Origin: Methyloglobulus sp.
GTDB lineage: Bacteria; Pseudomonadota; Gammaproteobacteria; Methylococcales; Methylomonadaceae
NCBI GenBank assembly: GCA_013141505.1
Contig: JABFQX010000013.1
Location: forward strand, 1-64,000
Length of the DNA stretch: 64,000 bases
Direction of reading: 5' to 3'
Part shown: positions 1 through 64,000 of the stretch, piece after piece
Position numbering within the stretch: the first letter of the stretch is position 1
How the letters are laid out: every line of letters begins with the position of its first letter
Position numbers and translations under genes: made by a program
The notes under the pieces: generated by a model
The model's database searches: none
What the model saw: only the letters and a program-made list of their open reading frames with translations
What the model was told of the DNA's origin: nothing

Positions 1-104
1 TGCCGCTGCCTACCATTGACGACGCCATCTTTGACGCAGCCCTCGCCGTGGTATTTTGGACAATTTGCCATCAAAACCCCATCAGAAATGAGGAGAGTTT
101 ATAA
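1..104 (+). CDS. C-terminal end of an unrecognised protein (partial)
   Basis: Reading frame 3 is open from the window edge to a TAA at 102-104 and would give a C-terminus of about 33 residues ending IRNEESL. The composition is protein-like (PLPTIDDAIFDAALAVVF), whereas frame 2 is closed early. Frame 1 is also open across the same bases, so the frame choice is not certain. No family is recognised from such a short piece. Confidence 0.35.
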   Translation, partial: PLPTIDDAIFDAALAVVFWTICHQNPIRNEESL

Positions 105-143
105 TGACTATATTAATTTAACAATACAAAATAAACAACCATT

Positions 144-590
144 ATGAAAAACGATATAAAGAGAAAACCCATAAAGATACCATTTCCCAACATTATCTTG
201 CTTATAAGCCTAAGTTTTATCAATGTTGGCTGTGGACACCACCCTGCTAAATATGATGTTGATTTAAGAAATACATCAGAAAATTTTGCAAATAAAATCT
301 CTCAAATATATCTTGAGAATAGTAACTTACGAAGTAAGGCTATATTATTAGAAGCATTAGATGATAATGCACACAGCAGTGACTCTCAATTGGCTATGAA
401 TTCAAAAGGTCAAGAAGCTATTTTCTTATCCGCTTTTGTAAGGGAGTCCGAATTAATAAAACAAGGCTACTCTTCTTCTGATAGTCAAAAAATAGTCGGT
501 CAAGAAATATCTTCTCGCGAATTACCAACTGCGGATTCTAACGAGAAAGCTTCTGTAAAGAAAATGCTATTAGGTACTTTAAGACCATAA
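144..590 (+). CDS. Small putative lipoprotein, function unknown
   Basis: The product has 148 residues. It has a basic N-terminus, a hydrophobic segment at about residues 16-29 and a possible but weak lipobox ending INVGC (Cys30), so a membrane-anchored lipoprotein is likely. The rest is hydrophilic and Ser/Asn-rich with no domain I recognise. The gene is clearly more AT-rich than the genes from 1.9 kb onward, and no good Shine-Dalgarno sequence precedes the ATG. Both are compatible with accessory or transferred DNA. Its stop codon lies inside the first copy of a 123-bp direct repeat that recurs beyond the toxin-antitoxin pair. Confidence 0.6.
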   Translation: MKNDIKRKPIKIPFPNIILLISLSFINVGCGHHPAKYDVDLRNTSENFANKISQIYLENSNLRSKAILLEALDDNAHSSDSQLAMNSKGQEAIFLSAFVRESELIKQGYSSSDSQKIVGQEISSRELPTADSNEKASVKKMLLGTLRP

Positions 591-706
591 GATGCGTGTA
601 TAGAATGCTGACGAGAAACGAGGCGTATCTTCTGGCTCTAATGATATTTGCTAATAGTTTGCCCTTAGCACTGGCGCAATCTTTATATTAATTTCAGCAT
701 TTTCTC
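584..706. repeat. 123-bp direct repeat, copy 1
   Basis: This block begins ACCATAAGATGCG and ends CAGCATTTTCTC. It recurs with the same length at 1425-1547; by eye about 85 percent of positions agree. The first 40 or so bases form an imperfect palindrome (AAGATGCG against CGTATCTT). The two copies bracket the toxin-antitoxin module. The origin is unknown: a duplicated spacer, a mobile-element end or a cassette boundary are all possible. Confidence 0.8.
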
Positions 707-813
707 CATCATCGGCGTAAGCCGAGTTATTACGCTCCAACGCGTGATGGGGTATAAACCCAATCAAAATCCTACGAACGAAGCAACATGCCACGTCCGG
801 CTGGTGGTTGCTA

Positions 814-1077
814 TTACCACCCCAGTTCAGAATGTGAACCCAGCCTAACCAATTGCAGTGTGTCGTTGCCTACTTTTCGGTAGATAAGCACCAAATCTGG
901 CTTGATGTGGCAATCCCGAAAATCTTTCCATTCACCATTGAGCGGGTGATCACAAAAGCGTTGCGGTAACATTTCGTCATTGGCAAGTTTCCATAGCACT
1001 TCAATAAAGGCGGCTTCAAAAGAACCGTGGCGTTTAAAATCGCGCTTAAATGCCGTTGTCCATTCAATCGTCCGCAC
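814..1077 (-). CDS. YafQ/RelE-family mRNA interferase toxin
   Basis: The product has 87 residues and resembles E. coli YafQ, a ribosome-dependent endoribonuclease of type II toxin-antitoxin systems. Recognisable elements are the DHPLNGEWKDFRDCHI stretch, the DLVLIYRK strand and the C-terminal RLGSHSELGW, which carries the family's catalytic-type histidine near the end. The start is a GTG at 1077. It overlaps the end of the upstream antitoxin gene by 14 bases, the usual arrangement for translational coupling of such pairs. The toxin follows the antitoxin in one operon, expected to be autorepressed by the complex. Confidence 0.85.
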   Translation of the reverse strand: MRTIEWTTAFKRDFKRHGSFEAAFIEVLWKLANDEMLPQRFCDHPLNGEWKDFRDCHIKPDLVLIYRKVGNDTLQLVRLGSHSELGW

Positions 1078-1327
1078 TCATTGCCTCATTAAATTGCTCA
1101 ACGCTGACAGCAGACGCTAAATTGCCTTGTCTGGCTTCCCGCATTGCTGCAACGGTTTCTGTATTGGGGCTTAACACGTCAAAAGGTAACTCATGATCAT
1201 GCGCGATGCGGGTTAGCATCAAGCGCACGGCATCGGATACCGTCAACCCCATTGCTGCCAATACGACGGCGGCTTCGTCTTTAATCGTGCTATCAATACG
1301 CGTTTGCACCAAAGCATTACTGGCCAT
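1064..1327 (-). CDS. DinJ/RelB-family antitoxin
   Basis: This is an 87-residue ribbon-helix-helix type antitoxin. The N-terminal segment (ALVQTRIDSTIKDEA) is the DNA-binding strand-helix, followed by the DinJ-like GLTVSDAVRLMLTRIA and a polar C-terminal toxin-binding part. A longer open frame exists upstream, but the ATG at 1327 is preceded by an excellent ribosome site (TAGGAGG) and begins at the conserved region, so I chose it. It is expected to neutralise the overlapping YafQ-like toxin and repress its own promoter. Confidence 0.85.
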   Translation of the reverse strand: MASNALVQTRIDSTIKDEAAVVLAAMGLTVSDAVRLMLTRIAHDHELPFDVLSPNTETVAAMREARQGNLASAVSVEQFNEAMSADD

Positions 1328-1424
1328 AAAACCTCCTAACGTTATTTTGAATGACATTGTAATGCAATAATGGGGTTGAGTCAAAATGCAGCCTTATTAA
1401 GGCTATCAGAGGGGTACATCAAGA

Positions 1425-1547
1425 ACCATAAGATGCGCGTATAGGATGCTACCGAGAAGCGAGGCGCATCTTATGGCTCTAATGGTATTAGCTAACAGTT
1501 TGTCCTTAACACTGGCGCACTCTTAATATTAATTTCAGCATTTTCTC
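1425..1547. repeat. 123-bp direct repeat, copy 2
   Basis: This is the second copy of the repeat at 584-706, in the same orientation, 841 bp further on. Its left end contains a perfect 9-base inverted repeat (AAGATGCGC / GCGCATCTT) around about 25 bases, which copy 1 preserves only imperfectly. It lies upstream of the antitoxin gene, outside the toxin-antitoxin reading frames. Confidence 0.8.
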
Positions 1548-1599
1548 AATCCCCCGCTTTTTTATCCTGAATCATGAGGGTAGGGATAGCGAAATTAAT

Positions 1600-1655
1600 C
1601 TTACAAAGACTTTTCGCTAGCGATTGTTAACATTTGTTTAGATTTTACTAAATTT
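1600..1655 (+). promoter_or_regulatory. Possible promoter and GacA-type half-site for the small RNA
   Basis: CTTACA at 1600-1605 equals the right half of the GacA box known upstream of Rsm/Csr small RNA genes and lies about 60 bases before the putative RNA start; the left half-site is poor. TTGTTA (1624-1629) and TACTAA (1646-1651), 16 bases apart, could be the -35 and -10 elements. All of this is weak motif matching. Confidence 0.3.
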
Positions 1656-1656
1656 A

Positions 1657-1775
1657 GTCGCTTTGCTGCCAGCTTGGTGGGATTACCAAGCTCCAGTACA
1701 CAGGAAGGTGTGCAGCCCAGGATTTTCCTGGCTAATGGGTTTCGGCAAACCCCTAACCGAAACGGCTTTTTTATT
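1657..1775 (+). ncRNA. Candidate Csr/Rsm-type regulatory small RNA
   Basis: The non-coding stretch folds into consecutive hairpins and ends in a T-run. Hairpin 1 has a perfect 8-bp stem (1671-1678 with 1685-1692) and a GGGATT loop. Hairpin 2 has a 6-bp stem (1696-1701 with 1708-1713) and an AGGAAG loop. Hairpin 3 (about 1714-1733) carries AGGA, but largely inside its stem. A terminator-like stem with TTTTTT follows. GGA in the loops of serial hairpins is the binding signature for CsrA/RsmA, and the length of about 118 nt is that of RsmX/RsmY. An alternative is a leader or attenuator for the FHA gene 160 bp downstream. Confidence 0.45.
1737..1775 (+). terminator. Rho-independent terminator of the small RNA
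   Basis: GTTTCGG (1739-1745) pairs with CCGAAAC (1757-1763), followed by GGCTTTTTT. A competing hairpin GGGTTT/AAACCC (1737-1742 with 1747-1752) uses the same left arm, so two mutually exclusive folds are possible here. Confidence 0.6.
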
Positions 1776-1935
1776 AACGTGTTGAAAAATTTTATTATTA
1801 TCGTTAAACCTATTTACAAGTCAGGTAAAGCTATTTGCTAGTTTGGTACAGTAGATATTGATAAACTTGACATTCAAACAAAATACATAACGAAAAAGTT
1901 AGAATTTTTATTTAATTTTCATTTTGAGCTAGCCG

Positions 1936-4653
1936 ATGCCGACATTCATTTCAGTGCCAACCATCTCAGATTCAGCATCTAAGTTAGTCCCTGTCTACAG
2001 CGTTGCCGCTAGCCCGCTTTCTGAACTCGACCGGCGGCATGATGATAAAGCTCAAGCCTTAGTTCCTATTGAACTCCGCGATTTTAACTTATACCCACAA
2101 GGCCTGACAGCTGTTAAGGCAGTCCGCCAAATGCTGGCCAAGGATGGCAAAGCCATTTCTTGGCTAGATAATCTTAGGCTTCATTGTAGCGTTAACTGCG
2201 ATGGCGGTAGCATTGAGCTTGGTTTTGCCTTGGCCTTGCTTTTCCATAAGCAAAATTTCGCGGTAAAAATCGTTGCCAGCGGCAAACTCGATTATGCCAG
2301 TGATGACGTTGTCATACAACAGGTCGATAAAATCCCGGAAAAGCTGGCACTGGTCAAAGATGAGTTGGCTAAAGAATCTTTACCAAAGAACAGCATCGTC
2401 ATCACCCCCAAGTTTTATACCGACAACACGGGTATCCCCCGGCTTATTGGAAGCTTACCGATTGTCGCCAGCCTTGCCGGCATGAATGTAAAAGTCATCC
2501 CTATCGAAAAATTAGCGGATGTTCTAAATATTGCGGAATTGTTTGGTAACAGCCCTTATAACCCAACCATAGTAGACACCATGCAAAAGATAATCATCAC
2601 CCATACTCTGGGCGCGAAAGCCAATCAGACCGAAATTATTGAAGCCACCGGTAAGGAATATCTCATCGGGCGCGATCCAAGTTGCCATATTGCTTTCGAC
2701 CAAGACGACTTGGTGAGCAGAAAACATTGCTCGCTGGAAATAAAAGACGATGGCCATTATTTTCTGGTCGATACCAGCCAAAATGGCACTTATGTGAATG
2801 TCCACAAAATCACCAGCCCTACCGAGCTGAATCCTGGCGATAAAGTGCAATTAGGGAAAAATGGCCCGCAGTTCGTTTTCGACCTAGACCCAAGACCAAA
2901 GCAATCCAAGCAAACCCGCCTTGAAGAAGTGCAATTGGCCGAGAAGATGGCACGAAATATGGCTGCAAAGACCAAAGAAACCGTAGCAAACATGGAGAAT
3001 GCAACCCGTAAATTGCTCAGCCAAGCCATCACGGTTCAACACCTGGACGGTGCCAACGCGCAGAAGAGCCAGAAATATGACCTTACCCCGCAAGAAGAAT
3101 TGGTATTCGGCAGGGACACCGCTTGCCAAGTGACCTTTGATGGCAACGATGTTGACATGGTCAGCCGGAAGCACTGCGCCATCAGCCTAGACAGCCAGAA
3201 TGCTTTTATTCTGGCCGATCACAGCACCAATGGGACGTTTCTTAACCAACAAAAAATTTCCGCGCCGACCGAAATAAAAACCAACGACCAAGTACAATTG
3301 GGCAAAAACGGCCCCAAACTTTTATTTATTGTTGACCCTAAAAACAAGCAAACCGTGCTACAAACCGAGCCAAGCTTGGAAGCCATCAAACAAAAGGCAT
3401 CAGCGCAGAGCATAGGTAAGGACACTACCATACGACTAATTAAGGAATCCATTGATCAATCCCAACAAAAATCCCGTAGAAATTTAGGGATTGCCGCTTT
3501 AGTCTTGGTACCAATCATCTTGGCTGGTTATTTTCTGACTCAGCAAAATAAGCCCTCCGCTGAGCCGCAACCAGTCGCACAAGCTAGAAAGCCAAGCGAT
3601 CCAGCACCCAATAAGCCGCTTTTATCTGCCGCCGACATCTTCAAACAATACGGCAATAGCACGGTCTTGATTGAAGCCAGTTGGAAGCTTATCCATACCG
3701 GCAGCGGCAAGCAACTATTCCAGAAAAAAGACTGCTTTATGAAGGACGGTAAATGTATTACCGAAGCCATGCCTTGGTACATACAACGTAATGGCGTGGT
3801 TGAACCTTATCTTGATGATACCGGCATTGCCATTGGCAAATCCCTCAGTGGTTCTGGCTTTGTGGTACATGAAGACGGCTACATACTCACCAATCGCCAT
3901 GTCGCCGCCAACTGGCATGCCCAAAGTTACCGTTTTCAATTCCCAGGCATTTTAGTACAGTGTGACGATGCGGCTTGTAACAAACCGGCTTACAAACTGA
4001 TGGATGAAAAATCCCCGCAGGAATATTTAGACTCCTTAAACCAATGGATTCCTTCAAAAACCAAAATGCTCGGGCAAAGCCCCATCAGCGGCAAAATCAT
4101 CGAAGGCCGCAACGATTACCTGGATATTACTTTTCCCGATAGCGAACATCGTATTCCAGGGCATTTGGTCGGTACTTCTGAATCTGCCGATGTCGCCATG
4201 ATAAAAATCGACGTGCCGCGCAAACTTCAACCAGTGCAGATCAGTAAAGATGACCAAGCCGCACCCGGCGAAAGCATCACCGTTATGGGTTTTCCGGGTA
4301 TATCGCCCGAAGTGGTCGCCAAAATAAAATCCCATGATCCTATAGGGGGAGAAAGTGCGGTGCATACCGTGCCCCAAGCGACCGTCACTACCGGCAACAT
4401 TGGCAAAATACTAAACGATACCAAACCTGACTCAGACCATATCAGCGATGTCTACAGCAGCATGGGCAATGTTTACCAACTTACCGTCAACGCCACCGGC
4501 AGCGGCAACAGTGGTGGTCCGGTGTTTAATGACAAAGGCCACGTAATCGGCTTGTTCACCTACAGCAAAAGCGACCAGAACGGCACCCAAATCACCTTTG
4601 CCGTACCCATCAAATATGGTCGCGAATTGATGGAAACTAGTTCTGCTAAATGA
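1936..4653 (+). CDS. Double-FHA, membrane-anchored HtrA-like serine protease
   Basis: The product has 905 residues. Residues about 55-205 form an alpha/beta segment whose GGSIELGFALALLF resembles the S5-type fold of Lon protease domains, without an evident catalytic Ser-Lys pair. Two FHA domains follow (about 225-315 and 375-465), each with the GRD..C and SRKHC..... NGT core motifs that bind phosphothreonine (Arg246, Arg393). One membrane segment spans about 517-536. A trypsin-like protease domain has His655 (NRHVA), Asp752 (DVAMIKI) and Ser859 (GSGNSGGP). The FHA domains should be cytoplasmic and the protease periplasmic. The stop overlaps the start of the PP2C gene, so it forms one operon with a phosphatase and kinase that can set the phosphorylation read by the FHA domains. 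The protease substrate is unknown. Confidence 0.9.
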   Translation: MPTFISVPTISDSASKLVPVYSVAASPLSELDRRHDDKAQALVPIELRDFNLYPQGLTAVKAVRQMLAKDGKAISWLDNLRLHCSVNCDGGSIELGFALALLFHKQNFAVKIVASGKLDYASDDVVIQQVDKIPEKLALVKDELAKESLPKNSIVITPKFYTDNTGIPRLIGSLPIVASLAGMNVKVIPIEKLADVLNIAELFGNSPYNPTIVDTMQKIIITHTLGAKANQTEIIEATGKEYLIGRDPSCHIAFDQDDLVSRKHCSLEIKDDGHYFLVDTSQNGTYVNVHKITSPTELNPGDKVQLGKNGPQFVFDLDPRPKQSKQTRLEEVQLAEKMARNMAAKTKETVANMENATRKLLSQAITVQHLDGANAQKSQKYDLTPQEELVFGRDTACQVTFDGNDVDMVSRKHCAISLDSQNAFILADHSTNGTFLNQQKISAPTEIKTNDQVQLGKNGPKLLFIVDPKNKQTVLQTEPSLEAIKQKASAQSIGKDTTIRLIKESIDQSQQKSRRNLGIAALVLVPIILAGYFLTQQNKPSAEPQPVAQARKPSDPAPNKPLLSAADIFKQYGNSTVLIEASWKLIHTGSGKQLFQKKDCFMKDGKCITEAMPWYIQRNGVVEPYLDDTGIAIGKSLSGSGFVVHEDGYILTNRHVAANWHAQSYRFQFPGILVQCDDAACNKPAYKLMDEKSPQEYLDSLNQWIPSKTKMLGQSPISGKIIEGRNDYLDITFPDSEHRIPGHLVGTSESADVAMIKIDVPRKLQPVQISKDDQAAPGESITVMGFPGISPEVVAKIKSHDPIGGESAVHTVPQATVTTGNIGKILNDTKPDSDHISDVYSSMGNVYQLTVNATGSGNSGGPVFNDKGHVIGLFTYSKSDQNGTQITFAVPIKYGRELMETSSAK

Positions 4654-5489
4654 AATTACTCATGTTGAACACAATACGACAAATACTCGGTTTTGCGCCA
4701 AAAATTGGCAATTATTCTTTAGCTGTCCATGCCCAGACCGATGTTGGTAGACAGCGAGACAACAACCAAGATAGCGCAGCTTACTGGCTCTCCGACGATA
4801 AAACAGCAGTGATAGCAGTAGTTGCCGATGGTATGGGCGGGCATCAAGGGGGCGAGGTTGCCAGTAAAATGGCGGTCGATATTGTCTTGAATGCGCTTAA
4901 AGCCGAGATGGCCTTGGGTGTCATTAACGGCAAGGCATTACAAGCCAGCTTTAACCAAGCCAACGCCGAAATTTACCAAACCGCGCAAAGCCAGCCAGAA
5001 CTTAACGGCATGGGAACAACCTTAGTCGCCTTGGTCATCCACCAAGGTAAATTGCACTATGCCAATGTCGGCGATAGCCGCTTGTATCGTATTCGGCAAG
5101 GTAACATCGAACAACTGTCTGAAGATCATTCCCTAGTTGCAGAATTACTGAAAGATGGTTTGATAACTCCAGAAAAAGCGGCTAAACATCCCGATAGACA
5201 TATTATTACCCGTTCAATAGGAACTCATGCGGGTGTAGAAGTAGATTCTGAGTCAGTAACTTTAAAAGCAGATGACCGCTTCTTACTTTGTTCCGACGGA
5301 TTACACGATTTAGTTAAACCTTCGGAAATTACTGATATTGTTAATATAAATGATACGAAAAAAGCCTGCGATGAGCTAGTTACGGCAGCCAATTTAGGTG
5401 GTGGACATGATAATATCGCCGTTTTAGTTGTTAATCTTATTGCAAAATCATTATCCGAAAAAAACTATAATCAAGGCCAATCTAAATGA
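4650..5489 (+). CDS. PP2C-family Ser/Thr protein phosphatase
   Basis: The product has 279 residues and dephosphorylates Ser/Thr phosphoproteins in the cytoplasm, using two metal ions. The family motifs are all present in order: GRQRDNNQDS, VADGMGGHQGGEVAS, GTTLVAL, NVGDSRLYRI, LCSDGLHDLV and GGHDNIAVLV. These give the metal-binding aspartates. The ATG overlaps the stop of the FHA-protease gene (ATGA), and its own stop overlaps the kinase start, so the three are translated in close coupling. It is most likely the partner that reverses the action of the downstream kinase. Confidence 0.95.
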   Translation: MKLLMLNTIRQILGFAPKIGNYSLAVHAQTDVGRQRDNNQDSAAYWLSDDKTAVIAVVADGMGGHQGGEVASKMAVDIVLNALKAEMALGVINGKALQASFNQANAEIYQTAQSQPELNGMGTTLVALVIHQGKLHYANVGDSRLYRIRQGNIEQLSEDHSLVAELLKDGLITPEKAAKHPDRHIITRSIGTHAGVEVDSESVTLKADDRFLLCSDGLHDLVKPSEITDIVNINDTKKACDELVTAANLGGGHDNIAVLVVNLIAKSLSEKNYNQGQSK

Positions 5490-7696
5490 ATCGGATAGGT
5501 AAATATATAATCGAACATGATGCCGATCAAGACAAACACCGAAAAGGCGGAATGGGGCAAATCCATAAAGGCTATGACCCATTTCTCAAATGTTATGTAG
5601 CGATAAAAACCTTACATCTAGATAAGGGCGATGCAATACCCTTAGAAAAAAAGTTAGAGCGCTTTCGATTGGAAGGTATCGCGCTTCGACGCCTTACTCA
5701 TAAAAACATTGTTCGCTTCTACGAATTTGATCAATTTGAAGATCAATTTTATTTGGTCATGGATTACATTGAAGGCACAACCATAAGGAAAATAATTGAT
5801 GAAAAAGGCAAGCTATCCTGGCGAGAAGTCATCGATTATGCCATTCAAGCCCTAGAGGGTTTAGTTCATGCCCATCAAAACAATATTTTCCATCGTGATT
5901 TAACGCCTTCGAACATGATGGTAAAAGAAGATGGTACGCTTATCCTCGTTGATTTTGGCATTTCACGAAATTCGGAGCAAAAAGGAGTCACTGGAGAAGG
6001 CAGCACAATTGGCACGCCTGAATATATGTCTCCAGAACAGCACTTAGCAGAAGAAGTTGATGCTAGTACTGATATCTATACCCTTGGGACAACACTATAT
6101 GAAGAGTTAACAGGTAAACTGCCCTTTTACGGAGAAGGTTTCAAAAAGGCCATCATAATAACCAGGCCTATGCCGTTACGGGAGTATGAACCAAGCATTC
6201 CAAAGCCATTGGAACAGATTATTCTAAAAGCTCTAGAGAAAAAACCGGAAAACCGTTTTACCAATGCCCAAGCCTTTATTGATGCTTTGGTGGAATGTCG
6301 CACGAAAATAGAAGCTGAAGAAAGGGATGGCAAAGCCAAAAAATCGTTTTGGCAAAAACTTTACCTGCATTTCAAACCCAAGCCAGACCCTTTAAAAGCA
6401 CCTCAAGACAGTTCTGACGACACGGTTCAAGTTAACCTAGACTTAAATAATGCCGAAGTGCCGAATGTCGGCAATGAGCAACCCCAGCCAGCACAAAGCG
6501 TAAATGTAGCTAAAACAAGAATACAAACCTCGACAGAATTACCGCGCGAACCTAAAGAAACCTATTTCCAGCCGCAAACAGAAGCCCCAGGCAAAACAGT
6601 AAGCCAACGCAATCCGATTAACATAGGGTTAACAAAAAACCGCAAAGCGATTATTGTGGTTTTATTGTCTGTGCTGGCTGCAACCCCCTTGACTAAGCAC
6701 TTAACTGGCGGTCAAAACCAAAACCCAGATGCAGATCAAAATAAATCTTCAGAGGTAGCAAAAATTGAAAATAAAACCAATCCCACCCCACCACCAACCA
6801 AAAAAACCTGGCAAACGCTGATTGCTGCACAGCCAATCCATAAATTAGAGGCCAAGCTTTCATCCGATGATTTAGCCACGTTAACCAACGCAGCGGATCA
6901 AGGCAACGTAGAAGTTCAGTTCTATCTCGCCCAGATGTACGGCTTAGGCAAGGGCGTTAGCAGAGATGAAGCAAAAGCTGACAACTGGTACGAGCAAGCC
7001 GCCAACAATAATCACGCCGAAGCGCAATTGCATCTTGGCCAACAATGGGTTGCGGACAAAGGCAACACAAAACATATCGAACAAGGTATTAAATGGTTAA
7101 CCCAAGCCGCTCGACAAAACAAAACTCAAGCTAAAGAATACCTTGGCACGCTTTTTCTGGAAGGTAAAAATCAGCCTTTAGATAAAAAAGAAGCGCAGGA
7201 ATGGATGGAATTAGTTGCCAAACAAGGCGACCCCAAACTGCAAAATAAACTGGGCAATCGCTTCTACGAAGGCAAAATAATCGATCGCGATCTATCTCAA
7301 GCCCTGCATTGGTTTAAACAAGCTGGAGACAAAGGCTTGGCTAAAGCACAACATAACGTTGGTTTTATGTACGAAGCCCAAAAAGAGATTAACACAGCGA
7401 GGATTTGGTATGAGAAAGCGGCTAAGCAAGGGTACACCAACGCACAAGTGAGTCTTGCAAGGCTAATCTGTACGCCCCAATGCAGTACACTGAAAGCCCA
7501 CAAACAATCGTTCGATTTGCTTAAACAAGCGGCAGGCAAAAAAAATCCGCAAGCCTTGCATAACCTTGCTAAATATTACCAAGTGGGTATACCCGGCTTA
7601 GTCCATAAAGACATCAAATATGCACAAATGCTGGAACAACAGGCTAAGGATGCTGAAGCAGCATTAACCAAAACGCCTACTACCAACAGTGAATAA
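5486..7696 (+). CDS. Ser/Thr protein kinase with membrane segment and Sel1 repeats
   Basis: The product has 736 residues. A Hanks-type kinase domain fills residues about 5-270, with a glycine loop around GGMGQIHKG, VAIK lysine Lys41, catalytic HRD Asp138, DFG Asp156 and the activation-segment GTPEYMSPEQ. A low-complexity linker follows, then a membrane segment near residues 388-405, then several Sel1-type repeats to the end (about 460-725), which should lie in the periplasm as a protein-binding solenoid. It overlaps the phosphatase gene by an ATGA. The expected role is to phosphorylate threonines bound by the two FHA domains encoded upstream. The external signal is unknown. No type VI secretion genes are nearby. 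Confidence 0.93.
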   Translation: MNRIGKYIIEHDADQDKHRKGGMGQIHKGYDPFLKCYVAIKTLHLDKGDAIPLEKKLERFRLEGIALRRLTHKNIVRFYEFDQFEDQFYLVMDYIEGTTIRKIIDEKGKLSWREVIDYAIQALEGLVHAHQNNIFHRDLTPSNMMVKEDGTLILVDFGISRNSEQKGVTGEGSTIGTPEYMSPEQHLAEEVDASTDIYTLGTTLYEELTGKLPFYGEGFKKAIIITRPMPLREYEPSIPKPLEQIILKALEKKPENRFTNAQAFIDALVECRTKIEAEERDGKAKKSFWQKLYLHFKPKPDPLKAPQDSSDDTVQVNLDLNNAEVPNVGNEQPQPAQSVNVAKTRIQTSTELPREPKETYFQPQTEAPGKTVSQRNPINIGLTKNRKAIIVVLLSVLAATPLTKHLTGGQNQNPDADQNKSSEVAKIENKTNPTPPPTKKTWQTLIAAQPIHKLEAKLSSDDLATLTNAADQGNVEVQFYLAQMYGLGKGVSRDEAKADNWYEQAANNNHAEAQLHLGQQWVADKGNTKHIEQGIKWLTQAARQNKTQAKEYLGTLFLEGKNQPLDKKEAQEWMELVAKQGDPKLQNKLGNRFYEGKIIDRDLSQALHWFKQAGDKGLAKAQHNVGFMYEAQKEINTARIWYEKAAKQGYTNAQVSLARLICTPQCSTLKAHKQSFDLLKQAAGKKNPQALHNLAKYYQVGIPGLVHKDIKYAQMLEQQAKDAEAALTKTPTTNSE

Positions 7697-7773
7697 CGTG
7701 CCATCAAAACAAGCTGGCAAAACCAGTATCTCATTAAAAATTAAGAAATCTTTGAACAAGTTGATTCCGATCA

Positions 7774-7858
7774 TGGTTCGACAAGCTCACCATTTATGCC
7801 CTTTAGGGTACGAACGAAATCACCCACTTACCGTTCGTCCAGAGCCTGTCGACGGGCT
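7774..7858. repeat. REP-type palindromic repeat, family 2, copy 1
   Basis: The ends GGTTCGACAAGCTC and GAGCCTGTCGACGGGC form inverted arms. The reverse complement of this block aligns along its length with 16234-16316 (shared GACAGGCTC, GGACGAACG, TAAGT, TTCGT and TTGTCGAACCA pieces). It sits in the 216-bp gap between the kinase gene and the Sel1 lipoprotein gene. Confidence 0.7.
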
Positions 7859-7912
7859 TAATCAGAGATTCCTTAACAAGAATAATTCAATACACTTTAC
7901 AGGACAATAACT

Positions 7913-9607
7913 ATGCCATTATCCAAAACAACATTACTTGTCGCCCTACCGTTTATATTGTTAACCGGTTGTGCAAGCACCAAGCCCACAGATACGGGTA
8001 TTAATTTTAATAAATTTCAACAAGATGGCTTAAATGGCTTAGCTGCAAACCGTCTGGCGGAAGCCAAAAAATTAGACTACGCTAAAAACCCCTCCGCCCT
8101 GGATTTAGCCAAAGCGGTTGAGCTTTACAGAGAAGCTGCCGATGCAGGTAGTGCCGAAGCGCAATTTGAATTATCTGGAATGTATTTCCGTGGGAGAGGA
8201 ACTGCAAAAGACATAACTAAAGCGATTGAATTTACTAAAAAATCAGCAGAGCAAGGTTATGCTCCTGCCCAAGCAAATTTGGGCACTTTCTATTTTGAAG
8301 GTAAATATCTACCCCAAGATTATGGCAAAGCCTACGATCTTACTAACAAAGCGGTAGCGCAAGGCAATGCGCTGGCGGAAAACAATATGGCAATGTTTTA
8401 TGCTAACGGTATTGGTGTTGAAAAAGATCTTAGTAAAGTACTGGAATTTATAAAGAAAGCGGCAAACCATGGGAATGATTTAGCTCAATATTCTCTGGGG
8501 TTGCAGTACCTTGGTGCTAAAGGCTTTGGGATTAAACCTGACTATCAGCAAGCCTTTGTCTGGTTTGAAAAATCCGCCCGACAAGGTTATGCTCCAGCCC
8601 AGAGTTATTTAGCGTTGATGTACTATAACGGCGATGCGGTCAGTAAAAATTCTAAAGAAGCGGCTATTTGGTTACAAAAAGCCGCCAGTCAAGGTGACAG
8701 AATTGGGCAAGCCTACTACGGACATATGCTATTCAATGGTGAAACACCGGTTATTCAAGATCAAGCCGCAGGTTTTAAATTAATCGAAGCCGCCGCTAAA
8801 CAAGGAAACGTCCACGCACATAAATTACTTACGGACATCTATTCGCGAGGTCTCTATGTGAAAAAAGACCTAACCCAAGCTATCAAATACGCAACACCGG
8901 TTGCTAAAATGGGTGATAGTTTTGCCCAAGGGGCGTTGGCAAGTAGTTACGAAGAGCTAAGTGATTACCCCAATACCTTTAAATGGGCGCAAAAAGCAGC
9001 AGAACAAAATAATTACATTGGTCAAGCAGTGCTTGGCAATTGTTACTATTTTGCAAAAGGCGTAGCTAAAGATGTCAATTTGGCAGTTCATTGGTGGCAA
9101 AAAGCGGCAGATCAGGGTTACGGCTCCGCACAAGGCCTAATTGGCGTGTCGTATGAGTTTGGTCAGGGCGGTTTACCACAAAGTTATGAGCAAGCCGCCA
9201 AGTGGTATCAATTATCGGCTGATCAAGGTTTCCCTCTGGCAAAAATTCATCTAGCGGACTTTCTCTATGAGGGCAAACAAGGCGTTCCCCAAGATCGTAA
9301 AAAAGCCATTTCGTTATACCAACAAGCCGCAAAAGGTGGTGATGAATATGCTAAGCAAAAGCTGGATGACATATTCAAACAAACGATGCTTGAACCTGAC
9401 AAGGAGGATAACAAACCAAAGGCACACAATGCGAACAGCGGCAGGCATAAACCAACCGCACGTCACTATACAAGCGTAAGCTCCAAAATAGCGACCAGCT
9501 TTGCTTCTGGGAGAAACACCCAAAATAGTGGCAAAACACTGAATGTCCCCATGGAAATGCCGTCTATTATCTTGGATAAACCAGGAATGGCTGGGCCAGA
9601 TGAGTGA
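7913..9607 (+). CDS. Sel1-repeat lipoprotein
   Basis: The product has 564 residues. A signal peptide ends in a good lipobox (LLTGC, Cys20), so it is lipid-anchored. From about residue 60 to 480 it is an array of roughly a dozen Sel1 repeats (pattern A..G...AQ..L...Y..G.GV..D...A..W). Such arrays form a solenoid for protein-protein contacts. The C-terminal 80 residues are polar and low-complexity. It follows the kinase, which carries the same repeat type outside the membrane, after a 216-bp gap with a palindromic repeat. The two may act together at the envelope; this is inference. The start is preceded by an acceptable AGGA. Confidence 0.9.
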   Translation: MPLSKTTLLVALPFILLTGCASTKPTDTGINFNKFQQDGLNGLAANRLAEAKKLDYAKNPSALDLAKAVELYREAADAGSAEAQFELSGMYFRGRGTAKDITKAIEFTKKSAEQGYAPAQANLGTFYFEGKYLPQDYGKAYDLTNKAVAQGNALAENNMAMFYANGIGVEKDLSKVLEFIKKAANHGNDLAQYSLGLQYLGAKGFGIKPDYQQAFVWFEKSARQGYAPAQSYLALMYYNGDAVSKNSKEAAIWLQKAASQGDRIGQAYYGHMLFNGETPVIQDQAAGFKLIEAAAKQGNVHAHKLLTDIYSRGLYVKKDLTQAIKYATPVAKMGDSFAQGALASSYEELSDYPNTFKWAQKAAEQNNYIGQAVLGNCYYFAKGVAKDVNLAVHWWQKAADQGYGSAQGLIGVSYEFGQGGLPQSYEQAAKWYQLSADQGFPLAKIHLADFLYEGKQGVPQDRKKAISLYQQAAKGGDEYAKQKLDDIFKQTMLEPDKEDNKPKAHNANSGRHKPTARHYTSVSSKIATSFASGRNTQNSGKTLNVPMEMPSIILDKPGMAGPDE

Positions 9608-9757
9608 CAGGCAGCCCATTAAATCGGCTGCGACTGCTTCAGAATTGAAATTCAGTCAGTTCTGAGGACGGCAGACGAAATGAAGAATAGAGACCATCAC
9701 CTAGTAGTTTAAATTGAGTCTCTCAATTATTTAACGATCTCATGAAGGTTTAAGGTC

Positions 9758-10162
9758 ATGATAATATTTGGTTCACGATCTATAAATAAATTTGTAAAAG
9801 GCGGCTTACGTCGCCAGCAGCATTGTTCCAAATGCGGTTGTCCGCAGGAATTCAAGGAAGCCCTGCATACACAGTATTTTACCTTGTACTTTATTCCAGT
9901 ATTTCCACTCGATAAAGGCGAACGGGTGTTAGCCTGCCCTCGTTGTGATGCCGCTTACGTACTACAGCCTAGCAACAATTATGCCAACCGGCCAAAGCAA
10001 GAGCCAACAGGTTCATCCGATTGGAATGAGCCGCCACCTGCCGAGAAAATAATCGTCGCTTGCATCCATTGCCATAAAGAATCACGTGTTCCGAACGATG
10101 AACGAAACCTTCTCATAACCTGCCCCCATTGCCGAAAAAAATTCAGCCGGTTTATCGCATAA
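9758..10162 (+). CDS. Zinc-ribbon protein
   Basis: The product has 134 residues. The N-terminal half has the zinc-ribbon layout common to small bacterial zinc-ribbon proteins: FGSRSINKF, CSKCGCP, a hydrophobic YFTLYFIPVFPLDKGE strand, then CPRCDAAY. The C-terminal part carries a second pair, CIHCHKES and CPHCRKKF. It can thus bind two zinc ions. It is the last gene of the signalling region, 150 bp after the Sel1 lipoprotein. No enzymatic role can be read from it. Confidence 0.8.
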   Translation: MIIFGSRSINKFVKGGLRRQQHCSKCGCPQEFKEALHTQYFTLYFIPVFPLDKGERVLACPRCDAAYVLQPSNNYANRPKQEPTGSSDWNEPPPAEKIIVACIHCHKESRVPNDERNLLITCPHCRKKFSRFIA

Positions 10163-10219
10163 GGGTTTAGCTGGCGGATAACTTTTGGCAATTCTTAAGC
10201 CGGAGGGCGAACTGGTCAG

Positions 10220-10418
10220 TTGGTCGGCTTGCCCCGTTTCACTGCTACACTTTGAGATAGCCCAATGGCTTATGTAACGCAAAATGGCGCATGAATGCTG
10301 TCGGGCGATTATTGGCTGAATCGCAACGAAGTGTTGAGAAATCGTAGCAGCCTTTAGCCGCGCTTTCAAAAGGCATTTGGGCGTTCCGCCTAAGGTTTGG
10401 CGTTCTCGACGAGATTAG
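10220..10418 (+). pseudogene. Decayed AraC-family regulator (C-terminal HTH remnant)
   Basis: Shifting between plus-strand frames recovers a recognisable AraC-type C-terminus: LPRFTATL, then a stop, then DSPMAYVTQ, then a shift, then WRMNAVGRLLAESQRSVEK, then a gap and shift, and finally VAAFSRAFKRHLGVPPKVWR ending at TAG 10416-10418. These match the order of the two helix-turn-helix units in AraC regulators (GxxPMAYLTRWRM ... LL..S..SV ... AFSRAFKR.FG.PP..WR). Stops, frameshifts and a lost stretch between the recognition helices show it is dead. No N-terminal part is visible. Confidence 0.7.
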
Positions 10419-10447
10419 GTAAATTCCGGCAATTTGTCGTGCATCAA

Positions 10448-10972
10448 TTATTCTTGCCGGTGCGATTTTTTCTGGGGAGATATTACCTGATTGACCTTGC
10501 GTGCCAATTCCTTGATGACTCGTCCCGTCACTTTTGCATGATTACCTTTTAAATCGACATAAAGCTCTTCGACTAGGCTGGCTGTTTGCACGTCAATGAC
10601 ATCAGCAATCAATGAAGATTCCAAAAAACTTGGTTTACTGTGCAGGCTAACGATTATCCAATCGGCAGCAAATTTTTTCCCCAGATGCGCTGCAGCATCA
10701 TGAAAACGGAATAAGTAGCCGATTCCTGCATTGGCAGTTTTTTGTTCATTTAGGGGGATACGAACGATGTCATAATCGCCCAACCTGCTAATAGTTTGCT
10801 CTAGCAAGGGTTGCATTGATGCGGTACGAACCCACTCTGCTTGGTTATTTGGTAATGAAGTTATATCGTTGAGTTCAAAATTCAGGATGGCGATACGTTG
10901 TGCAGCGTACCCGGTGTTACTTGATAACAGGATCAGAAATAGTGCAGCCGTGGTGTTCAGTCGATTCATCAC
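10448..10972 (-). CDS. DUF2380-type periplasmic protein
   Basis: The product has 174 residues with an N-terminal signal peptide ending near GYAAQ. The mature start RIAILNFELND and the pattern DIVRIP ... ADWIIVSLHSKPS ... LIADVIDVQT match the DUF2380 family of predicted periplasmic proteins, whose function is not established; the fold resembles periplasmic TolB-N-like domains that bind other envelope proteins. The gene is 27 bp downstream of the cupin gene and probably in the same transcript. Confidence 0.7.
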   Translation of the reverse strand: MMNRLNTTAALFLILLSSNTGYAAQRIAILNFELNDITSLPNNQAEWVRTASMQPLLEQTISRLGDYDIVRIPLNEQKTANAGIGYLFRFHDAAAHLGKKFAADWIIVSLHSKPSFLESSLIADVIDVQTASLVEELYVDLKGNHAKVTGRVIKELARKVNQVISPQKKSHRQE

Positions 10973-10999
10973 ATGTCCCCATTACGGTTAATAAGCCGG

Positions 11000-11437
11000 T
11001 TACTGCTGTGCCTGTGCGGAATGAAGGTCAATGAAATCCTGCATGGTGAGTTCGCCAACAGTATTGAGTTCATCGTCGAGAATTTCGTAGAGAATGCCGT
11101 CGCTGTCGCGAATACTGAACAGCACAATAACATCTTCGTCACCACCACCCTCCCGATGTGGTTCGTCACTTGGCTGGCCGGATGTGTAACTGCCGACCGC
11201 CCTGATTTCCTTGAGCCTTCCGTCCGCTTCGTACAAACGATGCTCGCCCTGGATCACAAAAGTTTTGTTTAGAACCTTATGCCGGTGTAAGACAATCTGT
11301 TGCTGGGCGGCAAACTTGAACAGAACATCGATGATTTTGTTGTGTCCGTCGATATCTAGGATTGAATACTGTAAATGTTCAAAATTTCCCAGAGTTTGCC
11401 ATTGTATGTGGCTGTCGTCGAAAAGGTGGCTTGTCAT
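11000..11437 (-). CDS. Cupin-like protein
   Basis: The product has 145 residues when started at the ATG at 11437, which has an AGGAC ribosome site; a longer frame begins at 11527 without one. The middle part (FKFAAQQQIVLHRHKVLNKTFVIQGEHRLYEADGRLKEIRAVGSY) is the beta-barrel pattern of a cupin with an H.H pair, and the polar EPHREGGGDEDVIVLFSIR follows. Cupins of this kind bind small molecules or metals; the substrate cannot be told. It precedes the DUF2380 gene and is divergent from the histidine kinase gene. Confidence 0.65.
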   Translation of the reverse strand: MTSHLFDDSHIQWQTLGNFEHLQYSILDIDGHNKIIDVLFKFAAQQQIVLHRHKVLNKTFVIQGEHRLYEADGRLKEIRAVGSYTSGQPSDEPHREGGGDEDVIVLFSIRDSDGILYEILDDELNTVGELTMQDFIDLHSAQAQQ

Positions 11438-11690
11438 TTGCGTGTCCTCGTGAATAGATAGGGTAAAACGTTGAATTATGTCGTTTGTCCCAATGGTCTG
11501 GGCAATGGGCGAAAACAGTTTATGCAATGCTTAGCGCGGTGTAAGCCGATATTTGCCCGTCAAGTACGGGCAATTTGCCCGACCTTCCAAGAAGGCTTTC
11601 ATTAGGCAACGTTGCCGCATAGAATGCGAGCAATGACGTGTTAGTTGTTTTATCTCCATTAGCAAAATCGCCGGGAAAAACTGCCTCACC

Positions 11691-13052
11691 ATGAATTTGA
11701 AAACCCATCTGCTCTTGCAAATTATTCTGGTTGCTATGACCTGTTTAATAGCAACGGCAACCTATGTGCTGTATCACGCTAACCAGCAGATAAAACTAGA
11801 AAGCCGGATGACAGCTGAGTCACTCAGCAAACAGTTGGAAAGCCAGCTTTTGCGTATTGATGCCAACATTGCCCAAGCCAACCATTTTCCTGATTTTGAC
11901 CTATGGAAACAGACTCATATGCAAGCTGGCATTTGCATCCGTTATATCTCGATTGACAAGGAAAATACTTACGGCCTATGCCAGGGCGAAAATTTGTCGC
12001 GCAGCCGCTGCCCTAAATTATTCGAAAAAATTTATCGAAGGGTTTTTAATACTGGATTTGAGGTATCGCGGCCCATTTCATTTAACGGACGGGAATACGG
12101 TTCGATTACAGTGACTCCCAATGTGGAAATGGAATTAGCCAAGGCTTGGGACAAAGTTGTGGGGTTGCTAGGACTTTCTGCCAGCACGGTAGTGGCTGTG
12201 TGTCTATTGGTATCTATCACAATATACCGGGCATTACGTCCAGCCGAGGTTATCGTTTCTGGCTTGGAAAACATGCAGAATGGCGATTTAACCATTCGCC
12301 TGCCAACTTTCAAACTGATTGAATGGCAGCGTATCGGTGCAGCTATCAATGAGTTTTCTGCCACACAAAATCAACTGCTTGCCGAACGAAAAAAACTGGT
12401 GTTGAAATTAATGACGTTGCAAGAGGAAGAACGTTGTTATCTCGCCAGGGAACTACACGATGAATTAGGTCAATGTCTGGCAGCCATTAATGCCTTCGCA
12501 GCAGCCATTGCACAAACCGCAAAGCTGGATTGCCCCCAGCTTGTTCAAGAAGCAGAAAGCATCAGCCGTATTAACCAGCATATAATGGATACGGTGCGCT
12601 CAATGCTAGTTCGTTTACGTCCAACCGAGCTTGATGAACTGGGACTTGAAAGCTGTCTGAAGGCAATGATTATGAAGTGGAACAGGCAATCTTCTGGCAA
12701 AATTCATTACCAACTCAATATCAATGGCAATTGTCAGTCATTAAAAGAGCCTTTGCCTATCACGTTATTTCGTATCGTTCAGGAAGGCCTAACTAATATT
12801 GCCAAACACTCAACAGCAACAGATGCATCAGTTACCTTGGAAGTAGTTAAACACATCGTTGTCTTGACGATTGCCGATAACGGCAACTTAGTAAACTTAC
12901 CGTTTGCCGAAAATCAAGGCATTGGCCTATTGGGTATTCGTGAACGAGCCAGTGGACTAGGTGGGCATCTGAAATTGGAAGTCGGTCAATCCGGCGGACT
13001 TATCGTTCGGGTAGAACTGCCCTTTCAAGGCTATTCTGGGGCGCAAATATGA
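11691..13052 (+). CDS. NarX/UhpB-type sensor histidine kinase
   Basis: The product has 453 residues. There are two membrane segments (about 7-27 and 158-182), a periplasmic sensor region of about 130 residues between them, a HAMP linker (about 183-235), a HisKA_3 dimerisation domain with phospho-acceptor His256 (RELHDELGQ), and a HATPase domain (QEGLTNIAKHS, IADNG, GIGLLGIRERA). These belong to the family that pairs with LuxR/NarL-type regulators, and exactly such a gene overlaps its stop. The periplasmic part contains several cysteines, so a redox or ligand signal is possible, but the stimulus is unknown. Confidence 0.93.
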   Translation: MNLKTHLLLQIILVAMTCLIATATYVLYHANQQIKLESRMTAESLSKQLESQLLRIDANIAQANHFPDFDLWKQTHMQAGICIRYISIDKENTYGLCQGENLSRSRCPKLFEKIYRRVFNTGFEVSRPISFNGREYGSITVTPNVEMELAKAWDKVVGLLGLSASTVVAVCLLVSITIYRALRPAEVIVSGLENMQNGDLTIRLPTFKLIEWQRIGAAINEFSATQNQLLAERKKLVLKLMTLQEEERCYLARELHDELGQCLAAINAFAAAIAQTAKLDCPQLVQEAESISRINQHIMDTVRSMLVRLRPTELDELGLESCLKAMIMKWNRQSSGKIHYQLNINGNCQSLKEPLPITLFRIVQEGLTNIAKHSTATDASVTLEVVKHIVVLTIADNGNLVNLPFAENQGIGLLGIRERASGLGGHLKLEVGQSGGLIVRVELPFQGYSGAQI

Positions 13053-13717
13053 ATGGCAATAATATTACTATTTTGCTGGTTGACGACCATGCCATCGTCC
13101 GGGAAGGTTATCGTTCACTAATAACGAAACAACCGGATATGGAAGTCATTGCTGAAGCCAGCGACGGCAACCAAGCCTATCTACATTTTAAAACTTATGC
13201 GCCTGATGTCACCGTCATGGATCTTTCAATGCCAGGGCAAAGCGGCGTGGAAACCATAGCTCGTATCAAGCAACGAAATTCTGCGGCAAAAATACTGGTG
13301 TTTACCATGCACCAAAATCCCCGGTTTGCCATCCAAGCTATAAGGGCTGGCGCTTTGGGTTATGTCACTAAAAGCAGTCCGCCTGATGTATTGCTTCGTG
13401 CTATCCACGATGTTTATCGAGGTCGCCGTACCCTAAGCCCTGATATAGCCCAAGCGCTTGCCCTGGAAAAAACGGGTCACGAAACAATCGCACTGGAAAC
13501 CTTAACCGCACGGGAATTTGAAATATTACGCTTGCTGGCAGAAGCGAACTCGAAAGAAGACATAGCCAAAATATTGAATATCAGCTTCAAAACCGTCTCA
13601 AACTGTCATTACCTCATCAAGCGGAAACTGGGTGTCGCAAGCGATATAGAATTGACTCACTTAGCAATCAAAATGAACATAATCGACCTGTTAGACCTTT
13701 CTGGCTCAAATAGCTAA
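13049..13717 (+). CDS. NarL/LuxR-family response regulator
   Basis: The product has 222 residues. The receiver domain has Asp12/Asp13, phospho-acceptor Asp58 (VMDLSMPG) and the conserved Thr/Lys region (VFTMH, VTKSSPP). A C-terminal LuxR helix-turn-helix follows (LTAREFEILRLLAEANSKED, NISFKTVSNCHYLIKRKLG). The ATG overlaps the kinase stop, so the pair is co-translated. It should bind DNA as a dimer when phosphorylated by the preceding kinase. No target is certain from the sequence. Confidence 0.95.
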   Translation: MNGNNITILLVDDHAIVREGYRSLITKQPDMEVIAEASDGNQAYLHFKTYAPDVTVMDLSMPGQSGVETIARIKQRNSAAKILVFTMHQNPRFAIQAIRAGALGYVTKSSPPDVLLRAIHDVYRGRRTLSPDIAQALALEKTGHETIALETLTAREFEILRLLAEANSKEDIAKILNISFKTVSNCHYLIKRKLGVASDIELTHLAIKMNIIDLLDLSGSNS

Positions 13718-13767
13718 CAAACCTTATGCGAAAGATTAACTGTAACAACACCTAAATCAGTGGTAGT

Positions 13768-13847
13768 TTATTGATTCGGCCTTTTAATGTTTGAACCGTT
13801 CGTGCTGAGCTTGTCGAAGCACGCAAGCCTTTCGACAGGTTCAAAGC
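13768..13847. repeat. Palindromic element family 1, copy A (one end)
   Basis: It begins TTATTGATTCGGCC followed by TTTTAATGTTTGAAC, the terminal sequence shared with copies at 32262, 35920 and 37479. The core carries GTGCT...AGCAC around GAGCTTGTCGA. The right-hand terminal repeat is not evident, so this copy seems truncated. Confidence 0.65.
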
Positions 13848-13871
13848 CCCTTCCAAAACAGGAGAAAACCA

Positions 13872-14768
13872 GTGAGCGACATTTATCATGCCGGTAATCG
13901 TGAACTTCAAGATCACTTTGATTCGCGAAAATTAGCCGACCGTGTCAATGACATTATCGTACATGATCGCATAAGCGATGAGGAGCGGACGTTTATAGAA
14001 TCACGCGACCTGTTCTTCATCAGTACCGTTGATGATCAAGGTAGGCCGACCGTTTCTTAGAAGGAGTACACGGAAGCGTAACGCGAGTGGAGCGGTGTAC
14101 GACGACCCCCGCGTAGCCGTAGGGCCGGGCGTGTTGACGGAGTTGGAGCGTGAGCGGAAGCGTAGTCAACATGCAAGGCCATCCGACACGGCGTCAAGTC
14201 ATTTGGGCAGTCGTGATGCACAGCGTACCGAAGGGGAGTTGTGCATCGTGACGAACCGAGGACGAACGCGGGCAGCCGAAGGCATTAATCGCCACGTGAT
14301 TTTTCGCCGCTAAAATCGGATGGATCCCATTTTAGCTTTCGCGAAAAATAGTGGCGCGCTTACAAAGGTGGTGAGCCAGGTTTTATTCGCGTCATTGATG
14401 AGAAAACCATTGCGTTTCCTGGGTATGACGGCAACGGCATGTTTTTAACGGCTGGAAATATCGCCGCAAACCATGAAGTGGGGCTGTTGCTGATCGACTT
14501 TGAAAATCCGCAGCGTTTGCGGATTCATGGAACCGCTAACATACATATCAATGATCCGCTCATCAGTGAATACCACGATGCCCAATATATAATCCGCATC
14601 ACGATTCGAAATTTATTTTTGAATTGCCCCAGATATATCCATCGCTTTCAAAAAGTTGAGCAGTCGGGATATATCCCTAAAAAAGGCTGTGAAACGCCTA
14701 CCCCTGAATGGAAAAAACTGGATGTTGTGCAGGATGTCTTGCCAAAAAAACCCAATAAAGACAGTTAA
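13872..14768 (+). pseudogene. Pyridoxamine 5'-phosphate oxidase-family gene split by an insertion
   Basis: The first part (GTG start with AGGAG site) encodes MSDIYHAGNRELQDHF ... FFISTVDDQGRPTVS and then meets a stop. The second part resumes after 14358 with YKGGEPGFIRVIDEKTIAF, GYDGNGMFLTAGNIAANHEV, NCPRYIHR and ends at 14768. Together they give a complete protein of the FMN-binding pyridoxamine-phosphate-oxidase-like family. Removing 14060-14358 plus one CTTA restores the frame exactly (TCT TAC AAA). Both flanks lack other defects, so the disruption looks recent. Function would require excision or two-piece action, which is not expected. Confidence 0.85.
14060..14358. mobile_element. 299-bp hairpin-rich insertion without coding capacity
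   Basis: The insertion interrupts the oxidase-family gene and is flanked by CTTA on both sides (14056-14059 and 14359-14362). It is visibly richer in G+C than its surroundings. It contains four successive hairpins: GTACAC/GTGTAC (14066, 14095), TGTTGAC/GTCAACA (14132, 14165), GATGCACA/TGTGCATC (14215, 14240) and a long one with GCCAC, ATTTTTCGC and CTAAAAT arms (14291-14355). No terminal inverted repeat pairs the two ends. A hairpin-ended element mobilised in trans, in the style of IS200/IS605 derivatives, is one reading; the CTTA would be target or duplication. Confidence 0.7.
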
Positions 14769-14841
14769 GAGGAAACAAGAAAATAAGCCGTCCCTGGCTT
14801 GGGCATTAGGGCAATCCTAACCGAAATATCCTACTTTAAGG

Positions 14842-16077
14842 CTAATGATGGTCGTTATCCAACGGTACTTGATAATCATCAGTCAGCGTTTTCAGAAATG
14901 CGACAATCGCATCCTCCTCATCCGCAGTCAACCCTAAATTACCTAACTCCTGATGGTTAACAGTCTGCGGAATTTCAGGATCCGGCCAGCCCGTTACCGC
15001 AAAGCCGTCATCTTGATTATTCCACACCCAACCCAAAGTGTCTCGGGTATTGTAAAAGTGGACTATTTGCTCCAGCGAGGCAAACACACCGTTGTGACCA
15101 TAAGGTGGGGTTATCGCAATGTTCCGCAGCGACATGACTTTATGCTTACCGATTTGTTTGCCTTCAGGATCAACCGCAGCAATATCGGCACGACCACCCA
15201 GCCCTAAATCAGGCGCTGGATTGCCGGGAATATTAAAATTCTGCGGTAAGCCGAGATTGTCATAGGTAAAATCGGTAAAAAGCGGCGGAATAGTATTGCC
15301 CGCCCCGTCAGTGGTTGTGGTGCTGACATGGCAGGTGGCACAATTGCCTTTATTGGGATCATTGAACAAAGCAAAACCTTGTTCTTCAAGCGGGGTAAAT
15401 TGGCTTTTACCCGCCAAAACATAGTCGAATTTAGAATTGAATTTATTGAATACATTAGATTGCTCAAAAGCACTGATAGCCCTCGCCACAAGGTCGTAAA
15501 CCACATCTACAACAGGCGGCGTGTATGAACTATCTTGTTGGTAATCATAAGGTACGTCCAATAAATTCACCCCGTAGACATACCAAAGCCATAAGGGGTA
15601 ACGGCTATCTTCCCTCAGCCGCCTTACAACCGCCCACTTGCTGGGCATCGCCATTTCAGCGGGGTTCAGAAATGGGCCTTTGGCTTGTTCAACCAAATCC
15701 TTGGCACGGCCATTCCAAAACTGTCCGCCTTTATAACCGCCAATTCCGCTATCCCACTGGAATAATGGGCTGTAAGCGGCATAACCCGCGCTAGGCGCAT
15801 TGAGGCTACCGGCGGCACCGGATACGGAACCCAAAGACACAGGCGTACCCGTGTTTACGTTATCAGGATCAACAAAACCGGGAATCCCCTGTGGATAATC
15901 ATAAGGCTGTACGCTATGACAACTGGCGCACGATTGGTTTCTGTTCAAAGATAAATTCTCATCTTTATATAAAGACGCGCCAAGCCTTTGCTCAAGATTA
16001 AGCGTTTGACCCGCTTGGCTGGCAAAACTTGGACACAACATTACTAATAAAAGACCTGCTATAGGTAATTTCTGCAT
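14842..16077 (-). CDS. Diheme cytochrome c peroxidase / MauG-family protein
   Basis: The product has 411 residues from the ATG at 16077, which has an AGG site and begins a clean signal peptide (about 1-23). Two c-type heme motifs are visible: CASCH (residues 50-54) and CATCH in the second half. The C-terminal KVMSLRNIAITPPYGHNG.F loop is the usual second-domain signature. The protein should act in the periplasm, reducing peroxide or oxidising a partner; MauG-type modification roles exist in the family and cannot be excluded. It converges on the broken oxidase-family gene. Confidence 0.85.
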   Translation of the reverse strand: MQKLPIAGLLLVMLCPSFASQAGQTLNLEQRLGASLYKDENLSLNRNQSCASCHSVQPYDYPQGIPGFVDPDNVNTGTPVSLGSVSGAAGSLNAPSAGYAAYSPLFQWDSGIGGYKGGQFWNGRAKDLVEQAKGPFLNPAEMAMPSKWAVVRRLREDSRYPLWLWYVYGVNLLDVPYDYQQDSSYTPPVVDVVYDLVARAISAFEQSNVFNKFNSKFDYVLAGKSQFTPLEEQGFALFNDPNKGNCATCHVSTTTTDGAGNTIPPLFTDFTYDNLGLPQNFNIPGNPAPDLGLGGRADIAAVDPEGKQIGKHKVMSLRNIAITPPYGHNGVFASLEQIVHFYNTRDTLGWVWNNQDDGFAVTGWPDPEIPQTVNHQELGNLGLTADEEDAIVAFLKTLTDDYQVPLDNDHH

Positions 16078-16233
16078 GGTTGAAAACCTCTTTAGGTTGC
16101 TGAATAAAATTAACCGCAATCCCCAAAAATAAATGATGGGATAAAGTGCCTGGCGGCAGTACCAAATCGTTTGTTTTTCTGGATCACACTATTGATTACA
16201 AATGTAAAGCTTGATTAAGGAAACTCTGATTAA

Positions 16234-16316
16234 GTCCTTCGACAGGCTCAGGACGAACGATAAGTAGTTGATTCCTTTCGTGGTGTACTCTAGGGTATAA
16301 AAGCTTGTCGAACCAC
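16234..16316. repeat. REP-type palindromic repeat, family 2, copy 2
   Basis: TCCTTCGACAGGCTCAGG at the left and GCTTGTCGAACCAC at the right are inverted arms. The block matches the reverse complement of 7774-7858 over its whole length, so the two copies are in opposite orientation. Confidence 0.7.
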
Positions 16317-16361
16317 TTGTGCCCTGTGGGTATGGGCGGAATCAACTTGTTCAGAATTTCC

Positions 16362-16476
16362 TAAAGGAAGGTTGATTTGCTCCAGCGTTTGGCATAAGTC
16401 GCAAGCCGCAGAAAAATCATGCGAACTTTCACCTTGCCAAGCATTGAAGAAAAGCGATGCTGCTGACCTTCCTTGA
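16362..16476. ncRNA. Candidate structured RNA or DNA palindrome with nested stems
   Basis: A perfect 9-bp closing stem (AAGGAAGGT at 16364-16372 with ACCTTCCTT at 16466-16474) encloses a second stem (TTGGCA 16389-16394 with TGCCAA 16435-16440). This is stacked on a third (AAGTCGCA 16396-16403 with TGCGA-A-CTT 16420-16428, one bulge). A short GCAT/ATGC hairpin follows before the closing arm. Nested stems of this order are unlikely by chance, but no known riboswitch or sRNA class is recognised and no terminator follows directly. It could also be an unclassified repeat. Confidence 0.35.
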
Positions 16477-16637
16477 TTATTGTTCAGCTTAGAAAGACTA
16501 ACCCAGTAAAGTCTGTGCTATCGTGAACACAAAGCCAACAGGGTTAAGCCCTTGCAGAGCCAAAACAATAATACAGATTGTGAATTAACCAATAACAACA
16601 CCCAAGGCAAGGGTGGTCTTCATCTCAGCAAAGGTGC

Positions 16638-16661
16638 AATGCCAGACAAGAATCTGGCATT
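16638..16661. other. Perfect 9-bp hairpin
   Basis: AATGCCAGA and TCTGGCATT pair perfectly around a CAAGAA loop. It is followed by AATTTA and not a real T-run, so it is a weak terminator at best. It lies 160 bp after the nested-stem structure and might close the same transcript. Confidence 0.4.
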
Positions 16662-16693
16662 AATTTAGATGACAGCAAAACACCTGAAATAAG

Positions 16694-16707
16694 TTGACCT
16701 AAGTCAA
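16694..16707. promoter_or_regulatory. FNR/ANR/DNR-type palindromic box
   Basis: TTGACCTAAGTCAA is a perfect palindrome that fits the consensus TTGAY-N4-RTCAA bound by FNR/CRP-family oxygen or NO regulators. About 80 bases downstream lie ATACGTAT and TACCTAT, the latter fitting the loose NarL heptamer. No gene begins within 600 bp in that direction, so the site looks orphaned or serves an unseen RNA. Confidence 0.45.
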
Positions 16708-17314
16708 TCGCAGGCCGGTAAAAGCTAAATCAGCGACATCGATTCTAACGTAAATCATTAGGACGGCCTATACGTATAAATACCTATATGGCAAGGTAGC
16801 CTGAATTAAATGTAGTGGAATCGGGCGCGGATAGCGCTTCGATTATTCTGGATTCCGTAAAGCGGCACAGTGCCACAAACTAACCTGTTTTGCCCATCAC
16901 CAAAACGGAAGTTCACTCTTCGTTTATGTCAGGCTTTATTATGTCGCCCTATATTCATTTCTTTCATTACTTACAGCAGCCATTTAGAATTGATGAGGGC
17001 GATTAGATGTCTCCAGCAGCGCAACAGGGCGATGATTTTTAACATTTACAGCAATCAGGCATGAAATATTGTGACTTTTTCTATCCGTTAGCACTCATTT
17101 AGGTGTTTTCAGATCGAGTTGCACTTAGGTAATTGCACCGCGTATAGACTTCATTCAGTTGCTGGCAAGCATTGGAGTATTCAAATACACCATGAGATAT
17201 TGCAGCGGCTAAGCGAATTTTGAATGTACTATGCTGGCTTTATTTACACTGTAAGTATCTTACGACATTGTTTTTTCAGTCACTACTCAATGCCGTTTAA
17301 AAGGAGCATAAGCT
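16708..17314. other. 607-bp stretch without a recognised gene
   Basis: Only short frames with unconvincing composition occur here (longest about 64 codons at 16870-17064, without a ribosome site). The last 100 bases should hold the promoter of the helicase gene, whose GTG is preceded by AAAAGGAGC. Otherwise I see nothing that can be named. Confidence 0.5.
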
Positions 17315-20300
17315 GTGGTAAACAAAAATGTATTTTCAATTAAGAACCTAACCCAGTATTTCCAGCAATCGCTCATTGATTCTGAGCGCATGTGTCCGGC
17401 AGACAAGGATGTGTTGCCGGTGCTTGGTAAAGGCAAGCAAACTAAGCCGACCGATTTTTATATCTCACTTGATTGCACTGCTTGGCTTTCTGGCACTATC
17501 AATCAAGATTTAGCCGAAAAACTCTTCACGTCCAAACAGACAAAAGGTAAGCCGCCACTCAAAGAAATAGAGTTATTGCTTTTTCCAAGAGTCGATTTAT
17601 ACACTGTACGTGGTGCTTGGCGGACTAGTCGAAGTCGCGAGGTTTTGCTGCCACTTAGCATATTTGTTCGGCTACAAAGAAATGGCACCTTTCTTCCCGG
17701 ACGTAATCCGCCGTGGATTCCTCGCGAGTGGCTGTCGCCCAATGCCTGCGCCACCCAACCTTTTGCCGAATTTTCTGTTGTCGATGAATATTTAACCGAT
17801 AACCCTTATCAAGGCGTTGAGACTTGGCCTGATTTACAGCGCTATTGCGTTGATTTACTCGCAGCGGCAACCGGTTACAGCGCACAGATAGAGACGAAAT
17901 ATGTCGGAGACATCGCCAAAGCGCTTTTTAGTATCCCATTACACGAGGAATATTCTCTAACCCAGCAATGTTTATTGCAAATAGAACCGCCTATTGTTGG
18001 TGCAAAAAAAAAGATTATTGGAGTTTTGGAAGCACTGGGGGAAGCGGAAGAATACCCGAATTTGTACCGACGTTTTTGCAGTGGCGAAGATACAGAATTA
18101 AAAGCCAATACGGATTTACAAGCAGACTCGGCTCTCGCGGGTCAGCATATCGCGCAAATGACCGGTGAGTTCCCGCTTTCTCCGAAGCAACGCAACGCCT
18201 TGCATCACTCCTTTAAGCAGGATAGTGGTGAGATTCTTGCCGTAAATGGTCCGCCCGGCACAGGCAAAACGACCTTGCTGCGGTCACTGGTTGCAAACCT
18301 TTGGACACAGGCCGCATTGGCTGAAGTGGAGCCACCCTTGATCGTCGCGGCATCAAACAATAATCAGGCGGTCACCAATATTTTGGCAAGTTTTGCCAAG
18401 GTGGACGAAAGCGGTTTGGCAGAACCCTTGCGAGGACGCTGGTTACCCCGATTAGAAAGCTACGGACTATATTGTTGTTCAAAGGATATTGCCAAGAACA
18501 CTCCGCACCAATATATGTTGTCTGATGGCAAGGGGAATATCAAAGATTTTCAGAATAACGAATACGTGCAAGAAGCCGAAGCCTATTTTTTGCAAAAAAT
18601 ATCAATTTGGTGCGGCGATGAAGTTAAAGATATTGACACAGCAAAAACCCGCTTACATGAACAGTTAAAAAAATCGGTGCAGGAAACGCGACTCATCATC
18701 AAGAAGCTGGAAATATTTTTATCTTATGAGCAAGAAATCATAGGCCATTATTCCAGCTTAGATTTGATGCAGCAAGTATTACGCGATAAGGACACACTTT
18801 GCCATGAACTTAACAATCAACACCAGACCTTAAACCAACAACAGGAGAACATTTACACACTATGGGACAAACGGCCATTCTGGATTCATTTGCTGTTTTG
18901 GCTGCCATCCATTAGAGATCAGCAACGTCGTAAATCCGCTCGTTTGCTGAAAAGTTGGTATGAAGATATCGATATTGATATTTATTCTGATGCCAATATT
19001 GAAAAGTGGTTTGCAAGGCAATTAAAACTTGCCAAAAAAGCGCTCAATGACACCTTGGCTGAAAAAATCCAGATGGAGCAATTAAGGGATGGCTATGTTG
19101 ATGTGCAAGAATTTTTAGAACAGTGGCTTGCCCCGCATAAACCACAAGGCTTTTCAGCGAAAACATTAACAGGGCAGGTTAACGAAATCAATGACCGTGT
19201 TTTCCGTTTCCAGAGCTTTAAACTTGCAAGCCATTATTGGGAAGCGCACTGGTTGCTTGAGCTTAAAACAGTTTTAGCAGATTCCGATGAGAATGAACAA
19301 TCCCCTATAACAAAGCCCAGAAGGTACAGACGTCATGCTAAATTGACTCCCTGCTTTGTCTCTACTTTTTATATGATTCCGGCATTCTTTACTGCTTATC
19401 GAGGTGAAGAGATTCCTCTGTTTGATGAAATTGATTTATTAATAGTCGATGAAGCCGGGCAAGCATTGCCGGAAGTTTCCGTCGCCAGTTTCGCCTTGGC
19501 AAAAAAAGCCGTAATCGTGGGTGATACCGACCAAATTGAACCAGTATGGGGAATTCCAGAAAAAATCGACTTAGCCAACCTGACCTTATTTGACTTATAC
19601 CAGTCCCAGCAACACTACGAATCTTTTTGGAAGAAAAGTGGCCTTTTGGCAAGCGGCGGAAATGTGATGAGAGCAGGCCAACGTCAATGTCGTTACCATC
19701 AGTTTCCTCAATTGCAAAGAGGGTTGTACTTAACTGAGCACCGCCGCTGTTATGACGAAATTATTAGTTATTGTAATCAGTTGGTATATCAGGACGTACT
19801 CGAGCCTTTGAGAGGTACCGCCAACAAACCCGTTCCATGGGGAAGCATGTCGATGATCGAGGTGTTTTCTCCTTCCAAATCTTATGCCGGTAGTCGGGGC
19901 AATGAAGGCGAGGCCACATGTATTGCCCAGTGGCTTAATCAGAATCGGCAAGCTATCCTGGCCTATAGCAGGACAACCAATCCGAGTTGGTCGCAAAAAA
20001 CAGACAAAGAAGTTATCAAATTGTCTGTAGGCGTGGTCACGCCTTTCAATAAACAAGCACGGCTAATTTTAACAAAATTGGCACTGCACAAATTAGGCGA
20101 CATAACTGTGGGTACTGTCCATAAGCTTCAGGGTGATGAGCGAGTACTCATTATTTTTTCCAGCGTTTACGGCGAGAACGATAACGCCATGGGCAAGTTC
20201 TATGATGTCGGCACCAATATGCTAAATGTCGCCGTTTCCCGGGCTAGAGACTGTTTTATTGTGTTTGGCAATCCAAATATTTTTGGCGTAGGCGGCATTG

Positions 20301-20347
20301 GTTCGCCCTCTGGCTTATTGCGGCGGCAACTGACAGTGCTTAAATAG
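17315..20347 (+). CDS. SF1 (Upf1/DNA2-like) helicase-domain protein
   Basis: The product has 1010 residues. After an N-terminal domain of about 280 residues comes a helicase core: Walker A GPPGTGKTT (312-320, Lys318), Walker B IVDEAGQALPE (Glu713), motif III VGDTDQIEPVWG, motif V TVHKLQGDE and motif VI NVAVSRARDCFIVFG. A long insertion with coiled-coil character and a hydrophobic patch (about 440-660) separates motifs I and II. The order fits SF1B RNA/DNA helicases. No partner gene such as a nuclease or methylase is adjacent, so a defence or repair role is open. The start is a GTG with a good AAGGAG site. Confidence 0.85.
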   Translation: MVNKNVFSIKNLTQYFQQSLIDSERMCPADKDVLPVLGKGKQTKPTDFYISLDCTAWLSGTINQDLAEKLFTSKQTKGKPPLKEIELLLFPRVDLYTVRGAWRTSRSREVLLPLSIFVRLQRNGTFLPGRNPPWIPREWLSPNACATQPFAEFSVVDEYLTDNPYQGVETWPDLQRYCVDLLAAATGYSAQIETKYVGDIAKALFSIPLHEEYSLTQQCLLQIEPPIVGAKKKIIGVLEALGEAEEYPNLYRRFCSGEDTELKANTDLQADSALAGQHIAQMTGEFPLSPKQRNALHHSFKQDSGEILAVNGPPGTGKTTLLRSLVANLWTQAALAEVEPPLIVAASNNNQAVTNILASFAKVDESGLAEPLRGRWLPRLESYGLYCCSKDIAKNTPHQYMLSDGKGNIKDFQNNEYVQEAEAYFLQKISIWCGDEVKDIDTAKTRLHEQLKKSVQETRLIIKKLEIFLSYEQEIIGHYSSLDLMQQVLRDKDTLCHELNNQHQTLNQQQENIYTLWDKRPFWIHLLFWLPSIRDQQRRKSARLLKSWYEDIDIDIYSDANIEKWFARQLKLAKKALNDTLAEKIQMEQLRDGYVDVQEFLEQWLAPHKPQGFSAKTLTGQVNEINDRVFRFQSFKLASHYWEAHWLLELKTVLADSDENEQSPITKPRRYRRHAKLTPCFVSTFYMIPAFFTAYRGEEIPLFDEIDLLIVDEAGQALPEVSVASFALAKKAVIVGDTDQIEPVWGIPEKIDLANLTLFDLYQSQQHYESFWKKSGLLASGGNVMRAGQRQCRYHQFPQLQRGLYLTEHRRCYDEIISYCNQLVYQDVLEPLRGTANKPVPWGSMSMIEVFSPSKSYAGSRGNEGEATCIAQWLNQNRQAILAYSRTTNPSWSQKTDKEVIKLSVGVVTPFNKQARLILTKLALHKLGDITVGTVHKLQGDERVLIIFSSVYGENDNAMGKFYDVGTNMLNVAVSRARDCFIVFGNPNIFGVGGIGSPSGLLRRQLTVLK

Positions 20348-20447
20348 CAAGCTCTTTACTGGCAAATATGTGACAACCGGTAAATCTGAATGCCTCAACA
20401 ACCCCCTGAGAAATCCTACTCGATAAAAAAGGGGGGATGATACTTGA

Positions 20448-20963
20448 TTAAATTCGGATGGATGGATCAGGAAATACGTAGTCTGAACTGGCTGGCTTGA
20501 TGTTATGCAGACCCGCTAAATCACCATTAGCATGGCTGCTGTAGGTGCGGATAATGATGTCCAGTAAGCCTTCAACAATGTCGTAATGCGCCAGTTCATT
20601 CAGGTTGATCCATTTTGCATCGGCGACATCACTTTGCGCGATGGGAGTATACTTTTCCTCGTCAACTAGCTCGACAAAATAATCGATAATCACATAATGG
20701 AAGCCTTCCAGCTTTCTTTCCACTAAAGCTACGATGTGTTTCACGTTGATGTCCAGGTTGGTTTCCTCGGAGTACTCGCGCCGACATGCGGCAACAAGCG
20801 TTTCACCCGGCTCAAGCCTGCCGCCGGGTAGTGACCACAAGCCTTTAGCGGGTGGCTGATTACGTTTTATCAATAGTACCTGTTGATGTTTGTTGAACAA
20901 CAAGCCACCTACGCCGATACTGGGGATAGGTATGATGTCGGTTGGCTGATTTTGGCTGGTCAT
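20448..20963 (-). CDS. NUDIX hydrolase
   Basis: The product has 171 residues. It contains a NUDIX box, GGRLEPGETLVAACRREYSEETN, split here as GGRLEPGETLVA and ACRREYSEETN; it matches GX5EX7REUXEE and lacks only the final glycine. It hydrolyses a nucleoside diphosphate linked to another group. The N-terminal VGGLLFNKHQQVLLIKRNQPPAKGLWSLPGG is typical of ADP-ribose pyrophosphatase or MutT-like enzymes, but the substrate cannot be fixed. It converges with the helicase gene. Confidence 0.9.
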   Translation of the reverse strand: MTSQNQPTDIIPIPSIGVGGLLFNKHQQVLLIKRNQPPAKGLWSLPGGRLEPGETLVAACRREYSEETNLDINVKHIVALVERKLEGFHYVIIDYFVELVDEEKYTPIAQSDVADAKWINLNELAHYDIVEGLLDIIIRTYSSHANGDLAGLHNIKPASSDYVFPDPSIRI

Positions 20964-21077
20964 TTCGGCAATTAGATTTTTTGATGAGCGCTGAATGTTT
21001 TTGGTTGTATATTATTAAGCTAAGCCGTTGAATAGCCAAATCTGCTTTTTGAATTAGCAAAAGCATTTTTTGATAAA

Positions 21078-21167
21078 ATGACAGAAACAATTGTTAATTA
21101 TAAAAAACCAAGCATCATTACTTTAGGAATAACAGCCCTGATTATTGTTTTTGGGTTTGATGCGTGA
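21078..21167 (+). CDS. Possible 29-residue membrane peptide
   Basis: An ATG-TGA frame reads MTETIVNYKKPSIITLGITA and on to a hydrophobic end (LIIVFGFDA), a plausible single-span small protein. There is no convincing ribosome site, and it lies in the 323-bp gap before the cytochrome gene. Apart from this I see only promoter-like AT-rich sequence in that gap. Confidence 0.2.
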   Translation: MTETIVNYKKPSIITLGITALIIVFGFDA

Positions 21168-21286
21168 TTCACAGTTATTAATTTGGTATGGCTGTAGGTA
21201 TGGTAAAGATGTACCCTCTTTTCATAGCAAACAATTACCCACTATTAACTTTAGATTTTTGTGTTTAACTCTTTATGAGGTGAGCC

Positions 21287-21853
21287 ATGCGGTTTTTGAT
21301 GCAATCATTGTCTTGTTCATTGTTAATGACCTGTTGCGGACTGAGTGCGGCCTTTGCCGATGATTTATCGTCAGTCGAACAGAAAGCGGCGACTTGTTTC
21401 GCGTGCCACGGCGACAAGGGCAAAGGCAGTGATCCGCACCTCCCCAGTCTGGCGGCGCAGCAATCCGTTTATATCGTCAACCAATTGAATGCGTTCAAGT
21501 CGGGCGAACGAAAAAATCCTGCCATGCAGTCAAAGGCAAGCAATTTAACCACGGAAGATATTAACAATTATGGTGCCTATTTTGCGGTGCAGCAAGCAGC
21601 TAAAGCGGGGGGTGACTCAGGGTTAGCGCAACAGGGCAAGGTAAAAGCCGCGATGTGTTTAGGTTGTCATGGTGGAGCTGGCGAGGGCAACGGTCAGTAT
21701 CCAAGGCTGGCAGGGCAACATCCCGATTATTTGGCTCAGCAACTGAGTCAGTTCAAAAATGGTTCCCGCAAAAATACAACGATGCAAGCGATTGCCGCCA
21801 ACCTTTCGGAAGATGATATAAAAGTATTAGCGGCGTTTTTCGGTTCTTTATAA
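21287..21853 (+). CDS. Diheme cytochrome c4-like protein
   Basis: The product has 188 residues with a signal peptide (to about 24). There are two similar cytochrome c domains, each with CXXCH (CFACH, CLGCH) and a downstream methionine ligand (PAMQSKASNL, TTMQAIAANL). The order and size are those of cytochrome c4, a periplasmic electron carrier to terminal oxidases. It is monocistronic: a strong terminator follows 27 bp after the stop. The start ATG at 21287 follows a GAGGTG ribosome site. Confidence 0.92.
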   Translation: MRFLMQSLSCSLLMTCCGLSAAFADDLSSVEQKAATCFACHGDKGKGSDPHLPSLAAQQSVYIVNQLNAFKSGERKNPAMQSKASNLTTEDINNYGAYFAVQQAAKAGGDSGLAQQGKVKAAMCLGCHGGAGEGNGQYPRLAGQHPDYLAQQLSQFKNGSRKNTTMQAIAANLSEDDIKVLAAFFGSL

Positions 21854-21880
21854 AGCCAGCCACGCTGCTCTAGCTGCACC

Positions 21881-21906
21881 AAAAAGGCGGTTAAACCGCC
21901 TTTTTT
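21881..21906 (+). terminator. Rho-independent terminator after cytochrome c4
   Basis: AAAAAGGCGGT, a TAA loop and ACCGCCTTTTTT form a near-perfect stem with a T-run, just after the cytochrome gene. Confidence 0.92.
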
Positions 21907-22013
21907 ATGGTCGCGCCAATTTCGATTGCCTCTCAGAAAGGCAAATGGTTTATCATAAGCTGATTAACGACTTAGACCTGATTAAACCTAGCTCAAACGA
22001 CACTAAAATAATA

Positions 22014-24257
22014 ATGAATTCGTCAACCATCACACCAACGAACCGCAGTTTAAGCCTGATTCTTTTGTTTGCGGCAACTTTGTTCACCAGCGCGGGACTG
22101 ATGTTTGTCTTGCAGCCGATGTTCGGGAAAATTCTGTTACCGTTGCTAGGCGGATCACCTGCGGTATGGAATACCTGCATGGTGTTTTATCAGAGCATTT
22201 TATTTTTGGGCTATTTATATGCTCATTTTTTGTCTACCCGACAAACGCCGCACCGACAAATTCTGATCCATATTGGCGTTATTTTGCTGAGCTTTCTGGC
22301 TTTGCCAGTCGCGCTGCATGGCGATATATCACCACCTACCGACAGCAACCCAACTTTCTGGTTGCTCAAAGTCTTGTTGCTGTCAATTGGCTTGCCTTTT
22401 TTTGTGGTTTCCACGACCGCGCCCCTGATCCAGAAATGGTTTGCCAATGTCGGCCACCATACCAGCCATGATCCTTACTATTTGTATGCCGCCAGCAATA
22501 CCGGCAGTTTGATTGCCCTGCTCAGTTATCCTTTTGTGCTGGAACCCAATATTGGTTTGGCAAACCAAAAAACGTACTGGAGTATAGGCTTTGTCTTGCT
22601 TGCGTTGTTGATCGCCGGTTGTGCATTTACGGTCTGGAAAGCCCAGCAAGCCAAAGATGTTGTTGAAGACATCGAAAATCAGGATGATGAACTCAGCATA
22701 ATGACTAAATTGCATTGGCTGGCGTTGGCTTTTGTACCATCCAGTTTGCTGCTCGGACTGACCACGTTTATCAGCACCGACATCGCCTCAGTGCCGCTAT
22801 TGTGGATTATTCCACTGACTTTGTACTTGCTGACGTTCATCCTGGTTTTTTCAAAATGGCATGACCGGATCCATCCGTTAATGGTCAATTTGCAGCCTAT
22901 CGTATTGCTGCCCTTTATCGCTTATTCGTTCATCAACCCGGCTGTATTGCCGTACTGGGTAGATTTAGGCTTGCACTTGACGGCCTTTTTTCTTGCTGTG
23001 ATGGTCTGCCACGGGGAGTTGGCGCGATTACGACCCAGCACCAAGCACCTCACCAATTATTACCTGATTATGTCATTTGCTGGCATGTTAGGCGGTATGT
23101 TCAATACCTTCGTTGCGCCGTTTATTTTTAATGCGGTCTATGAATATCCATTGATGATTATTGCCGCGTTGCTGCTTCGCCCTGGCTTAAAAGCGTCTAT
23201 TGGTAGCACTAAAACAGAATGGTTAAAGCAACTTATATTGCCCATTTTGCTAATTATCATCGGACTTTTGATCTTTTTTAACATTGATGATTTACCGCAA
23301 TATCTCGATACCCTTGGCGTTGGCTTGATTCTTTTGGCGGGTTTAACCTATGCGTTCAGGGCGCAGCCGATTACCCTGGCATTATTGACGGGTATCCTGA
23401 TTTTCTTTACGTTTGGTTTGCATGGCTTGCTGTCGAACACTTTGTACCAGGAACGCACTTTTTTCGGGGTGCTGTCAGTACGCGAAACCATGTTGACCAA
23501 TGAACAAGGCCAGCCGGAAAAATACCGGGAGTTTTACCATGGTACAACCAAGCATGGTGCCCAGCGTTTAGGCGCAAATGACTCCCGAACACCGTTGACC
23601 TACTTCAGTCGCCCCGGCCCTATCGGCCAGTTATTCAGCGAATATGACAAAGCCAACGAAAACTGGGTAGTTGGCATTGTCGGACTGGGTGCGGGTACGT
23701 TGACCTGCTACGCAAAGCCCAAGCAGGACTGGACATTCTACGAACTGGATCCGCTGGTCGTGGATGTCGCCAGCAATCCGACCTATTTCACTTATATCAG
23801 CCAATGCAATCCCAAAATGGCGATGAAAGTGGGCGATGCCCGCCTGTCGTTGGAGAAGGAACCAGCCCAGAAGTTTGACCTGTTTGTCATTGATGCTTTC
23901 AGTTCCGACTCGATTCCGACTCACCTATTGACTCAGGAAGCCATAAAACTCTATTTCGATAAGATTAAACCGAACGGTATTTTGGTCTTACACATCACGA
24001 ATCGGCATTTAGCGCTAAAAAATGTGCTGTCCGACCATGCCAAACAATTGCAATTATCAGCTTTAATTCAGGAATTTAAGCCGCAAGGCGATATTCCACT
24101 GGTGGTTGCCACCGATTGGGTGGTTATGGCTAAGTCACCGGAAACATTAGATGTTTTAAGGAAAAGCCAATTAGGGAATTGGCAAAAACTGCCGATTACT
24201 TTCGACGCAAAGTCCTGGACGGATGACTTTACCAACATTGTTACTATCTGGAAGTAA
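22014..24257 (+). CDS. Membrane-fused spermidine-synthase-like protein
   Basis: The product has 747 residues from the ATG at 22014. An in-frame ATG at 21945 with AGAAAGG would give 770 residues, but it lies only 38 bp past a terminator. The first two thirds contain about 13-15 hydrophobic membrane segments. The last third is a methyltransferase-fold domain like spermidine synthase: VVGIVGLGAGTLTCYAKP, YELDPLVVDVA, VGDARLSLE and DAFSSDSIPTHLLTQEA. Such fusions are common in bacteria and their substrate is not established. A decarboxy-SAM aminopropyl transfer is only one possibility. The gene stands alone. Confidence 0.8.
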   Translation: MNSSTITPTNRSLSLILLFAATLFTSAGLMFVLQPMFGKILLPLLGGSPAVWNTCMVFYQSILFLGYLYAHFLSTRQTPHRQILIHIGVILLSFLALPVALHGDISPPTDSNPTFWLLKVLLLSIGLPFFVVSTTAPLIQKWFANVGHHTSHDPYYLYAASNTGSLIALLSYPFVLEPNIGLANQKTYWSIGFVLLALLIAGCAFTVWKAQQAKDVVEDIENQDDELSIMTKLHWLALAFVPSSLLLGLTTFISTDIASVPLLWIIPLTLYLLTFILVFSKWHDRIHPLMVNLQPIVLLPFIAYSFINPAVLPYWVDLGLHLTAFFLAVMVCHGELARLRPSTKHLTNYYLIMSFAGMLGGMFNTFVAPFIFNAVYEYPLMIIAALLLRPGLKASIGSTKTEWLKQLILPILLIIIGLLIFFNIDDLPQYLDTLGVGLILLAGLTYAFRAQPITLALLTGILIFFTFGLHGLLSNTLYQERTFFGVLSVRETMLTNEQGQPEKYREFYHGTTKHGAQRLGANDSRTPLTYFSRPGPIGQLFSEYDKANENWVVGIVGLGAGTLTCYAKPKQDWTFYELDPLVVDVASNPTYFTYISQCNPKMAMKVGDARLSLEKEPAQKFDLFVIDAFSSDSIPTHLLTQEAIKLYFDKIKPNGILVLHITNRHLALKNVLSDHAKQLQLSALIQEFKPQGDIPLVVATDWVVMAKSPETLDVLRKSQLGNWQKLPITFDAKSWTDDFTNIVTIWK

Positions 24258-24425
24258 CGCATTTTTTAAAATGGACTATTATTGTTTGTATTAGGCGATA
24301 TTCAATGCATCGGCTAATTTTTTCAATAACCATTTTATTAAAAAATGCCATTTATGGTGGCTGATGCCAGGAGTCTATTCGCATACCCGCTATGGTTGTG
24401 AAAGATGTTGGACGAGGAGATTCGT

Positions 24426-25055
24426 ATGAGTTCAATGCTGTTAAGACCCTTTCGAAAAACATTGACCACGCATGGGTTGATTTATCTAGCGGATGAAGAA
24501 CAACCCGTTACCATTAAAAATATCTCCATAACAGGCGTGCTTGCCCAGCTAAACAGCAAAGTGGGCAAAAATGACATTCAACGTATTTTCAATACCTTTT
24601 TGGGTTCGACTATCGTCGACATCTATCTCCCGGAAATGCGCTTGGCAGGCGAAGTTGAAGTAATCAGGGTAGATTTGCAGAATGACCATATCCTGCTCGC
24701 CCTGGAATTCAGAAATGTTAACTATGACGTTAACGACCTGTTGTATAAACGTAAAGCCTACCGGAAAAACCTGCCTGGCCCTGGGCAAATTTTATTCAAT
24801 GACGAATATGTTGAGTTTAATGCGGTCAATGTGTCTGTTGACGGCATGATGATCCGTCTTGATGAAACCGTTTATGTTGAACCAGGGCTGGTGACTGTAT
24901 TTGAGTTTAAGAAGTTGGATCTCGAGGGTGAAATAAAAGTAGTTTGGCTTGACCACGTAGCTGGGGGCGGCACCTTGATGGGACTCCAATATGTTCACAT
25001 GGAAAGATCCGCCATTAAAGGCATACCTGAATTTGCCTGGCCTAAAACGGCTTAA
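24426..25055 (+). CDS. Tandem PilZ-like domain protein
   Basis: The product has 209 residues. Two PilZ-like units are seen. The first has RPFRKTL followed by IKNISITGVL (residues about 7-40). The second has RKAYRKNLPG followed by VNVSVDGMMI (about 100-140). The pattern R...R plus (D/N).S..G is that of c-di-GMP binding, but both units have N in place of D in the second motif, so ligand binding is uncertain. I chose the ATG at 24426 because AGGAG lies six bases before it; an in-frame ATG at 24405 has no site. It is followed by the Aas-like gene after 272 bp. Confidence 0.7.
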   Translation: MSSMLLRPFRKTLTTHGLIYLADEEQPVTIKNISITGVLAQLNSKVGKNDIQRIFNTFLGSTIVDIYLPEMRLAGEVEVIRVDLQNDHILLALEFRNVNYDVNDLLYKRKAYRKNLPGPGQILFNDEYVEFNAVNVSVDGMMIRLDETVYVEPGLVTVFEFKKLDLEGEIKVVWLDHVAGGGTLMGLQYVHMERSAIKGIPEFAWPKTA

Positions 25056-25327
25056 ACCTATTGATTAGAATATGGAAATACTTGACTAGAGCGTTGAGCA
25101 GCGTTTTATTAACGCTTATTTCTGTATGTTAACGGCAATTTGTTACCGCCTTCTACCACAATACAAGATCCCCCGTAAAACGCTTCGCCAAGCTATAAGC
25201 CAGCTGATGCCAAAAAAACTGCAATAAATTACTCAAAAAAATCCTGTAAGGTATCCGATATTTTTTTGGTTCGGAACTTTTTGCCGAGATTTTTAAACCT
25301 CTGCTAAGATAACGACAGGAGGCGAAC

Positions 25328-27544
25328 ATGCTTAAGAAAGTATTGCGGGTTGTTGTCGGATTTATTGTAAAACATCTCTATCGTGTGGAAATCACCGGTA
25401 TGGAAAACTTTGTCAAGGCTGGGAAACGGGTATTAATCATTGCCAACCACAGCTCATTTCTTGATCCATTGTTACTCTGGCTATTTCTGCCCGGCGACAT
25501 CACGTTTGCCATTAACACGCATATTTCACAGCGTTGGTGGCTAAAACCTTTCCTGGGGTTATCGAAGGTTTTCCCGATGAACCCAACCCACCCCATTTCG
25601 CTTAAGGATTTGATCCATTACCTGCGCGGTGATACACATACGGTTATTTTCCCTGAAGGACGGATCACTGTGACCGGTGGTTTGATGAAGGTCTATGATG
25701 GCACTGGTATGGTAGCTGAGAAATCGCAAGCGACCGTATTGCCCATCCGGATTTACGGCGGGCAATTTACGCCTTTTTCCCGATTGCAAAATATTTACCG
25801 GCTGCGCTGGTTTCCCAAAATAACCATACATATCCTGCCGCCGACACTGTTAGATGTCCCCGCCGATCTACGCGGTAAGGCCAGGCGAAAATTCAGCGGC
25901 CACCTGTTAGCCGATATGATGTCGGAAATGATGTTCTCTACCAGCGTTTACCGGCAAACCATTTTTCAAAGCCTGCTAGATGCCCGTACCATTCATGGCG
26001 GCAAGCATGTCGTTGTCGAAGATCTTGAACGCAAGCCGTTGACGTATGATGACTTAATAACCCGCACGATTATTTTGGGGCAGACCCTAGCGGCTTTAAC
26101 CACAAAAGACGAGCATGTCGGGGTATTTTTACCCAACTCGGCAAAAACCTTAGTGACAATTTTGGCACTCCAGGCGCAAGGTCGGGTGCCGGCGATGTTG
26201 AATTATTCCACCGGATCAGCAGCCATGCTGGCAGCATGTCGCATTGCGGAAGTAAAAACCGTGCTGACATCCCGGCAGTTTATCGAAAAAGGCAAGTTGA
26301 CCGGTGAAGCCGAAGCCTTAAGCCAGCAAGTAAAACTGGTCTATCTGGAAGACATCGCCCAGACCATCAGCCGAAGCGACAAAATCAAGGCGCTTTGGCA
26401 AAGAAAAACCGCTGCTTGCTGGTATCCTAAAAGTGCTTCCAGCCCTGAGACATCAGCGGTTGTGCTGTTTACCTCAGGTTCTGAAGGCACACCGAAAGGC
26501 GTGGTGCTATCCCATGCCAATGTGTTGGGTAACCTCAAGCAACTGGAAGCACGAATCAGTTTTACACCTTTGGACGTGGTGCTGAATTATCTACCCATGT
26601 TCCATTCGTTTGGCTTTACCGTCGGCTCAATGTTGCCTGTTTTGAGCGGAATGCGGGTATTCTTTTATCCCACGCCTTTACATTACGCCGTGATCCCGGA
26701 AATGGCTTATGAAATCAAAGCCACTATTATGTTCGGCACCAATACCTTTTTGGCAGCCTATGCAAAAAAAGCCCATCCCTACGATTTCTACAATATGCGT
26801 TATGTTGTTGCGGGTGCAGAAAAATTGCAGGAGACTACCCGACAAACTTGGCTGGAAAAATTCGGCATCCGTATTCTGGAAGGCTACGGCGCTACCGAAA
26901 CCACACCGATAACGTCCGTCAATACGCCGATGTACTACAAAGCCGGTACAGTAGGTCGCTTTATGCCCAGCATGGAATACCAACTGGAGTCCATTCCCGG
27001 TATTCAGGATGCAGGTCAGTTGCACGTCAAAGGCCCCAACATCATGAAAGGCTATCTGCTGAATGACAATCCCGGCAAACTGGTGCCGCCTGAATCCATC
27101 TATGGCAAGGGTTGGTATAACACTGGCGATATTGTCAATGTCGATGAGGAAGGCTATATTAGTATTCGTGGGCGCAGCAAACGCTTTGCCAAAGTCAGCG
27201 GCGAAATGGTGTCCTTGACCGCCGTCGAACAACTGGCATCACACGCTTGGCCGAATGCACTGCACGCAGCGACTAGCATTCCCGACCCCAGAAAAGGTGA
27301 ACTGGTCATTCTGCTCACCACCCAAAAAGATGCCACAGCACAGGCTCTGGCCGCTGCATCACCGGGCGTTGCCGCTATCAGCTTGCCCAAAAAAGTCCTA
27401 ATTATGGACAGCATTCCCTTGATGGCATCCGGCAAAATCAACTATCCCGGCGTTTCCGAGTTAGTCCTCAACATGAGTTTTGGTATTCATGAAGATAATA
27501 AATTAAATTCGGACGAGGATTTTTATGAAGATCAGGATGATTGA
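25328..27544 (+). CDS. aas: Aas-like acyltransferase / acyl-ACP synthetase fusion
   Basis: The product has 738 residues. Residues about 1-210 are a PlsC-type acyltransferase with NHSSFLD (His41) and FPEGRIT motifs. Residues about 215-715 are an AMP-forming acyl ligase with LFTSGSEGTPKGVVLSH, EGYGATETTP, TGDIVNVDEEGY and the C-terminal lysine region SGKINY. This is the layout of E. coli Aas, which re-acylates lysophospholipid in the inner membrane using fatty acids activated on ACP. The start has a perfect AGGAGG six bases upstream. The last residues are acidic and unlike the family. Confidence 0.9.
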   Translation: MLKKVLRVVVGFIVKHLYRVEITGMENFVKAGKRVLIIANHSSFLDPLLLWLFLPGDITFAINTHISQRWWLKPFLGLSKVFPMNPTHPISLKDLIHYLRGDTHTVIFPEGRITVTGGLMKVYDGTGMVAEKSQATVLPIRIYGGQFTPFSRLQNIYRLRWFPKITIHILPPTLLDVPADLRGKARRKFSGHLLADMMSEMMFSTSVYRQTIFQSLLDARTIHGGKHVVVEDLERKPLTYDDLITRTIILGQTLAALTTKDEHVGVFLPNSAKTLVTILALQAQGRVPAMLNYSTGSAAMLAACRIAEVKTVLTSRQFIEKGKLTGEAEALSQQVKLVYLEDIAQTISRSDKIKALWQRKTAACWYPKSASSPETSAVVLFTSGSEGTPKGVVLSHANVLGNLKQLEARISFTPLDVVLNYLPMFHSFGFTVGSMLPVLSGMRVFFYPTPLHYAVIPEMAYEIKATIMFGTNTFLAAYAKKAHPYDFYNMRYVVAGAEKLQETTRQTWLEKFGIRILEGYGATETTPITSVNTPMYYKAGTVGRFMPSMEYQLESIPGIQDAGQLHVKGPNIMKGYLLNDNPGKLVPPESIYGKGWYNTGDIVNVDEEGYISIRGRSKRFAKVSGEMVSLTAVEQLASHAWPNALHAATSIPDPRKGELVILLTTQKDATAQALAAASPGVAAISLPKKVLIMDSIPLMASGKINYPGVSELVLNMSFGIHEDNKLNSDEDFYEDQDD

Positions 27545-27569
27545 CGGTGTTCGATTAAAACTTTAATCA

Positions 27570-27674
27570 TACCAATCCCAATAAGTTCTCATTGCCCCTT
27601 ATCCAAAGTGCACATAGGGCATAAGGGATAAGGCTGGATGAGGGGGTTTATTTAAAAACTTTTGGGGATTGCTA
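27570..27674. repeat. Palindromic element with terminal inverted repeats (family 3)
   Basis: The left end ACCAATCCCAATAAGTT mirrors the right end AACTTTTGGGGATTGCT, and inner arms CCCCTTATCC and GGATAAGG also pair. It occupies the 430-bp gap between the Aas-like gene and the glutamate dehydrogenase gene; the rest of that gap shows nothing recognisable. Confidence 0.6.
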
Positions 27675-27974
27675 TCACTTGTACGGAAACTCAAGCAATT
27701 CAATTACTTCAGATTATAAAGCCAGTTTCAAATGATTAAATTAGGATTATCGAATTGATAAATTATGAAACCGGCATCACTTTTTGCTTATGCGATAGAA
27801 CCTAGGTAACCAGCAAATTTTCTAATTGTCAGTGACTGCGCTCATTGGAATTGTCGATTTAACTACACGCCCCTACTGGCGATCAGGCAATCATTATCTT
27901 GCCTGTAGGTTTAAATTGTCTCACGCGCATTGCCAACTGGGCACGTAAGTCGATGCAATTATGCAGGTCGTTAT

Positions 27975-30900
27975 TCAGACACTTTCCAACAAACGCTGCA
28001 ATGTCTTAATCAAGGCTATATAAGGCAATATATTGATGGGCAATATAGCCATGACTTCTTGATAAAGCTGGCGATAACGCTCAAGCCTGTTTTGCTTTTC
28101 GATATGTGTGTTGAAATAATCAGTGCAGGTTAAAGAATTCGACCGCACAATGTCTGAAATTAACAGCGCAATCGCTCGGTGCATGTCGATTTCTAGCTGC
28201 ACCATAATCTTGCGTTGCCAGTTATCATGCTTCGGTAATTTCGCCAGCTGGGCAGTCATTGCTGTTAAGCCCAGAAAATCGTTAACATCGTTAATCCATT
28301 GACGGACAGAAAGTATGCCTAACTGTGTTGCGTTGGCTAATGACACAATGAATGGAAAGTCTTTCAGGTTGGCAATAAACAGCATGTGCCGGGTTAGTTC
28401 GTCTGGAATGCCATCCTTCTGATATTGAAGGAATCTAGTTTGATAAGCTTCTGTTTGAGTGTAAATGGGCGAAGAAAAATAGCCCTGATACTCTTTTAGA
28501 TAATTGCGATAAAGCACAAGGGTTTGCTTATCAGGGTGTATTTTTTGATTTTGCATTAATGTCCAACTGCACAGGTCTGCTAGCGTATTTTCTAACTGTA
28601 ACAATAACGGGTATTGTTTGTCTGCGGTTATCACATTATCCAGATCATGAATCGCTTTCCTCAGGCTATCGGCATTCAGCGCACGGTCAAAGGTCAGATA
28701 ACAGCAGACAGAATCGACGACATCCGCAACCGCAATGTCGTCCTCCAGACCCAAAAATCCACAACCGCACTGGTTGATGATTTTATTGCTGATAACGGTC
28801 GCGGTAATAGCGTGGGCAAGTGGATGTGTGGAAAGATGGGCTTTATAGTGACCGCGTATAGGTGCAGGAAAGTACGACTCCAAATAACACGCACAGCTTT
28901 CACCCTGTAGGAACTGCCCTGCCTCCTCAATTTGCTCCGTCACGTATCGCTTACTGGCCGCCATTAATGCCGCCAGCTCAGGTCGGGTGAGCGTTTGCCC
29001 CGGCCTGGCAAGAATTTCCTTATTGCCGGGAAATGACTCAACGTCGCGATCCAGATAACCCCTATTTTCCAGGCGCTCTGCCAGTTGCAGAAATTTTTCC
29101 GGATCTTCAGCATTGCGGCGTTGTTCTAAAGATAAACTCAGGCTTTGCGCGATATTATCGGCCAATACCAAATTGCATACAGCATCCGTCATTTCAATGA
29201 ATAATGGTTGATAATCGGCGATCAACCCTTGTTTTTGTAAGCCCGTCAAAAGGATTTTCAAGTTCACTTCATGATCTGAGGTATCGACCCCGGCAGAATT
29301 ATCGACTGCATCGGTATTAATGCGTCCGCCCCCCAAAGCATATTCAATACGCGCTTTCTGGGTAAACCCAAGGTTTGCGCCTTCGCCCACGACCTTGGCG
29401 CGAAGCGTTGCCGCATCGACGCGCACATTGTCATTATTTCTATCGCCCACTTCTTCATGCTTTTCGCTACTTGCTTTCACGTACGTACCAATACCACCTA
29501 GCCAGAGCAGATCAACTTGGGCAGTCAATAAATAACGGACGAGCGTTTCGCCATCCAGTGTTTTGTAACGGATACCCAACCATTTTTGTAATTCCGGTGA
29601 CACCGGTATGTTTTTGGCTGAGCGTAAATACACGCCGCCGCCAGCAGAAATCAGGTTGCGGTCATAATCGTCCCAACTGGAACCCGGCATTGCAAACAAC
29701 CGCCTGCGCTCATTAAACGGCGCATCCGTTTTAGGTGGATTGGGGTCGATAAAAATGTGTTGTCCACTAAAAGCGGCCACCAATCGGATACAAGGCGACA
29801 ACAACATGCCATTACCAAACACATCACCGTCCATGCTGCCGATACCAACCACGGTAAACGCTTGCGTTTGTGTATCCAAGCCGAGTTCATGGAAATGTCG
29901 CTTGACACATTCCCACGCTCCCCGTGCGGTGATACCCAATGCTTTATGGTCATAACCGTGGGAACCGCCACTGGCAAACCCATCACCTAACCAGTAGGTA
30001 TATTCGGCGGCGACCGCATTAGCCATATCCGAAAATGATGCCGTGCCCTTGTCTGCCGCAACGACCAAGTAGGGGTCGGGGTCATCATACGCGACTATAT
30101 TAGCCAACTTAACAATCTTGCCCTTGCTGTAATTGTCGGTTAAATCCAGCAAGCCGTGGATTAAGGTTAGGTAAGCCTTTTTACCGGCGGCCTTAAAATC
30201 TTGCTGACCATTTTTTTTCACCACAAAGCCGCCTTTAGCCCCGGTCGGGATAATCAGCGCATTTTTACTGATTTGGGTCTGCATAAGATCCAGGATTTCA
30301 GTCCGAAAATCATCGGGTCGATCCGACCAGCGGATACCGCCCCTGGAAATTTTACCGGCACGCAAATGGATACCTTGCATATCCACTGCATAGACAAAAA
30401 TTTCATTTTGCGGGCGAGGTGCGGGCATATCAAAAACGCCTAAGCTGTTTATTTTGAAAGCAATAAAAAAATCAGGATGTTGGTGGCGGACATGGAAATT
30501 ACTACGCATCGTCGCATCAATCAAGTTAAACAAGGTGCGTAAAATCCGATCATCGTTTATGTCGGCAACGGTGGCGATATGCTCCAGCAATTGCAACCGC
30601 AAGGGCGACAATGCCTGCTCTTCCCGGATAGCAGGATCATCCCAGGCCGGGTCTGGCCTAAAACGCGCTTCAAAATAATTGAACAATCCCAATGCTACGG
30701 TCGGATTGTGCAACAAAGCGTGGTGGATACTGGCAGTGGTCACAGGATGACCCAATTGCAAATAGTACTTAAGGTAAGCTCTAAGCACGGCTATTTGCTG
30801 CCAGGACAAACCTGCCAGCACAACCAGCTTATTGAGGCCATCGTTTTCAGCCTTGTCGCTCAACATCGCCTGGATAGTTGCCAATAAGCGCTGCCGCAAT

Positions 30901-31349
30901 AAGGCTAACGCCGCGTACTGGCCAAGCTTGGCCTGAATGACAAAACTTCTGATATAACGAATGTGACCACCAACACTAACGGTAAACTGTACCTGATCTA
31001 TCACCCGTAGATGCATGTTTTCCAATACCGGAATATAGACATCCAAATAATGTAATTGCGTACTGTAAAAATGCAGTCGGAAATCAGCAATGCTCTGGCA
31101 GGGTTTCAACAAACTAACGTGATCACATGAGCCACTAATTTGCTCCAGGTGCAATATATCTTGCAGTGCATAGCGGGGCGATACTAGAGACTGATAATCT
31201 GCTGAAAAAGCCGTGTGATATTTTTGCCATAGCGGTAGACCAATTGCACTACCTAGCGCACGTTCGGCAAATTGCTTTAATGAGTGTACCCAGGGCTTCG
31301 GTAAATCGTCAGTTCTTTGGCTAACGGTGGCATTAGTGTCTTGTTCCAT
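27975..31349 (-). CDS. Large-type NAD-glutamate dehydrogenase, short form
   Basis: The product has 1124 residues. It converts glutamate to 2-oxoglutarate and ammonia with NAD. The central part carries the large-GDH signatures: GGIRWSDRPDDFRTEILDL, IPTGAKGGFVVKK, VAYDDPDPYLVVAADKGTA, GSHGYDHKALGITARGAWE and GIGSMDGDVFGNGM. Enzymes of this class are usually near 1600 residues; here most of the regulatory N-terminal region is missing. The gene starts inside the preceding HATPase gene (17-bp overlap), so the short form is not a sequencing break at a gap but a real translation unit. Loss of the N-terminal domains may alter allosteric control. Confidence 0.88.
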   Translation of the reverse strand: MEQDTNATVSQRTDDLPKPWVHSLKQFAERALGSAIGLPLWQKYHTAFSADYQSLVSPRYALQDILHLEQISGSCDHVSLLKPCQSIADFRLHFYSTQLHYLDVYIPVLENMHLRVIDQVQFTVSVGGHIRYIRSFVIQAKLGQYAALALLRQRLLATIQAMLSDKAENDGLNKLVVLAGLSWQQIAVLRAYLKYYLQLGHPVTTASIHHALLHNPTVALGLFNYFEARFRPDPAWDDPAIREEQALSPLRLQLLEHIATVADINDDRILRTLFNLIDATMRSNFHVRHQHPDFFIAFKINSLGVFDMPAPRPQNEIFVYAVDMQGIHLRAGKISRGGIRWSDRPDDFRTEILDLMQTQISKNALIIPTGAKGGFVVKKNGQQDFKAAGKKAYLTLIHGLLDLTDNYSKGKIVKLANIVAYDDPDPYLVVAADKGTASFSDMANAVAAEYTYWLGDGFASGGSHGYDHKALGITARGAWECVKRHFHELGLDTQTQAFTVVGIGSMDGDVFGNGMLLSPCIRLVAAFSGQHIFIDPNPPKTDAPFNERRRLFAMPGSSWDDYDRNLISAGGGVYLRSAKNIPVSPELQKWLGIRYKTLDGETLVRYLLTAQVDLLWLGGIGTYVKASSEKHEEVGDRNNDNVRVDAATLRAKVVGEGANLGFTQKARIEYALGGGRINTDAVDNSAGVDTSDHEVNLKILLTGLQKQGLIADYQPLFIEMTDAVCNLVLADNIAQSLSLSLEQRRNAEDPEKFLQLAERLENRGYLDRDVESFPGNKEILARPGQTLTRPELAALMAASKRYVTEQIEEAGQFLQGESCACYLESYFPAPIRGHYKAHLSTHPLAHAITATVISNKIINQCGCGFLGLEDDIAVADVVDSVCCYLTFDRALNADSLRKAIHDLDNVITADKQYPLLLQLENTLADLCSWTLMQNQKIHPDKQTLVLYRNYLKEYQGYFSSPIYTQTEAYQTRFLQYQKDGIPDELTRHMLFIANLKDFPFIVSLANATQLGILSVRQWINDVNDFLGLTAMTAQLAKLPKHDNWQRKIMVQLEIDMHRAIALLISDIVRSNSLTCTDYFNTHIEKQNRLERYRQLYQEVMAILPINILPYIALIKTLQRLLESV

Positions 31350-31800
31350 GGCTGTCGCAGATGTTATCGTAGTTAGGCTGCAATTTTTTTTTCAACTCAA
31401 GGACGTTGCAATTGTCACCTCGTGCATAGGTTACCGTATCCATTATTGAGCGGATAAAAAACAGCCCCATACCTCCTGGTTTTGGATGCTCCAGGTCAGG
31501 TGCCGGTACACTTTCAAGATCAAAACCCTTGCCGTGGTCGCAGACTTTTATAGTTAACTGACCATCTTCAACATGGATTATTATCCGCACTGTTTGATCG
31601 GTCAAGACAGGTGAAGAATGTCTGATAGCGTTAGCAGTGGCCTCGGTCAACACCAAGTTTAGCTGGTAGGCTAATTTTTCGTGGTCGCCGGAAAATTCCT
31701 TTAGTTCCTTAGCCAGACGCTCGCCAATACTGCCTATCAAATCCAGATATTTGGTCTGGTTTGGAATAGTAACTTCTACCTGAAGGACGGAAGCGCACAT
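31333..31800 (-). CDS. RsbW-like HATPase (anti-sigma / serine kinase family)
   Basis: The product has 155 residues. It shows the GHKL ATPase motifs of RsbW/SpoIIAB-type proteins: N-box LVLTEATANAIRHSS, G1 VCDHGKGFD and G2 GGMGLFFIRSIMD. Such proteins phosphorylate a STAS-domain antagonist and often sequester a sigma factor or another partner. A STAS gene lies 9 bp upstream in the same transcript, which completes the pair. No sigma factor is adjacent; instead the next gene, overlapping by 17 bp, is the glutamate dehydrogenase. Confidence 0.85.
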   Translation of the reverse strand: MCASVLQVEVTIPNQTKYLDLIGSIGERLAKELKEFSGDHEKLAYQLNLVLTEATANAIRHSSPVLTDQTVRIIIHVEDGQLTIKVCDHGKGFDLESVPAPDLEHPKPGGMGLFFIRSIMDTVTYARGDNCNVLELKKKLQPNYDNICDSHGTRH

Positions 31801-31809
31801 AATGAATAC

Positions 31810-32148
31810 CTAACTCGTATTTTCAAAAACTTCATTCAAATCGGCATAGATTTCAAAAACCGTATTCAAACGGGTTAGTTCAAACATAGCCAACACCTGT
31901 TTCTGTACATTCGCCAATGCCAGTTTTCCCGATTTGGCGGCAGCGGACTTATGTCCAGACAACAAAGCCCCCAATCCGGAACTATCGACAAAGCGTACTT
32001 GTTCAAGCTGGACAACAATCTTTTTTTCCCCACGTTCGATTAGACGCAGAATAGACTCTTTCAGTTCATTAGAATTATGCGCATCAACCCTTTCTTCCTG
32101 AATATACAAGACACCATAACCATTATTCTTTTCCAGACGCAAATTCAT
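31810..32148 (-). CDS. STAS-domain anti-sigma factor antagonist
   Basis: The product has 112 residues and is a single STAS domain. The conserved RFVDSSGLGALLSGHK loop holds the serine pair (56/57), one of which is phosphorylated by the cognate kinase in RsbV/SpoIIAA-type proteins. It is the first gene of a three-gene minus-strand operon with the HATPase and the glutamate dehydrogenase. The start is preceded by an AGGAAG site. Confidence 0.9.
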   Translation of the reverse strand: MNLRLEKNNGYGVLYIQEERVDAHNSNELKESILRLIERGEKKIVVQLEQVRFVDSSGLGALLSGHKSAAAKSGKLALANVQKQVLAMFELTRLNTVFEIYADLNEVFENTS

Positions 32149-32261
32149 TGATCTTCCTTAAAATAACCTCAAATATATAGTGTTAATAACACAATTCCAC
32201 ACAGATACAAGCAAACATTTTAATCTTCAAGATATTGTTTTTCTATATCGAATGATAGATC

Positions 32262-32410
32262 ACCCCTTTAATGTTTGCTGTCTTCATCAAACTGTGGCGT
32301 ATACGTTCCATTCGATGTCGACCAGGGAGCTATCTGGTTTTGCAATCTAGGCAAAGCTCCCTGAGCGAAGTCGAAGGGAGTTTAAACTTCATAGGGCCGA
32401 ATCAATAATC
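32262..32410. repeat. Palindromic element family 1, copy C
   Basis: The right end reads GGGCCGAATCAATAAT, the inverse of the family terminus. The left end (GATAGATCACCCCTTT then AATGTTTG) is a worn copy of it. The core has arms near CCATTCGATGTCGACC and AGCTCCCTGAGCGAAGTCGA, the same core as copy B. Confidence 0.6.
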
Positions 32411-32413
32411 AAA

Positions 32414-33934
32414 TTATCGGCTAATCCAAAAAACGGGAACATTATCAGAATGTGCGATTGGGCTTGTGTGCATCACAATTTTGCTGCCAGCCTCAGAAAT
32501 CCCGAAATACTGCTGCTTACGTCCAGCAATACGCGCAAAATCGGGTAAAAATATGGATTGATGCGTTGGAAAGGGTACCGCGTCGGACACCGTCATACCC
32601 GTTGCCGCACCGGCATCAGCAGGTTGCCGTAGGCCAACGGCTTGGCTACCGCCACGAAAGGGAATTTGGACGAATTGCAATGCTGTAATAGGTAAATTGT
32701 TGGCAACTGACAAATTGGCGTAATTTGTAGATGATATTCGTCGATCCGCTGTCAAACAAAAGCCTTTGGTGTTTCCAATGGCGGAAGTTGAACCACCTGC
32801 CGACTTGCACTTAATGTCATTTATTGTTTGGGCAAGCGCTTTGCCATCGGCAAACTGCACTTGCAGAAACTGCAATCCTTCCACGGGCAAGTCATTAGCC
32901 ATCGAGAAATTGGCAAAACCTGTGCTTAAAGTGCTAAGTTTGGATACCAGACAAAACTCACCCATCGCGCCAGTGCTTGCTGTTGAATTTCCGAACGATC
33001 TGCATTCTGCGCCCATTGGCGTTCCCAGAAGATGTCCTGCGCCATCATCGGTATAACGGTCTCTGAAGGAAACCTGTAAAAATTGTAGGCTCGCAGCCGA
33101 CAACTTATTTGCTACTGCAAAGCCACTTAGGCCGGTAGATGGTGTCTTTAGATCAGAAGCCAGACAAAACCCTCCGGCATCCTGGTTTACAGCGTTAGAC
33201 CCACCAATCGAAATACACTTTGCGCCAGTCACTGATAAAGGTGACGTTTGAACACCGGCATCGCGAAAAGCGACTTGGAGAATCTGTAAACTAGCCACAG
33301 CCAAGCTATTGGCAACAGAAAAATGCACCGGGGCTGTTACTGATGGCATTAGGTCTGCGGCGATGCAAAAATCACCAGTCTTGCCAGTCGCACTAGATCT
33401 GGATCCACCTACTGAGATACATTTGGAACCTATTGCCGTTCCTGGGCGAGGCAGAGGTATCGAACCGATAATTTTACTGCCGTCTCGAAACGAGACTTGC
33501 ATAAACTGCAGGCCTTTCATAGGCAAAGCATTGCCAACAGAAAAATGAGCGGGTGGCGTTTTTAAAGCGTTAATATCCGCCGCAAGACAAAATGCCCCCA
33601 TGCGCCCTGTTACACCGGCTTTTGAACCAGCTCTCGAAATGCAGCTAGTGCCTTTTGCTGCCCCCGCTATCAGTAAGTTATTCTCCGCTAACATCGAATA
33701 TTCCGAGGCTGCTTTAGCCGATTCTGAAGCCTTACAAGACCCCGTGGCATTTTTGGCTAAAACATTGGAATCACCCCTTACAGTGCATTTGCCGGAAATA
33801 TCCTCGGCAATCAGTATGCTTTTGCGATTGTTTGCTTTTTGTATTTCCGCAAGAGAACGCAAATCAACCGCCTGAGCGGAAAATATTGCTAAAGAAAAAG
33901 CGATGCCTACCGACAGAATTATTATCTTTTTCAT
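32414..33934 (-). CDS. Secreted repeat protein with two-cysteine modules
   Basis: The product has 506 residues from the ATG at 33934 (GGGGA site; 20-residue signal peptide ending SAQA). About five copies of a roughly 70-residue module follow (residues about 85-440), each with a KCIS.GGS...G..G.FC pair of cysteines and, 15-20 residues later, FSVAN.LP...LQFLQV.FRDG. A partial unit precedes them. The C-terminal 70 residues are different. The same module occurs once in the 108-residue product of the divergent gene at 34373. I know no named family for it. The linked C39 peptidase and barrel suggest it is exported or assembled at the surface, in the manner of amyloid or matrix proteins. Confidence 0.8.
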   Translation of the reverse strand: MKKIIILSVGIAFSLAIFSAQAVDLRSLAEIQKANNRKSILIAEDISGKCTVRGDSNVLAKNATGSCKASESAKAASEYSMLAENNLLIAGAAKGTSCISRAGSKAGVTGRMGAFCLAADINALKTPPAHFSVGNALPMKGLQFMQVSFRDGSKIIGSIPLPRPGTAIGSKCISVGGSRSSATGKTGDFCIAADLMPSVTAPVHFSVANSLAVASLQILQVAFRDAGVQTSPLSVTGAKCISIGGSNAVNQDAGGFCLASDLKTPSTGLSGFAVANKLSAASLQFLQVSFRDRYTDDGAGHLLGTPMGAECRSFGNSTASTGAMGEFCLVSKLSTLSTGFANFSMANDLPVEGLQFLQVQFADGKALAQTINDIKCKSAGGSTSAIGNTKGFCLTADRRISSTNYANLSVANNLPITALQFVQIPFRGGSQAVGLRQPADAGAATGMTVSDAVPFPTHQSIFLPDFARIAGRKQQYFGISEAGSKIVMHTSPIAHSDNVPVFWISR

Positions 33935-34372
33935 TGTAGAATTCCCCTGAAATGCCGCCTTACGGTATCGCAATGATACGCAGGCTTGAAAACACCGTCC
34001 ACGCTAAAATTATTATAAACAGCACATAAATATTTTATATTATTGATTTTAATAATCTTATTGCTATAAGCAACAACAACTATTTATACCCCTGCAATTT
34101 AAATTAGTTTCCAGAACGAGTTAGGTCTTATTTTAAAAGCCTTAAATAGCTTATATTAATATTATTTAATCTTATTTTATTAAGCCACCCTTAAATTATG
34201 TTTGACAATAAAATCAGACGGGCTTAATGTTGAAGACAGGATGAAGGCAGGGAGGCATGGATGTTAGCCTCGATATTTCTAAATAAAACGCCGACGAAAG
34301 GCTAAATTAGTTCACGTTCAAGATGCATCTTTTAGCCCTAAGTTCGGTATCTACACACATTAGGAGAAATAT
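33935..34372. promoter_or_regulatory. AT-rich divergent promoter region
   Basis: These 438 bp separate the two repeat-module genes, which point away from each other. The stretch is markedly AT-rich, with poly-A/T tracts around 34020-34200. It must hold both promoters, but no single -35/-10 pair stands out. A good ribosome site (AGGAGA) precedes 34373. Confidence 0.5.
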
Positions 34373-34699
34373 ATGAAAACAACAAGAATGCTACTAATCG
34401 GCGCAGTCACAATGGCAATGTCTATCGGTTCTGCTGTCGCAGCTGATGACTTTCATGCACTGACCGTTTTAAAAGCAACGCCTGCACCTCTGCAAGATGA
34501 CGCATTGGCAAGCACAGAAGGCGGCTCAATATGCGCCACCCCAAATGCTTCTACATCGGTAAATAATGGCGGCCCTGGCGGTGGTGTTAGTTTGTGCTCA
34601 TCACTTGGCTCAGTAACAAAAGGTGCTTTCCATTCTGTATCTAACCAACTTCCCGTTACCGCTGCAAACTTCTTGCAAGTAATTGGTTGGGTGCCATAA
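34373..34699 (+). CDS. Small secreted single-module protein with double-glycine motif
   Basis: The product has 108 residues. A Sec signal peptide (to about residue 24, AVAA) is followed by LQDDALASTEGG (residues about 41-52), which fits the spacing of double-glycine leaders cut by C39 peptidases (L...xL....GG). The remaining 56 residues contain two cysteines and FHSVSNQLPVTAANFLQV, the same module that is repeated in the 506-residue protein. The next gene in the same direction encodes a C39-type peptidase. Cleavage after the GG is therefore a direct prediction. It may be a minor subunit, nucleator or bacteriocin-like peptide; none is proven. Confidence 0.8.
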   Translation: MKTTRMLLIGAVTMAMSIGSAVAADDFHALTVLKATPAPLQDDALASTEGGSICATPNASTSVNNGGPGGGVSLCSSLGSVTKGAFHSVSNQLPVTAANFLQVIGWVP

Positions 34700-34739
34700 G
34701 CTAAGCAATTACATCATCACACGATGATTTAAGCTCAAA

Positions 34740-34767
34740 GGCCTAGGTAAGGACGCTTACCTAGGCC
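34740..34767. other. Perfect 12-bp hairpin between module gene and peptidase gene
   Basis: GGCCTAGGTAAG and CTTACCTAGGCC pair perfectly around GACG. The T-run is poor (GATGGTTTGTCTTT), so it may be a leaky terminator or an RNA-stability stem that lets the small protein be made in excess over the peptidase. Confidence 0.75.
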
Positions 34768-34890
34768 GATGGTTTGTCTTTACTGAGGATAGATGCCAAA
34801 AATAATGCATTAATTATCGTATTGGTTTCAATGCAAACAAGTGATCTAACACTCGAAGATAGTTTCAAACAACACGGCAAGAATAATGAT

Positions 34891-35751
34891 ATGAAAAAGC
34901 CGTCCGCATCGGGCAAAAACAGCCCAAACCATTTCTTTTTAAACCAAAATAAAATTAATGTTACGTCTTGGTTAACAAGTAACATTCAGCCAACTATCCA
35001 TGGCTTTTATCGTTATAATCCATACCGTCCTTTCAAAAAAATATACCGTCTGTTTAATATTCTGATTGTATTGTTTATTTTTCCATTCATGGCGAACGCG
35101 TTGCCATCCGGCGAAAGTGGCGACGAAATAAGTACAGTCCCCGTTCGTCATACCTTTAAAGAACTCCGCGACCAAAATGTGGTTAAGCAACAACTTGACT
35201 ATTCTTGCGGTGCCGCTGCGCTAGCTACCTTGATTTCAGGCTATTATGGTGAAAACACCTCTGAAAAAGAATTGCTCGAATTGTTGAATGCTCGGCTGTC
35301 TAACATGAGCGATAAAGAAAAATCACGTAAAAAACTCAATGGTTTTTCGCTATTGGACCTTAAATTGGTTGCCCAGCAAAAAGGTTACAAAGCAGCCGGT
35401 TTTAAACTGACAATTGACCAACTTAAACAGCTTTCTGCGCCGGTGATAGTCTTTGTATTGCCCATGGGTTACCACCATTTTGCAGTTTTACGCAGTATTG
35501 TCGGTGATCGTGTCTACCTCGCCGATCCAGGCCGTGGCAATCTGAGAATGAGCGTCGCTCGCTTTGCAGACGAGTATGGCGGCATTATTTTTGTATTAGG
35601 TAAAGCGGGAGAAGAAGACATAACGCTGCATAAGTTGCTAGTTGGTCGACCCGACGATTTCACCAAACCCGACGTGCGTAATTTTATTTACCGTACAAAC
35701 TTTTTCACCAAGATGGCTGTTGACTTTGCCCTTCGAGTACGCTCACCTTAA
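34891..35751 (+). CDS. C39-type cysteine peptidase, membrane-anchored or exported
   Basis: The product has 286 residues from the ATG at 34891; the open frame extends up to 39 codons further (TTG at 34774, ATG at 34831) and none of the starts has a clear ribosome site. A hydrophobic segment (YRLFNILIVLFIFPFMANA) directs export after an unusually long, basic N-terminal part. The peptidase domain has the C39 triad: Cys106 in DYSCGAAALAT, His196 in YHHFAVL and Asp212 in LADPGRG. C39 domains cut after GG. This one lacks an ABC transporter, like FapD of the Pseudomonas amyloid system. It sits between a GG-motif protein and an outer-membrane barrel gene. Confidence 0.88.
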   Translation: MKKPSASGKNSPNHFFLNQNKINVTSWLTSNIQPTIHGFYRYNPYRPFKKIYRLFNILIVLFIFPFMANALPSGESGDEISTVPVRHTFKELRDQNVVKQQLDYSCGAAALATLISGYYGENTSEKELLELLNARLSNMSDKEKSRKKLNGFSLLDLKLVAQQKGYKAAGFKLTIDQLKQLSAPVIVFVLPMGYHHFAVLRSIVGDRVYLADPGRGNLRMSVARFADEYGGIIFVLGKAGEEDITLHKLLVGRPDDFTKPDVRNFIYRTNFFTKMAVDFALRVRSP

Positions 35752-35919
35752 CTGACAACAATGAATGCCAAATTTTGGGTTCCATAGGTATTGGCTTTGC
35801 ATCAATGCACATTTGCTTTGACCTGTAGAATGATTACAAGCGTGACAGGAGCTAATCGTTCACTGACCAAAGTAAAACGACTTTTTAGGGGCAATAGACA
35901 ACAGTTTTAACGATAAGCC

Positions 35920-36046
35920 TTATTGATCCGGCCTTATGAAGTTTTAATTTCCCTTCGGCTTCGCTCAGGGAACATTACCGAGGCGTTCCCTGAGCGCAGC
36001 CGAAGGGTAGCGGCTATTTCAAACATCAAAAGGCCGAATCTATAAC
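35920..36046. repeat. Palindromic element family 1, copy B (complete)
   Basis: The termini TTATTGATCCGGCC and GGCCGAATCTATAAC are inverted repeats of the family. Inside, CCCTTCGGCTTCGCTCAGGG and its near-perfect complement TTCCCTGAGCGCAGCCGAAG form long arms. This best-preserved copy fills most of the gap between the peptidase and barrel genes; the rest of that gap is AT-rich. Confidence 0.75.
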
Positions 36047-36214
36047 ATCCCAAATAAAGCACTTCTTAGCGTTAATTTCTATATTAAAGCGCAGTAAAAA
36101 CACCTTAATTTATTTTAATACATAAAGATATAATGTACTTATAATAAATTACTTATTGTTTATAATATAATTATATGATAAATATTGTATTTTAATAAAA
36201 CAGTTGCCAATAAT

Positions 36215-37429
36215 ATGAAAAAAATAGCCGTTTTATTTGTTAGGGTCATTGTGGTTTACTTTTTCCTTAATACAGCGTTTATGGGGATCAGTCATAACGG
36301 TGTTCTGCACGCACAAAGCAATGCACCCAAAAAAGGCTTTGTTACGATACGGGAACATGAAAAACTTAAGCAGGAAATGGAAACGCTTAAGAAGCAAATG
36401 CAAACACTGTTAAAAAAACCTCCGTCGTCGGATTCGGTGGCAAATAAGCCTGTTTCTCCAGCGACTTTGTCGCAAGCAAACAAAGATTCGTCTCAATCGA
36501 GTGCCAAAACAAATACCCAGACTGACCGTAGTGCTGGTTTAGCTGAGGGTGATCGCAAAAAAGAAGCCGTAGAGGCAAAACGGCAGTTGGACACTTTTTT
36601 GCGTAGCCAAAAATTATTATTCAAAAAAGGCGAGCTTCAGACCGAGTTGGATTTGGCGTATACAAAAAATAATCATAGAGCGCCCTCTTGTTCGTCAATT
36701 CCGAATCCAGACCCGAAAGGGAAGCCGCTCTTGAATTGTTTACCAGGGCAAGACAACCGTTCTGCAGGAGCGACAGCCATTGCCCGTTACGGTCTCTTAG
36801 GCAATGTTGAGTTTGATCTTACCGTGCCTTACAGTTATGTTGAACAGGACACATTTGGTTTAGAACATCAAGAGCGCACCGGTTTGGGTGATGTTGGCCT
36901 AGGCCTTCGATATGCGGCTTGGCGGGAAGATGGCACATTACCAGACATCATTTTGAATTTGAATGGTACCGCTCCCACTGGCGATAACTTATTAGGCAAT
37001 GGCTCAGGAACTGTTGGAACGTCTATGACAATGGTTAAAACCTTCGATCCTGTGGTGCTATTCGGAAATCTCGGCTATGCGACAACTATAGGCGTGTCTG
37101 GCAGCAATCAAATTCCTTACTCGCTCGGCATGGGTTTTTCTTTGAATGATCGGGTCAGTTTTTCCATGAGCATGGCTGGTTCATCTACGTTAAACCGTTC
37201 TACAGGCAAGATCTCTCTTCCGGATTCATCAGGTAAACTTGTGGATCATTCAATTACAGTCTCTAGCCAAGACATTAATACGATGCAATTCAGCACAACC
37301 ATACAAATGAAAAAAAACCTTTCTGTTGAACCATTCGTTAGTTTCGGCCTAACGAAAGAATCGCCTGATTTTGCTGTGGGCATACGCTTGCCTTATCGAC
37401 TTGATGGCAAATATCCCTTGCCTTTTTAG
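36215..37429 (+). CDS. FapF-like outer-membrane barrel with coiled-coil N-terminus
   Basis: The product has 404 residues from the ATG at 36215. After a signal peptide (to about HAQS) comes a heptad-like segment HEKLKQEMETLKKQMQTLLK (about residues 49-68), a polar linker, and then alternating beta-strand sequence of about 270 residues ending in a terminal phenylalanine (YPLPF), as in outer-membrane barrels. FapF, the trimeric amyloid exporter of Pseudomonas, has this same order of periplasmic coiled coil and barrel, and lies beside the C39 peptidase FapD. The function here, export of the module proteins, is inferred from that parallel. Confidence 0.7.
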   Translation: MKKIAVLFVRVIVVYFFLNTAFMGISHNGVLHAQSNAPKKGFVTIREHEKLKQEMETLKKQMQTLLKKPPSSDSVANKPVSPATLSQANKDSSQSSAKTNTQTDRSAGLAEGDRKKEAVEAKRQLDTFLRSQKLLFKKGELQTELDLAYTKNNHRAPSCSSIPNPDPKGKPLLNCLPGQDNRSAGATAIARYGLLGNVEFDLTVPYSYVEQDTFGLEHQERTGLGDVGLGLRYAAWREDGTLPDIILNLNGTAPTGDNLLGNGSGTVGTSMTMVKTFDPVVLFGNLGYATTIGVSGSNQIPYSLGMGFSLNDRVSFSMSMAGSSTLNRSTGKISLPDSSGKLVDHSITVSSQDINTMQFSTTIQMKKNLSVEPFVSFGLTKESPDFAVGIRLPYRLDGKYPLPF

Positions 37430-37478
37430 CCTACCTGTATTTGCCGTCGCCCGTGAGAATTCAGGCCAAAAGGCAGGC

Positions 37479-37570
37479 TATAGAATCGGCTTTGCGAAGC
37501 CTTAACTCCCGTTCGCCTTTATGACTTTAGGCGAACGGCTTCAAACACATTAAATAGCCGAATCAATAAG
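37479..37570. repeat. Palindromic element family 1, copy D
   Basis: The left end TATAGAATCGGC and right end TAGCCGAATCAATAAG are the family termini. The core differs from the other copies (CGTTCGCCT / AGGCGAACG), so termini are conserved while cores vary. Confidence 0.65.
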
Positions 37571-37622
37571 TTACTTACAGCTACAGCGTTAAGAAAAAAT
37601 CAAGCGCAGTTAAACCATAATA

Positions 37623-38885
37623 TTAAAAATCAAGCACAAAAACATCAACAGCTTTATTAGTATCACCGGGAACCAAATTGCTCGCCATGGAAAGATACGC
37701 CACATGATGCCCGTCGGTACTCATCGTGGGCAGCAAACTGTGATTTTTCCCCCGAACGCCTTTTGAATTGGCACTGACCAAATAGGTTGCGTTAGTCACT
37801 TGATCTTGGATGAAGATATTACTCAAATTGTCTGGCGTAACCGCTTCAAACGCCAGAAAATGCCCATCCCCACTGATGCTGGGGTTGCCGCCGGCTAAAG
37901 ACAAACCTGGGACTTCGGCAATCGCAGGCGTGATTTGTCCATTAAAAACGTTATAGATGAGCGTCATGCCGGCTGCTTCAGGCGTATCAGGATTTACAAC
38001 GCCAAGAAATACTACGAATTGGCCATTAGCGCTGATCTTAGAATCGGCACCACCCAGAGGAAGGAGGTTACTTGTGAGATTAATGGTCATCTTTGACAAG
38101 TTGTCATGGACAAAAGCATCCCAGCCTTTATTTTTGTCGTTAGCGACCAATGTTTTAGACAGCGATGTGAAAGCAACAAACCGACCATCGCCGCTAATAG
38201 TGGCCAACCCTGCGCCACTATATTGGTCGCCTTGACGGCCGCTAGTGCTGACACTGACCCGTGTTGTTGTTTTGGCCTTGAGGTCACGGACGAAAATATC
38301 GCTGACACCGTTGGTATCGCCTGGCACCAGGTTGTCGGCAAAAGATTCAAAAACCACAAAGCGGCCATTGGCGCTAATACTGGCCTTATTGGAACTATTA
38401 TTACCCTGAACTCCCTTGGAACTGACACTGACTAAGCTGGTGGTATGGGTGGCATTGTCGTGGATTAAGACATCATTCATGTTATTGGCGTCACCTTTGG
38501 CGAGCGTATCAACCCAACTTTCAAATACCACGTAACGACCATCGGCGCTCATACTGGGAAACATGCCGGGGCCTGCAACACCGCTGGAACTCACGCTCAC
38601 CCGCGAGGTTTTGTGGGTCAAGCGATCATGAAAATAGACTGCTTCAGCATCTTTTACGCCACCAGGGACTAAATTGGTAGACGTTGAGCCAAACGCGACA
38701 AAACGGCCATTGGCGGAAATGCTCGGACTCGATGAGGTTGATGCACCTCGATTAGCCTGCACATTAGCGGAATTGACACTTACCCGCGTCGCTTGGGCAT
38801 TAGCAATACCGCACAGTGTACTTAACAAAATACCTACATATAAACCACAATATATTCTTGATAACGATTGATTTTTTTTAGTCAT
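37623..38885 (-). CDS. Secreted TolB/PD40-type beta-propeller protein
   Basis: The product has 420 residues with a signal peptide (to about NAQA). About six or seven repeats of the form SISANGRFVAFES.A.NLVPGDTN...D.FV.D......TRVSVSS.G follow, which is the PD40/WD40-like propeller pattern. Such proteins sit in the periplasm or outside the cell; their role is generally unknown. The gene converges with the barrel gene and may or may not belong to the same system. The start has an AGGAAT site. Confidence 0.8.
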   Translation of the reverse strand: MTKKNQSLSRIYCGLYVGILLSTLCGIANAQATRVSVNSANVQANRGASTSSSPSISANGRFVAFGSTSTNLVPGGVKDAEAVYFHDRLTHKTSRVSVSSSGVAGPGMFPSMSADGRYVVFESWVDTLAKGDANNMNDVLIHDNATHTTSLVSVSSKGVQGNNSSNKASISANGRFVVFESFADNLVPGDTNGVSDIFVRDLKAKTTTRVSVSTSGRQGDQYSGAGLATISGDGRFVAFTSLSKTLVANDKNKGWDAFVHDNLSKMTINLTSNLLPLGGADSKISANGQFVVFLGVVNPDTPEAAGMTLIYNVFNGQITPAIAEVPGLSLAGGNPSISGDGHFLAFEAVTPDNLSNIFIQDQVTNATYLVSANSKGVRGKNHSLLPTMSTDGHHVAYLSMASNLVPGDTNKAVDVFVLDF

Positions 38886-39166
38886 TTTTTATTCCTTATA
38901 CTTTAGTTAAAGTTAAAAAATACGTCATCGCATGATGCCGGCGCTAAATGGATACTTTAATATACGCAATACCCCTGCCTACACATGCCATCAATCAGGT
39001 TTAAACAAATAATGATATTAACGGCGAAGTCCTGCGTATTCTGCATAGTACATAGAAAATCGCAGAATAGCGATAATAACCGGTCAAACAGAGCCAGTTG
39101 CCAAACCTAACGGCTGTCACTAACTCATTTAAAATCAATATATTGGATCTGCTTGTGTATCCTGAC

Positions 39167-39224
39167 ATTAGCCAAGACCATTGATCCCGTGCGGCTTACC
39201 AAAGAATCGACTGATTTTGCAGTG
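39167..39224 (+). pseudogene. Fossil of a second barrel gene (C-terminal scraps)
   Basis: The plus strand reads CGGCTTACCAAAGAATCGAC followed by TGATTTTGCAGTG (LTKESTDFAV), nearly identical to the C-terminus of the intact barrel gene (37348-37380, LTKESPDFAV). Just before it, TAGCCAAGACC matches TAGCCAAGAC at 37265-37274, with the intervening 60-70 bp lost. It is a remnant of a duplicated barrel gene. The rest of the 401-bp gap 38886-39286 shows nothing else I recognise. Confidence 0.7.
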
Positions 39225-39286
39225 CCCCCTTGCCCCTCAGACTGCTTTTGCTTTTTGGAAAGGCTAGCATCCTCTGCTTTTTTAAG

Positions 39287-39820
39287 CTAGGTAAAATGAA
39301 GTCTCCGCTTACTATGACTCAGCAGGATCCCTGCTAACAGTATTAATCCCGTCATAAATGCACTCAATGATCCGGGTAATGGCACACTGGAAACGCTCAC
39401 TCCAGAATGCAGTGTTAAACGGGTCATTGGTTCGATAATATCGTAGGGCTGGTGACCCGGTAGCCCTGTACCCAGGAATTCAAAACCAACGGAAAAGCCC
39501 GTTAAAGTTGCACCCGCCGAAATACCTTGGTTAAGCGCAAGTGCATCATAAAAACCATTTGACGGCAAGCCAACAGAAGGTTCGTTGACAATGGCATCCC
39601 AGCCTAAAGGGGCAGCCTTGACAGTAAGATTGCGGAATTTACTGGGTGAAAAATACATCGTAAATTCATGTATGCTTTCTGATGACCTATCATTTTTGAC
39701 TGCAAACGCATATTCCCAATAATTGCCGTCAACGTGCTTTGCCTCATAATTTATGGTGGCCGCCCGTGCCGGCTCCATAAAACTTAACCCTATCAGTACA
39801 ACGTAAATTATGTTTCCCAT
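39287..39820 (-). CDS. PEP-CTERM (VPLP-type) exported protein
   Basis: The product has 177 residues from the ATG at 39820, which has an AGGAA site. There is a signal peptide (MGNIIYVVLIGLSFMEPARA), a small beta-rich domain, and a C-terminal sorting signal: VPLPG, a hydrophobic span and SKRR. This tripartite end is recognised by exosortase, which cuts the protein and releases or anchors it at the surface in exopolysaccharide producers. No exosortase gene lies in the window. Confidence 0.8.
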   Translation of the reverse strand: MGNIIYVVLIGLSFMEPARAATINYEAKHVDGNYWEYAFAVKNDRSSESIHEFTMYFSPSKFRNLTVKAAPLGWDAIVNEPSVGLPSNGFYDALALNQGISAGATLTGFSVGFEFLGTGLPGHQPYDIIEPMTRLTLHSGVSVSSVPLPGSLSAFMTGLILLAGILLSHSKRRLHFT

Positions 39821-40002
39821 TGTATTTCCTATTGATCTAGCCAAAATAATCATTCTCTAATCAGAGTGGGTAGTTTAACTTAGGTTAATGTGCATGTGCA
39901 TGTACTATAAAGAACTTGATACATTACTTATTGGTTGATAAAAATTAATTGACAGGCACGGATTGATAGCTGAACGTAAAAAAGGCTTAAACATTCATGC
40001 CT

Positions 40003-42315
40003 TTAGCCCGTCTCCAAGGCATCCGCCACGCACATGGCTGCCATGTTGACAATCCGCCGCACCGTTGCGACAGGGGTAAGGATGTGGACTGGTTTTGCAC
40101 AACCTAATAGCACCGGCCCGATTGCAACGCCGTTACCTGCGGCGGTCTTGAGTAGATTGTAGGCGATGTTGGCAGCATCAATGTTAGGCATTACCAATAG
40201 ATTGGCACTACCTTTTAATTTTGAGTCCGGCATCAGCTGTTTCAGCAGTTCGTAATCCAGGGCGGTATCTCCCTGTACTTCGCCTTCAATTTCAAGATCC
40301 GGCGCACGCGCCTGGATGAGCGCCAACGCCGTCCGCATCTTTTGTGCGGATTCGCTGTTACTGGTACCGAAATTAGAGTGCGACAACAAGGCGACTCGCG
40401 GCACCAAACCGAATCGACGCATCTGATCTGAAGCCAACAGGGTAATTTCCGCTATTTGGTCTGCGCTGGGATTATGGTTAATGTGGGTATCGACCACAAC
40501 AATTTGGCGATCAGGCAAAATAAGCCCATTCATTGCTGCGTAAACATTGGCTCCTTCGCGTTTGCCCAGCACTTGATCAATGTAGTGCAGATGCAGATCA
40601 GTCGTACCAAAAGTGCCGCAGATCATACCTTCGGCGTAACCTTTATGGATGAGCATCGCCCCAATCAGGGTGTGACGGCGGCGCATTTCCAATTTGGCAT
40701 ATTGTTCGGTGACACCTTTGCGTTTAGTCATTTCCAGATACGTTGTCCAGAAACCACGGTAGCGCTCGTCAAATTCAGGGTTAACCACCTCAATATCGAC
40801 ATCGAACTTGATACGCAAACCGTATTTTTCAATGCGGTACTGCAAAACATCAGGCCGACCAATCAGGATGGGCTTGGCAATCTTTTCATCAACCAGGATT
40901 TGCACCGCCCGTAGCACACGTTCTTCTTCACCTTCGGCAAATACGATGCGTTTCTTGTTGGCGGATGCCTGCTTCGCAACCTGAAACACCGGTTTCATGA
41001 AAGTGCCGCTGTGGTAGACGAATTGCTGCAAACGCTCGATGTAAGCAGCCATATCATGAATTGGACGTTCAGCAACACCCGATTCTTCGGCTGCTTTGGC
41101 GATTGCAGGGGCTATGGTCGTCATTAGGCGCGGATCGAAAGGCTTGGGGATTAGATAATCTGCCCCAAAAGATATGGGCTCGAATCCGTAAATACTGGTG
41201 ACAACATCGGATTGCTCCTTGTGTGCCAACTCGGCAATCGCATGAACGGCAGCAATTTCCATTGCTCGGGTGATGGTCGTCGCGCCACAGTCCAGCGCAC
41301 CCCTAAAAATGTACGGGAAACACAACACATTATTGACCTGATTGGGATAATCCGAACGTCCCGTTGCTATGATGGCATCATCGCGTACTGATTTAATGGC
41401 TTCAGGCATAATTTCCGGGGTCGGATTTGCCAGGGCAAAAATCAATGGCTTAGCCGCCATAGTTTTAACCATTTCGGGCTTCAACACTCCGCCTGCGGAT
41501 AAGCCAAGAAAAATATCTGCACCGGCAATGACTTCGGTTAATGTGCGTGCGCTGGTATCTTGGGCAAAACGGGCTTTGTTGGGATCCATGAGTTCGGTAC
41601 GGCCTTTATAGACCACACCGACAATATCGGTGATGACGATATTGTCGATTAAAAGCCCAAGGTCGATGATCATATCCAGGCAAGCCAATGCTGCCGCGCC
41701 CGCGCCGGAAACTACCAATTTGCAGGTTTTGATGTCCTTGCCGACAATTTTCAGTCCATTTAAAATAGCCGCACCAACGATGATCGCAGTGCCATGCTGA
41801 TCGTCATGGAACACCGGTATTTTCATGTGTTCGCGTAGTTTGCTTTCGATGTAAAAGCATTCTGGCGCTTTGATGTCCTCTAGGTTAATACCCCCAAAGG
41901 TCGGTTCCAGCGCAATAATGATGTCGCACAGTTTGTCGGGATCCGCCTCGTTGATTTCGATGTCGAATACGTCAATGCCGGCAAACTTCTTGAACAACAC
42001 ACCTTTGCCTTCCATGACCGGTTTAGCGGCCAGTGGGCCAATGTTGCCCAAACCCAAAACAGCACTGCCATTAGTGATGACGGCGACCAAATTGCCCCGT
42101 GCGGTATATTTAAAAGCATTGGCGGGATCGGCGACGATTTCCTCACAAGCGGCGGCAACGCCAGGCGAATAAGCTAGGGCAAGATCGCGCTGGTTGGTTA
42201 ATGGCTTGGTTGGGGTAATGCTTATTTTGCCGGGTGTCGGGAATTGGTGATATTCAAGAGCGGCTTCACGGAGTTGCTTACGGAGTTCGTCTTTTTGGTC
42301 GCTAGGGGAAGTCAT
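40003..42315 (-). CDS. maeB: NADP-dependent malic enzyme with phosphotransacetylase-like C-terminus
   Basis: The product has 770 residues. The first 430 are a malic enzyme (malate to pyruvate and CO2): [39 protein letters not shown] and the [11 protein letters not shown] nucleotide site. The rest is the phosphotransacetylase-like domain ([51 protein letters not shown]) found in MaeB, where it acts as a regulatory module for acetyl-CoA. It is a single gene with a start just inside the promoter gap to 42336. Confidence 0.95.
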
Positions 42316-42536
42316 GGCGAGTCTAATATCTTAATGTGTCGGTATTAATACTATACCTGTCATACCCGAAGGATGCATCGCCAACCTTAATTTATTGGCA
42401 GGCAAGAAAAGTGCGGGAGGGCGGTGAATTGCCAGAATTACAGGTGTGCAAAGTACATCATTTTATTTTTCAATCCGGCAACATCCAAATTTGCTCAACA
42501 CATTTCCTGCGTCAATAGTAACTGACAAGTATCAAG

Positions 42537-43508
42537 CTACGACAATTTTGCCGAATAAAATGCGGCAAATTTTTCTATAAATTCACCTAACTGGTCTTTT
42601 GGTAAGTGGTTGATACCTGCTGCTGATTTCCTGCCACCACCGGTAGGAAATCCAGAACAAAACACGTCCGCGCCGGATTTATTGGTCAACGGCGCCCTCA
42701 CGCTGATCAAATAACCACCGTCTTTGTTGTAGGACAGCACGGCATGAGCTTTTGCCGGATTATTATTTGCCAGATCATTACCATACACGCCGCTGACCCT
42801 TCGCGCCCAAGCAGCATCTGGCAACAAGAAAACAGCAACGGCATCATTTTGATATTCCGCTTTAATAGCTTGGGCATTTGCCATATCTTCTTGATAACCG
42901 TTTGCCAATTTTTCAAACGTACTGCGATTATCGGAGATAAAGTCAAACGGTGATGCATAAGGGAGCATTTCCTTATACAACACTTCAGGGGCAAAATGCA
43001 GGTCGCTTACTGCACTGCCGTAACCATTGTAGTTAATGTAAATGCCCAAGGTTTTTAAGGTTGTCCGTTGCGCTTCATTGAGGGACAGTGTGGCTGCAAG
43101 GCTGTCTGCAACTGAATCCAGATTATCGCCATAAGCAGCCGTAACAGCCCAAAGCGGATATTTACCGTTCAGGTGCTTATTGACTAAGAGGCTTGTGCAA
43201 ACTGCACTGTCTGTGTCTATAATCGTCGTCAAATTAGGGTGGCTTGGAATATCGCCCGACTGGTGGTGGTCAACATAAAAAATAGAAGCACCTGCCTCTA
43301 AAAACTGATTTACACACTGACTGTTTTTTTCAAAAGATATATCCAGAACCGTCAAACTATCGCCTGAACTGGCGTTCACTTTATTCAACAACTGAATATC
43401 ACGTTTAATGCCGGTTATCAGGGTCGCTTCAGTCGGTTGATCCAAGCGAAGCTGAATGAGCGCACAAATACCATCGGCATCACCATTGAAAACATCATAA
43501 TGCATCAT
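42537..43508 (-). CDS. DHH-family phosphoesterase
   Basis: The product has 323 residues. Metal-binding motifs of the DHH superfamily are present: [10 protein letters not shown] near the N-terminus, FYVDHHQSG (the DHH) and AAYGDNLDS. The C-terminal GGGRKSAAG corresponds to the DHHA1 GGGH.xAAG motif with Arg instead of His. Relatives include NrnA, which degrades nano-RNA and dephosphorylates 3'-phosphoadenosine 5'-phosphate. It overlaps cysC by 14 bp in the same direction, so removal of a product of PAPS use is an attractive but unproven role. Confidence 0.8.
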
Positions 43509-44166
43509 CTACCCCAGCTACAGGCAATATGTTTCTTGATCGCATCAACTCAATAACCTTTTTGACACAATCATCCAAACTGTTAGAACCGGTGTCAATC
43601 CGTATCTCAGGGTTTTCCGGTTCTTCATAAGGTGACGATATTCCGGTAAAATCTTTAATTTCGCCTTTACGGGCTTTTTTATAAAGTCCTTTAACATCGC
43701 GTTCTTCACAGACGGACAACGGACAATAACAATGAATTTCAATAAAATCACCGTGCGGCATAAGGCTTCTAGCCATCGCACGTTCAGCTCGGAAAGGTGA
43801 AATAAAAGCTGTCAGCGTGATAACACCCGCGTCCAACATCAGTTTGGCTGTTTCGCTTATTCTGCGGATATTTTCCTTGCGATCTTCATTGCTAAAACTT
43901 AAATCACCACACAAGCCATGACGGATGTTATCCCCGTCCAACACAAACGTGTTGTATCCATACTGAAATAATTGTTCTTCGACCGCATGGGCCAACGTCG
44001 ATTTGCCTGCACCGGACAACCCGGTAAACCATAGCACCGCCGACTTATGGTTATTTTTTTCTTCTCTACGTTTTCTAGTAACCGTAGCATGATGCCAAAC
44101 GGTATTTGTGCTTTTATCTGATTGATTCATCTTGAAGTTTGACTGGGAGGTTAGTTCAGCTGACAT
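43495..44166 (-). CDS. cysC: Adenylylsulfate kinase
   Basis: The product has 223 residues. It phosphorylates adenosine 5'-phosphosulfate to PAPS. Motifs are the P-loop [42 protein letters not shown] and FISPFRAER. The N-terminus has about 20 extra residues, and a start at MNQSDKS is equally possible, as neither start has a good ribosome site. No sulfate adenylyltransferase (cysD/cysN) is next to it. The partner in the operon is the DHH phosphoesterase. Confidence 0.95.
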
Positions 44167-44434
44167 TGTATATAAACATTAAATAATTCGGAAATTGAAA
44201 CGCAGTAAATTCTTTTAAAGTTGAAATTTGCTTCGAAGCAATGCCTAATTTCAAAATAACCTGTTCCAAGCAACGGGAAGGTTTTAGATCAAGCAATAAG
44301 GTACTGAAATCTCTGTTAAGTACATTTAAAAGTTTCTGCAACGGAGTAAAAGTCTAATTTGGCTACCAAAGTATAAGTGCATTAGCCGCCTGTTAAATTT
44401 TTTGAAATGACAGCGATTTTGATAGCTACTTTCA

Positions 44435-46615
44435 CTACCAGCCACTTTCTTTAACCAAACCCACCATAAACAATCGCGCAAGCCTGCTCGCCAGACTTTC
44501 CGGCTCAGTGGAAATAGACAATCTGCCCCGGATCGTACCATTGTGGGCTAATTCGGACTGATTCACTCGCATCAATACTCGGTAAATACCCTGCTCAGGA
44601 ATCAACTGTTTTTCTTCGTCTGGCCTGACAGCGATACTGCCGCCGTAGTTGGAGGCCAATTCTTCCACTTTCAGTTCACGGGTACCTGTCCGGTCTATGG
44701 CGATAGTTTTAACGGGTATTGGCGACAGATCCCCGCCTTCTGGATAAAAACTTGCTTTGCCATCAATACTTAATTTGGCTAAATCGGCTTCCTCAACATA
44801 AGCAATGACAGTGGCTTGTGGACTTTCGACAATACCCAACGGCTCATCTTTTGCCAGCCATTCACCTGGGCGTAATACATCGGACAAGTCCCTGATACGT
44901 CCAGCAAAGGTTGATTTTACGATTAATTTATCTTTTACTGCACGTAACCCTAAGACTTCTGCCTGCGCGGATTGTAATTCTTCATAATCCTTAGGATTAT
45001 TACGCACCAGTTTTGATTCCAGGCTTTGCGAACCTAATCTTTGCTTCAATTCTTTGAGTTTTAACTGCGCGAGCAGGAGCTTGTAATCTAAATCCGGTGA
45101 CACTAATTTGATGAGAACTTGATTGGCTTTGACGTTATCGTTTTCTTTGACCAATACCTCATCAACCTGGGCAGCTTCTATGCAGTAAAAAGTATATTCG
45201 GCCTCTGCCTGAAATAAACCCGGAACAAGCAGATGCGACTGCCAGGGAATAAATAAAAGTGCTATTAACAAGACGGGCAGTAGCCAGGAAGCGCGGGGGC
45301 GTAGGGGTTCTTCATGGGCAGCAATCAGTTTTCGCCAAACGGCTATTTCTTTGACAATAGGTAAAACAACAAACCAGCCTATTTCCACGGCAAACAACAA
45401 CAGCCCCAAAGCCTTGAAGAAAAAATAATAAACCAGCCAAGCAATCCCGGTAAACAGAACCAGCCGATAAATCCATACGCTGTACGCGTAAGCAATCAAA
45501 AATTGTTCCCGTCTTTTCGGCCAATTTTCCGGCTTGGGTATGGCAAATCCGAATAAACGCTCTCTCAGCCACCAACGCGCCAGACTAAATGACCGGTCCT
45601 GTAAATTGGGAATATCCAAAGCATCGGACAACAGATAATATCCATCGAAACGCATGAACGGATTAAGATTGATACCAAGGGTGATTATCCACGCACTGCT
45701 TGCCAATAGATAACTGCCACTACGCAAGGCACCGTCGGGCAACACCGTCCATAACAGTGTTGCGAATACCGCGAGCGTCATTTCCGCAATCATACCGGCT
45801 GCATCTATGACCAATCTTTCTGAACGCCTGGACAAACGCCAGGCATCGGTGACATCTGTCCATAATACCGGCATCCCCAATAACAGAGCAAAGCCCATAG
45901 TGGGAACACGGCAGCCAAAATGGCTAGCGGAAAGCGCATGACCCAATTCATGCACTACTTTTGACAACGACATCATGCCCACCGTGGCGAGTAATCCTTC
46001 GGCAGTCAACGAGTATAAAAAGCTGTGGCTAAACTCACTCCAATGATTAGATACCAGGAAAATCGCAAAGCAGGCGGCTAACACTAAGGTCACCAAAAAA
46101 CTGCGCTGGAAAAACCAACTGACGTGAGGAGCCAGTTTTTTTAAAATGCGATCCGGTTTTACTAAAGGCACTCGCATGAACAGGTAGTTGTGCAACAACC
46201 ACGTCCAGAAACCCGGTTTTGAAGCATAACGCAAGTAAGCAAAACGACTGCTGTGTTGTCCACCCTTGGGTTTGATCAAGTGATGGTTAACAAGGAACTC
46301 CTGAAATTGCCCAACATCGGCTACATCAGCGTCAATTGGCGTTTCTGTTCGGATTGAGGCAGCAATATGTTCAGCATTACCCATACCCCACCGATGCAGA
46401 CATTCGAATTCTAGCCAACCAACTCGATAGTACCGATGCGCCGCCGGATCATACAATGTCCAGGTAGGTGAGCCATCATACGCACGCGGCCCTTGCAACA
46501 ACGTCAGCTCTTCGCGAAGCAGCGGCCATTCTTTTACCGGTTCTTTTTGTAAGAAATCTAAGGTTACAGCGTCAACCATAAGCGCATTGTCAGAATTGGC
46601 TTGCGTAATAGCCAC
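44435..46615 (-). CDS. M50-type metalloprotease fused to HlyD-like adaptor domain
   Basis: The product has 726 residues. The middle part is a polytopic membrane protein with the site-2-protease signature HELGH (His222, Glu223, His226) and NPFMRFDGYYLLSD. The last third (about 455-700) is an adaptor-like region with a lipoyl/beta-barrel pattern (VDEVLVKENDNVKANQVLIKL, FAGRIRDLSDVLRPGEWL) typical of HlyD proteins. The order protease plus adaptor occurs in export loci with TolC and HlyD but no ABC ATPase. It overlaps the preceding gene by 52 bp. Processing or transport of a secreted protein is inferred; no substrate gene is visible. Confidence 0.85.
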   Translation of the reverse strand: MAITQANSDNALMVDAVTLDFLQKEPVKEWPLLREELTLLQGPRAYDGSPTWTLYDPAAHRYYRVGWLEFECLHRWGMGNAEHIAASIRTETPIDADVADVGQFQEFLVNHHLIKPKGGQHSSRFAYLRYASKPGFWTWLLHNYLFMRVPLVKPDRILKKLAPHVSWFFQRSFLVTLVLAACFAIFLVSNHWSEFSHSFLYSLTAEGLLATVGMMSLSKVVHELGHALSASHFGCRVPTMGFALLLGMPVLWTDVTDAWRLSRRSERLVIDAAGMIAEMTLAVFATLLWTVLPDGALRSGSYLLASSAWIITLGINLNPFMRFDGYYLLSDALDIPNLQDRSFSLARWWLRERLFGFAIPKPENWPKRREQFLIAYAYSVWIYRLVLFTGIAWLVYYFFFKALGLLLFAVEIGWFVVLPIVKEIAVWRKLIAAHEEPLRPRASWLLPVLLIALLFIPWQSHLLVPGLFQAEAEYTFYCIEAAQVDEVLVKENDNVKANQVLIKLVSPDLDYKLLLAQLKLKELKQRLGSQSLESKLVRNNPKDYEELQSAQAEVLGLRAVKDKLIVKSTFAGRIRDLSDVLRPGEWLAKDEPLGIVESPQATVIAYVEEADLAKLSIDGKASFYPEGGDLSPIPVKTIAIDRTGTRELKVEELASNYGGSIAVRPDEEKQLIPEQGIYRVLMRVNQSELAHNGTIRGRLSISTEPESLASRLARLFMVGLVKESGW

Positions 46616-47898
46616 AGGATAAACGGTCTACGCGAGCCATATAATTTGGCAGTACCGTGATAACCAAGGCGAGGCAGTTCCTCTTTTTCTGCAAAACTGG
46701 CCTTCAATCGGTAGGCCATCACATCCGCCGGAGTCGGTGATGCGCGATAACTGAAATAATCGAGCCGCGCTTCCTGGGGTTGGTGGGGGGTAATATTAGG
46801 GAAGAACAATACCTCAGACCCCGGCTCAAGAACGATCAAGTCCTCCATCGGCAAACGGATCTCTAGCTGCACGGCAAAAGGATCAGCAACCGCAAGAATT
46901 TTTTCACCCTGCTTGACGGGGCGGCCAAGCCAGTCATTCGGATCATCAAAAACAGTCACGCCAGGCTGAGTTGCCTTGACTTCACTGCGTTGCAACAAGG
47001 TACGTACATAATCGACTTCTGCCGCTTCCTGCTCCCATTTGCTTTTCAGGCCGGCCAGTTTAGACTTTACGGTCGGGTCAAGCATGGCTTCCTGAGTGGT
47101 TTGTTGGTATTCAGTCTGGGCAGAATCACGCTTTTCCTGGGCAATTTCAAGGCGACTACGTAATTCTGTTTTATCAAGCGAAAATAATTTTTGACCTACT
47201 TTGACAACCTCATTGGGTTGAATATAAAAAGTTTCTACAACGCCTTCCAAGGGCGCACGAACCAGATTTGGTTCAATAGAAATCACTTCCGCTTCTGCCA
47301 AGACGGACTGCCTGATAGGGAAAAATAACGCCAGAAGTAGCAAGCCGCCAACAATTAGTTGATTTTTTCGTAATTTGAGACGCTCTAACCATGGCTTTGG
47401 AGGATTTGACGCTTCCGCCAGAGAAAAAGCATGACCGTAAGTTTCAGCCAGGTAGGAAAGCAAGTGTACATCAGCGTCAGTCCAGGCTTCTTCCCGAAAT
47501 AAGGCCAGTACATATTTAATGCCTTTAGGTGCTGATAAAGGCAACCAAAGGCCGTATTCCGGCAACCATTCAGCCCAGTCTTTAGCAAGTTCTGAGGGTA
47601 AGTCAGCTAGGGTAAACGGAGCGATTTTAGGAGCACTCCCTTGACCTCCGATGTGTTTGAGTATGGATGACAGCCACAGTGCATACGGACTGTTTTGCTC
47701 TGGCTTGGCAACGCCTGAAATTGTATCAATCCGACCAGTATCCTCTCGCCAGAGTATCGCTTGCCGGTAAGGTATTAATTCCGAAGTCTCATTGACTACA
47801 ATATAGGGCAACTCCTTGGCGGGAGCCTGCCTTGACCTGCGCTCCATCTGCAACAGGAGCGCTAACCGCATTAATTGTTGGTTTAAACGCTCACTCAC
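46564..47898 (-). CDS. HlyD-family adaptor with N-terminal GAF-like domain
   Basis: The product has 444 residues. Residues about 20-155 look like a GAF-type sensory domain (LPYIVVNETSELIPYRQAIL ... DADVHLLSYLAETYGHAF). A membrane segment lies at about 172-190 (LIVGGLLLLALFFPI), then an adaptor region with a coiled-coil hairpin (about 240-300) between half-lipoyl motifs (VRAPLEGVVETFYIQPNEVV). It would link the inner membrane to the TolC-type channel. It overlaps the next adaptor by 4 bp and the M50 gene by 52 bp. Confidence 0.85.
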   Translation of the reverse strand: MSERLNQQLMRLALLLQMERRSRQAPAKELPYIVVNETSELIPYRQAILWREDTGRIDTISGVAKPEQNSPYALWLSSILKHIGGQGSAPKIAPFTLADLPSELAKDWAEWLPEYGLWLPLSAPKGIKYVLALFREEAWTDADVHLLSYLAETYGHAFSLAEASNPPKPWLERLKLRKNQLIVGGLLLLALFFPIRQSVLAEAEVISIEPNLVRAPLEGVVETFYIQPNEVVKVGQKLFSLDKTELRSRLEIAQEKRDSAQTEYQQTTQEAMLDPTVKSKLAGLKSKWEQEAAEVDYVRTLLQRSEVKATQPGVTVFDDPNDWLGRPVKQGEKILAVADPFAVQLEIRLPMEDLIVLEPGSEVLFFPNITPHQPQEARLDYFSYRASPTPADVMAYRLKASFAEKEELPRLGYHGTAKLYGSRRPFILWLLRKPILTMRLWLTL

Positions 47899-48743
47899 TG
47901 TGCAGGTGTAAGTTGTATAGCGCCACTCATGCCGGGTAATATTTCGGCAGCATTTTGAGTAATGCGACCATACACTTTAATCGTTTGACTTACGGGGTCA
48001 ACCCGCCCACCTAGCCGAATAATAACGGCCTTGTGTGAGTTGCCGGTTTCATCCAGGGTCACTTTAAATGTGTTACCTGGTTTGAGTTCGGGCAAGGATT
48101 TGGAAGGTGCTATAAATTCAACCTCCAGATCATTTTCGTTGATAATTTCCAACAGGGGGTCACCTGGACGTACCGACTGATAAGCCCTGGCGGTAACATC
48201 AACTACTTTGCCCGAGAAAGGTGCTTTTATCGAACACTTCTCAAGCATGGCCTGCATTACGCGCACGTCTGCCTTGGCTTCAGCTTCTTCAGCTTTAGTG
48301 ACATCAAGCTCCAACGTACTGATTGATCTTAGTTTTTCAAGTTTTTTATTGACTTCATGGGTCTTTGCTTTTTTATCTAATGTCGCTTTTGCTTTACTTA
48401 GTTGGGCTTCTTCCTGTTCGCAACTAAACCCAACCAGAAGTTGCCCCGCCTTGAATCGCTCACCATCCCTTATCTTGAGATGGCTGATTCTACCCGCAAT
48501 TTCACTGGCAATCTGCGAACTTTCCCGGGCTTTGATTTGACCTCGAAGTAGCTGTTCCTTACTTGCGTCAGTTGACATCGTTGGCTCAGAAGACTGTTCT
48601 TGGGCTTTGGTATCAACATTCCCAATACCGTCCACCTCTGCCGCAAACTCGGGAGCTACTGCGAAGGTCACCGCTGAATGCAAAAACACGAAACACAAAG
48701 TCAAAAAAAGCCCTGATGTTTTTTTCACTTTACTTATGGACAA
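47895..48743 (-). CDS. HlyD/RND-type periplasmic adaptor
   Basis: The product has 282 residues with a signal peptide. It has the lipoyl halves (ISHLKIRDGERFKAGQLLV and IKAPFSGKVVDV), a short helical hairpin rich in Glu/Lys/Ala between them, and a beta-barrel segment (EVEFIAPSKSLPELKPG). Its role should be to join inner-membrane components to the outer-membrane channel encoded directly upstream, with which it overlaps by 14 bp. Confidence 0.88.
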   Translation of the reverse strand: MSISKVKKTSGLFLTLCFVFLHSAVTFAVAPEFAAEVDGIGNVDTKAQEQSSEPTMSTDASKEQLLRGQIKARESSQIASEIAGRISHLKIRDGERFKAGQLLVGFSCEQEEAQLSKAKATLDKKAKTHEVNKKLEKLRSISTLELDVTKAEEAEAKADVRVMQAMLEKCSIKAPFSGKVVDVTARAYQSVRPGDPLLEIINENDLEVEFIAPSKSLPELKPGNTFKVTLDETGNSHKAVIIRLGGRVDPVSQTIKVYGRITQNAAEILPGMSGAIQLTPAQ

Positions 48744-50292
48744 TCGCTACAGCAGGTTTAGCTATAATCGGCAATTTTGGCAGATAGCCTTTGTACCAAC
48801 TGTCCAGCGTTTTCTCCAATTTTACTGCTAAAGCACGCACAGTTACGTGTTCAATGCCGCCGGTAACGGGATCCAAACCGATAGAAGCATAAATATTACC
48901 CAAAGCTCCATACACATCAGCCAAGCCTTGTTCTTTTTCCAATTGCGATGCTAAAGCGGCGGTGGCAGCATGGATACGTTCTAGCTCTGTACCGGCATCA
49001 TTGGTGCTGTTATTAGCCGTAGCGGTATAAATGCCTTGATCAACTTTATTCAATTCCTTGGCATTTTTGTAGCTATCCAAAGCCTTGATGTATTGTTGAT
49101 AGCCGACGTTGATTTGCACAACAGCGGCAACACTAAGTGCTTTACGACGAACTCGCGCTACTTCTATCTGAGTCTGAGCAGATTTCCACATTTTAGGTGC
49201 GGCGATAAGGTTGACCAAGTTGAACGTGGTGCGGGCACCGGCTTCAAGCCAGAAGCTATTGACCAGAAATGAATTGGAGTCGAAGTTGAGGCCAATTGGA
49301 ATAGTCAGCCCTGGCAAGACTTTAAGCATTTCCTTCCAAACATCGGCCCTGCTAATACGTTCCTGATAAATTTCTTCGCGCAAGTCACCACGATAAAACA
49401 GTCCCAAATTTTCAAGTTCTTCGGGTTTGGCTTTTAATTCTGGTGGTTCTGGGGTTATGTCCGGTTGTGCCAGAGAGAAGTTCGAGTGCATTGGTGCATT
49501 AATCAAACCGGCCAACTTAGGTTTGGCCATCAGCAGTTCGGCCCTGAGTTTTTTTAACTGGTCGATAATACGCAATAGACTGCGTTGGTATTCAAGCACA
49601 CTTAGTACGGGCTGAAGGCGATTATCTTGTATGGTGCGGCTGGTTTCTAACGCGCTTTCAGCTTCTGTAAGGACAGGTTCCAGGCCGGGTAACAGACGCT
49701 CTGCGATATTGGCAGTCCAATAAGCCTGGAGGACATCCTTGATCAGGTTGTTGACGACTTTGCGGCGGCGTTCCTGAGCGATGAGGACACGGTCTGCTTG
49801 TTGTTTGGCCTGGAAATAGCTAACACCAAAATCAAGGACGTTCCAGGCAAAGGTAAGGTCGGCTATGCCACGACTGGCATCCTGGGAGGTGGCATACTGA
49901 CCATTTCGAAAGACGTTTTGACCAGGATTAAAGTAATCTTCACTTGATGATCCCAGCTTTTTCTCCCTGAACGCATAACCTGCGTTGGCGGTAAGCTTAG
50001 GAAGCATATTGAGGGTAGCGACTTCGAGCTGGGTATCCTGAAGGACGGCTTCCATGAGGGTGAGACGATGGTCAAAATTATATTTAAGCGCACGCGCTAA
50101 GGCATCGTAAAAAGTCAGCGGCCTGTTAATCGGCTCTTGTTTGGCATACAGCTCAGTCTGATCTTTCATCATCGTAGCCAAGCGTTCGTCATCACCAATC
50201 GGCATTGGGTTAATGTTACAACCTGCCAAAAGGAGCACTGTCAGCCCAGCAACAACTAATGTGTTTGAATAGTTCACAACGTATTTCCTCAT
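48730..50292 (-). CDS. TolC-family outer-membrane channel lipoprotein
   Basis: The product has 520 residues. A lipoprotein signal peptide ends LLLAGC (Cys25). The body has the long alternating helix and strand pattern of TolC-like channels (DLTFAWNVLDFGVSYFQAKQ and GARTTFNLVNLIAAPKMW being the typical strand repeats). It starts the four-gene minus-strand export operon and supplies the outer-membrane exit. An AT-rich gap of 451 bp precedes it. Confidence 0.9.
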   Translation of the reverse strand: MRKYVVNYSNTLVVAGLTVLLLAGCNINPMPIGDDERLATMMKDQTELYAKQEPINRPLTFYDALARALKYNFDHRLTLMEAVLQDTQLEVATLNMLPKLTANAGYAFREKKLGSSSEDYFNPGQNVFRNGQYATSQDASRGIADLTFAWNVLDFGVSYFQAKQQADRVLIAQERRRKVVNNLIKDVLQAYWTANIAERLLPGLEPVLTEAESALETSRTIQDNRLQPVLSVLEYQRSLLRIIDQLKKLRAELLMAKPKLAGLINAPMHSNFSLAQPDITPEPPELKAKPEELENLGLFYRGDLREEIYQERISRADVWKEMLKVLPGLTIPIGLNFDSNSFLVNSFWLEAGARTTFNLVNLIAAPKMWKSAQTQIEVARVRRKALSVAAVVQINVGYQQYIKALDSYKNAKELNKVDQGIYTATANNSTNDAGTELERIHAATAALASQLEKEQGLADVYGALGNIYASIGLDPVTGGIEHVTVRALAVKLEKTLDSWYKGYLPKLPIIAKPAVAIVHK

Positions 50293-50743
50293 TTGATTTT
50301 AATTTTGACCTATAGATCGCTCATACACACTTAGCCTTAATGATGATCTGGATCGATACTGAGATGCAAAGGCAAACCTTGTCTTTTCAATACTTTAAAA
50401 CATAATTGTAAAAATATTATTTAGAGTATAGTTAGGAATCATTTAAGTTCAATAAATTTTTTGACATACTGCCAGAAACCCTTGATATTCCGTCAAAATC
50501 CAGTCAAACGAACAGTTTTTCCAAGGGGCAAAGGCACACAATTTTTGCCGGGTCTTTTTGATCAAAAAAATTATTGTTCGGCCTTATTTTATTGATAAAA
50601 ACATTGGCACACATTGTGTGCTGCAATCGGCATTATGACTGTGAAATACTGATTGAAATTGTAAAAGAATAATCATTAAAAATTGAACAATATCAGATTG
50701 CCACGACAATTACCTAATAAAAAATTCAAGAAATTTAATTCCT
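50293..50743. other. 451-bp gap with no recognised gene
   Basis: AT-rich non-coding sequence lies upstream of the export operon. It should contain that operon's promoter. I see no repeat, RNA or open frame worth naming. Confidence 0.5.
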
Positions 50744-51757
50744 TCACAGGACATAAGGATGGGCGGCTTCAAAACCATGCACCTTTGCCTTGGTAGTAAA
50801 CGGTGCCGCCAACCAGCTTGTTTGCACTTGCCCCGATAAGTAATTTGCTAACCACAACGCCTGATTACGAATGGGCAGAATGTAAGCATAAATTTTGCCA
50901 TCAGGCAGTTCAGCCATATCACCCAGGGCAAAGATCGCTTCATCCTGCGTCTGTAAGTGGTTATTCACGTTAACACCTCTTGCGACATCAAGCCCTGCGT
51001 GACTAGCCAAGTCAGTGCGTGGCTTAAAACCACAAGCGACGATTACGGCATCAAACTCGGCATTTACATCGGTTTCCACGCAGATTTTCTCACTTTCCTC
51101 GACAACCGCCCGCACCGCTTGATTCAGCAACACTTCAACCCCGGATGCTTGCAATACGGCTAATAAAGACGCTGAGTCTTGGGCAACCAATTGCCGCTCC
51201 ATCAAGCGATCCAGCGCATGGTAGATGGTTACTTTATCACCCGCTGTCGCTAAATCTGAAGCTACCTCGCAACCAATTAAACCACCGCCAACAATCGCCC
51301 AATGCGGATGCCTATTCTGATTTAAAAAGGGCTGGCGAAATTTTCGCATGGCTTTTAAATCGGCAAGGCTGTTCAAGCTGAAAAACAGCTTTTCACTACC
51401 CCGTAAAGGCGGTGGCACAACCGCAGCCGAACCTTGAGCCAATATCAACTTATCATAAGACAAGGATTTCTCCTGCCCAGGGCCGTCAATAGCGACCGTT
51501 TTGGTACTACGATTAATGGCAATGACTTCAGAGCCCGCGATGACATTAATCGATAGGTCGCGCAGTTTGTCGAATGTTTTCAAGATGATCGATTGCTCAA
51601 TATCGGTCTTGGTAAAGCCGCGTGAAAGCAGCGGCCTCGAATAATAACCATCATGTTCATTGGTGACTATAGTGACTTCATCTTCGGGCGATAACGCCCG
51701 ATATTTTTCGGCAAAAGTGACGCCCGCCACACCAGAACCCACGACGATGATATTCAT
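50744..51757 (-). CDS. Rubredoxin reductase-like FAD oxidoreductase
   Basis: The product has 337 residues. An FAD Rossmann motif VVGSGVAGVTFAEKYR opens the protein, an NAD(P) motif AIVGGGLIGCEVASDLA lies mid-way, and the second FAD motif is AIFALGDMAEL. It belongs to the pyridine nucleotide-disulfide family without the redox cysteines, as in rubredoxin-NAD reductases. It lies 45 bp after the rubredoxin gene, which supports transfer of electrons from NADH to rubredoxin. It is about 45 residues shorter than the usual AlkT/RubB length, the C-terminal domain being reduced. Confidence 0.85.
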   Translation of the reverse strand: MNIIVVGSGVAGVTFAEKYRALSPEDEVTIVTNEHDGYYSRPLLSRGFTKTDIEQSIILKTFDKLRDLSINVIAGSEVIAINRSTKTVAIDGPGQEKSLSYDKLILAQGSAAVVPPPLRGSEKLFFSLNSLADLKAMRKFRQPFLNQNRHPHWAIVGGGLIGCEVASDLATAGDKVTIYHALDRLMERQLVAQDSASLLAVLQASGVEVLLNQAVRAVVEESEKICVETDVNAEFDAVIVACGFKPRTDLASHAGLDVARGVNVNNHLQTQDEAIFALGDMAELPDGKIYAYILPIRNQALWLANYLSGQVQTSWLAAPFTTKAKVHGFEAAHPYVL

Positions 51758-51802
51758 GCCAAACTCCCGTTTTAATTATTGTTTTAGGTCATTTGATCGC
51801 TA

Positions 51803-51973
51803 TCAAGCCATTAACTCAAAATCGCTTTTCCCAACCCCACATTCCGGGCAACGCCAATCGTCGGGAATATCGACCCACAACGTACCCGGCGCAATGTCGG
51901 AATCAGGATCGCCCAGCGCTTCGTCATATATATGCCCACAAACCGAGCATTCGTATTGTTTATATTCAGCCAT
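51803..51973 (-). CDS. Rubredoxin
   Basis: The product has 56 residues. The iron site is formed by Cys9-x-x-Cys12-Gly (CSVCGHIYD) and Cys42-x-x-Cys45-Gly ([11 protein letters not shown]), with the conserved [10 protein letters not shown]. It is a small cytoplasmic one-electron carrier. The ATG at 51973 has a GGAGT ribosome site. The gene is too short for ordinary length cut-offs and would be easily missed. It is the first gene of a pair with the reductase. Confidence 0.96.
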
Positions 51974-52061
51974 TTTTACTCCGCATGTTTCATTAAAAGA
52001 TGAAGGTCATTATAGAGCAAGCGCTGGATGCTGGGGCCATTTTTACAGTTGCCAAACAGGG

Positions 52062-53192
52062 TTACTTTTTAAACGGCAAATAGTTGGCGGCATCTTCTTT
52101 ATACATACCTACCATAGCCTTTTCCCTGAGCAAAAAATGGTCTATCGCTTTGGCAAATCGGCTATCCTGAAACCAATGTGCCGAATAGGTGATGACCGGC
52201 TCAAAACCACGGGCTATCTTATGTTCGCCCTGGGCTCCCGAATCAAAGCGTTGCAAACCATTGGCTATGCAATAATCCAGCCCCTGGTAATAACAGGTTT
52301 CGAAATGCAGCACATGGTATTCGTCAAGACAACCCCAATAACGGCCATACAAGGTATCGCCGCCAATAAAACTGAGTGCCGCCCCGACATAAACGCCATC
52401 TTTAAGTGCGAAGACCAGTAGTAACTGTTCGCGCATTGTCTCACCGCACATCAGGAAGAAATCCAGATTAAGATAAGGCGGCATACCGTGTTTAAGGTAG
52501 GTCATCCGGTAAAAGTCATAAAACACCTGCCATTGCTGTTCAGTGACCTGTTTACCGGATAACTGAATCATTTCGATCCCTTGTTCGGCTACTTTGCGGC
52601 GTTCTTTTTTCAACATTTTGCGTTTGCTGGAACTTAATGTGCCTAAAAAATCGTCGAACGTTCGATAGCCTTTGTTAAACCACTGAAACTGTACCCCTTC
52701 ACGGATCGCCATACCCAATGCTTCAAGAACTTCCATCTGCGATTTAATCGGAAACAAGCAATGCCAGGAGGAAATAGTATCTTCCTGAGATTTAATTTTG
52801 ATGAACTTCACCAACAAGCTGATGATTTCCAGTTGATCGGCATCATCGTCGATAGCTATACGTAAGCCCTGACACGGCGTAAACGGAATAGCCGTCAGCC
52901 ATTTCGGATAATAGTTGCCGCCATGCTGTTGGTAAGCGTAAGCCCATTGGTTATCAAAGACAAACTCACCACGCGAATGAGTTTTAAGATACAAAGGCAT
53001 CGCTGCCAATAGTTGATTATTGTCCATTACCAGCACATGCATCGGTTGCCAACCAGTTTGCCTGGATACGCAACCGCTTGCTTCCAAAGCCAATAAAAAC
53101 TCATGACGCAAGAAAGGGTAATCATCCCCGACCAGATGATTCCAGGCCATGCTATCCACCTGATTAATAGCTTTTATCTGCTTAATTTCCAT
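52062..53192 (-). CDS. FemAB-like / GNAT acyltransferase (DUF482 type)
   Basis: The product has 376 residues. The motifs WNHLVGDDYPFLRHEFLLALE, LKTHSRGEFVFDNQWAYAY, KLxxAIPFTPCQG-like segment, KMLKKERRKVAEQGI and FETCYYQGLDYCIANGL are those of the FemAB-like DUF482 family (COG3146), proteins with a doubled GNAT fold. The substrate is not established. It is divergent from the TorF-type gene. Confidence 0.85.
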   Translation of the reverse strand: MEIKQIKAINQVDSMAWNHLVGDDYPFLRHEFLLALEASGCVSRQTGWQPMHVLVMDNNQLLAAMPLYLKTHSRGEFVFDNQWAYAYQQHGGNYYPKWLTAIPFTPCQGLRIAIDDDADQLEIISLLVKFIKIKSQEDTISSWHCLFPIKSQMEVLEALGMAIREGVQFQWFNKGYRTFDDFLGTLSSSKRKMLKKERRKVAEQGIEMIQLSGKQVTEQQWQVFYDFYRMTYLKHGMPPYLNLDFFLMCGETMREQLLLVFALKDGVYVGAALSFIGGDTLYGRYWGCLDEYHVLHFETCYYQGLDYCIANGLQRFDSGAQGEHKIARGFEPVITYSAHWFQDSRFAKAIDHFLLREKAMVGMYKEDAANYLPFKK

Positions 53193-53344
53193 TTCTTAGA
53201 TTGCGTCCCAAAGGTGCACGAAAATTACAACACTAAAATAAAAATATATCAGGTAGTATAATAATAACTTTACGTTTAATAACTGCCGTTTATTTGCCAG
53301 CACTTGTCGCCATACTTTTATAGTTACCTTCATTCAAACAAGAA

Positions 53345-54097
53345 GTGCAATCATTATTCGCTAATTATTTAAAAATACTCAGCATGGCATTGGTATTGTG
53401 CTTAAGCGGCAGCGCTTACGCTGAAATTCACGCAACCCTCAGCGGCACAACAAACTATATCTACCGGATGTACACCAAAAGCAACGGCGGCCCCGCCCTG
53501 CAAGGCAATTTTGATTATTCGCATTCCTCCGGCTTTTACTCCGGCATATCAATATCCAGTTTTAATATTGGCCCCAGCGAATTGGATTTGAAGAAAGTTT
53601 TTCCTAACTCGGCTCAAGCCGAATTTGTCCCCTACATAGGATGGAATTTTGAATTCGCCGACGATTGGCGATTTGCTGTGCAATATTCACGCTATCTGTA
53701 TGACGACAAAATTTATTCGTTGGACGGTGACTACAACGAGTTTTATGCTTTCCTGCATTATAAGGATCTGCTTACTGCACAAGTTTCGTTTTCTGAAGAG
53801 TTTTATGGCCTGCCAAATTACGCCTTGTTTTATGAACTGACGGCGCGCTACCCCATTACTGATTATTTGGAAATCTCTGGCACTGGCGGTTACGCTTACA
53901 CTCGAGAACTATTTATGTGCGATTTTCCGTATTGGAACCTAGGTTTGACTGGTCATTACAAATTTGTATCTTTGGATTTACGTTATCACGACTCAACAGA
54001 AGTGATGGGTTACCCGGAAGACGATTCCCATCCCATGCCAGACTATCCTGAAACGATCAAGGCAGCTGTAGTCTTTACTATTTCCTTTGGTTTTTAA
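53345..54097 (+). CDS. TorF-family putative porin
   Basis: The product has 250 residues. A signal peptide runs to SAYA, followed by EIHATLSGTTNYIYRMYTKSNGGPALQG, which is the typical N-terminal strand of TorF-type outer-membrane proteins (SxG.Y.sN..fRG.s.....pa.qg). It contains alternating strands and ends in FTISFGF with a terminal phenylalanine, as in outer-membrane barrels. The start is probably GTG at 53345; the ATG at 53383 would leave no basic N-region in the signal peptide. Confidence 0.75.
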   Translation: MQSLFANYLKILSMALVLCLSGSAYAEIHATLSGTTNYIYRMYTKSNGGPALQGNFDYSHSSGFYSGISISSFNIGPSELDLKKVFPNSAQAEFVPYIGWNFEFADDWRFAVQYSRYLYDDKIYSLDGDYNEFYAFLHYKDLLTAQVSFSEEFYGLPNYALFYELTARYPITDYLEISGTGGYAYTRELFMCDFPYWNLGLTGHYKFVSLDLRYHDSTEVMGYPEDDSHPMPDYPETIKAAVVFTISFGF

Positions 54098-54205
54098 GCG
54101 CGCTAGTGATTTTGTAAAAAAATTACCGTTGCAAAAATACATGGCATGGTCATTCATGCAATATCACTACAATTATTCTCAACCTTACTACACAAGATTG
54201 ACATA

Positions 54206-54544
54206 TTAACAACCTGCTTGACTGGCACATTTGACGCACATGCTGGAGTAGGGCACGGCTTCCAGACGTTCTTTTCTGATAGGTTCGCCACATAGCTCGC
54301 AAATACCATATTCGCCGCTGTCTATGCGGGCAATGGCTTGCTGCACCCGATCCCTTTCTGCCCTAGCGGCATTGCCCAGGTAATCGAGCACTTCGTCGTT
54401 TTCTGACTGCGTGACAAATTCGGCAAAGTCTTTTTCCAACGGGATCTCTTCATGCTTCACATCGCTGCCGATCTTGACCAGACGGTCATCCAGATCCTCA
54501 AGCATTTCAATTAAATGGCTACGTACTTGTTCATATTCTTTCAT
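54206..54544 (-). CDS. DksA/TraR-type zinc-finger protein
   Basis: The product has 112 residues from the ATG at 54544 (AGGAG site). It is a helical coiled-coil protein with a C-terminal zinc finger CELCGEPIRKERLEAVPYSS and CVKC. The acidic EKDFAEFVTQSENDEVLDYL includes the tip-like region. Proteins of this family bind RNA polymerase through the secondary channel and tune transcription with ppGpp, but this one is shorter than true DksA (about 150) and is one of the small paralogues. Confidence 0.88.
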   Translation of the reverse strand: MKEYEQVRSHLIEMLEDLDDRLVKIGSDVKHEEIPLEKDFAEFVTQSENDEVLDYLGNAARAERDRVQQAIARIDSGEYGICELCGEPIRKERLEAVPYSSMCVKCASQAGC

Positions 54545-54637
54545 TGTGCAACTCCTGCCAGTCTTGCCCATAATTTGGGTCATTGCTCTATACTAAGGAC
54601 ATATTTCTATTATGCAAGTATATCCTTACCATTAACA

Positions 54638-55543
54638 ATGCAAAATGACATTCAACGGCTGCTCAACGCAGCCAATCAAATTATCCTGGGCAAAGAGCGG
54701 CAAATACGTCTAGCAGTATGCTGCCTTCTGGCGCGCGGTCATTTATTGATTGAAGATATTCCCGGCGTGGGCAAAACCACGTTGGCACATACCCTGGCGA
54801 AATTGCTGGGGATGAATTATCAACGCATTCAATTTACTAGCGATATTCTCCCCGCCGACATCATTGGCGCATCGGTGTTCGATAGCAGAAACCACGAATT
54901 TAAATTCAATCCAGGCCCCCTCTTTAACCAGATGATCCTGGCCGATGAAATTAACCGCTCGACACCTAAGGCACAAAGCGCGCTGCTGGAAGCGATGGAA
55001 GAACATCAAGTCACGGTTGAAGGTATCACTTATCAATTGCCAGAACCGTTCTTCGTGATAGCCACGCAAAATCCGTCGCACCAGATCGGCACGTTTCCCT
55101 TGCCGGAATCGCAGCTCGACCGCTTTCTGATGCGAATTGAACTAGGCTATCCCAGCCCGCAATATGAACGCCAACTGCTGATTGGACAAAACCGGCACCA
55201 GTTGATTGAAACCTTGATGACGGTACTTGCGCCGCAACAATTGCAGGATATCCAGCAGGCAATTACCAGTGTTCACGTCTCAAACGCTTTATTAGATTAC
55301 TGTCAGGCGATTATTAATTTCACCCGTGACTCCACTGAGTACCACTGTGGCTTATCGCCCAGGGCGGGTTTAGCCTTGTTGACAGCGGCAAAAGCCTGGA
55401 CATTTATGGACAACCGCGATGCCGTGATCCCGGAAGATTTACAAGCTGTGTTGGCGGCAGTCGCGGGACATCGGTTACGGTCAGCAAACAACGATTCCGA
55501 AGCCATTGTTGCACCTATTCTGTCTAAGGTTCCTGTGCATTGA
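54638..55543 (+). CDS. MoxR-family AAA ATPase
   Basis: The product has 301 residues from the ATG at 54638, which begins the conserved part; the frame is open further upstream, into the overlapping DksA-like promoter. Walker A is IEDIPGVGKTTLA, Walker B is LADEINRSTPKAQSALLEAM, sensor 1 ATQNP and the arginine region PESQLDRFLMR. MoxR ATPases are chaperones that work with DUF58 and VWA proteins. Here the next two genes encode DUF58 and TgpA proteins with overlapping ends. Confidence 0.93.
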   Translation: MQNDIQRLLNAANQIILGKERQIRLAVCCLLARGHLLIEDIPGVGKTTLAHTLAKLLGMNYQRIQFTSDILPADIIGASVFDSRNHEFKFNPGPLFNQMILADEINRSTPKAQSALLEAMEEHQVTVEGITYQLPEPFFVIATQNPSHQIGTFPLPESQLDRFLMRIELGYPSPQYERQLLIGQNRHQLIETLMTVLAPQQLQDIQQAITSVHVSNALLDYCQAIINFTRDSTEYHCGLSPRAGLALLTAAKAWTFMDNRDAVIPEDLQAVLAAVAGHRLRSANNDSEAIVAPILSKVPVH

Positions 55544-56493
55544 AAGCGTTGCAGTTAACAGAACGCTTCGGGCTGGATCGATTTTTTCTGGGTGAACGGA
55601 CATTAGTCAACAAACCGTTTACCTTAAATCAACGGCGAATTTTTATTTTACCGACCCAACGCGGCCTGGGTTTCGGCGTGTTGATCCTGCTGTTGGCATT
55701 GATTGCTTTTGTCTACAACAACAATCTCGCTTACATGTTGGCATTTTTGCTGGGTAGTATTTTTTTTATTACTATTCTGCACACCTATAAGGCTCTGGCT
55801 GGATTGATAATCCAAGAAGGTCAAGCTACAGCGGTCTTTGCTGGTGAAGCGGCGGGGTTTAGCGTTCATATCACTAATCCTGACGCTGTAGAACGTCAAC
55901 ATGTCCAACTGAAATTGAAAATTGCTGAACACTTCAACCTAAAACCGAACAGTAAAACTCATTTTATTTTATATGATTTAACCGAGAAAAGAGGCTGGCA
56001 TCCAGCGGGCACACTCACTATTTCCAGCACGTATCCATTGGGCTTGTTTCGTGCTTGGTCGCCTATCCGTTCCAATGCCAAAACCTTGGTTTACCCCAAA
56101 CCGGCAAGCCAACAAATTCCGTTCCCGGAAACAGGCACAACCCAAAATCCCAAAGGCCAATTCAAAAAAGGCGGCGATGAATTTTATGGCCTACAAAGCT
56201 ATCAGGCCGGAGATTCTATCAGGCATTTAGATTGGAAAGCCTATGCGAAAGGGCTAGGCTTATACAGCAAGCAGTATGGTGGGGAAAGTTCAGCCGAAAT
56301 ATGGCTGGATTACGGACACGCGCCAGGACAATCGCTTGAAGAGCGCTTGAGTTATCTATGCCGCTGGGTGGTTGATGCCGAACAATCAGGATTAAGCTAT
56401 GGCTTTGTTTTGCCCGGCTTGCGACTGGAGCCTGCGCACGGATCTGCTCATTTCCAAAAATGCCTGGAAGCCTTGGCCTTATTCAATTTATGA
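55540..56493 (+). CDS. DUF58-family protein
   Basis: The product has 317 residues with a TTG start overlapping the MoxR stop. Two hydrophobic segments at about 40-75 (GLGFGVLILLLALIAFVY and LAYMLAFLLGSIFFITILH) anchor it, and the C-terminal half has GLQSYQAGDSIRHLDWKAYA, the DUF58 signature. It acts with MoxR and TgpA in an envelope process; the exact function is not established. Confidence 0.9.
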   Translation: MKALQLTERFGLDRFFLGERTLVNKPFTLNQRRIFILPTQRGLGFGVLILLLALIAFVYNNNLAYMLAFLLGSIFFITILHTYKALAGLIIQEGQATAVFAGEAAGFSVHITNPDAVERQHVQLKLKIAEHFNLKPNSKTHFILYDLTEKRGWHPAGTLTISSTYPLGLFRAWSPIRSNAKTLVYPKPASQQIPFPETGTTQNPKGQFKKGGDEFYGLQSYQAGDSIRHLDWKAYAKGLGLYSKQYGGESSAEIWLDYGHAPGQSLEERLSYLCRWVVDAEQSGLSYGFVLPGLRLEPAHGSAHFQKCLEALALFNL

Positions 56494-58445
56494 ACCGCGC
56501 GCAGAACAAAGACATACTGATATTCTTGCTGTCCTCTATCGGTTTGATTGTACTCCCACATGTGCTGCACCTGCACTTTGCGGTATTCGGCTTTTTTTGT
56601 CTTTTACTTGCCTGGCGATTTGTCGGGATTTGGAAACCGGAATATTTACCGACTTTTCCGTGGATTTTCTTGCTGATTGTCTGCGGTACGGCGATCTTGT
56701 ATATCCAGCATCGAGGCATTTTAGGACGTGACGGCGGCACCAGCCTATTTGTGGTGGCGCTGGGTTTGAAGCTGATGGAGATTAAGACTGAGCGCGACCT
56801 GTACCTGATTAATTATCTGGCGTTTATTGTTGCTGCGTCGCAGTTTTTGTACGAACAAAGTATTTTGATGGCGGCTTACATTTTGTTTGTCTGTGGCGTG
56901 TTACTGGCAACGCTGGTGTTTATCAACAGCCATGTCGCCAATACCACTGTCGCCTTAAAAAAAGCCACCGTGATCATTGCCCAAGCAATCCCGATGGCAA
57001 TCGTGGTGTTTATATTGTTCCCACGGGTTGAACCGCCACGGTGGCTGTTGTTTAACGACAGACAAGAAGCCAAAATGGGGCTTAGCGATACGATGGAACC
57101 CGGCTCCATAAGCGATCTTGGCACATCCGATGAACTGGTATTTAGGGTCAAGTTTACCGGCGTAATTCCACAGCCCAACCAACGCTACTGGCGCGGCCCG
57201 GTGCTAACTCAAACCAATGGTAAAAAATGGTGGCAAGCCACTGACCTTTCATACTTACGCAATCTCGACAAAGTCAGCTACTCAGGGCAACCTTACCAAT
57301 ATACATTAATGATGGAACCACAAGAAAAGGATTGGGTTTTCGCCTTGGACATGCCGGTAGACTTCAGCAGTCCTTTGCAGCGCAATGCCAATTACCAGTT
57401 AATAACCTCAGATAACTTAAGGAAGCGCAGCGAATTCAAACTGACCTCATACCCAAACTATAACACCGGCGACCTTACCAAAACAGAACTCCAAGATGCA
57501 CTGCAACTGCCCGGTGCGCCTTCGGAGAAAATCAAACAATTGGTCATCCAATTACACGGCTATGACAGCAAGCCCAAGGACTTCATCAACGCGCTACTCA
57601 GGCATTTCCGGCAAGAAGATTTCCATTACACGTTGACACCCCCTTTGATGGAAGATAAGCCGATAGAAACCTTTTTGTTTGAAACCCGCCACGGCTTTTG
57701 CAGCCATTATGCCTCCGCGTTTGTTTACCTGATGCGGGTTGCCGGCATTCCGTCACGCGTCGTGACCGGTTATCAAGGTGGCACGTTTAACGAGGTTGGC
57801 AATTTTCTGGAAATCAAACAAGCGGATGCCCATGCCTGGACTGAAGTCTGGCTGGACAAAGAAGGTTGGGTAAGATTCGATCCGACCGCCGCCATTGCGC
57901 CGGAGCGGATTGAAAAGAATATCGACATCAGTCGCTTAACTCAAGATGGCTTAATCCAGTTTTCCGCAGCCAACGAAGGCGCACACGCCGCATTCAATTT
58001 CCTGAAACAAGCCAGACAACTATGGGGACATGTCGATTATAACTGGCAGCGCTGGGTCATCAACTACAACACCGCCAACCAATCTTCTTTCATGTCAGCG
58101 TTCGGCATTAAAGACATGAAAACCATGGTGTACTGGATGATGGGCTTTGTAGGTATCATCACCGCCATCCTAAGCCTATTCTTACTGTACCAAAAACCCA
58201 AACCAGTTAACCGTACCCTACTGGTTTTTAATAAATTTTTAAAGAAACTCGCCAAGGTCGGTTTAACAAAAAATCCCGGCGAAGGCGCAAGGGATTTTGC
58301 CGAACGGATTAAACCCGAATTGCCTGAACAAGCCGAAACCATTGAAGCAATCACATCCGCCTTCATCGCACAACACTATGGCAGCAGGCCGACGGAAGTT
58401 AAGTTCAGACGGTTATGTCGCTTGGTAGCTGCCTTCAAAATCTAA
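56490..58445 (+). CDS. TgpA-like membrane transglutaminase
   Basis: The product has 651 residues; the ATG overlaps the DUF58 stop (ATGA). Several membrane segments occupy the first 170 residues (a set of 6 or so), followed by a periplasmic transglutaminase-core domain with the triad Cys404 (HGFCSHYASAF), His448 (ADAHAWTEV) and Asp464 (RFDPTAA). Another membrane segment is near 555-575. This layout is that of Pseudomonas TgpA, a periplasmic transglutaminase-like protein essential there. It is the third gene in the MoxR-DUF58-TgpA operon. Confidence 0.93.
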   Translation: MNRAQNKDILIFLLSSIGLIVLPHVLHLHFAVFGFFCLLLAWRFVGIWKPEYLPTFPWIFLLIVCGTAILYIQHRGILGRDGGTSLFVVALGLKLMEIKTERDLYLINYLAFIVAASQFLYEQSILMAAYILFVCGVLLATLVFINSHVANTTVALKKATVIIAQAIPMAIVVFILFPRVEPPRWLLFNDRQEAKMGLSDTMEPGSISDLGTSDELVFRVKFTGVIPQPNQRYWRGPVLTQTNGKKWWQATDLSYLRNLDKVSYSGQPYQYTLMMEPQEKDWVFALDMPVDFSSPLQRNANYQLITSDNLRKRSEFKLTSYPNYNTGDLTKTELQDALQLPGAPSEKIKQLVIQLHGYDSKPKDFINALLRHFRQEDFHYTLTPPLMEDKPIETFLFETRHGFCSHYASAFVYLMRVAGIPSRVVTGYQGGTFNEVGNFLEIKQADAHAWTEVWLDKEGWVRFDPTAAIAPERIEKNIDISRLTQDGLIQFSAANEGAHAAFNFLKQARQLWGHVDYNWQRWVINYNTANQSSFMSAFGIKDMKTMVYWMMGFVGIITAILSLFLLYQKPKPVNRTLLVFNKFLKKLAKVGLTKNPGEGARDFAERIKPELPEQAETIEAITSAFIAQHYGSRPTEVKFRRLCRLVAAFKI

Positions 58446-58592
58446 ACACCAGGTTAAGCCTAGGGGCTTCTCAATTAAGATTAATAATTGTCATACCCGT
58501 GATGCATTTAGAGGCAAATTTAAGCATTTCTGGCATACCGGATCCATGTTAAAGTTCAGCTTCGTTTTCAAATACTATCTTGGTGAGTCAAT

Positions 58593-60194
58593 ATGCCGCG
58601 CAGCTTACTATTTCGAAAATTGGTTCTCGCCTTGCAAACGGCCAGACGGGAAAACCTGAAAGCACAGGAACTGCCGCTTCCTCTGCCGTATCACGCAACC
58701 AACTGGACACGACGCAAATTTATCAAAGCCACAGCGGCAATCGGTGCAACTGGCTTGATCGGTAGTGGCCTGACTTTTTCCCCGGATGCAGAAGCATTAC
58801 CTCTTGATCCACGCATTGCCATTGTCGGCGCAGGAATCGCCGGTTTGAATGCGGCTTATCAACTTAAAAAAGCCGGTTATCGCGCTACGGTTTATGAGGC
58901 CCGGTCACGGATTGGGGGACGTATGCTGTCTGCCAATATGGGCAATGGGCTTGTTGTTGAATTGGGCGGAGAACTTATCAATACCGACCATGCTGACATG
59001 CTGGCCTTGGCTGAAGAATTTGATATTGAGCTGTTCAATAGGGCGGCGGATTCGGCAAACTCACCCTTCCCCAAAGACGCTTACTACTTCGATGGGGTCA
59101 GTTACACTGAATCAGAATTGGCTGACGACTTGCGACTTATCGCTGCACAAATTGCCATGGATGCTGCGTTACTGGATCTGGATTGGGATACTTATGCCCC
59201 GCAATTTGATGGTCTTTCAGTGGCAGAATACCTAGCTTTACATACAGATAAGATCAACAAGCCTTATATTTTCAGGCTACTTAAAAATGCCATACGCACC
59301 GAATATGGCGTTGAGCTTCATGAATCGACGGCGATTCAACTGATCCTTGTCCTTCCGGTTGTGGATGGACAAAGCGTCAACCTGTTGAGTTATAGTGATG
59401 AAACTTATTCCGTCGTCGGGGGCAGCGCCAGAATCACCAATGCGCTAGGCAAGGAATTAATCGAAAATATACATTTGGGCATGCAACTGACTGAGATCAA
59501 CAAACACGGTGCAAAATTCAGGCTGAGCTTTGCCAATCAGGCTCACGTTGATGCTGACATCGTGATTATTGCCATTCCTTTTCCTGTGTTATCGGGGGTA
59601 GCCATTAACGTCAAGTTACCTAAGCTATTACGTCAGTTTATTGATGAAGCCAAACTGGGCGCAAACGAAAAGGTCATTGTTAGATTCACCAGTCGCTTTT
59701 GGCGAACAATGACCGGATTTACCAACGCTGCATGGAGTGACTTGGGTTTTTCTGAAGTTTGGGATGCAACGCAAAGACAGGCATCACGAACGGACGGCGC
59801 ACTTAATTTTTTTCTGGGCGGCACTGCAGCAAGGCGGTTAGCAAAAATCCATCATGCCAAGAATCTGGGCATTCGCTTTGTCTCCAGGCTGAATCGATTC
59901 ATCCCCGGCGCCAACGGTGCAAACACAGGCCAAGTTGTAAAGACTGGCTGGACAAAAAGCCCGTTCACCACTGGTGGTTATGCCAATTATAAGCCTGGGC
60001 AGTTGACCCGTTTCGGCAGCTTATTCTGGATTGACTCTGATATCCCGGACGAACGCCAACAAGTGCATGTCGGTCATTTGATCTTTGTCGGTGAGCATCT
60101 TAGCGATGCTTATTATGGCTTTATGAATGGTGCCGCCGAAACCGGTCGCATGGCCGCCAATCTGGTCGTGGAAAAAATAGCGCGTTATAAGTAA
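58593..60194 (+). CDS. Tat-exported FAD-dependent amine oxidase-family protein
   Basis: The product has 533 residues. Before the Rossmann motif (IVGAGIAGLNAAYQLKKAG, about 73-91) lies WTRRKFIKATAAIGATGLIG, a twin-arginine signal. The GG pattern SRIGGRML and the C-terminal FVGEHLSDAYYGFMNGAAETG are those of monoamine or polyamine oxidase-type flavoproteins. It should be folded with FAD in the cytoplasm and exported to the periplasm. The amine substrate is unknown. The unusual 35-residue extension before the RR motif is longer than normal for Tat signals, so an internal start is possible. Confidence 0.85.
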   Translation: MPRSLLFRKLVLALQTARRENLKAQELPLPLPYHATNWTRRKFIKATAAIGATGLIGSGLTFSPDAEALPLDPRIAIVGAGIAGLNAAYQLKKAGYRATVYEARSRIGGRMLSANMGNGLVVELGGELINTDHADMLALAEEFDIELFNRAADSANSPFPKDAYYFDGVSYTESELADDLRLIAAQIAMDAALLDLDWDTYAPQFDGLSVAEYLALHTDKINKPYIFRLLKNAIRTEYGVELHESTAIQLILVLPVVDGQSVNLLSYSDETYSVVGGSARITNALGKELIENIHLGMQLTEINKHGAKFRLSFANQAHVDADIVIIAIPFPVLSGVAINVKLPKLLRQFIDEAKLGANEKVIVRFTSRFWRTMTGFTNAAWSDLGFSEVWDATQRQASRTDGALNFFLGGTAARRLAKIHHAKNLGIRFVSRLNRFIPGANGANTGQVVKTGWTKSPFTTGGYANYKPGQLTRFGSLFWIDSDIPDERQQVHVGHLIFVGEHLSDAYYGFMNGAAETGRMAANLVVEKIARYK

Positions 60195-60241
60195 GTTGGC
60201 CTAGCACAATTTCTGTAACGCTGGCTTTAATAAGCCTGTCT

Positions 60242-61150
60242 TTAATTACGGTTTTCGGTCGCCACATAGTTGTCAAAGCTCACATCCATGAAGTCGCTGC
60301 GAATTCCGGCAAAACCTGAGTTCGTAATATGTACTGCCTCGAATCCGGCATCTTCAACCTGAAGCACTTTAATCCAGCCCGAGCCGAGTTTTTCATCATT
60401 CAGATACAAAACAATTTCAGCATTACCATCCGCTTTATCCGCTATTTCGGTTCTGATCCCAATCCACCTATTGACGGGCAGCAAATTGGGTTCAGTATCC
60501 CGATTATAACTGCCCTGATAGACCGGGACTGATTTCAACAGGTAATACTTGCCATTGATTTTCTTTTTGACTACCGCGCAACCATCGACTCGAATTCCCG
60601 CATAATAAAGATTGTCGGCATCCTGGTAGCGGTGAAAAAACAATATTCCGTTGGATTGATTCCTGTTTGGGCTTGCAGAAATATTGACGTTATCAATCTT
60701 GAAAAAAACCTCTTGAGCAAAGTTCTTAAATTTTGCACGGGTTACCAGGCGAAGCAAATTTTGCGGGTGATAGCCGTTATCCGTATCGACCGGACTGGAT
60801 TTTGCGTACGCCAACCGAAAAGGATCATTGTCCGCCAATTTACCTTGTACCGTGGTAGCAACTCCGCCCCTTCGGTAAACATAACCTCCAGAACTTAACC
60901 ACCATTGTGGATTCAAGCTATTAAGCATATGACCTGTTTCAATAATTGCAGATGAACCACTCTCATTAAAATTATCTGTAAAAGACGACGATACGACAGT
61001 ACACGCAACCAACATAAAGCCAACATAAACCCAGCCACTTTTAAAGTATGGTAGCCACTTTAATTGTGCCACGTTATAACCCCGTAGTTTTCTAGTTGTT
61101 AAGTCATGTATGGCATACATTTCCTTACCGTTCTCATTTACAGACGCCAT
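60242..61150 (-). CDS. Exported beta-sandwich protein in polysaccharide cluster
   Basis: The product has 302 residues with a hydrophobic segment at about 37-54 (SGWVYVGFMLVACTVVSSS), a signal or anchor. The rest is beta-rich with repeated F/Y-x-hydrophobic strands (GILFFHRYQDADNLYYAGIR, VNRWIGIRTEIADKADGN, DVSFDNYVA), which fits a concanavalin-like or LamG-like sandwich of the sort that binds or cuts sugars. No catalytic residue set can be named. It overlaps the dehydrogenase gene by 13 bp, so it belongs to the polysaccharide operon. Confidence 0.65.
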   Translation of the reverse strand: MASVNENGKEMYAIHDLTTRKLRGYNVAQLKWLPYFKSGWVYVGFMLVACTVVSSSFTDNFNESGSSAIIETGHMLNSLNPQWWLSSGGYVYRRGGVATTVQGKLADNDPFRLAYAKSSPVDTDNGYHPQNLLRLVTRAKFKNFAQEVFFKIDNVNISASPNRNQSNGILFFHRYQDADNLYYAGIRVDGCAVVKKKINGKYYLLKSVPVYQGSYNRDTEPNLLPVNRWIGIRTEIADKADGNAEIVLYLNDEKLGSGWIKVLQVEDAGFEAVHITNSGFAGIRSDFMDVSFDNYVATENRN

Positions 61151-62418
61151 ACCTTGATGCCTGCTTGGGCAAATTCGTTTGCATTAAACTTTGATTTGAT
61201 ATCCATCAAGCACCCACCTTTGATCAATTTTTTTTGAAAATCTTCAACTGAAATAGCGCCGAACTGATCGTGGGATACGGTCGCCACAATTGCATCGGCT
61301 CTCGGTAAATGATCCCAAGATATCAACTTTACACCATACTCTTCAAGAGCTTCTTCACGGTCGGCATAGGGATCATGTACAAATACTTCGACACCATAAC
61401 TGGCTAACTCGTTTATGACATCCATCACTTTGGAATTCCGCAAATCGGCACAATTTTCTTTGAAGGTAAGCCCTAATATATTGACCCTTGCACCTTTTAC
61501 ATAACTGCCGCATGAAATCATAACTTTGATGGTTTGCTCTGCGATAAATTTGCCCATACCATCATTAATACGCCTTCCGGCGAGAATAACTTGTGGATGA
61601 TAACCAATCATCACGGCTTTATGGGTCAGATAGTAGGGGTCAACGCCAATACAGTGCCCGCCGACCAATCCCGGTTTAAAATTCAGAAAATTCCATTTCG
61701 TGGCCGCCGCGTTTAACACTTCGGTGGTGTCTATGTCCAGTTTATCAAAAATGATCGCCAATTCATTCATCAAGGCAATATTCAAATCACGCTGGGTATT
61801 TTCGATGACTTTACACGCTTCTGCCGCTTGGATACTTGAGCACCGATGCACACCCGGTAACACAATCTTTTCATACAGTTTGGCAACCTTCTCTAAAGTA
61901 TCGGGCGTATCCCCAGACACTACCTTAATAATTTTGGTCAAGGTATGTTTACGGTCTCCCGGATTGATACGTTCAGGGGAATAACCAACAAAAAAATCTT
62001 TTTTCCATTTCAACTTCGATTCACTTTCTAACACGGGTACACAGATCTCTTCGGTTGCCCCTGGATAGACCGTTGATTCATATACTACGATTGTGCCTAC
62101 CTTCATGTGCCGGCCTGCATATCGGCTTGCACCTATCAAAGGGCTAAAATCGGGGATATGTGCATCATCGACCGGTGTGGGTACGGCAACGATGATAATA
62201 TCGGCTTCGGCCAATATAGCAGGATCACATGAATATTCGGCATGGATAGCGGAACGCATCTCCTCATCCGACAACTCATGGGATGGGTCAATACCCGACT
62301 TGCACGATTGCACTTTGCTCTCAGATATATCAAACCCAATGGTTCGAGAAAGCTTGCCAAATTCGATAACCAGAGGAAGCCCGACATACCCAAGCCCTAT
62401 TACAGCAACAACTGACAT
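61138..62418 (-). CDS. UDP-sugar 6-dehydrogenase (TviB/WbpO-like)
   Basis: The product has 426 residues. It oxidises C6 of a UDP-N-acetylhexosamine to the uronic acid with NAD. Motifs are VAVIGLGYVGLPLVIEFGK, VPTPVDDAHIPDFSPL, YESTVYPGATEE and the catalytic GGHCIGVDPYYLTHKA. The overall sequence is of the TviB/WbpO group (N-acetylgalactosaminuronic/glucosaminuronic acid). The product would be incorporated in the polysaccharide handled by the neighbouring proteins. Confidence 0.92.
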   Translation of the reverse strand: MSVVAVIGLGYVGLPLVIEFGKLSRTIGFDISESKVQSCKSGIDPSHELSDEEMRSAIHAEYSCDPAILAEADIIIVAVPTPVDDAHIPDFSPLIGASRYAGRHMKVGTIVVYESTVYPGATEEICVPVLESESKLKWKKDFFVGYSPERINPGDRKHTLTKIIKVVSGDTPDTLEKVAKLYEKIVLPGVHRCSSIQAAEACKVIENTQRDLNIALMNELAIIFDKLDIDTTEVLNAAATKWNFLNFKPGLVGGHCIGVDPYYLTHKAVMIGYHPQVILAGRRINDGMGKFIAEQTIKVMISCGSYVKGARVNILGLTFKENCADLRNSKVMDVINELASYGVEVFVHDPYADREEALEEYGVKLISWDHLPRADAIVATVSHDQFGAISVEDFQKKLIKGGCLMDIKSKFNANEFAQAGIKVWRL

Positions 62419-62534
62419 AACATTTCCTTTTTATTAAGCTACATTAAAAATTTAAATAATGCACACCATGAAACTATCGGCTGTAGGAAAAAAACTGGAA
62501 AATACTTTTATTTCCTTCACACCTCATGTCGTGA

Positions 62535-64000
62535 TTAAAACCTCACTAAGATGCCTGCGAATGTACTAAAGCTGGAATAGCTCGATGCCTGATAACGGCT
62601 AGCAGACACATACACACTAAAATCGTCATTCAGATCCCAATTTATGCTACCAGTCGAATTGATCTGAAACTTGAAATCGTGACCCGCCTCCTTCCCAATC
62701 CCTGGCGCAACGCTAACTTCGGCAACGACAGAATCGCCCCATTTCTTTTTCAAACTAAACGGGGCAGAAATGCCAATATAATTGTCAGGTGTCCAAAACA
62801 AGGGATTATTGTTCATCGTATCGTCACGGACAAACTGGAGACCCACGGCAATATCGGGATCTGTCCAAACACCTCGGCTGACATTAACCTCGGTTCTGTT
62901 ACGCTGATTTTTGTCCGTATAGTAAAAATAGGCATGGTTTGCAGACACGCTAAATGCCTCCAACACCTTCGCCGTGAAGCCACCCGCAACGCGGGTGAAA
63001 GCAATGCCGTTAACGATTGCGCCAGCGGTATTGACATTGGTGTGATCAGCGGCGAACGACACATCGAAATCATCGCCAATACCCGCATTAAATTTGATCG
63101 ACCCTAAAGGGAATGTTGAACTGGTCGAAGCATTTTGCGGTGAGTGTCCGGAAAAATCAGCGAAACCTGCCGATAATGCCAAATTGGTTCGGCTACCCAG
63201 CTTGTAGTTGAATTGGCCTTCAAATTGATGCCCCGTTGCCTGATAATCTTGTTCACCCAAGGCAGTAGCTAAAACGCCAGACTTAAGTGTCTGGCTGAAA
63301 TCCAGGTATTTGTAATATGCCGACAAGGAAAGCCTATCTGAAACCGGAAATTGAAAGGAAGGGCTGAAACTGTAATAGGATCTGTGCGCGTTGTCCTGAA
63401 AATAAAGACCGCCAAGAAGCAGGCTCGGTTTCAGTCGGCGATCAAGTACGGCGAGTTCTTTCTCTATGGCTGGCGAGTGGGGACCGAGTGTTAGGGCTTG
63501 TTCAAACCGTGTCCGAGCTCCGGCAGGATCGCCGCTCCAATTTAGCATTTTTCCTGAACTGACCAGCAAGTCGGCATTATCGGCAACGTCTTCCTTAGCT
63601 ATGCCATCCACTATTTTAAGAGCCTGTTGATAACGCCCAGATGCCATGTTTAAGTGCACTAATTTGTATGCGGTAGAGGATGCGGGTTGAATGCTCTTAA
63701 GCTGGTGAGCAAGATCGCTTCCCGTGTAAGTTCTTAGCACTTCAAATCTTGGCAGAGTAAATCGGGGACTATTTGCTGTTAATAGATAAGAGTTGTCCAG
63801 ATTGAAACCAAGCCCGAAGTGCTGCTTTACCAGACGTTGATTGATATTGAACGCTTCTGGAACATTGGATAGCGACTTATGCCCCTGATCGCCAAAGGGA
63901 AATGCAAACGCAAAAACTTTTGAGCCTGAAACTTCCTGTGCCAGGGTTTCTTTACATGTCAGCATATCGCGCTCAATCCGTGCAGAAAACTCTTTATTGG
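62535..64000 (-). CDS. NodB-like deacetylase end fused to TPR and outer-membrane barrel (partial)
   Basis: The frame runs off the window at 64000 (in-frame NKEFSARIERDM precedes the ATG at 63965), so the N-terminus is missing. The first visible part, KETLAQE ... FAFAFPFGDQG, is the C-terminal portion of a polysaccharide deacetylase. A TPR-like segment follows (NADLLVSSGKMLNWSGDPAG, RFEQALTLGP), and then about 270 residues of alternating beta strands ending in a terminal FAGILVRF, as in outer-membrane barrels. A deacetylase joined to a PgaA/AlgK-like TPR-barrel would combine modification and export of a polysaccharide. It leads the minus-strand cluster with the dehydrogenase. Confidence 0.8.
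   Translation of the reverse strand, partial: NKEFSARIERDMLTCKETLAQEVSGSKVFAFAFPFGDQGHKSLSNVPEAFNINQRLVKQHFGLGFNLDNSYLLTANSPRFTLPRFEVLRTYTGSDLAHQLKSIQPASSTAYKLVHLNMASGRYQQALKIVDGIAKEDVADNADLLVSSGKMLNWSGDPAGARTRFEQALTLGPHSPAIEKELAVLDRRLKPSLLLGGLYFQDNAHRSYYSFSPSFQFPVSDRLSLSAYYKYLDFSQTLKSGVLATALGEQDYQATGHQFEGQFNYKLGSRTNLALSAGFADFSGHSPQNASTSSTFPLGSIKFNAGIGDDFDVSFAADHTNVNTAGAIVNGIAFTRVAGGFTAKVLEAFSVSANHAYFYYTDKNQRNRTEVNVSRGVWTDPDIAVGLQFVRDDTMNNNPLFWTPDNYIGISAPFSLKKKWGDSVVAEVSVAPGIGKEAGHDFKFQINSTGSINWDLNDDFSVYVSASRYQASSYSSFSTFAGILVRF

Follow-up and report, generated by a model that had tools for sequence, protein, structure and literature searches.

A C39 peptidase and a FapF-like barrel in Methyloglobulus sp. 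encoded beside a small secreted protein with a second, C39-type leader

The window, a stretch of 64,000 nucleotides of DNA from Methyloglobulus sp., which belongs to a family of methane oxidizers, contains a cassette that we consider likely to be a secretion system of the FapD/FapF kind with a substrate family of its own. A small secreted protein would be cut by a C39 peptidase and leave via an outer-membrane barrel, and a large protein built from the same module would be its uncut partner.

The two module genes are divergently oriented. A multi-module protein of 506 aa is encoded on the minus strand (32414..33934) and a single-module protein of 108 aa on the plus strand (34373..34699); the genes of the C39 peptidase (34774..35751, plus strand) and of a FapF-like outer-membrane barrel (36185..37429, plus strand) follow. 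The original prediction had read the locus as a divergent pair based on one two-cysteine module, in about five copies versus one, followed by a C39 peptidase without ABC transporter and a coiled-coil-plus-barrel protein, and both parts of that description were borne out by profile and structure comparisons. A possible terminator with a 12-pair stem and a T-poor tail lies between the small gene and the C39 gene (34740..34767, plus strand), in a scan that overall was no richer than shuffles (5 vs 4.2). Likewise, a promoter scan gave 10 sites vs 9.8 in shuffles, and an Rfam search of 31000-40000 returned zero matches.

The large protein, counted from the ATG at 33934 (the ORF considered earlier starts at a TTG further upstream), consists of a Sec signal, a leader-like stretch devoid of GG, a degenerate module, five two-cysteine modules and a conserved C-terminal stretch. 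An HMM placed the degenerate copy at the N-terminus (33677..33790, 4.8 bits) and modules 2 to 6, the strong copies, at 33473..33646, 33254..33424, 33050..33223, 32840..33010 and 32642..32812, all on the minus strand. The 12 cysteines of the protein make up six pairs. A model of ten large-protein modules scored the small protein at 23.9 bits, while the best of 6000 shuffled sequences reached 12.3 bits. Neither module protein (P0001, P0002) matched a Pfam or NCBIfam family above cut-off, FapA, FapB, FapC and FapE included, in agreement with the earlier statement that the modules are unlike FapB/FapC repeats; the sole match at E up to 1 was RumC with 12.9 of 40 bits. Weak extra matches in module searches at the level of the class (G294 and G179, E 4e-4 to 5e-4, both interrupted by an in-frame stop) and of the phylum (G1020, E 8.7e-4; G1080, E 2.7e-4) were taken as chance. 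An AlphaFold2 model of the large protein, from an alignment of 4 rows, had a pLDDT of 28 and was set aside.

The small protein is the likely substrate of the peptidase. Downstream of a Sec signal, the end of which was read from the sequence by eye, it carries the C39 double-glycine leader LQDDALASTEGG at residues 40-51. The whole post-Sec leader comprises residues 25-51 (34445..34525, plus strand), with a DF.AL box followed by L(-12)...L(-7)...GG. Leu(-12), Leu(-7), Gly(-2) and Gly(-1) are present, position -8 is Ala instead of Glu, and position -4 is Thr; in shape the leader matches the C39 consensus L(-12)XXXE(-8)L(-7)XXXXGG given in the parts consulted of two publications (PMC6959990, PMC6363468). 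Across 7 small proteins F27, A29, L30, L45, A46, E49, G50, G51 and C54 are invariant. The predicted cut after residue 51 would yield a mature part of 57 aa. The double-glycine leader of the small protein and the loss of GG in most large proteins were both absent from the original prediction.

The 325-aa ORF of the peptidase (first ATG 34891) is of the periplasmic type and holds C39 as its only domain (35176-35598; Pfam Peptidase_C39, E 1.2e-23), preceded by an N-terminal hydrophobic segment, again read by eye. Two alignments, one of 9 and one of 10 relatives, showed no variation at Cys145, His235 and Asp251. The protein has what is expected of the peptidase in FapD/FapF-type secretion: a C39 domain free of an ABC part, a hydrophobic segment at the N-terminus and intact catalytic residues. 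Among NCBIfam models FapD (101 bits) and FilB (88 bits) were both nearer to the protein (P0003) than the ABC-type C39 models, yet the score fell short of the FapD cut-off of 330 bits. In a quick C39 tree the peptidase was placed in a clade of its own with an SH-aLRT of 100, apart from Pseudomonas FapD. According to the part of the Fap study consulted (PMC5557850), FapD is required for Fap secretion and a Cys-to-Ala mutant of FapD abolished secretion of FapC. This result and the invariant catalytic Cys, His and Asp make it improbable that the C39 protein is a chaperone or adaptor which attaches to the leader and delivers the protein uncut to the barrel, as could be imagined from the non-cutting C39-like domains of toxin exporters described in the consulted part of PMC6363468. 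We favor a cutting peptidase, and because the leader lies behind the Sec signal, the cut is expected in the periplasm.

We envisage the following sequence of events. The small protein would cross via Sec, and signal peptidase would take off the first tag. The second tag, the DF.AL box plus the C39-type leader ending in GG, would be retained at this stage. The periplasmic C39 peptidase would then grip the leader by Leu -12 and Leu -7 and cut after GG. This would free the 57-aa two-cysteine module, in which a disulfide may form. The freed module would exit via the FapF-like barrel and outside would probably be built, as one subunit among others, into a surface or matrix structure.

The barrel protein (ATG 36215) starts with a signal, followed by a coiled-coil helix, a plug-like helix and the barrel from about residue 151; in the structural model helices 55-77 and 122-142 lie ahead of the barrel. 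FapF was the best match by sequence and by fold and is the nearest solved relative (Z 27.6 for model residues 131-406, 26% identity, Foldseek E 1.6e-19). Thus the locus has the FapF-type barrel with a preceding helix that belongs to FapD/FapF-type secretion, although its 76 bits (P0004) are far from the FapF cut-off of 700 bits. Pfam assigns the protein to Phenol_MetA_deg, and the COG4313 channel 4rl8 has the same fold (Z 23.8, 12% identity, Foldseek E 9e-10). The barrel might therefore be an uptake channel for hydrophobic compounds of the COG4313 or phenol-MetA type, adjacent to the C39 gene for some other reason. We regard this as very improbable, as FapF is closer by every measure and a barrel of this kind was present at 75 of 80 related C39 loci, in 73 of them within 3 kb. 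A plain metabolite porin had been named beforehand as an outcome that would speak against the export reading; the greater closeness to FapF argues against such a porin, while the fold itself is shared with the uptake channel. We retain the barrel as the probable exit of an export system.

An intact GG site is missing from the large protein of this genome and was lost in 6 of 7 large proteins inspected by eye. Because of this loss the large protein does not appear to be the obvious C39 substrate. The proposal that the repeat protein is the substrate of the machine thus needs correction; it is the small protein whose GG leader directly marks a C39 substrate. The large five-module protein probably has the same kind of ancestry as the small one, with its GG site mostly lost, and serves as an uncut multivalent partner or scaffold. 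One large protein carries RTX repeats, which suggests that this protein acts outside the cell.

Across 311 genomes of the order, a profile of the small protein gave genuine matches in 9. A tenth match (G524, 25.3 bits), a coiled-coil-like ORF of 222 aa, was rejected by eye. The profile of the C39 clade scored at least 370 bits in exactly those 9 genomes, the next best score being 198, and a FapF-like barrel was present in the loci of all 9. In the genomes G444 and G445 C39 and barrel are at separate loci. Module proteins remote from C39 or barrel genes had been stated to count against a common system. In the stretches examined, small leader proteins of the Methylocaldum group do occur away from C39 or barrel (L172-L175), whereas at the genome level the small protein was never without this C39 (9 of 9).

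The Methylocaldum group also bears on the function of the small proteins. In 20 of them, chosen by a pattern that requires the leader and so favors its conservation, the propeptide was 78% identical and the core 44%. Two core cysteines were present in 16, zero in 4 and one in none. Their cores were unmatched by the module model, L165 excepted; this and the four cores devoid of cysteine speak against the proposed cassette. The conserved leader, variable core, small size, cysteine pairs and many paralogues would suit bacteriocins or signal peptides; in that case the leader would be lost in the periplasm, and the core would act as a diffusible antimicrobial or signal. Across the leader, relatives also gave weak matches to Bacteriocin_IIc (E 0.012) and to CTB bacteriocin (E 0.014), but both are below cut-off. 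Moreover, the window shows no additional immunity-type gene among small gene, C39 and barrel, and a large protein contains five or six repeats related to the small protein. FapE, which of the leader proteins studied so far is the closest, reportedly is part of fibres. On balance we consider the bacteriocin or signal function unlikely and prefer a surface or matrix subunit.

Leaders near C39 genes were then assessed in general with a trained leader matrix on 78 held-out loci, many of which are related (many Paraburkholderia). Only Sec-like ORFs, selected by a home-made rule, were considered. In a recount without the training locus (L035 = G013) and its near copy (L036), 439 Sec-like ORFs lay at most 3 kb from C39, and 69 of them had a leader, compared with 6 of 172 at 3-6 kb and 4 of 172 beyond, where n is inflated by spurious ORFs of the six-frame counts; shuffles gave 6 of 2195. 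L178, identical to L052, was dropped as well. A second locus set yielded 37 of 88 within 3 kb vs 1 of 39 beyond. The untrained published consensus with GG was found in 19 of 509 ORFs near C39 vs 0 of 329, with 0.3 expected. No leader of at least 8 bits was located within 3 kb in 24 of 80 C39 loci and in 3 of 19 loci of the second set. Leader type clustered on the C39 tree, from which 16 of 119 rows had been removed as copies or near relatives, with 30 changes vs a shuffled mean of 65. The RG and TG labels clustered in part (12 and 10 changes vs 21.1 and 16.1 shuffled); labels were assigned mechanically, and L037 and L207 would differ by eye. No post-Sec C39 leader was described in the titles and abstract openings surveyed.

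The leaders beside related C39/barrel pairs suggest a target of FapD. In the consulted part of PMC5557850 this target is reported as unclear, the FapF linker is named as another possible target, and the Fap proteins are said to be without canonical C39 sequences. A leader of the same shape, ending in GR or GK, was found in FapE at 20 of 20 Pseudomonas-group fap loci by a pattern written after viewing these leaders; only 12 of the 20 passed the trained matrix when the threshold was 8 bits. The predicted cut is near precursor residue 40-45, whereas, as stated in the same part of PMC5557850, FapE peptides from the first ~70 residues were absent in mass spectrometry. There FapE was the only Fap protein with a missing N-terminus. 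The leader shape points to FapE as the FapD target, which makes the question accessible to point mutation.

Taken together, we read Fap, the Fil-like systems, the window's clade and at least one more as clades of one secretion principle, in which a protein crosses via Sec, is cut once more in the periplasm by a C39 peptidase and leaves via a FapF-type barrel. We hold it to be somewhat more probable than its opposite that Gram-negative bacteria generally use a Sec signal plus a further leader of C39 type as an export ticket. FapD, FilB and at least two more periplasmic C39 clades (with EGG in the window's and TAG in that of other Methylococcales) would each process a leader type of their own and deliver the product to a FapF-type barrel, and FapD would cleave FapE behind the conserved LRGR/LRGK. 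If so, DUF6160/FilA and other scattered, uncharacterized secreted proteins of small size that are encoded next to C39/barrel pairs would be one class of exported substrates, and a route to finding new surface proteins would be available.

The known systems differ in their distance to the cassette. PCAT, LahT and ComA, which have double-glycine leader substrates, share the C39 fold and the leader consensus with it, but the window's C39 is without the fused ABC transporter of PCATs and bacteriocin exporters, and its leader sits behind a Sec signal. With the COG4313 channel 4rl8 the window's barrel has the fold in common, at lower identity and Z than with FapF. In the putative Fil pilus system (FilA/DUF6160, FilB, FilC), FilB matches P0003 with 87.7 bits and FilC matches P0004 with 50.8 bits, both short of the curated cut-offs (475 and 630 bits); substrate family and C39 clade are different. 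A FilA/DUF6160 relative of Pseudomonas khazarica, beside a FilB-like C39, has a leader ending in TGQ. In the Fap system of Pseudomonas, likewise, the Sec-type C39 FapD is accompanied by FapF, a barrel of the trimeric type that has a coiled coil and a plug, and FapE shares the shape of the post-Sec leader. Yet the FapE leader ends in GR/GK, that of the window's small protein in GG, and the module proteins match no Fap subunit. The cassette thus is related to Fap, as originally predicted, by its nearest C39 and barrel relatives, but by its scores far under the FapD and FapF cut-offs and its own C39 clade it is not a member of the Fap system.

The gene layout at 32414-37429 agreed with the original prediction of two module proteins, a C39 peptidase and a barrel, which had overlooked a leader behind the Sec signal of the small protein. 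The large protein, encoded on the minus strand, has 506 aa, in which an HMM found five strong copies and one degenerate copy of a module roughly 57 aa long with the pattern C.S..GS...G..GFCLASDL......FS.AN.LP...LQF.QV.F.D; C3, S9, C21 and Q51 were invariant in ten copies from two genomes. The small protein (108 aa), encoded divergently on the plus strand, has a single copy that scored 23.9 bits vs a maximum of 12.3 bits among 6000 shuffles. Downstream of its gene lies the C39 peptidase without an ABC part (Pfam E-value 1.2e-23), followed by the barrel.

The Sec signal of the small protein is followed by DDFHALTVLKATPAPLQDDALASTEGG and SIC. The stretch ahead of SIC conforms in shape to the leader consensus L(-12)XXXE(-8)L(-7)XXXXG(-2)G(-1), which the available text of PMC6959990 and PMC6363468 gives for C39-cut substrates of ABC exporters; LQDSELASTEGG of a Methylococcales relative (L038) fits it exactly. 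F, AL, LA, E and GG as well as a cysteine three residues past GG were invariant in seven small proteins. Because of this shape and these invariant residues behind the Sec signal the small protein seems to be tagged twice, first for Sec and then for a periplasmic C39. It would enter by Sec, be cut a second time by the periplasmic C39 and exit through the FapF-like barrel; the whole chain up to export is the most likely reading and in our view a probable one. Subsequent assembly outside the cell, with the large protein as a partner, may occur, and the polymer step taken alone is rather less likely than not.

The start of the large protein resembles the leader of the small protein (in L033, AGLQGTTPFPLQNTALGAKEFGAEC vs AGLQGASPAPLQDGVLAATEGGLFC). 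Read by eye, GG was lost in six of seven large proteins (window, L020, L033, L038, L163, L165) and kept in that of L161. A C39 acting as a non-cutting adaptor appears quite improbable. RTX calcium-binding repeats (70.6 bits, cut-off 23) form the C-terminal end of the large protein at L033:8914-10899; such repeats fold outside the cell.

FapF proteins were the best solved relatives of the window's barrel (sequence E-value 6e-16) and occupied rows 1-18 of the Foldseek search. The barrel model (pLDDT 80.8) matched FapF across 242 residues (Z-score 27.6, 26% identity). The fold is shared by the COG4313 channel (Z 23.8, 12% identity); that the barrel is an uptake channel is very hard to credit next to the FapF matches. 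An N-terminal SPOR (peptidoglycan-binding) domain above the Pfam cut-off was seen in the FapF-like barrels of L020, L036, L161 and L038, while a Pfam search found none in the window's barrel. Inverted repeats of the CCCTGAGCGAAG.CGAAGGG type, which we take to be REP-like, lie at 32347-32386 beyond the large gene and at 35943-36007 between the C39 and barrel genes. A secreted protein at 39287-39853 (minus strand) has a C-terminal VPLPG, a hydrophobic stretch and a basic end, presumably akin to a PEP-CTERM sorting signal.

In the Methylocaldum group, small proteins are located at several genome places. Mean identity among 20 of them was 78% in the propeptide and 44% in the core. Two cysteines were present in 16 of these cores, none in 4 and one in no case, as would be expected for a disulfide. 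Except for L165, cores of this group did not match the module model, thus the leader varies less than the core. A paralogue at L166:8685-9008 carries alanine at both core cysteines (QTASG...NTALN vs QSCSG...NTCLN). Variable cores behind a conserved leader might point to a bacteriocin or a signal, which we consider unlikely.

The co-occurrence check suggested by the original prediction gave a mixed outcome, since some small proteins of the Methylocaldum group lie apart from any C39 or barrel in the stretches fetched. Of the 311 genomes searched in the order, 10 were matched by a profile of seven small proteins, and nine remained after rejection of the match in G524. A profile of ten C39s of the window's clade scored at least 370 bits in exactly those nine and at most 198 bits elsewhere among the 311, i.e. 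leader-bearing small protein and C39 clade coincide in 9/9 genomes. The fetched loci of all nine contained a FapF-like barrel, located away from the C39 in G444 and G445. Six of the nine yielded the large protein too, and so did G233 (contig L033). Of eight genomes searched within the window's genus, one had the cassette. The module profile matched 4 of 369 genomes of a class sample, two of them weakly, and the small-protein profile matched only the window's genome, apart from two weak hits, in a phylum sample of 398. The cassette is rare and patchy. Contig L034 (G444:C65) is labelled as a Methyloversatilis universalis MAG, yet also occurs in a genome placed in the window's order beside Methylocaldum-like ones; the label may be wrong.

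The generality of the leader was examined with a matrix of 18 leaders from the first loci, tested on 80 C39 loci. A barrel was present in 75 of the 80, in 73 of these within 3 kb. In a recount omitting two training-like loci (78 loci, leader defined as at least 10 bits), 69/439 Sec-like ORFs within 3 kb of the C39 had a leader, as did 6/172 at 3-6 kb and 4/172 beyond; shuffled near ORFs yielded 6/2195. A leader ORF was found in 44/78 loci, many loci being without one. Another 19 loci, taken as a second set, gave 37/88 within 3 kb and 1/39 beyond, with 16 loci positive. The untrained pattern [LIVM]xxx[EQD][LM]xxxxGG, taken from the published consensus, occurred in 19/509 near ORFs (0.3 expected) vs 0/329 far ORFs; a looser G[GAS] version gave 47/509 (14.5 expected) and 2/329 (6.7 expected). 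Among 34 Sec-like ORFs of the window, the small protein, a training member, alone reached 8 bits. The window's own genome contains a second C39/barrel locus closer to Fap (L030, G000:C85:62000-80000, at 6765-10601; FapD 145 and FapF 151 bits, each below cut-off), where a 179-aa protein has the leader VDDSLLDKMRGG. Another C39 clade (L071, L103, L188, L190-L194) is accompanied by rows of small secreted proteins with leaders like LTDxQMDxVTAG, up to six in L071.

When leader endings (EGG, TAG, RG, TG and others) were mapped onto a rapidly built tree with 103 C39s, 30 changes were counted vs 65 after shuffling, and none of 200 shuffles was as low; EGG, the ending of the window's clade, changed twice and TAG three times. 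The window's C39 was placed in a clade of 13 rows (SH-aLRT 100) apart from Pseudomonas FapD. It scored below the NCBIfam cut-offs for FapD (101 of 330 bits) and FilB (88 of 475), and by these profiles is to be regarded as neither.

The FapD cut-off was exceeded in 42/59 genomes grouped around Pseudomonas khazarica, and 20 of these loci were examined (L207-L226). In all 20 the protein adjoining fapD bears [LIVM]xxx[ED][LM]xxLRG[RK] right behind the Sec signal, e.g. LKDQELATLRGR. This pattern, composed after inspection of the leaders, occurred 20 times in 170,555 ORF residues, once per locus. The one leader protein of the 20 that was checked, that of L207, is FapE (347.7 bits, cut-off 250). The leader end LRGR or LRGK of FapE is a candidate FapD cut site. 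According to the available text of PMC5557850, FapC secretion needs the active-site cysteine of FapD, the target of FapD was unclear, no canonical C39 sequence was recognised in Fap proteins, and N-terminal peptides were missing for FapE alone; a later review, in its available part, considers that FapD processes the FapE N-terminus and FapF (PMC12822426). The C39/barrel pair itself is known, because fapD and fapF homologues have already been reported together in five further phyla (PMC6173800, available text). New here are the leader as a putative common export ticket and the module proteins as a candidate substrate family.
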